From a virus: a stretch of DNA of 21,979 nt. The DNA is taken from positions 1 through 21,979 of IMG/VR virus record IMGVR_UViG_3300006028_000039; one strand, 5' to 3'. Made by a program: the position numbers and the translations under genes. Of the stretch, positions 1 through 21,979 are shown in pieces. Positions within the stretch are counted from its first letter, which is position 1. Each line of letters starts with the position of its first letter. Below the pieces are notes generated by a model. The model was not told the origin of the DNA, ran no database searches, and saw nothing but the letters and a program-made list of their open reading frames with translations.

Positions 1-2265
1 GCCGAGGAACTCCTGTGGCGCTGGTGCCGTTATGGCTGGAACTTCCGCCAGATCGGAAAGAAGCCACAAGCGGTCCAGGACTGGCACGGAGCCCGGATCA
101 AGCGCGAGATGGATATGATCCTCGGCAAGAAGCTTCCTGACTTCTTTCTGTTTACCTCGGATACGATCCGGTGGGCCAAGGACAACGGCGTGGTTATCGG
201 TCCGGGCCGTGGGTCGACTGCGGCTAGTGACGTAGCGTACCTAACCCGCATTACGGAGGTAGACCCGCATAAGTACCCAAGCATGATCTTTGAGCGCTTC
301 CTTGACGTTACCCGGCACGACCCGCCCGACATTGACGTCGACTGCTCGGACGAGCAGCGCTATATGGTCCGGGATTACCTCGCCTATAAGTATGGCGCGG
401 CCTGCGTAGGCCACATCGGGAACTTCATTAAGTACAAGGCCAAGAACTCGCTCAAGGATATCGGCCGGGTATATCAGATCCCGATGTGGGCCATAGAGAC
501 GATCGCTAACCTTGCGATTGAGCGGAGCGGTGGCGACTCGCGAGCCGACGCTACCCTGACGGATACCTTTGAGATGTTCCCGTCCGCTCGCGAGGTACTA
601 GAGCAGTTCCCGGACATCCTGAAGGCCGCGCGGCTTGAAGGCAATTACCGTGGGCTCTCGATCCACGCCTGCGGCCTTATGGTAGCGAACTCCCCGCTGA
701 CCGATGTCTGTGCGGTCTATACCGGGAAGGACGGCGAGCAGGTAGCCTCCATTGACAAGATTGACGCGGAGTACATTGAGGCGCTTAAGCTTGACTTCCT
801 GGGGCTCTCAACTCTAGGCATTATCGCTCGCTGCCTCCGGATGGCCGGCCTTACGCTCGCGGACCTCTATGCGATCCCGGATACGGACGAGAGCGCGCTC
901 AACGTATTCCGGAAGAATGACCTTGTCGGTATCTTCCAGTTTGCCGGCCGCGCTACCCGGCTCGTTAACCGGGACGTTGCGCCGGAGCACTTCTGGCATA
1001 TCGTCTGTATTAATGCGCTCTCGCGTCCGGGTCCTCTGTTCTCCGGGCAGACGGCGGAATTCATAGAGGTCCGGCACGGCCGGGCCGTCCCGACCTCGCT
1101 CCATCCGATTGTGGATGAGATCACCAAGGACACGTACGGCCAGATGATCTTCCAGGAGCATATCCTCCGCTGCCTCAAAGAGATCGGGAACCTTGACTGG
1201 ACGAACGTCCATCATATCCGGCGCATTATCGCGAAGAAATCCGGCCAGGCCGCCTTCCAGCAGAACTTTGATGCCTTCGCTCAGGGAGCGGCCGACCTTC
1301 ATGGAATCGATCACGAGCTAGCCGACCAGATCTGGCACCGGCTCGTAACGGCCGGGACCTATGCCTTCAACGTGGCGCACGCCGTTAGCTATTCCCTCCT
1401 CGCGTTCTGGACCGCGTGGCTCAAGGCCCACTACCCGCTAGAGTTCTATGCGGCCTGCCTTCAGAAGGCGAGCGGTGACAAAGAGCTGACATTCCGGCTC
1501 CAGCGCGATGCGCTCGCGCATTCGATTGATATCAAGCCGCCGCAGCTAGGGATTAGCACCCAGACCTGGACGCCGCATTACGAGATCAACGAGCGTCGGC
1601 CGGAGCTAAGCCGCATGGAGCTGGTGGCGGGCTGGTCGGCCGTTCCGGGGATCGGAGCGGCTAAGGCTCCCGCGCTCGCGGAGCGCGCCGCTACGGCCCT
1701 AGAGTGGAAGGACCTAACAGAGGTCCCCGGCATCGGTGACAAGACCGTAGAGACGATCCGGCGCTTTTCCGGAGCCCGTGACCCGTTCGGGCTCTACCGG
1801 ACGGAGCGCAAGCTAAAGGCCGTCCATCGCTGGCTGAAGGCCCAGAAGGCCATTCCCCTGCCGACCCACGACGGGAACTCCCTAGCCATTATGAAGGTCC
1901 CGGACTGGAGGCAGAACGGAGGCCGGTTTACCCCTGGACCGCTCGTGGTTTACTTTGGGGTAGTAAGGCGAGTCGAGTACAAGGACGTCATAGAGGACGA
2001 ACGGAGCCGGACGGGCGAGGAGATAGAGGAGATCATCAAGAGGCTTAAGCGCCCGGACCTCGCGAAGCGCGCAACGCTTCATATGTACGATACGAGCGAT
2101 GAGGAGGTTTACGCCCGTGTTAACAGATGGCGTTTCCCAGAGCTAGTGAGTACGCTAGAGCGAATCCGCATCAACAATGATGTAGTGGTAATACTGGGGA
2201 ACCGTATAGCCGGGTTTGGTACCCCAATCCGAACAGAACGGATATGGGTCATCGACCCAGCCTAG
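1..2265 (+). CDS. dnaE: Phage DNA polymerase III alpha subunit (DnaE-like), 5' partial
   Basis: The frame is open from base 1 to the TAG at 2263-2265, giving 754 visible residues; the true start and any N-terminal PHP domain lie outside the window. The ATG at 109 falls inside the conserved palm, so it is not the start. Seen: GPGRGS near residue 67; PDIDVD with Asp110, Asp112 and Asp114, matching the first two catalytic aspartates of C-family polymerases; KLDFLGL with Asp265, matching the third; TYGQMIFQEH; and a FNVAHAVSYSLLAFWTAWLK block typical of the fingers. Two helix-hairpin-helix motifs (VPGIGAAK and VPGIGDKT) lie near residues 545-590, followed by a divergent, OB-like C-terminal region. 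The product would be the replicative polymerase of the phage, adding dNTPs at its forks. All three metal-binding acids are kept, so it looks active. It is the only replication gene visible, and two small genes follow it closely. Confidence 0.95.
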   Translation, partial: AEELLWRWCRYGWNFRQIGKKPQAVQDWHGARIKREMDMILGKKLPDFFLFTSDTIRWAKDNGVVIGPGRGSTAASDVAYLTRITEVDPHKYPSMIFERFLDVTRHDPPDIDVDCSDEQRYMVRDYLAYKYGAACVGHIGNFIKYKAKNSLKDIGRVYQIPMWAIETIANLAIERSGGDSRADATLTDTFEMFPSAREVLEQFPDILKAARLEGNYRGLSIHACGLMVANSPLTDVCAVYTGKDGEQVASIDKIDAEYIEALKLDFLGLSTLGIIARCLRMAGLTLADLYAIPDTDESALNVFRKNDLVGIFQFAGRATRLVNRDVAPEHFWHIVCINALSRPGPLFSGQTAEFIEVRHGRAVPTSLHPIVDEITKDTYGQMIFQEHILRCLKEIGNLDWTNVHHIRRIIAKKSGQAAFQQNFDAFAQGAADLHGIDHELADQIWHRLVTAGTYAFNVAHAVSYSLLAFWTAWLKAHYPLEFYAACLQKASGDKELTFRLQRDALAHSIDIKPPQLGISTQTWTPHYEINERRPELSRMELVAGWSAVPGIGAAKAPALAERAATALEWKDLTEVPGIGDKTVETIRRFSGARDPFGLYRTERKLKAVHRWLKAQKAIPLPTHDGNSLAIMKVPDWRQNGGRFTPGPLVVYFGVVRRVEYKDVIEDERSRTGEEIEEIIKRLKRPDLAKRATLHMYDTSDEEVYARVNRWRFPELVSTLERIRINNDVVVILGNRIAGFGTPIRTERIWVIDPA

Positions 2266-2276
2266 AGGGAGAACAA

Positions 2277-2558
2277 ATGACTACGATCGAAGAACGCAAT
2301 GATCCGGTCCAGACCCTGCCGGAGATTGCCCGCGTGCCGCATCCAGACGACATGGATCTGGAACTATTCATCAAGCACTTCGCAGCGAGACACGCGGACT
2401 CTCTCCCGAAGGACTACCGGCTATCATCAGCCAATATGACTCCATACGTGGAGGACTGCTGGCGACGTTTCCACGAGCGGCTCCACCGGCTCCGGACCGG
2501 ACCCAACGGCGGGTACGAGCACGAGCACAAGGTGCCGGCTTCAAGGAGCAAAAGATGA
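2277..2558 (+). CDS. Hypothetical protein, 93 aa
   Basis: This gene follows the polymerase stop by 11 bases. I chose the ATG at 2277 because AGAGGGAG ends 5 bases before it; an upstream in-frame ATG at 2244 lies inside the polymerase gene and has no such site. The protein is charged, with an acidic first half and a basic, His/Arg-rich end (RRFHERLHRLR, then KVPASRSKR). I see no signal peptide, membrane segment or cysteine motif, and I do not recognise a family. Its stop shares an ATGA overlap with the next gene, so the two are probably translationally coupled and expressed with the polymerase. Confidence 0.7.
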   Translation: MTTIEERNDPVQTLPEIARVPHPDDMDLELFIKHFAARHADSLPKDYRLSSANMTPYVEDCWRRFHERLHRLRTGPNGGYEHEHKVPASRSKR

Positions 2559-2806
2559 ATGAGGAAGATGATGCCCTAGCCCGGCTCGCGGCAGGCTACA
2601 AGGCCCAGCGCGCGGACGGCGACCCTAACCGGACGGAGTACGGATTCATGATAATCCTTACCTGCCCGAATACGATGGACCGGGAGGCTGTGGAGCGCGA
2701 CCTCCGGAACTCCGTAGAGTTTGGCCAGCCGGTCATCGCACTCCTGTACGATGTCCCGGCTCCGCGCCCGGTAGAGGTGGCCAGGACGCAGGGCGCGCGG
2801 CTCTAG
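2555..2806 (+). CDS. Hypothetical protein, 83 aa
   Basis: The start ATG overlaps the previous stop (ATGA), with AAGGAGC just upstream inside the preceding gene. After an acidic start (MNEEDDALARL) the protein has a beta-strand-like core, FMIILTCPN, then a charged helix (MDREAVERDLRNSVEFG) and a second strand, QPVIALLYDVP. This looks like a small alpha/beta fold. I do not recognise a family and see no catalytic motif. It is the last gene of the polymerase cluster; a strong hairpin starts 19 bases after its stop. Confidence 0.65.
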   Translation: MNEEDDALARLAAGYKAQRADGDPNRTEYGFMIILTCPNTMDREAVERDLRNSVEFGQPVIALLYDVPAPRPVEVARTQGARL

Positions 2807-2824
2807 GAAGCTCTCTAAGCCGCT

Positions 2825-2861
2825 GGGCTCCGGAGGGTAGGCGGGTACCCGTCCGGAGCCC
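2825..2861 (+). terminator. Strong GC-rich hairpin after the polymerase cluster
   Basis: GGGCTCCGGA at 2825-2834 pairs perfectly with TCCGGAGCCC at 2852-2861. Inside it, GGGTA pairs with TACCC past a single bulged G, leaving a six-base loop. The hairpin starts 19 bases after the 83-aa gene. There is no T-tract, so if it terminates transcription it would be of the U-tract-less type often proposed for high-GC actinobacteria. It is symmetric and could act from either side. Confidence 0.5.
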
Positions 2862-2998
2862 GGAGAGGCCCGGAGGATCGATCTCCGCTCGCTCGCGGGC
2901 TCTCCGGGCCGGATTAGCCGTCCGCGAGCGTCCCGGATCGCTGCTGCCCCTAGCGTTTCCCTCCATTCCGGGCTAGGGTCAGCCCCGTCAGCGGGAGG

Positions 2999-3020
2999 CT
3001 CGCCAGGCGACGGAGGCGAG
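2999..3020 (+). promoter_or_regulatory. Hairpin that could mask the ribosome binding site of the gene at 3024
   Basis: CTCGCC at 2999-3004 can pair with GGCGAG at 3015-3020 across a 10-base loop. The 3' arm and loop contain GGAGG (3012-3016), the likely Shine-Dalgarno sequence of the ATG at 3024. Folding could therefore limit translation of that gene. This is a short stem in GC-rich DNA, so chance is possible. Confidence 0.3.
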
Positions 3021-3023
3021 ATA

Positions 3024-3485
3024 ATGACCAGAGGTAATCACTCCGACCTCATATCAGAGAATGGCCCGTGGTATGACCCGCGAGGCCGAGACACCCTAAG
3101 CCCATCAATCCTTAGCAGACCGGCTCCAGGGCATCCGCCCGGACGCCATAGACGTAGTGGGGTCCCAGAAGTCATCGACATACCGCAGCCCGCGAGGAAG
3201 ATACGGCCAAAGTACATCGTAGCCGCAACGCTGACGGCACTCCTCGCGGTTCCTGCTTTCTGGATGGCGGACTACATAGCGACGCACGACGGACCGGGAA
3301 CGGTCCCGGAGGTAACCCGGACGGCCTACCTGCCGATGACCCTCTACGGGAACGGGCGGCAGAAGCCAATCTGCGTATTCATTACGCAGTCCGGGAAGGC
3401 CTGGAAGGCCTGGGCGGTCAACTCACCCTGCGAAGTGGCATTGGGACAAGCGGGTCCGGCCCATCTGCCGTCCGCTGGATCATAG
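3024..3485 (+). CDS. Putative single-pass membrane protein, 153 aa
   Basis: The ATG at 3024 has GGAGG seven bases upstream. The first 60 residues are polar and Pro/Arg-rich. A hydrophobic helix follows (about residues 65-85, KYIVAATLTALLAVPAFWMA), preceded by basic residues (ARKIRPK), which predicts the N-terminus inside and the C-terminus outside. The outer part is about 70 residues, with two cysteines (PICVF and NSPCEV) that could form a disulfide. The family is not recognised. Its last 68 bases overlap the 3' end of the opposing methyltransferase gene, so one of the two ends may be misjudged. A surface or superinfection-exclusion role is possible but unsupported by sequence. Confidence 0.55.
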   Translation: MTRGNHSDLISENGPWYDPRGRDTLSPSILSRPAPGHPPGRHRRSGVPEVIDIPQPARKIRPKYIVAATLTALLAVPAFWMADYIATHDGPGTVPEVTRTAYLPMTLYGNGRQKPICVFITQSGKAWKAWAVNSPCEVALGQAGPAHLPSAGS

Positions 3486-4044
3486 CCCCATAGACCGGCC
3501 CTGGCTTCCGGCCGGGCTTCTGCCAGACTCCCCGGAACGGAGCCCGGTAATAGCAGGTCCACTGATAGGGCTTGACGGCCGCATACGCGGAGATTAGGAC
3601 GGCCCTAGGACGCATCCGCGCCATAACCTCATTCTCCCACTGGACCTCGTACTCGTCATCCTTGAACGGCCGGGCCGTATAGACGATGTCCGCGTCCTCC
3701 CAGGGCGGGTGCGATTCCCGGAGGTCCCACTCAATCACATTGACGTTTAGGTCGCGAGCCTGGGCTATGTATTCCTTATTGATCTCATAGCCATACTCAC
3801 TCATCCCGAAGTGATAGCGGGCGAGATAGAGCTTTGTACCGATACCAGGACCGGCCTCCATAAGCGTCAGCCTACGGAGGCCGTCCATGGCGAGCGAGCG
3901 CGCGACCTCTAGCATGCGCGCGTACTCTGCTATCTCAAGCGGGCTCCATCGCCACATTTCCGGGTCCGGCTCCGATAGCTCCCGCTCTTTTGCGAGCTGA
4001 GCCATCTCAAGTTGGTGAAGCTCCGGGAGAGATAGCATTCCCAC
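3418..4044 (-). CDS. Class I SAM-dependent methyltransferase-like protein, 208 aa
   Basis: The core looks like a Rossmann-type SAM methyltransferase. Motif I is LMEAGPGIG (residues 61-69, the ExGxGxG loop), the second strand is YGYEIN with acidic Glu88, and a later strand is DADIVYTARPF (117-127). A helical N-terminal extension of about 55 residues precedes the core. There is no N/DPPY motif of the kind seen in adenine and cytosine-N4 DNA methylases, and no Pro-Cys motif of C5 enzymes, so the substrate is unknown. The GTG at 4044 is favoured over the ATG at 4038 because AGGGG lies at a better distance from it. It is the last gene of the late operon, eight bases or so after a tiny ORF, and it converges with the + strand genes, overlapping one by 68 bp. 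Confidence 0.75.
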   Translation of the reverse strand: MGMLSLPELHQLEMAQLAKERELSEPDPEMWRWSPLEIAEYARMLEVARSLAMDGLRRLTLMEAGPGIGTKLYLARYHFGMSEYGYEINKEYIAQARDLNVNVIEWDLRESHPPWEDADIVYTARPFKDDEYEVQWENEVMARMRPRAVLISAYAAVKPYQWTCYYRAPFRGVWQKPGRKPGPVYGAMIQRTADGPDPLVPMPLRRVS

Positions 4045-4052
4045 TGGTGCCC

Positions 4053-4211
4053 CTAATTGTTCTCGACGGTTACATCACCGACCGTGACATTGACGGTTGA
4101 GCCGCTCGCGTCGGTATAGGTGACCTGGCCGGCCGCGCGGATATCATCTGCGGTCTTTGCTGCCTCCTCTAGGCTCTCGAACCTATGAAGGGTCAGTTTT
4201 ACCTCTGGCAC
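4053..4211 (-). CDS. Small hypothetical protein, 52 aa
   Basis: A short ORF runs from the GTG at 4211 to the TAG at 4053-4055. GGAAAGG lies about nine bases before the GTG, and codon use resembles the neighbours. The protein starts MPEVKLTLHRFESLEEAAK, a strand followed by a helix, and ends in alternating strand-like residues (GSTVNVTVGDVTVENN). This resembles a small alpha/beta or head-tail accessory fold, but I do not recognise it. It overlaps the previous small ORF by 29 bp and ends just before the methyltransferase gene. Without it this stretch of the operon would be an odd gap. Confidence 0.6.
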   Translation of the reverse strand: MPEVKLTLHRFESLEEAAKTADDIRAAGQVTYTDASGSTVNVTVGDVTVENN

Positions 4212-4311
4212 TCTTCTTGCCTTTCCGTGCCGGGTCCGGTAGCTCTATCTCTACCTGGACCGGATAGCGCTGGCCGTCCACGAGGACGGCTCCGTTAATT
4301 GTAACGGTCAC
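4183..4311 (-). CDS. Small hypothetical protein, 42 aa
   Basis: The ORF starts at the GTG at 4311, which overlaps the stop of the Ig-like gene upstream (GTGA), and ends with the TAG at 4183-4185. The protein begins with strands (MTVTINGAVLVDGQRYPVQV) and ends with a basic tail (RKGKKSARGKTDPS). Its function is unknown. The GTGA coupling, seen at several other junctions in this operon, is the main reason to accept so short a gene. It continues the run of small beta-rich proteins after the endolysin. Confidence 0.6.
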   Translation of the reverse strand: MTVTINGAVLVDGQRYPVQVEIELPDPARKGKKSARGKTDPS

Positions 4312-4586
4312 GGCACTACGGCGGTGAACTCCGCATCGCTACCGCCTTGCTGGAAGGTCAGGCCGTCGCAGGTCGGGACCTCGTACGAGACGTCTGCGGC
4401 CGGAGTTCCCGGAAGCGTAACCTGAGTGGTGACGTTGTAGGCCGTTTCCCCGACCACGACCTGTCCCCGGATCGTCGCACTGCTGGGATCCAGGGGATCG
4501 TTCCCATCGACAGAGTAGGTGACGGTAATGGTGTCGCCGTGGGCCGGAGCCGAATTGTCGACGTTGATATCACAGCTGACGGCCAC
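4308..4586 (-). CDS. Small Ig-like beta-sandwich protein, 92 aa
   Basis: I chose the GTG at 4586, three bases after the previous stop, with GCGAGG just upstream. Starts further 5' run through the preceding gene and give an Arg-rich, unlikely N-terminus. The protein alternates strands and turns: GDTITVTYSVDGNDP, ATIRGQVVVG, YNVTTQVTLPG, then VSYEVPTCDGLTF and DAEFTAVVP. This is the pattern of a single Ig-like domain, a fold common in phage structural and accessory proteins. Its position downstream of the lysis genes does not identify a function; it may decorate the virion. It has two cysteines (SCDIN and PTCDG). Confidence 0.65.
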   Translation of the reverse strand: MAVSCDINVDNSAPAHGDTITVTYSVDGNDPLDPSSATIRGQVVVGETAYNVTTQVTLPGTPAADVSYEVPTCDGLTFQQGGSDAEFTAVVP

Positions 4587-4588
4587 GG

Positions 4589-4810
4589 CTACCTCGCCTT
4601 GGGCGTAGAGCCCGGAGGCCCGGAGGCTGCTTCTGCGTCGTGCCGTCCCTCGTGCGCGTCCAGCTTGTCCGTCGAAACGAGCGCGAAGCAGGTTCCGCAC
4701 TGCTCGACTTCAACGCGGACCTCGCCGCCTCCCTCGTTGCTTGTGAGCGCGAACACCGCGAGGTAGCTTCCGTCTCGCGGTTCGCTTGGTACGACTGATG
4801 TAACATCCAT
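4589..4810 (-). CDS. Small zinc-finger-like protein, 73 aa
   Basis: The ATG at 4810 is preceded by AAGGGAG a few bases upstream. An N-terminal beta segment (SYLAVFALTS, then EVRVEVEQ) leads into CGTCFALVSTDKLDAHEGRH, a Cys-x2-Cys-x11-His-x3-His pattern that should bind one zinc. This resembles small C2H2-type proteins common in actinophage late regions, whose role is unknown to me. The tail (ASGPPGSTPKAR) is disordered. It lies 26 bases after the endolysin gene and is closely followed by the Ig-like gene. Confidence 0.7.
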   Translation of the reverse strand: MDVTSVVPSEPRDGSYLAVFALTSNEGGGEVRVEVEQCGTCFALVSTDKLDAHEGRHDAEAASGPPGSTPKAR

Positions 4811-4836
4811 GATCTCCCTTTCTGTTCCTTTGATCC

Positions 4837-5673
4837 CTAACGTGCGTCGCCTTTCTTGCTAGACCACCTCCAGTTCCCGCCGCTGGCCGACCGGCGATAA
4901 GTACATACGTCGCCGGAGGAATTGACATACGTGATGACTAGCTCACCAGTACCGGGGTTGTAGGTGATATCAGCTCCGCTCCGGACGCTGTTCGGTTCCT
5001 GCGTCGGGTCGCAGGCCGCCCAGGACTGGGCTCCCGGAGCGAGGTAGTTGACCTTACCGTCCGTCCAGACGCAGGCCGACCATTCCCGCCACTCGCCATC
5101 GATTGCTGTTGATGCAGTCATGAGGAGTCCTCCCGTTCCTGAAGCGGAGCCTCCGCCACCGCCCCATTTCTTGGCCTTGTCGATGACTACGTCCATCGGG
5201 AATCCGGAGCCGCAGTCGTGGTGCCCGGAGCCCCAGGAGCCGAAGTTAACGTGCTCGCAGATTCCGCGCACATTCGGGTCCTGGGCCTGATAGTCGTTTA
5301 GGACCGTCCAGGGAATGTTGTACTTGTCGACGCAGTAGCGGACCCATTCCGCCGCGTTGTCGATAAGGACGGCCTTCTGGTTGAGCCAGGTAGAGCGCGA
5401 CCACGAGGCGTAGGCGCATAGCTCTAGGCTGAGGCAGTACGGATTGGCATTCCCCTGCGTCCACGCCTTGTGGTTCTCATAGACGTAAGCGCCGAATACG
5501 CTGCGCTCATAGTTGTCCGCGCCGTGGTGACTAGAGCAGCCAGCCGAGGGATTCTGGAACCAGGCTCCAAGGTCCCGGATCTTCATCGCGCCTTCTGTGG
5601 TATGAAGGACGATCTTGTTGTACGGACCTCGCGAGGTCGAATAGTGCGGAGAGGGTATCCAGACTTCTCTCAC
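4837..5673 (-). CDS. Endolysin, N-acetylmuramoyl-L-alanine amidase (Amidase_2 type)
   Basis: This 278-aa protein has an N-terminal zinc amidase domain (about residues 1-170). IVLHTTEGA supplies His24, the first zinc ligand, and EHVNFGSWGSGHHDCG (140-155) supplies the others, probably His141 or a following His, plus Cys154. It should cut the bond between N-acetylmuramic acid and L-alanine in host peptidoglycan at lysis. A flexible GGGGGSASGTGG linker (171-182) leads to a C-terminal region of about 95 residues rich in Trp, Tyr and short strands (GEWREWSACVW, GNWRWSSKK). I do not recognise it; it is probably the wall-binding part. The start is the GTG at 5673, overlapping the previous stop (GTGA). 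No signal peptide is present, so release would need a holin; a candidate lies two genes upstream. Confidence 0.92.
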   Translation of the reverse strand: MREVWIPSPHYSTSRGPYNKIVLHTTEGAMKIRDLGAWFQNPSAGCSSHHGADNYERSVFGAYVYENHKAWTQGNANPYCLSLELCAYASWSRSTWLNQKAVLIDNAAEWVRYCVDKYNIPWTVLNDYQAQDPNVRGICEHVNFGSWGSGHHDCGSGFPMDVVIDKAKKWGGGGGSASGTGGLLMTASTAIDGEWREWSACVWTDGKVNYLAPGAQSWAACDPTQEPNSVRSGADITYNPGTGELVITYVNSSGDVCTYRRSASGGNWRWSSKKGDAR

Positions 5674-5888
5674 TTGTAGTCCTCCGTCTCCAGTCCCTCC
5701 AGGAACTCCCGGTAAGCCCGGAGCCGGTCCCGGAACCGGGGATCATCCTCCAGCCTTGTGCCCCAGGGTTCCGCCTGGTCCTTCTCTGGGGGCTCCGGGA
5801 GCGGGTCCACTCGCTCTAGCTCTACCTCGCCTCTGTCTAGCTCTTCTGAGGTAAAGAGTTCGCCGGAGCGGACCAATCTCTTGTTCAT
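5670..5888 (-). CDS. Small acidic protein in the lysis region, 72 aa
   Basis: I chose the ATG at 5888 because AGGAGG sits at a good distance; the in-frame GTG at 5894 directly abuts the same purine stretch. The protein starts basic (MNKRLVRSG), then becomes strongly acidic and proline-rich, with a predicted C-terminal helix (DRLRAYREFLEGLETEDYK). There is no membrane segment. It is coupled to the endolysin through a GTGA overlap and follows the holin candidate. Function unknown; an accessory lysis role is only a guess from position. Confidence 0.65.
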   Translation of the reverse strand: MNKRLVRSGELFTSEELDRGEVELERVDPLPEPPEKDQAEPWGTRLEDDPRFRDRLRAYREFLEGLETEDYK

Positions 5889-5912
5889 GTCCACCTCCTC
5901 CTCATTCCTATT

Positions 5913-6047
5913 TTACGCCACCCGTATTGTCTCAACGATTACGAACGCGAGGACGGCGGCCTGGAGCAGGAACCAGCCTATCAGGATTAGCCGGATCATG
6001 GCCTTGTTAAACGGGTCGCTACCATTGCCCAGGTCTATCTGGACCAT
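5913..6047 (-). CDS. Small membrane protein, candidate holin, 44 aa
   Basis: The ATG at 6047 has an excellent AGGAGGG five bases upstream and lies 7 bases after the fibre gene stop. The protein has a polar start (MVQIDLGNGSDPFNK) and one hydrophobic helix (about residues 20-42, IRLILIGWFLLQAAVLAFVI and onward). It is the only membrane protein close to the endolysin, so a holin role is plausible, though 44 residues and one helix is at the small end for holins. An in-frame upstream start at 6101 would overlap the fibre gene and has no obvious ribosome site. Confidence 0.6.
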   Translation of the reverse strand: MVQIDLGNGSDPFNKAMIRLILIGWFLLQAAVLAFVIVETIRVA

Positions 6048-6054
6048 TTCCCTC

Positions 6055-6867
6055 CTAGAAGTCGAGTGGGTAACTGGCTCCGTCGATATAGCAGACGCCA
6101 CCGTTAATGGCGCCAGGGAATCCCTCTAGCTTGACCGTTCCATCGGTCCCGATATGCATCCTTGGGAGGCCGGGCGAGGTAGAGCTATTGCCATAGTCCG
6201 GCGACTGGGACATACTGACAATCGGAATGAACTTGTCGCCCTGCGGCCGGTAGATAGGCGGCATGGTCGCGATCGTAACGTTGTTGTATGACCCGGAGGT
6301 CGCGAGCTGGATCAGGCCGCCAAAGATAACCATCCGGTCCGGAGTCATCTTGTAATTGACGCCTCCGGTAAATGGGCCCGGAGCGCTGATCGTATGCCAC
6401 ACGTCGTTCAGGATCGTCTCCCGGTTATCGGTAAGGGCCGAGAGCGCGCCGGACGAGGCCGAGGTCCAGTAGCAGATAGGCAGGTCCCAGATCCCCGTAG
6501 GAGTCCGCTGAAGGACGGGCAGGACCGGCGAGCCGGACGGGCTCCCCTGGATGATCCAGGGCGCAACGACGGTTGGCGAGGTTGTGGCCCCACGGGTCAG
6601 CCGGAGGACGAGACGATCAATCCGGTTCTGTGCGGACGCAGCCGGGATCGCCGTGCTAAAGCTCGCGTCTGCGCGCCAGAGCTGCCCCCTGATAACCGCA
6701 TTCCCGGCCGCAGCGACAATGTTCCGGCCCGGAACATCGAATGAGGCAGTAAAGGCCCCAGGCCCGTCTACTGCGTCCTTGGCTCCGACGCACGAATGGA
6801 AATACTCCCATTCCGACGTTGTCGATAGCTGGGTGAATGAGCTAGGCCGTGCGTCGTATGTAGCCAT
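6055..6867 (-). CDS. Tail fibre / receptor-binding-like minor tail protein, 270 aa
   Basis: The protein combines an N-terminal beta-rich module, with GRNIVAAAGNAVIRGQLWRA and RIDRLVLRLTRG (about residues 48-90), with a GSPSGSPVLP / GIWDLPICYW segment. Modules of this kind recur near the start of actinophage minor tail and fibre proteins. The C-terminal half (from about residue 160) carries GPFTGGVNYKM and IFGGLIQLA, then GTDGTVKLEG, typical of fibre tips. It probably sits at the tail end and may contact the host surface. It starts with an ATG six bases after the Gp37-like gene and is the last tail gene before lysis. The receptor cannot be read from sequence. Confidence 0.75.
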   Translation of the reverse strand: MATYDARPSSFTQLSTTSEWEYFHSCVGAKDAVDGPGAFTASFDVPGRNIVAAAGNAVIRGQLWRADASFSTAIPAASAQNRIDRLVLRLTRGATTSPTVVAPWIIQGSPSGSPVLPVLQRTPTGIWDLPICYWTSASSGALSALTDNRETILNDVWHTISAPGPFTGGVNYKMTPDRMVIFGGLIQLATSGSYNNVTIATMPPIYRPQGDKFIPIVSMSQSPDYGNSSTSPGLPRMHIGTDGTVKLEGFPGAINGGVCYIDGASYPLDF

Positions 6868-6873
6868 GATTCC

Positions 6874-8151
6874 TCACTTAGTCGCTAGCTTTTTCTCCAG
6901 AGCGCGGATTCGCGCAGTCAGCTGGCCGATAACCTTCTGGTCCGTCGCCGTCGCGTTCGCGGAATTCCCGATGCTTGGGACAACGGAGTAAACCGGGTCG
7001 GCAGACGGGTCGGCCGTCAGCGTCACAGAGCTAATGACGTCCTGATAGGTAACTCCGGGCCGGACCTCTACCGTGACTATGTCACCTAGGTAATAGTCGC
7101 GGCCGAACGTCAGGAACGGGATATCAGCCACGGTCGCGTCAATGCTTGGGCCAAAGCCTCCGGCCGCGAGCGCTTGTTGAGCCGTGGCATTCAGGTTGTT
7201 CGCGTCCGTCTCGCCGGAGCTATCCGTATAAGCCTCAATCGCATTTAGGGCCGTCCGCGCGGCCGCAGTCTTCTGTACGAACGTAGTGGAGCCTCGCACA
7301 AGCGAGTCCGTAAGCGTCGGATCGGTCAGTGACAGGCTGACGGCCGTCAGGTTACCAAGGTCCCGGCTAAACCAGGCTTTGCCAGTAAGATTGCGCGGCA
7401 CATAGACGTCAAACTTAAGCCGCTTACCGGAGCGGTAGACCTGGACTCCCATCGCGGAGCCCGACTGCGCTATTAGTGCCCGGATCACATCCATGAGGTT
7501 GAGGCTTAGGTCCTGGAGGAACTTGACTGTATAGCTGACGAGGTTACCGCGCGAGGAGTCGGCCACGATATCCAGGAGTGAGTTCTTCCGGGCCGTAATA
7601 GCGCTCGGCCCAAGGTTGAGGTTCACATAGTGCTTAATGGCCGTCTCTAGCCGGACGGAGCTTACCGGGTCCGTGGCTCCAGCCGTCTGGGACGACCACG
7701 CCACGGCCGGATTAGGGTACGCAATCCGGTTCGCAACGAGGCCGAGGTAATCGGCTCCGCTCAGCGTAATGAACGGCCCGTTGACGGAGCCGGACCCGCT
7801 CCGCGAGCCCGGTATGGAATCCGTATAGCCGGGCTGCTCGCATTTACCGCCGAATACAAAGAGGCCGCGCCAGTTGATCTCCACGATAAAGTCTCCGGCC
7901 ATCATCTGAGCCCACAACGCGTCGGTATAGGGAACTACCATAGACCAGGAGCCGACCGCGTTGTAATAGAGCTGAGCCGTCAGCGTGACAAACTGGAGCG
8001 GGCCAAGCGCCACAAGCGAGCTATTGTAGAACTGGACGAGGACGGATTCCTGCGAGCCCGCCTGCGGAGGCACATAAGCCAGAGGCGGATTGAGTACTCC
8101 GCTCGCGGCGGATACGTTCTGGGTCCAGGCATCGACCGGGATGATTGCCAT
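6874..8151 (-). CDS. Gp37-like siphovirus tail protein, 425 aa
   Basis: The protein resembles the ReqiPepy6 Gp37-like family of tail proteins, which occupy the Tal/baseplate-hub position in actinophages. Seen: an early strand-rich region (SWSMVVPYTDALWAQMMAGD, WRGLFVFGGKCEQ), a central helical part with SLLDIV and FLQDLSLNLMDVIRALI, SGKRLKFDVYVPR, and a late YYLGDIVTVEV block typical of hub proteins. The tail (QKVIGQLTARIRALEKKLATK) is a short coiled coil. The ATG at 8151 overlaps the previous stop (TAATG), the same junction type as several neighbours; a GTG at 8166 is an alternative. It follows the Dit-like gene, as expected. Confidence 0.82.
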   Translation of the reverse strand: MAIIPVDAWTQNVSAASGVLNPPLAYVPPQAGSQESVLVQFYNSSLVALGPLQFVTLTAQLYYNAVGSWSMVVPYTDALWAQMMAGDFIVEINWRGLFVFGGKCEQPGYTDSIPGSRSGSGSVNGPFITLSGADYLGLVANRIAYPNPAVAWSSQTAGATDPVSSVRLETAIKHYVNLNLGPSAITARKNSLLDIVADSSRGNLVSYTVKFLQDLSLNLMDVIRALIAQSGSAMGVQVYRSGKRLKFDVYVPRNLTGKAWFSRDLGNLTAVSLSLTDPTLTDSLVRGSTTFVQKTAAARTALNAIEAYTDSSGETDANNLNATAQQALAAGGFGPSIDATVADIPFLTFGRDYYLGDIVTVEVRPGVTYQDVISSVTLTADPSADPVYSVVPSIGNSANATATDQKVIGQLTARIRALEKKLATK

Positions 8152-9044
8152 TATGCCCGCAGCCACCTATTCGTCCAGGTTACCGATATGCTGGTATTTA
8201 CCGTAGAGCCCGCCATAGTGATGTTAATCCGGTTGTCGCCGGCCATAAGGCTCCAGAGGTCCCGGAGCGTCGATAGCACAAGCTGGTCCCAGACGTTCGC
8301 GCTCGTTGTCAGGTTTACCGCGTACTGGGTTCCGGGCTTGGTCGTTACCTGAACTACCTGCCCGGCCGGGATAGAGGTATTCAGGGCCCATTGCCGGCCA
8401 GTCGTCAGGTTCTTAATTGTTGGGGTTCCGGGTCCGGTAATGTTCCAGATAGGCCAGGCCTGCGAGTTCCCCTGGTTCGTGATAACCGCATCGCCAAGGA
8501 TCGTCCCGCCCGTAATCGCGACCGGGAGGACCGGCAGGATTCCGGTCGCATTGTTGAGTGAGTAGACAAGGTTATTGGCAGCCAGGTCACTCCAGTATGG
8601 GTCCGGAGTCTGGAGCGTAAACGAGTAGAGGCAGGAGAACAATCCAACGTCCGGCGTATTCATCCCAGACGTACAGTAGACCGGAATCTGCCGCGTGGAG
8701 CCATCCGGCCTCTGGATCTGGATATAGCCCGGAGCCGGGAGCCCGTTCCGCCTATTGAAGAAGGCGCGCGTTAGCCGGTCCAGTATGTCATAGTAATCGT
8801 CCTGCGAGTCCGAGGCCGGGTAACCCACTCCAATAGCCAGCGCTATTGCGCCTGGCTGCGGCAGGACAAGGTTCGCATAAGCCGTCCCGTCAAGCATCGG
8901 AATGACCTGAAGCGCAGTCGGGAGTCCCTCAATACCAGCAATACCCGCGCAGGCATAGCCATTCGTCATTGACATGTCATTGAGGTCCCAGGTATTCCCG
9001 TCTGGGTCAATGTAGTAAATCCCGAGTGGGGTGACATCGCCCAT
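8151..9044 (-). CDS. Distal tail protein (Dit-like minor tail protein), 297 aa
   Basis: The gene immediately follows the tape measure, overlapping its stop by one base (TAATG), with GGAGG upstream of the ATG at 9044. Upstream in-frame starts (to 9212) give an Arg-rich shadow of the tape measure and are rejected. The first ~135 residues (GIYYIDPDGNTWDL to PVYCTSGMN) contain a NRRNGLPAPGYIQIQRPDGS segment, followed by FSFTLQTPDPYWSD-like text (here YSFTLQTPDPYWSDL), which is common in actinophage Dit/minor tail proteins. The C-terminal half is a galectin/jelly-roll-like region (ITNQGNSQAWPIWNITGPG, TIKNLTTGRQW). It would form the ring joining the tail tube to the tip. Confidence 0.82.
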   Translation of the reverse strand: MGDVTPLGIYYIDPDGNTWDLNDMSMTNGYACAGIAGIEGLPTALQVIPMLDGTAYANLVLPQPGAIALAIGVGYPASDSQDDYYDILDRLTRAFFNRRNGLPAPGYIQIQRPDGSTRQIPVYCTSGMNTPDVGLFSCLYSFTLQTPDPYWSDLAANNLVYSLNNATGILPVLPVAITGGTILGDAVITNQGNSQAWPIWNITGPGTPTIKNLTTGRQWALNTSIPAGQVVQVTTKPGTQYAVNLTTSANVWDQLVLSTLRDLWSLMAGDNRINITMAGSTVNTSISVTWTNRWLRA

Positions 9045-11749
9045 TAGGACCTCCGTCCCTGACGCTGTAGGCTGCCGTCCGTAATCGCCATTGCGGTAAA
9101 GGCCGACCGGACATGGCTCTCTATGGCGGCTCCGGTCAGGCCGTCGAAGTGAGCGTGATAAGCTACTGCGGAGCCGTCGCCTCCGCGTGGCCGGCCTCCG
9201 GGGCTGACCCATTCCGGCCCGCGCTCGCCAAACCTATACATTAGGCCGGTACCTAGGCCGAACCCGACGATGGGCTCTGTAACCGGGCCTCCGTCCGCGT
9301 AGCCGTGGCCGGAGCCTAGGGCTCCGAGCCCTGGCCCATAGACGTGCCTCGCGTAGTTAATGGCGGCTGCGATATTCGCGAGCGGGTCATAGATATTCCA
9401 GCTCGTGCCCGGTACGTGATAGGCGGCAAAGGTAGAGCCGATTACCTGCATAAGTCCCTTGGACGGGTCGCCTCGCTTAGCGTTTATGTCCCACAGGTTA
9501 ATGGCATTCGCATTGCCTCCGCTCTCCGTTTGCATCTGATAGAGGACCCGGCCAAGAAGAGCCTGGGACATACCAAGCATTGACAGAGCCTGGGACGCGA
9601 CTCCGGACCAGCGTGAGACTCCGCTACCGCCACCGCCTCCGATAAGGTGACTAAAGAAGCTGCCGAGAGAATGCCAAGCGGAGCTAACAAAGCTCGTTAG
9701 CTGACTCAGTACCGACTTATGAATGCCGGCCGCACTCGGGATATGGAGCCCTGGGATAAGTCCTCCGGCCGCGAATCGCTTGGTACGGATAGCCTCCATG
9801 AAATCGATCCCGTAATGGCTAACGGAATCAGCAGGCTGCATAAACTCACCGCGAGAGGCCCATATAGGCACATCGTCCGCGCGAGGTCCGGAGCCCCAGG
9901 GAATCAGGCCTCCTGATGCCTTCCCGTACTGGGACCGGAAAGCGGGCGAGGCTATTGACTGCTGGGCCGGTGCCATCTTGACGCCGACATTGATTGTGCG
10001 GTCATGGATTCCCGCGAGCGAGCCATTCACATTATCCCGGAAGCCATTGAACTTATTGGAGGCATCCCGGAGCTTGCCGCCGATACCGGGAATCCAGCCG
10101 AACGCCCAGGAGGCCGCCTGGAGTATCTTGCCGAATACCGTATGGACGACATCCCACATACCATTGATGGCATTCTTGATAAAGGTCATCCCGCTATGCC
10201 AGAGCCCGGTAATGAAGTTGATCGTATTGCTCCAGGCCTTGTGGATAGAGCCACAGACGGAGTTCCAGACGGACTCGATCTGATGCCCGGCCGCTACCCA
10301 GAAGTTGATAAACGCGCTCCACACCCTGTGAAGGAAATTGACCGTAGCCGACCACGCATTATGAATAGCGCCGCAAGTACGGTTCCAGGCTGCCTCGATC
10401 TGGTGGCCCGCGATTACCCAGAAGTTTATGAAGGCCGACCAGGCCCGGTGAATCGAGTTCGTCATTACGGTCCAGGCCGTCGCCATTGCATGCGTTACAT
10501 TGTTCCAGGTAACGGCCATCGAGTGGATGTTCTGGCTAAATCGGCCGGTCATATAAGCCGCAAGCTCCGTCAGGACCGCAAGCGCCCGGAGCACAAAGAC
10601 AATCAGCTGAACGAAAAAGTTAATCAGCTTAGCAAAGGCCTGTGGGTGCTGCGAGATTGTTGTGGCTATCTGGGTGATAGCGTTTGCTATCTCACGCATC
10701 CAGCTTGACACCTGGGGCGTAATGGCATTAAGCATCGCAGCAAAGGCGACGGCGATTGCCTGAATCGACTGCTGTACCTCTGGCTGACCGAAGGCCCGGA
10801 TAAACGTATCGGCAAACTGCCGGAACGGCCCGGCAATCGTATTAGCCGCGTGCTCGAATACCGGCGTCAGCTTATCCATAGTCTGCCGCGCGGTATTGAG
10901 TATGCTCTCTAGGACGTTAACCCAGGACTGCCCGATTATCTCAAGGTCCTCCATAACGCGGTCCTTGAGGCTCGTAAACGTCGCCACGACCTCGGGATTG
11001 CGGGCTGCGCCGATAGCCGCCATCCCTCCTATCATGCCGCCGAATCCCGCGACGATAAGGCCGCTTGTGGCCTCCGCAATAAACGGGAGCGCGAGCAGGC
11101 CCAGGGCTCCGGCGACGGCCATAGCCATCGGGCTCCCGGTAATCCCGCTCGCGGCCTGGCCGCCTGATCCTCCGGCTCCCGACCCAACCATCCCGATAGC
11201 ACCCAGCATACGGGTGGCGAGGCCGAGCCCGGCCTGGTCGCCGGTTTGATTGGCCTCGTGCTTTAGCAGGGCCAGCTGAGCGCGGGCCTCCACCGTATTG
11301 AACCGGACATCGATATTGCCGGCCTTCCTGGAGACAACGTCAAGCTCTTTCTCCAGGACTGCGATTTCCTTTAGCGCGGCATCCGACTTAATGTCAATGC
11401 CGATCTGCTTCTGGGATAGCGCGACTAGCTTAAGGCGTATCGCCTCCACCTTGCGGTCAACCGGGGAGGAGTCGCCGTCCAGCTTGACCTTTGGAAGCGT
11501 CTTGATAGCGGCCTCAATACGCTTCTTGAATGTGTCCGCGAATGCGCCTCCGGACCTCGCTCCCTCTGCGGCCATCTCCGGCCGCTTACGGCCCATCTCA
11601 TCGACAATGCCCTTGGAGAGCCTCTGGCCGTATTCCTTCCCGATCGCATCAGAGGACGGAATGAGGTCAGCCGCAAGCTTGCGGTTCCAGCCGCGAGCGT
11701 CCGGGACTACGCCAACGGCGACGGAGCCTACAAAAATCTCGTCAGCCAT
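9044..11749 (-). CDS. Tape measure protein with lytic transglycosylase domain, 901 aa
   Basis: This is the longest tail gene after the chaperones. It has a charged helical N-terminus, a glycine-rich hydrophobic region (about residues 205-250), and a long helical, Trp-rich middle with tandem repeats. A GGGGG linker near 705 leads to an SLT-like domain (about 711-820). There LYQMQTESGG places the likely catalytic Glu at 742, followed by GDPSKGLMQVI and YDPLANIAAAINYA, both typical of lysozyme-like transglycosylases. The product sets tail length and probably cuts peptidoglycan during DNA entry. The ATG at 11749 overlaps the chaperone T frame by 8 bp and has GAAGAGGA upstream. At about 3 residues per 4.5 angstroms, a tail of roughly 130 nm would be expected if the whole helix spans the tube. 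Confidence 0.95.
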   Translation of the reverse strand: MADEIFVGSVAVGVVPDARGWNRKLAADLIPSSDAIGKEYGQRLSKGIVDEMGRKRPEMAAEGARSGGAFADTFKKRIEAAIKTLPKVKLDGDSSPVDRKVEAIRLKLVALSQKQIGIDIKSDAALKEIAVLEKELDVVSRKAGNIDVRFNTVEARAQLALLKHEANQTGDQAGLGLATRMLGAIGMVGSGAGGSGGQAASGITGSPMAMAVAGALGLLALPFIAEATSGLIVAGFGGMIGGMAAIGAARNPEVVATFTSLKDRVMEDLEIIGQSWVNVLESILNTARQTMDKLTPVFEHAANTIAGPFRQFADTFIRAFGQPEVQQSIQAIAVAFAAMLNAITPQVSSWMREIANAITQIATTISQHPQAFAKLINFFVQLIVFVLRALAVLTELAAYMTGRFSQNIHSMAVTWNNVTHAMATAWTVMTNSIHRAWSAFINFWVIAGHQIEAAWNRTCGAIHNAWSATVNFLHRVWSAFINFWVAAGHQIESVWNSVCGSIHKAWSNTINFITGLWHSGMTFIKNAINGMWDVVHTVFGKILQAASWAFGWIPGIGGKLRDASNKFNGFRDNVNGSLAGIHDRTINVGVKMAPAQQSIASPAFRSQYGKASGGLIPWGSGPRADDVPIWASRGEFMQPADSVSHYGIDFMEAIRTKRFAAGGLIPGLHIPSAAGIHKSVLSQLTSFVSSAWHSLGSFFSHLIGGGGGSGVSRWSGVASQALSMLGMSQALLGRVLYQMQTESGGNANAINLWDINAKRGDPSKGLMQVIGSTFAAYHVPGTSWNIYDPLANIAAAINYARHVYGPGLGALGSGHGYADGGPVTEPIVGFGLGTGLMYRFGERGPEWVSPGGRPRGGDGSAVAYHAHFDGLTGAAIESHVRSAFTAMAITDGSLQRQGRRS
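10211..10450 (-). repeat. Tandem 120-bp (40-residue) repeat inside the tape measure gene
   Basis: Residues 434-473 and 474-513 of the tape measure are near copies: HRAWSAFINFWVIAGHQIEA against HRVWSAFINFWVAAGHQIES, followed by AWNRTCGAIHNAWSATVNF against VWNSVCGSIHKAWSNTINF. Each half shares a 20-residue IHxAWSxxxNF pattern. The DNA copies begin exactly 120 bases apart but are diverged. Such units are a plausible way to change tail length in steps. Confidence 0.8.
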
Positions 11750-12559
11750 TTCCTCTTCCCGTCATCCGGTCTAGCACGTCCTGTACGTCCTCGTCCGGGA
11801 CATCGCGCAGCCTAGGGTCTAGGGTCCGTACGATATCCAGGTTCAGGACCCTAGCGGGCTTCCTACGGCTCGCTCCGGGCCTCCGGACCGGCTCCGGCCT
11901 AGGGACCTTAGAGTCTGTCCGGCTCTGGACCTGGACCCAGGTAAGGTTGCGCACCTCGTCTATGAGTAGGGCCAGTAGCGACTCTAGGCTGGACCACGAT
12001 GCGCGCTCCGGCTCGAACTCCCTGGAGAATAGCTCATCCTCCGGGATTGAATTCCGCATCGCGGTTGCCAAGGCACTCTCCGGTGGAAGATGGTCCACAA
12101 GGACCAGAAGCCGTCGCCACGATAGCCCGGCTCCCAGCTCGCGGAAGTCGGTGTGATAATAACGCTGGAGATCTGCTTCTATCTCCTCCGGGAACGCTTG
12201 CGTGAGCTGCCAGGCCTGGATGATTTTCCCATCGTCATCCGGGCCTTGTGGCCGCAGGTCTGGAAGATCGCCTCAATCTGGAAGTTCTCCAGATCAGCAT
12301 CGACCCACGCGCCGAACTCCTCTTTGTCCGCGATTACCTCCTGGGCCCATTGTTCCCAGTCGCCGGTAGAGGCCGCACGCATAGCCGTACTCGACCAGGA
12401 GGCCGCGTGGCTAATGTGAATAACCACGCCGTCAATCCGGACTGATGTAGGCTCGCCCACGCGTTCCGCGCGGAGCTTATCGCCCACGAGGTCTAGGTCA
12501 AGGTCTACTTCCTCCGGGCCGTCATCCTCTAGCTCGCTGCCGAGCGGGCTGACGCTCAC
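11742..12559 (-). CDS. Tail assembly chaperone GT fusion made by -1 frameshift
   Basis: The fusion reads gene G from the GTG at 12559 through the slippery site at 12230-12224. It then moves back one base and continues in the T frame from 12224 to the TGA at 11742-11744. This gives about 272 residues: 112 from G and 160 from T. After the slip the protein reads GKIIQAWQLTQAF, then YYHTDFRELGAGLSWRRLLV, a very typical chaperone T segment. The T frame is open back past the slippery site with no convincing start of its own. The C-terminus is basic then acidic (SRRKPARVLNLD to DVPDEDVQDVLDRM). Like lambda gpGT, it should bind the tape measure protein and recruit major tail protein during tail assembly. 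Confidence 0.88.
12179..12559 (-). CDS. Tail assembly chaperone G-like protein, 126 aa
   Basis: The GTG at 12559 overlaps the major tail protein stop (GTGA). An upstream in-frame ATG at 12598 would place 13 out-of-character residues in front. The protein is acidic at the start (ELEDDGPEEVDLDLDLVGDK), has a helical core (WEQWAQEVIADKEEFGAWVD, then NFQIEAIF), and ends after the slippery codons in a basic tail (SSRPGSSRKRSRRR). That tail looks like read-out of a frame not under selection. Most ribosomes would make this short form and a minority the GT fusion. Position between major tail protein and tape measure is the standard one for this gene. Confidence 0.88.
   Translation of the reverse strand: MSVSPLGSELEDDGPEEVDLDLDLVGDKLRAERVGEPTSVRIDGVVIHISHAASWSSTAMRAASTGDWEQWAQEVIADKEEFGAWVDADLENFQIEAIFQTCGHKARMTMGKSSRPGSSRKRSRRR
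12224..12230 (-). promoter_or_regulatory. Programmed -1 ribosomal frameshift slippery site GGGAAAA
   Basis: On the minus strand the zero frame reads ATG GGA AAA TCA, so the heptamer is G GGA AAA, a perfect X XXY YYZ site close to the GGGAAAG of lambda G-T. The zero frame stops about 50 bases later, and the -1 frame continues for 160 codons up to the tape measure start. Confidence 0.88.
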
Positions 12560-13230
12560 GTGAAGTATCCCGTCATGTCCTTGCCGTAATCGATCCACCG
12601 CTTGGCGACGTAGATAGAGCCCGATACGTTACCGGGGTACATCGTGACGGTTAGGTCCGTCCCGGTAACGTCGGCCTGCTGGATCTGGTCGTTGCCGCGA
12701 GCGGTAACCTTGACGTTGGGCGCGTACAGGCGCATCTTCTTCACGCCATCGAATGAGTCCCAGATCATCGCATAGCGGTTGTCCGCAGGCGGGTCCGGGA
12801 TCGTGTAGCTGGCGATGAACGGCGTGACGGTGGCGGCCTTGAGAGGCGAGGTCGTGACCGGGAATACCGGCACGTCATCGTAAAGGCTCCGGACGTACGG
12901 ATTGAGGTATTCCAGGCAGGTCATCTGGACGCTCTTGGAGCCTCCGGTCAGGATCGTCCGGATAGGCGTCAGGGTACCGGCCGCCGGAATGTCCTTGACC
13001 GTCTCGTCCAGCTTGAAGATGTAGCCGGAGGTATCGATCCACCCCATACAGTAGTAGCCGGTAAGGGTGGTGATATCCTCAAACCCGGTAACCGGGCCTG
13101 CGGTATTCTGGGCCGCGAGCCAGCAGATTACGTCTCCGGCCGCGTAGAGGAGTGAGTTGTCCTTCTGCTTTCCTGGCCCTGCGACGAGAGGGTTTACAGC
13201 GTCGAATTCCTCGACATCGTTTGACACCAT
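12556..13230 (-). CDS. Major tail (tube) protein, 224 aa
   Basis: The gene sits between tail terminator and chaperones, the expected place for the tube subunit. The ATG at 13230 has a near-perfect AGGAGGA directly upstream, in keeping with a highly expressed protein. The sequence is beta-rich: FEDITTLTGYYCMGWIDTSG near residue 49, an ILTGGSKSVQMTCLEYLNP strand pair (92-112), and IASYTIPDPPADNRYAMIWDSF with KKMRLYAPNVKVTARG (139-178), a typical actinophage tube pattern. The end (IYVAKRWIDYGKDMTGYFT) overlaps the chaperone start. Subunits stack as rings around the tape measure. Confidence 0.88.
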   Translation of the reverse strand: MVSNDVEEFDAVNPLVAGPGKQKDNSLLYAAGDVICWLAAQNTAGPVTGFEDITTLTGYYCMGWIDTSGYIFKLDETVKDIPAAGTLTPIRTILTGGSKSVQMTCLEYLNPYVRSLYDDVPVFPVTTSPLKAATVTPFIASYTIPDPPADNRYAMIWDSFDGVKKMRLYAPNVKVTARGNDQIQQADVTGTDLTVTMYPGNVSGSIYVAKRWIDYGKDMTGYFT

Positions 13231-13235
13231 TCCTC

Positions 13236-13628
13236 CTAGGAATGTATCTGGATCTCATAGGTTGCGGAATAACGGACGTAAGCTGGGTTCACCTCCGGGA
13301 CCTGTCTTGGGCCGCTAATGACGGACGTATTCTGTATCACCCCATTCGGTACGGTCTGGCTCATGAATCCCATTACATGAGACTGGATCCTCCGCGCCGC
13401 AGAAGATATGTTCCCTGTATCGGTCTTTGGGCCGAACAAGTCAACGTCCACAATCGGACGGTCGATATAGATGTCACGGTTAGCTCCGGAGATCCGGTGG
13501 ACCCGGCAGATAATCATGTCAGAGTCCCCGGCCGGGAGGACCGTAACAAAGCGAATGTCAGGCTCTAGCGGCACAAGCGCATAGAGCAGCGCTGACTCCG
13601 CGTCCGGGAAGATATTGACTATTGTCAT
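13236..13628 (-). CDS. Tail terminator protein, 130 aa
   Basis: The ATG at 13628 overlaps the previous stop (ATGA). The sequence follows the tail terminator pattern: an N-terminal DAESALLYALVPLEPDIRFV, a DMIICRVHRISG strand, DRPIVDVDLFG, a helix (SSAARRIQSHVMGFM), and a final VRYSATYEIQIHS strand. Such proteins cap the tail tube where it meets the head. It is the last connector-module gene before the major tail protein, five bases downstream. Confidence 0.85.
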   Translation of the reverse strand: MTIVNIFPDAESALLYALVPLEPDIRFVTVLPAGDSDMIICRVHRISGANRDIYIDRPIVDVDLFGPKTDTGNISSAARRIQSHVMGFMSQTVPNGVIQNTSVISGPRQVPEVNPAYVRYSATYEIQIHS

Positions 13629-13954
13629 CGGAGCCTCCGGAACGCCGCGAGCCTAAGAATGTGAATCGGCTCGCGGCCTCTATGGCCGAACTCTACCCAG
13701 TAGGCTTCCGGGGAGTCGTTGAATACAATGGCCTCCGCACGGTCGTGCGTCGCGCCTCCGTGGGCGTGGCTCCGGACGTGGAAGCTCGCCTTATAGCGTC
13801 CCCGGTGCGGGTCCTTCGCATCGTGGCTTACTGGAGCTGCCGCCTCCGCGCGAGCCCGTATGCGCTCCGCTACCTTTACCATTGCCGTTTCCATAAACGG
13901 AGCCCGGAGCATACGGCCGACTCCGATGTGATCCGGATTGTAGCGCGCGGTCAC
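13625..13954 (-). CDS. HK97 gp10-like neck/tail completion protein, 109 aa
   Basis: The start is the GTG at 13954, overlapping the stopper gene stop (GTGA). A helix with VAERIRARAEAAAPV is followed by GRYKASFHVRSH, AEAIVFNDSPEAYWVEFGHRG and a basic end (HILRLAAFRRLR). The AAPVxxxxxxGRYKxSF and A-x-x-VEFG patterns are typical of the HK97 gp10-like family at this position. It probably acts at the neck while head and tail join. It lies between stopper and tail terminator. Confidence 0.85.
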   Translation of the reverse strand: MTARYNPDHIGVGRMLRAPFMETAMVKVAERIRARAEAAAPVSHDAKDPHRGRYKASFHVRSHAHGGATHDRAEAIVFNDSPEAYWVEFGHRGREPIHILRLAAFRRLR

Positions 13955-14292
13955 GACGAGACTCCGGTGATCTTTGACGCGCTTACCTGGACCGGCGCAG
14001 TATTCCCGGAGAATGGCGATTGCCAGGCCTGCGGGACTCCCCGGACCTCATACTCAATATCATCCACGACGATCGCATCAATATAGCTGATATCGGTACC
14101 AGCCGGGAGGAACACGGTAATGTCACTCGTCAGCCGGTCGGCAAACTGTAGCTCCTCACCGCTCCCGCCCGGCTGTACCGCGCAAGGCGAGACATTCTCC
14201 TCCACGAACGCGGTGGTGTCATTCCCGTACTCGTTCTGGCCGGAGACATAACGTCGCCGGAGCGTGACCGTCTGGCCGTAGGTAAACGGCAT
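13951..14292 (-). CDS. Head-to-tail stopper, 113 aa
   Basis: The sequence has the stopper pattern: YGQTVTLRRRYVSG at the start, NEYGNDTTAFVEENVSPCAVQPGG, a FLPAGTDISYIDAIVVDD strand-loop-strand, and an end EYEVRGVPQAWQSPFSGNTA. Such proteins close the portal channel after packaging and form the head side of the neck. The ATG at 14292 lies within the extended reading frame of the connector gene, giving an unusual 163-bp overlap discussed under the findings. Confidence 0.87.
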   Translation of the reverse strand: MPFTYGQTVTLRRRYVSGQNEYGNDTTAFVEENVSPCAVQPGGSGEELQFADRLTSDITVFLPAGTDISYIDAIVVDDIEYEVRGVPQAWQSPFSGNTAPVQVSASKITGVSS

Positions 14293-14936
14293 AACATCCT
14301 GACCTTGATCGTTCCCTGCGTCTTGCGGTAATCCGACAGGGAGGTCTTCATGCCGGCATCCACAAGCGCAGCGCTAAGCCCGGCTCCGCTTGTCCGGCGC
14401 ATCGAGTAGCTATAGGCTCCAATCGATTCTGACGCGAGCGTGGCAGACATTGTCGGAGTCGCTAGCTCCGAGATAATGGCAGTACAGAGGACGGCCACAA
14501 CGTCATCTGGGGATTCGACGTAGCCGTGCGATCCCACAACCCGGAAGGACCCGCCCCACCAGAGCGTCTCCTCGTACCAGAATTCAGGCAGGTTAATGAT
14601 CCCGGACTGAGACGGGTTCATTACGGTGACTGTGTCGATGTCATCGAAGTGGTACCAGGTTACCGGGATATCCGGGATACCAGGGACCCCAGAGAGCGCA
14701 AGGACGGAATCCACAGAAGCCACGGGCCTCCAGGGAAGGACAATAATGCCGCCGTCCGCGTGAATGGTAATTGTGTCGGCACTGTACCAGGTAAAGTCCT
14801 CGCGGCAGTAGCGCCGGATGATTGCTGAGCCGTCGCGGAGGAGTGCGTCAACGCGCGCCATTTCCGTCTGGTTCAGGTTGCGGCCTAGCCTCGCCACGAT
14901 ATCATCCGGCGAGGCGAGGCTAGGCAGCGAGCCCAT
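14130..14936 (-). CDS. Head-to-tail connector (adaptor) protein, with an extended 3' end
   Basis: The ATG at 14936 has GGGAGG six bases upstream. The first ~212 residues look like an actinophage connector: SLASPDDIVARLGRNLNQTE, a helix, RYCREDFTWYSAD near residue 42, IVLPWRPVASVDSVL, then GSHGYVESPDDVVAVLCTAI and a C-terminal helix SDYRKTQGTIKVRM. This family docks on the portal after packaging. From residue 214 the frame runs on for 55 more residues, rich in Arg and Ser, inside the stopper gene. That part reads like the wrong frame of the stopper and includes two TTA codons. The likely intended end is near 14292; see the finding on stop loss. Confidence 0.82.
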   Translation of the reverse strand: MGSLPSLASPDDIVARLGRNLNQTEMARVDALLRDGSAIIRRYCREDFTWYSADTITIHADGGIIVLPWRPVASVDSVLALSGVPGIPDIPVTWYHFDDIDTVTVMNPSQSGIINLPEFWYEETLWWGGSFRVVGSHGYVESPDDVVAVLCTAIISELATPTMSATLASESIGAYSYSMRRTSGAGLSAALVDAGMKTSLSDYRKTQGTIKVRMLCRLPTARRSRSGDVMSPARTSTGMTPPRSWRRMSRLARYSRAGAVRSYSLPTG

Positions 14937-14945
14937 GAGACCTCC

Positions 14946-16133
14946 CTACTTGGTAGACCGGCCGGAGGACCTGCGGCTGGAGCCGGAGTCGTCCTCGTCA
15001 TCGGAACTGGAGGCGACGGCCTGACGTTCCTCTTCTGCCTTCTGCCTTTCTTCAAGAATGGTCCGCTCCCACTCCGATCGCGTCATAACGGCCTCGCCGC
15101 CTTCAGCTGACGCAAGAGCCGGAGTTGAGGTCGGGTAGGCCTGCTTGACGTCAATGACGCCACCGGCCGGAGGCGCGGTGCCGACGCCAAGGACCGCGCC
15201 GAACGGCCAGCGAGCCGTAATCGCGGAGCCGGGCTGCATGATCGTGACCGGGTTGACGGTCGCGTAGGCGAGGCGCATTGTCATCCGCATCGCCACGGAG
15301 TCCTGCTGCATCAGGTTCAGGATAACGGCTCCGGCGTCATTCGAGATGACGCCTTCTGTGAACATCTTGAAGCTAATATCGCGCCGGATTCCGATGATCG
15401 ACTTGGAGAAGTCGCCACCGAGCATGATCGCTCCGGTAGTCGGCATAACCCACGAGCCGTTCTTGATCTCCGGGAGCGGGTAGCCGTAGAGCGTCCCGCC
15501 CGGCCCACCGGACATATCCGGCTGGTAGATCGGGATACCCTGCGCGGAGCGGAGGCCGGAGAGCTTCCACTTCATGCCTGGCATGGCCGCGAAGCCATCC
15601 AGGGTATAGCCGGACTGGGCCATCGTCAGGCCGAGCGCGGAAACGTCCTGGCCCAGGTCCACGCCTGTGCCTTCGATGACGGAGTGCCCGGACTTGGTTG
15701 CGCCGACGAATACCGACTCACCCCAGGTCGAAGGCTTGTTGATTCCCCACAGGACGGCCGAGTCGATAAGCGCGCCCACGGCCTCCGTAATGCGAGGCTT
15801 GACCTGGTCCCACAGCGGCACGTCCGCGTCGTCCAGGTACGCTTCCGGGATCGGGACGATACAGGCCAGCTCTTCCACGACCATTACGACGTTCTTCCAC
15901 GCCTGGGCCGAGGTCTGCTTCATGCCGGTGTCGCCGCCAACCCAGTAGGCGACCGGAAGAACGTCAAGAACCGGGAGCCGCTGAGTGTGGGATGAAAGGG
16001 TGGTACGCCCCATGAGCGAGAGCGCGGCCGAAGCCTGGGGCGCTTCCTGAATGATCTCTGTTGCGAGCGGCTGTGGAACGAGCGGGTCAACTCCGGCCGC
16101 TGTGCGGACTACACCCGTATTGTAAGTCGGCAC
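14946..16133 (-). CDS. Major capsid protein, HK97 fold, 395 aa
   Basis: The gene starts with GTG at 16133; GGAAAGG lies about eight bases before it. The N-terminus (residues 1-50) has LATEIIQEAPQASAALSLMG, the usual N-arm. The E-loop/P-domain region contains LPVLDVLPVAYWVGGDTG and WKNVVMVVEELACIVPIPEA (51-98). Then come LWDQVKPRITEAVGALIDSA, YPLPEIKN and a final AYATVNPVTIMQPGSAI (about residues 305-325). These are typical of actinophage capsid subunits. No protease gene is visible nearby. After the fold a charged tail of about 50 residues follows (EWERTILEERQKAEEERQ, then an Asp/Ser/Arg-rich end), which is longer than usual. The gene follows the scaffold across a 41-bp gap. Confidence 0.93.
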   Translation of the reverse strand: MPTYNTGVVRTAAGVDPLVPQPLATEIIQEAPQASAALSLMGRTTLSSHTQRLPVLDVLPVAYWVGGDTGMKQTSAQAWKNVVMVVEELACIVPIPEAYLDDADVPLWDQVKPRITEAVGALIDSAVLWGINKPSTWGESVFVGATKSGHSVIEGTGVDLGQDVSALGLTMAQSGYTLDGFAAMPGMKWKLSGLRSAQGIPIYQPDMSGGPGGTLYGYPLPEIKNGSWVMPTTGAIMLGGDFSKSIIGIRRDISFKMFTEGVISNDAGAVILNLMQQDSVAMRMTMRLAYATVNPVTIMQPGSAITARWPFGAVLGVGTAPPAGGVIDVKQAYPTSTPALASAEGGEAVMTRSEWERTILEERQKAEEERQAVASSSDDEDDSGSSRRSSGRSTK

Positions 16134-16144
16134 TAAATGCCTTT

Positions 16145-16158
16145 CCGCGCAAGCGCGG
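16145..16158 (-). repeat. Small hairpin between scaffold and capsid genes
   Basis: CCGCGC and GCGCGG face each other with a two-base centre, giving a 5-bp stem with a 4-base loop. It lies just before the capsid ribosome site on the minus strand. It could tune or stabilise the capsid transcript, but it is short and chance is possible. Confidence 0.3.
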
Positions 16159-16174
16159 GATTAAGCGCCTGCGG

Positions 16175-16798
16175 CTAGTCTCTCTGATAGAGAGACCGGA
16201 ACCACTCGTCTGAGGTCCGGGGTTCTGCGCCTCCGGACGGAGCGGAGCCAGCTCTCATGGACTCAACCGGGCGTGCGCCGTTCCGGCCCATCCCTGGCTG
16301 CTGGAGAGACTGTTCAGTCCGCTCCCGTACGATCTGATCGGCTCGCGCCTCTGCTAGCTCTGTGGCTCTCGTTTCGATCGCCGCAGCAATAGCGGCTGCC
16401 CTATCATTGATCTCCTCGTCCGTTCCGGTCCCGAGGAAGTCAATAAGCTCTGTAGGCAGGTCATTCGTAGCGGCGGCCATAATCCGCGCGTGGTCGGCTC
16501 GCGCCTCGTCCCGCTCGCGCTTGGCCTCGTCCCGTTCGGCCTGGGCTTTCTCCAGGTCGGTCATTCCTTGCTTCTTCAGTTCCGCGAGTTCCTTTGCGGC
16601 CCTGGAATTCTCCCGCGCCCGGCTCTCATTCTTCCGGGCCATTTCCTTCCAGTGAGCTAGCTCAGCGGCGGTATCCGCTCCACCCTCATCCGTTCCGGTC
16701 AGGGTGTCTGAGCCTTCTGGGTCCGTTCCGGTTCCCTGGCTTCCATCATCGAGCTGTGCCGTTCCGGTTCCAGTCGATTCTGGGGCTGCCTCACTCAT
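16175..16798 (-). CDS. Capsid scaffolding protein, 207 aa
   Basis: The protein has the usual scaffold layout: a disordered acidic Gly/Thr-rich start (residues 1-45), a long charged coiled coil (about 46-105, LAHWKEMARKNESRARENSR and on through KAQAERDEAKRERDEARADH), a middle helix, and a short C-terminus, DEWFRSLYQRD, that would contact capsid subunits. It guides assembly of the capsid shell and is then lost. The ATG at 16798 has AGGGAG eight bases upstream. It sits just before the capsid gene, and a 66-bp gap with possible signals precedes it. Confidence 0.92.
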   Translation of the reverse strand: MSEAAPESTGTGTAQLDDGSQGTGTDPEGSDTLTGTDEGGADTAAELAHWKEMARKNESRARENSRAAKELAELKKQGMTDLEKAQAERDEAKRERDEARADHARIMAAATNDLPTELIDFLGTGTDEEINDRAAAIAAAIETRATELAEARADQIVRERTEQSLQQPGMGRNGARPVESMRAGSAPSGGAEPRTSDEWFRSLYQRD

Positions 16799-16826
16799 CC
16801 GAATTCTCCCTGTACATCTACGCGCG

Positions 16827-16832
16827 ATTATA
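16827..16832 (-). promoter_or_regulatory. Candidate promoter -10 box (TATAAT) before scaffold and capsid
   Basis: The minus strand reads TATAAT, a perfect sigma70-type -10 box, in the only clear non-coding gap of the head module. The best -35 at 17 bases is TTCCTA, a weak match. A start here would give a leader of about 20-25 bases before the scaffold gene. Confidence 0.35.
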
Positions 16833-16840
16833 GACCTTAT

Positions 16841-16861
16841 CCGGGCCGTTAGGAAGCCCGG
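16841..16861 (-). terminator. Hairpin just upstream of the candidate scaffold promoter
   Basis: CCGGGC and GCCCGG (6 bp) face each other across a nine-base loop. On the minus strand this lies right after the 87-aa gene and before the TATAAT box. It could end or slow upstream transcription. No T-tract follows, so the call is weak. Confidence 0.3.
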
Positions 16862-16864
16862 CCG

Positions 16865-17128
16865 TTAGTGGCCCTTAGCCTTGGCGGCTGCCTCCTCTAC
16901 TCCTGGGGCGTGACCCGGCCGGGCTCCGGTCGCGCGCTGATGGAGATTGGAGCAGAGTCCCTTGACGATTCCGGGACTCACATATTTACCAAGCTCCACG
17001 ACGCACCGGTCAAAATCTCCGGGTACGCCCCAGCGGATCTTCGCGGCTCCGGGTCCGTGGGCCCAGTACTCCATGAGCCTCTGGGTGTTCTTAACATCCT
17101 TGGGGCTCGCTTCCCGCCCGGCTACCAT
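16865..17128 (-). CDS. Conserved actinophage-style hypothetical protein, 87 aa
   Basis: The ATG at 17128 overlaps the preceding gene by 7 bp. The protein reads RLMEYWAHGPGAAKIRWGVPG, then DFDRCVVELGKYV, GLCSNLHQRATGARPGHAPG and an Ala/Lys-rich end. The pattern EYW...G.GAxKIRWGxxGDFxRC...GxCxNLHxRxTGxxPGxAP is familiar from small proteins of actinophage head regions, but I know no function. Two cysteines and a histidine could bind metal. It is the last gene before the scaffold gap. Confidence 0.75.
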   Translation of the reverse strand: MVAGREASPKDVKNTQRLMEYWAHGPGAAKIRWGVPGDFDRCVVELGKYVSPGIVKGLCSNLHQRATGARPGHAPGVEEAAAKAKGH

Positions 17129-17454
17129 AACACTGCCTCCACCAGGAGCGGACCGCAGTTAGCGGTCCGGCGTTTATTGAGGACATCCACACAGTCGACC
17201 CGCCACCAGAATGAACCAGTAAGCCCGGTATCGGCAGCAGGCACATCGAACTGTGATATTGACTGGCCCACGTTATCCGGGTCCGATACGACATCCGAGG
17301 AGTAGACCCGGACGGCCGGGTCATCGTCATCAGTATCCCGGCTGGGCTTGGTATACAACTCTGAGGTTATCCCGGTACCGTCGCTAATCTCCGGGAACCG
17401 GGCTGTCACGACAACGTCATTCCCACGCGGGAACACGAGGCCGGTCTGATCCAT
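17122..17454 (-). CDS. Small beta-rich structural protein, 110 aa
   Basis: The ATG at 17454 overlaps the stop of the repeat gene (TAATG) and has a perfect GGAGGTGA upstream. The sequence is strand-rich: GLVFPRGNDVVVTARFPEIS, AVRVYSSDVVSD, QSISQFDVPAADTG, GSFWWRVDCVDVLNKRRTAN and GPLLVEAV. The start, a strand then RGN, resembles the Ig-like N-terminal modules of BppU-type and other virion attachment proteins, a likeness I cannot confirm. It may partner the repeat protein upstream, since the two are translationally coupled. Confidence 0.65.
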   Translation of the reverse strand: MDQTGLVFPRGNDVVVTARFPEISDGTGITSELYTKPSRDTDDDDPAVRVYSSDVVSDPDNVGQSISQFDVPAADTGLTGSFWWRVDCVDVLNKRRTANCGPLLVEAVLW

Positions 17455-20228
17455 TAGGTCACCTCCGCGTGGAGCTTGTCTATCGTTACCCGTCCAGTCA
17501 TAGCGTCCGTCTCAACGCTGGCCGGAGTCCGGCCGACCTCGACATTAGCGGATATACTGGACACGCCTATCGTAACCCGAGGACCGCTGACCACGAATAC
17601 GATAGCAGTTATCTTGTCGGGTAGGGCTCCGGCGACGAACGCAGTAACCGACCCATCCGCAGACGAGGCCGCGACGGCAAGCCCGGAGAGGATGCCCAGG
17701 ACGGTAACATGGCCAGAAGCTCCGGAGGCCGCGAGGCCGGAGCCCGCGAGGACGAGGACGGCCGAGACGGCACCTGACGCCGCTGAACGGGCCGTAGCGG
17801 CTCCGGAGAGCCGTCCGGCGAGTACGACCGTACCGGAGCCGGTAGAGGCCGCTAGGGAGCTTCCGGCGAGGACCCCAGTCAGGCCCATCGTCCCGGCCGC
17901 GAGCGAGGCCGCGACGGAGGATCCAGCCAGCGGCCAGGTTACCGCTCCGGTCTGGATCGCTACCGCGCCGGACCCGGCTGAGGACGAGGCCGCAGAGCCC
18001 GCAATAACTGCCGTCCGGGTTATGGTCCCGGACGCAGAAGTCTGGGCCGTAGCGGAGCCGGAGACGGCTCCCCTGAGCGCTACGGTCCCGGCCGCAGAAG
18101 AGGCCGATGACGCTGAGCCGGCCAGGGCTCCGTTGAGGCTCAGCGTCCCAGAAGCGGATGAGACCGGCAGGGAGGTCCCAGCCACTGGGTAGGTCTGGGC
18201 TCCGCTTACGATCGTGAGCGTGCCAGACCCCTGAGACGTAGTGGCGGATGCTCCCACCATTTGGGAGATGGTGCCCAGCGTTCCTGTAGCTGAGCTAGCC
18301 GAGGCAGAGGAACCCGCCACCACGCCGATTTGCCCTACAGCGCCATTAGCCGCTGAGGAAGTAATTGAAGAACCTGATATCAGGGCTGTCCGGGTAACCG
18401 TCCCATTAGCCGCAGAAGCACACGGAGCCGAACCCGCGATGACTCCATTGAGGCCCATCGTGCCGTTCGCGGACGAGGCGGACGGAGCGGAGGCTGATAT
18501 CACCATCGTCTGGACGATGGACCCGGAGGCCGGAGTGGCATTTAGCGTAAGGCCTGATATCAGGGCCGTCCGGGTTACCGTACCAGCCGCACTAGACGAG
18601 GACGCTCCGGAGCCCGTCACTACCAGCGGACTGAAGTTGCCCGTGGCCGACGAGGACGAGGACCCGGAGCCCGCAATTATGGCGGTCCGGGTAATGGTCC
18701 CGTTCCCGGCCGACGCGGACGGAGCCGAGCCAGCAATGACAGTGTTCCAGGTAATCGTCCCAGAACCAGACGAGGACGACGGAGCCGAGCCCACAAGCGC
18801 GCCCAGAGTGCTGAGCGTCCCGCTCGCCGTCGCGGCCGATGCGCCGGAGCCCGACAGCTGGATCGTCTGCTGAATCAGGACGCCAAGCGTATGGCTTGTG
18901 ACAGACGAGAAACAGGTCATGTTCGGAGCCGTACCCATAAGCCCGGCCGCCATACCAGACCCGTACATGAATGGGTTGGCATTCGAGTCCATAATGCCGT
19001 CAAAGCCAGCCGGTACAAATACCTTGTATGGGGCTCCGGCCGGCACACGAGCCCGGCCGATGAATATCTCATTCGCCAGGGAGGCTGTCAGGGCATTCCA
19101 GCTAATGGCCGTGGAGGCCGTTGTATTGTTCTTGCTTGACTGCTGAGTGCCGTCCCGCGCGAACGTCGATGGATATCCATTATAGAATTCAGCAAAGGTC
19201 GTGTCACAGCTAGTGGACCCAATAGTGGCGCTATAGGTAAAGTTGAGAGTCGTTGCCCCGGTCCCGGTCGATACGCCAATCCAGATATCCTGAGTATGCG
19301 GAGTGCCATTCGTGTCCGTATAGGGACCGGCGACCTTAGTCCAGCCAGAGGTAATCCCGGCCGTATCCGACACACCGCTCATATTGATCGTACTGCTCGC
19401 AGTCTTATGCGCGACGGCCAGGAGCGAGCCGACGTTGCTAACCTGAACTCCCAGCGTTCCCTGGCCGGAAGATCGCGAAACAGAATATGGATAGGCGACG
19501 GGATTAATCAATCCAGCCGGAGGAGTCGTGGACCCACCCTTCCAGCCCATTATGACGCCGCAGTAGACAATGTTAGACGGGAAGGTACAGCTTGAGGTAT
19601 CAGTAAAGACTCCGGCCGTCGAGACTCCGGTGCCGTTTGTGGTTGGCGTAAGATGAGAGGAGACAAAGTGCTGGCTCTGGGAGAAGAATGTATCCGACTG
19701 GCCTATGCCAGTCATATTGGAACTCTTGCTGTAGGTACAGGTACCGGCCGTTGTCATCCAGGTCGCATAAGCCGAGATGATTACTTCATTGGGATCGGTT
19801 GGGGCAGCTGTGGTCGCGACCGATAGCGAGGTCTTGCTGGCCGCCGTAGTCCCACCGCTAAGCGTCCCGCTGATCTCGGGTATCTCGGAGGCCGCGTTGA
19901 ATATCTCATAGACGATCGTCTGGCCGGTCCAGCTCGCATTGTAGGTAAAGCTAGGAGCTGGCTCAGAGGCTCCGGCTATCTTGGTCCAGACCGCGAGCCC
20001 GATCGTACTGGCCGTATTGGCCGCATCATTGCCAACCTGGAAACGGCGGGTCCAGCCAGAGGTCCCGGTGTTCTGGGCCGTGTTGAAGGCTCCGGCCGTC
20101 CCGAACCCGGCCATGACTATTGCTACCAGAAGGTTGCCTGCGGTTGGGGATGGGCCATAGTTGACCGAGCCAGGGCTAGTTCCTCGCGCCCCAGCACCCC
20201 AGCCGATAACCTGCTGATAGAATGTCAT
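17454..20228 (-). CDS. Large repeat-rich virion protein, 924 aa (fibre or head-decoration candidate)
   Basis: The ATG at 20228 overlaps the previous stop (TAATG). Three parts are visible. First, two related beta-sandwich-like domains (about residues 1-235 and 240-457), sharing the series GNLLVAIV / GSLLAVAH, SGWTRRF / SGWTKVA, LAVWTKIAG / IWIGVSTG, PSFTYNASWTG / LNFTYSATIG and YEIFNA / AEFYNG. Second, about 20 tandem 20-residue Ser/Ala/Gly repeats (458-865). Third, a strand-rich tail (866-924, ITAIVFVVSGPRVTIGVSS). There is no signal peptide or membrane segment. The gene lies in the head module between MuF and scaffold, not with the tail tip genes. A capsid-attached fibre or decoration is the best reading; a displaced tail fibre is the alternative. 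Function is inferred only from composition and context. Confidence 0.78.
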   Translation of the reverse strand: MTFYQQVIGWGAGARGTSPGSVNYGPSPTAGNLLVAIVMAGFGTAGAFNTAQNTGTSGWTRRFQVGNDAANTASTIGLAVWTKIAGASEPAPSFTYNASWTGQTIVYEIFNAASEIPEISGTLSGGTTAASKTSLSVATTAAPTDPNEVIISAYATWMTTAGTCTYSKSSNMTGIGQSDTFFSQSQHFVSSHLTPTTNGTGVSTAGVFTDTSSCTFPSNIVYCGVIMGWKGGSTTPPAGLINPVAYPYSVSRSSGQGTLGVQVSNVGSLLAVAHKTASSTINMSGVSDTAGITSGWTKVAGPYTDTNGTPHTQDIWIGVSTGTGATTLNFTYSATIGSTSCDTTFAEFYNGYPSTFARDGTQQSSKNNTTASTAISWNALTASLANEIFIGRARVPAGAPYKVFVPAGFDGIMDSNANPFMYGSGMAAGLMGTAPNMTCFSSVTSHTLGVLIQQTIQLSGSGASAATASGTLSTLGALVGSAPSSSSGSGTITWNTVIAGSAPSASAGNGTITRTAIIAGSGSSSSSATGNFSPLVVTGSGASSSSAAGTVTRTALISGLTLNATPASGSIVQTMVISASAPSASSANGTMGLNGVIAGSAPCASAANGTVTRTALISGSSITSSAANGAVGQIGVVAGSSASASSATGTLGTISQMVGASATTSQGSGTLTIVSGAQTYPVAGTSLPVSSASGTLSLNGALAGSASSASSAAGTVALRGAVSGSATAQTSASGTITRTAVIAGSAASSSAGSGAVAIQTGAVTWPLAGSSVAASLAAGTMGLTGVLAGSSLAASTGSGTVVLAGRLSGAATARSAASGAVSAVLVLAGSGLAASGASGHVTVLGILSGLAVAASSADGSVTAFVAGALPDKITAIVFVVSGPRVTIGVSSISANVEVGRTPASVETDAMTGRVTIDKLHAEVT
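17634..18857 (-). repeat. Array of about twenty 20-residue (60-bp) repeats
   Basis: Within the 924-aa protein the pattern hxGSAxSxSxAxGTxxxxxh recurs about every 20 residues, for example LVGSAPSSSSGSGTITWNTV, IAGSAPSASAGNGTITRTAI and LAGSASSASSAAGTVALRGA. The TRTAxI variant recurs in five or six units, whose DNA shares GTCCGGGT on the plus strand. Two units carry five extra residues (AQTYP and AVTWP). The repeats are diverged at DNA level. Each could form two strands of a beta-solenoid or spiral. Confidence 0.85.
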
Positions 20229-20512
20229 TAGGCCAGCCTAAGCGGAGTCCAGTCAATCCGCCTGATCCGGGCCTGGGAAACTCCTCCCCGCCGCGCGCAG
20301 TCGTGACAGGTAGCTCCCCCGCAGGCGACGATCGCCGCATGAATGCCACAAAGCCAGATCTCCCTGGCGTGGCTCGGAATACCACAGCTCCGCTCATAGA
20401 GGCTCGCCGGAGTCGCGCCGCAGACCGTCTCGTCCTTTCCGGTCCAGGCCCCACAGGGATGCGCGCGAGCCACCCGGAGGTCCGGGACAAGCGGGCTTAT
20501 GGGGTGATCCAT
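20228..20512 (-). CDS. Cys/His-rich putative zinc-binding protein, 94 aa
   Basis: I chose the ATG at 20512, one base after the previous stop; longer in-frame starts give an Arg-rich shadow of the gene before. The protein has seven cysteines (20, 31, 43, 55, 64, 69, 72) and histidines near them, with HPCGAWTG, RSCGIPSH, WLCGIHAA and ACGGATCHDC. Two zinc sites are plausible, and CHDC near the end looks like a zinc knuckle. It lies between two structural genes, and its stop overlaps the repeat gene start (TAATG). Its role is unknown. A structural zinc or nucleic-acid contact are both possible. Confidence 0.65.
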   Translation of the reverse strand: MDHPISPLVPDLRVARAHPCGAWTGKDETVCGATPASLYERSCGIPSHAREIWLCGIHAAIVACGGATCHDCARRGGVSQARIRRIDWTPLRLA

Positions 20513-20513
20513 C

Positions 20514-20978
20514 TTATACCTGGCAGAGGAACCCGATACCGGCCGACCCAGTACCCGCCGCCGCCTGAAGGCTGTCACCGATCGCCGGAGTCCGCGAGGA
20601 CGCGAGGAGGAACGCCGCAATACAGTTCGCGGACGTACCGGAGGCCGCGTCACAGCAGATCCCCCAGTTACAGGTTCCGGGAGCGCTCGTGAACGGTCCC
20701 CAGGTTAGCGAGGCCGTATTGTAGATGACGGACGGCGAGGCCGACGTAGCCAGAGCCGGGCCGTAGGACTGGCGCGCGTAGCCGGTCGATGTAAGGTACT
20801 CATTGATGGATGCGTCGGCCATCGTCAGGGCCGTAGAGCTAAGGACCCCAGACGTGGCCGAGGTCGATAGGGCCATGTAGACCGCGCCAATGGCCGGGCT
20901 CTGCGTCTTACGGAATACGGCCTCAAGGGCCTGCTTCTCCCCGTACTGCATAAGCTGGCCGGCTGAGAGTAGTGGCAT
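20514..20978 (-). CDS. Gp80-like phage structural protein, 154 aa
   Basis: The ATG at 20978 has AGGAGGAG just upstream. The pattern follows a family widespread in actinophages, usually annotated as a tail-fibre or Gp80-like protein: an N-terminal helix (EKQALEAVFRKT), IGAVYMALSTSATSG, EYLTSTGYARQSYGPA, a NTASLTWGPFTSAPG strand, WGICCDAASGTS, and an end IGDSLQAAAGTGSAGIG. It is a beta-rich virion protein of unknown place. Its neighbours suggest it belongs with the large repeat protein in the head module. Confidence 0.72.
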   Translation of the reverse strand: MPLLSAGQLMQYGEKQALEAVFRKTQSPAIGAVYMALSTSATSGVLSSTALTMADASINEYLTSTGYARQSYGPALATSASPSVIYNTASLTWGPFTSAPGTCNWGICCDAASGTSANCIAAFLLASSRTPAIGDSLQAAAGTGSAGIGFLCQV

Positions 20979-20987
20979 TGTCTCCTC

Positions 20988-21257
20988 CTAGACTCGCGTG
21001 AAATTCGACGCGAAGTAATCGGGCTCTATTGCGGTAATGCGATTGATTCCCAGGTCATCGACCCAGGCGACGAGACGCCAGCCGGCATCGTCATCTTCCA
21101 TGTACTGGACCACAGCTCCGTTCTTAAGGTCCAGGGCATGCATTTCGGCTGATAGCTCCTCACCCTTGGCCGCATGACCGTAGCCGGTCCCGGCCGGGTT
21201 ATCGTGCATGAACTCGTCTCCGGGCTCTACAGCCGGAGCCTGTGGCTCTTCAGTCAT
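20988..21257 (-). CDS. Hypothetical protein, 89 aa
   Basis: I chose the ATG at 21257, seven bases after the previous stop, with GGAAGTGAG upstream; an earlier in-frame start at 21314 would overlap the previous gene. The first 45 residues are acidic and disordered. The second half is beta-rich: LDLKNGAVVQYMEDDDAGWR, LVAWVDDLGINRITAIEPDY. This resembles small SH3-like domains, but I cannot assign it. It lies in the block between MuF and scaffold. Confidence 0.65.
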   Translation of the reverse strand: MTEEPQAPAVEPGDEFMHDNPAGTGYGHAAKGEELSAEMHALDLKNGAVVQYMEDDDAGWRLVAWVDDLGINRITAIEPDYFASNFTRV

Positions 21258-21264
21258 AATGCGC

Positions 21265-21522
21265 TCACTTCCAGCTATCTGGGATATCAGCCATCCATCC
21301 ACGGGCCTTAGCAACCCGCTTTATGTAGGCACGGATCTTGGCGTGCTCCTCTGGGGTATTGGGCCGGGCTCGCCCGACAGCCTTGATTGCCGATGCTAGT
21401 GAGTTATCTCCGGTCCTCCTCTCAATGGGGAATCGCGGTGCGTCCGACTGGTTCTGACTTGACGGAGGGAGTGCCCGGCCTTGCCGCTGGAGACGCTTCC
21501 TCTTTTCCAGGTCCGTTGCCAT
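21265..21522 (-). CDS. Small basic helical protein, 85 aa
   Basis: The ATG at 21522 has GGGAG about eight bases upstream. It overlaps the 3' end of the MuF-like gene by 101 bp, in another frame. The start is basic and disordered (EKRKRLQRQGRALPP). The end has helices NSLASAIKAVGRARPNTPEE and HAKIRAYIKRVAKARGWMAD, then IPDSW. The AKIRAYIKRVAKxxGxxxxIPDxW ending recalls short helical segments often found at the ends of phage head proteins and proteases. Here it stands as its own gene. Its role is unknown. Confidence 0.68.
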   Translation of the reverse strand: MATDLEKRKRLQRQGRALPPSSQNQSDAPRFPIERRTGDNSLASAIKAVGRARPNTPEEHAKIRAYIKRVAKARGWMADIPDSWK

Positions 21523-21979
21523 TCTGGCTCTCCCAGTACTTGTTCCATTGAGCTACTGCGGCCTTACCCCGGAATCCTCGCGTCTCACGGCCCCACGCAT
21601 CCGACAGCTCCGCATTGATGGATGTCTGTCCCCGGAATACCGGCCGCGCGACACACCGGCAATGATCGTGCGCCCGGAACCCCACAGAGGCTTCTGTATA
21701 GACTCCTCCGCGCCCGGCCAGCATAGCGCAGAAGCCACAGGAGCCCGGAGTCAGGACCCGCTCCCATCCTGTAGCCTCCGGGTCCTGCGTCGCGGCCTTT
21801 GTAATCGTCTCGCGGCCACCGAGCAGGACCATCCGGGTACCGGCTCCCCGGAGCCCATCCCGCGCCATTACGGAAGCCTGGGCGGGCTCCGCGTCCTTCA
21901 GGTAATGGCGGTACATCCCGGAGCCCATCGACCCGACTACGCGAGCGAGGTACTCAGGGTCCAGGTCCGCGCCCGGAAC
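21422..21979 (-). CDS. MuF-like minor head protein, 5' partial
   Basis: The frame is open to the right edge, giving 185 visible residues; the start lies outside. The ATG at 21928 is in frame but 17 codons follow the edge before it without a stop, so it is not taken as the start. The central PGSCGFCAMLAGRGGVY, then FRAHDHCRCVARPVF, is the Cys-x2-Cys...His-x-His-Cys-x-Cys signature of actinophage VG15/MuF-like proteins, likely a zinc site. Such proteins sit inside the head near the portal, and the portal and terminase genes are expected to the right. The C-terminus (residues ~155-185) is disordered, Pro/Ser-rich, and overlaps the next gene. Confidence 0.87.
   Translation of the reverse strand, partial: VPGADLDPEYLARVVGSMGSGMYRHYLKDAEPAQASVMARDGLRGAGTRMVLLGGRETITKAATQDPEATGWERVLTPGSCGFCAMLAGRGGVYTEASVGFRAHDHCRCVARPVFRGQTSINAELSDAWGRETRGFRGKAAVAQWNKYWESQNGNGPGKEEASPAARPGTPSVKSEPVGRTAIPH

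Follow-up and report, generated by a model that had tools for sequence, protein, structure and literature searches.

A modular family of fibre-like proteins encoded in the head operon of siphoviruses, with a candidate Ig-like docking partner

The head operon of a siphovirus was found to encode a 924-aa fibre-like protein that belongs to a real, unannotated and modular family. The window, meaning the whole stretch of DNA that was analysed, is a 21,979-base virus record (IMG/VR IMGVR_UViG_3300006028_000039), and its gene content identifies the phage as a siphovirus. The explanation that best fits the sequence comparisons is that the gene would encode the adhesin of an exchangeable cassette between the MuF and scaffold genes, anchored at its C terminus together with an Ig-like protein and placed most likely on the capsid or neck. 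We consider that this explanation has an even chance of being right.

The minus-strand head part of the window runs from MuF to capsid in the order listed below, and after the capsid gene come connector genes, the major tail protein, tape measure, Dit, tail-tip protein, a 270-aa fibre and lysin.

21422..21979, minus strand: MuF/VG15 head protein (PF25310, 8e-23); 5′ end lost at the contig edge
21265..21522, minus strand: 85-aa protein, kept in the fibre and spike clades
20988..21314, minus strand: 108-aa protein, kept in the fibre clade
20514..20978, minus strand: Gp80-like 154-aa protein (PF23140, 7e-12)
20228..20512, minus strand: Cys/His-rich 94-aa protein, conserved in the fibre clade; start most likely at 20512
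17454..20228, minus strand: fibre-like protein P0001, 924 aa; intact ORF with 30 IMG/VR relatives
17122..17454, minus strand: 110-aa Ig-like beta-sandwich protein (AF2, Foldseek), candidate link protein; 1-nt overlap with the fibre gene
16865..17128, minus strand: 87-aa protein (phrog_6439)
16175..16798, minus strand: scaffolding protein (phrog_1793)
14946..16133, minus strand: major capsid protein (PF05065, 2e-22)
6874..8166, minus strand: minor tail (tail-tip) protein, conserved in 8/9 relatives irrespective of head-slot type
6055..6867, minus strand: tail-module fibre-like protein (270 aa), conserved in 8/9 relatives with any head-slot type

The initial annotation had placed a large beta-rich fibre-like protein inside the head module, in the order MuF, small genes, repeat protein, scaffold and capsid. 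The 924-aa ORF is indeed exact and intact with an ATG start, its place is conserved in many diverged contigs, and the order was borne out by Pfam and PHROG matches. The Gp80-like protein scored 46.2 bits against a curated PF23140 cut-off of 27 and is 70-90% identical among relatives. A further fibre expected downstream of the tape measure is present at 6055-6867, though the named PHROG families it matches are annotated as 'virion structural/head protein'. Elsewhere in the window, two ORFs ahead of the tape measure (11742-12598) resemble a tail assembly chaperone pair, in which a programmed frameshift usually joins both ORFs; a small Ig-like looking protein without a Pfam or PHROG match lies directly past the lysin (4308-4700); and a plus-strand ORF (1-2265) resembles, by eye, a portion of a DNA polymerase III alpha subunit of the bacterial type.

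The host is likely actinobacterial, because the capsid relatives (~45% identity) are mostly actinobacteriophages and the cultivated relatives of the phrog_6439 87-aa protein come nearly all from actinobacterial hosts. A profile search of genome contigs with the Gp80-like alignment returned a single chance-level match of 29 residues, and thus neither a prophage nor a named host. The cassette was absent from Muddy, JacoRen57, ReT1v-1 and Bridgette, the nearest cultivated phages by capsid.

The fibre-like protein divides into four segments:

19521..20228, minus strand: D1, exchangeable beta-rich N-terminal domain (residues 1-236; phmmer to L034 and L031)
18855..19520, minus strand: D2, beta-rich N-terminal domain (residues 237-458); the homologous domain is a separate gene in L049
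17631..18854, minus strand: ~20 units of a 20-residue repeat (residues 459-866; autocorrelation against shuffles, alignment)
17457..17630, minus strand: C-terminal 58 residues (867-924; alignment), the last ~40 being the minimal 'anchor' of L037 and L039

The protein had initially been described as a 924-residue repeat protein. The repeat is real but covers only residues ~459-866 (44%), and the first half consists of two non-repeat beta-rich domains, which share weak profile similarity with each other (hhalign probability 75, E 2.5e-5, in a single pairwise test). The repeat unit follows the pattern GSxxxxSxASG with a strict 20-residue period. Lag-20 identity was 0.346 in residues 460-872, compared with a mean best-lag value of 0.18 and a maximum of 0.217 in 500 shuffles. 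Glycines at 10-residue spacing make up most of the invariant columns in the family alignment, with a serine ~6 residues past every second glycine, and the repeat would probably form an elongated structure. The C-terminal tail is short, rich in V, T and A, and ends in HAEVT. In comparison with the 93%-identical relative L003, silent codon differences outnumbered amino-acid changes in both D1 (33 silent, 7 changing) and D2 (40 silent, 8 changing), and the N-terminal half is therefore under purifying selection as part of a real protein. The fibre combines a repeat architecture with an exchangeable tip domain.

The fibre protein had no match in Pfam, PHROG, PDB or INPHARED, and no known head-fibre family was related to it by sequence. 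Likewise, tblastn against cultivated phages gave no match with the N-terminal half, the 110-aa protein or the Gp80-like protein as query, and none with the repeat half, for which the low-complexity filter may hide matches. A search of the open-access literature found no description of the fibre family or of the slot. Structure prediction, proposed at the outset as a check, succeeded for the 110-aa protein (see below) but not for the full-length fibre, where AlphaFold2 gave a mean pLDDT of 36.6 and did not resolve the fold, a trimer or a binding domain.

The fibre protein as query recovered only three close contigs, and the 110-aa neighbour recovered 39 IMG/VR loci, in 30 of which a repeat fibre lies directly upstream of the 110-aa gene. 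By our own grouping, with redundant contigs set aside, these 30 loci represent ~19 diverged groups. In nearly all of them the fibre stop overlaps the 110-aa start by 1 or 4 nt; the exceptions are L034, where 77 nt separate the genes, and two loci (L004 and L038) in which longer overlaps arise from mechanical ORF ends. Wherever the contig suffices, the fibre clade has the order portal, MuF, 85, 108, Gp80, Cys/His, fibre, 110, (87), scaffold and capsid, so that the comparison of gene order in relatives suggested earlier yielded a conserved slot between MuF and scaffold. Full-length fibres range from 534 to 1179 aa, with an estimated ~18-44 repeat units judged by length, the upper value coming from L042 and including an inserted non-repeat domain. 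In that 1179-aa fibre (L042 4459-7998) a second lectin-like domain is apparently inserted among the repeats. The major capsid gene of the near-identical contigs L042-L044 is present as two ORFs of 103 and 274 aa, possibly through a frameshift, an intron or an error.

The N-terminal module was the variable part of the family. Two domains precede the repeats in the window, L034 and L031; a single domain of another type does so in L025 and L036, and nearly nothing in L026, L032, L048 and L052. In L049 a double domain homologous to residues 11-455 of the window fibre is encoded by a separate upstream gene, and L052 and L015 have their own beta-rich genes in this position, which are probably separate N-terminal domains. 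In L049 a methyltransferase-like ORF (3637-4260, sub-threshold in Pfam) separates the Cys/His gene from the stand-alone gene for the N-terminal domains. The window N terminus matched that of L034 at E 3e-55, though the capsids are 67% identical, and that of L024, whose 5′ end is cut, at E 3e-10 with capsids at 84%; it was undetectable in L015 and L025 despite capsid identities of 79% and 74%. The best match of the L024 N terminus was L049, whose 110-aa protein is 50% identical. N-terminal similarity thus departs from the phage backbone, and the pattern is one of domain exchange. The repeats, the C-terminal tail and the 110-aa protein are the constant parts across relatives, and the N-terminal domains are swapped, split off or absent. 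A variable N terminus with a conserved C terminus is an unusual polarity among phage fibres.

The C-terminal tail is also the part that outlasts the fibre. In L037 and L039 the fibre is missing, and an ORF of ~40 codons matching the fibre C terminus directly precedes the 110-aa gene (L037 anchor ORF: MTMPDELTAVVFINEAPQVEVSTGEIETVVTVDSVSAEVT). Alignment of the window with L003 shows a drop in nucleotide identity to 77-85% across the C-terminal tail and the 110-aa gene (17180-17780), compared with ~94-97% in most flanking stretches. Because the anchor is kept without the fibre and the two parts diverge jointly, the comparisons suggest a common function for the C-terminal tail and the 110-aa protein, although the joint divergence is equally what a recombination patch would produce. 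The pairing of the fibre with a coupled Ig-like protein, put forward initially, gained in this way from the gene overlap, the common divergence peak and the anchor retained beside the 110-aa gene after fibre loss, and the conserved pair constitutes a small candidate docking unit. A second dip in identity between the window and L003 (79%) lies inside the Gp80-like gene at 20780-20929.

AlphaFold2 run on 27 sequences gave the 110-aa protein a mean pLDDT of 91.3 and a beta-sandwich. The fold class is solid, the function read from it weak: this confidently predicted Ig-like beta-sandwich resembles phage fibre-anchoring domains. No Pfam match was found. In a library of viral structures (BFVD, Foldseek) the model had 98 matches at E <= 1e-3; most were small phage proteins that are uncharacterised, and several proteins of the minor tail or fibre kind and a single 'BppU N-terminal domain' protein were also among them. 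Against solved structures nothing fell below 1e-3, and the best phage entries were baseplate proteins and a neck. Tetrasphaera phage TJE1 was among the fold matches, its matching gene not being firmly identified. The 110-aa gene is neither part of the tail module nor fused to the fibre, since every fibre-clade locus whose contig extends far enough has it between fibre and scaffold.

A different occupant of the slot was found in a second clade. Six loci, L045, L046, L047, L051, L053 and L054, lack the genes for the Gp80-like protein, the Cys/His protein and the repeat fibre and keep the 110-aa and 85-aa proteins. Where the contig permits, a large protein follows the 87-aa gene, and in L046, L047 and L054 (557, 861 and 1435 aa, respectively) it precedes the scaffold. 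All three contain a PF12708 pectate-lyase-like beta-helix (55-98 bits, cut-off 27), a domain that the Pfam profile search did not find in the window's fibre protein. Collagen repeats occur in L046 and L047 and laminin-G-like stretches in L047 and L054, and the L046 protein matches tail spike PHROGs. A 154-160-aa protein ahead of the spike matched phrog_1084 and, in two of the three, phrog_3304 'L-shaped tail fiber protein assembly'; two of these adaptors had sub-threshold scores to the Pfam LtfC beta-sandwich, and in a profile comparison the spike-clade adaptor showed no relation to the 110-aa protein. The occurrence of two unrelated adhesin types in one interval speaks for an adhesin slot there. 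The Gp80-like protein and the Cys/His protein, tentatively grouped with the fibre at first, probably do belong to the cassette, since the spike clade lacks them along with the repeat fibre, but L037 and L039 keep both without a fibre. The gene for Gordonia KidneyBean gp21, beside a phrog_6439-like gene (L057 6941-9237, upstream of the terminase), was considered as a parallel to the slot and set aside as an unrelated minor tail protein.

A place on the head or neck is favoured by the position of the gene, by its being conserved amid head genes, and by a tail tip that stays the same: the tail-tip protein and the 270-aa fibre were found in eight of nine relatives, including the spike-carrying G003. 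(In two genomes the alignment of the tail-tip homologue, G002:C1:47178-48476 and G009:C1:21696-22994, runs through one in-frame TAG.) Attachment to the tail is possible because the adaptor proteins resemble baseplate and tail-fibre anchors, and it is mainly from tails that beta-sandwich proteins of the BppU and LtfC types are known. We hold it rather unlikely that the protein is a side tail fibre of the baseplate that is merely encoded in the head operon, with the 110-aa protein as a stand-alone BppU-type ring protein. The solved phage structures that best match the 110-aa model include the 80alpha, NF5 and Douge baseplates, but at weak E values of 2e-3 to 7e-3 and intermixed with immune receptors and antibodies. 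The phrog_3304 match of the spike-clade adaptor points to the tail, and tail adhesins can lie off the tail module, as does KidneyBean gp21, annotated as a minor tail protein and encoded before the terminase; against this, the MuF-scaffold position is conserved and the tail-tip proteins do not change with the occupant of the slot. Distances of the 110-aa protein also tracked those of the capsid (partial r 0.41) more than those of the major tail protein (0.21), which map linkage explains equally well. The capsid-attached fibre of the initial annotation is accordingly graded as plausible, with gene position favouring head or neck and adaptor folds best known from tail baseplates.

Within the head-or-neck reading, a neck or collar fibre like that of Anabaena phage A-1(L) is an unlikely sub-case. 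That phage has five bead-chain fibres on a pentadecameric neck protein (PMC10966104); the Gp80-like gene falls in PF23140, a family named for the podophage GP4 fibre protein, although this membership is at domain level only, and the slot-type spike weakly matches the 'pre-neck appendage' family phrog_4775, but no neck ring protein of the A-1(L) kind was identified within the window. That the protein is non-structural or internal to the capsid, for example ejected with the DNA or an assembly factor, would suit its place among head-assembly genes and is very improbable, as the repeat stalk, N-terminal swapping and replacement by tailspikes are typical of exposed adhesins.

Comparison with known systems gave partial likenesses. 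The phi29 gp8.5 and Andhra/P68-type gp13 fibres are head adhesion fibres, and that of Andhra has a short 44-residue beta-prism anchor on capsid hexamers (PMC9710869); the window fibre has no sequence match to them, its putative anchor is C-terminal rather than N-terminal, and it combines a 20-residue repeat stalk with a phage carrying siphovirus tail genes. Agrobacterium phage 7-7-1 has long flexible capsid fibres with an Ig-type linker protein as their proposed base (PMC12796354), but the protein that makes up its fibre is unidentified. The modular arrangement of a beta-sandwich anchor and a fibre recurs in 80alpha FibL/FibU and TP901-1 BppU. FibU, a BppU-type domain joined to a collagen-like fibre, is dispensable in the laboratory (PMC7048315), and the 110-aa model aligned with 80alpha baseplate chains at TM 0.60-0.62. 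There, anchor and fibre are one polypeptide of the tail module, whereas the window encodes its Ig-like protein as a gene apart, within the head module. The A-1(L) neck fibre and GP4 fibre I share the multi-gene plan of anchor, repeat and distal sugar-binding part, with a Gp80-like domain nearby. The A-1(L) fibres are three-gene bead chains whose distal sugar-binding module did not bind the host (PMC10966104), and their beads consist of a small protein present in many copies, in contrast to one long repeat polypeptide. In L046, L047 and L054 the genomic slot is filled by collagen/pectate-lyase tailspikes, which have no sequence relation to the repeat fibre. In Rosebush, gp17 forms a protruding decoration whose role is unknown (PMC7150772).

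In the preferred explanation, a cassette adhesin on the capsid or neck, the fibre would be a homo-oligomer, probably a trimer, fixed to the virion by its C-terminal tail and the 110-aa Ig-like protein. The N-terminal beta domains would point outward and bind a host-surface glycan or other ligand in an early, reversible contact, and committed adsorption would be left to the conserved tail tip of Dit, tail-tip protein and 270-aa fibre. A collagen/beta-helix spike, or the anchor alone, would be the alternative content of the slot. The C-terminal anchor, N-terminal exchange, spike alternative and anchor-only loci are additions to the initial annotation. Tentatively, and with less confidence than in this explanation as such, we propose that siphoviruses possess a capsid-borne adhesin cassette of reversed polarity, in which a ~40-residue C-terminal tail sits on an Ig-like capsid-link protein, unrelated adhesins share one slot of the head operon, and the capsid serves as a swappable adhesion platform.

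Receptor binding by siphoviruses is normally looked for at the tail tip only. If the cassette is carried on the head or neck, these phages would have a second, fast-exchanging adhesion system besides the tail tip, one that genome annotators would miss because the cassette proteins match no family.
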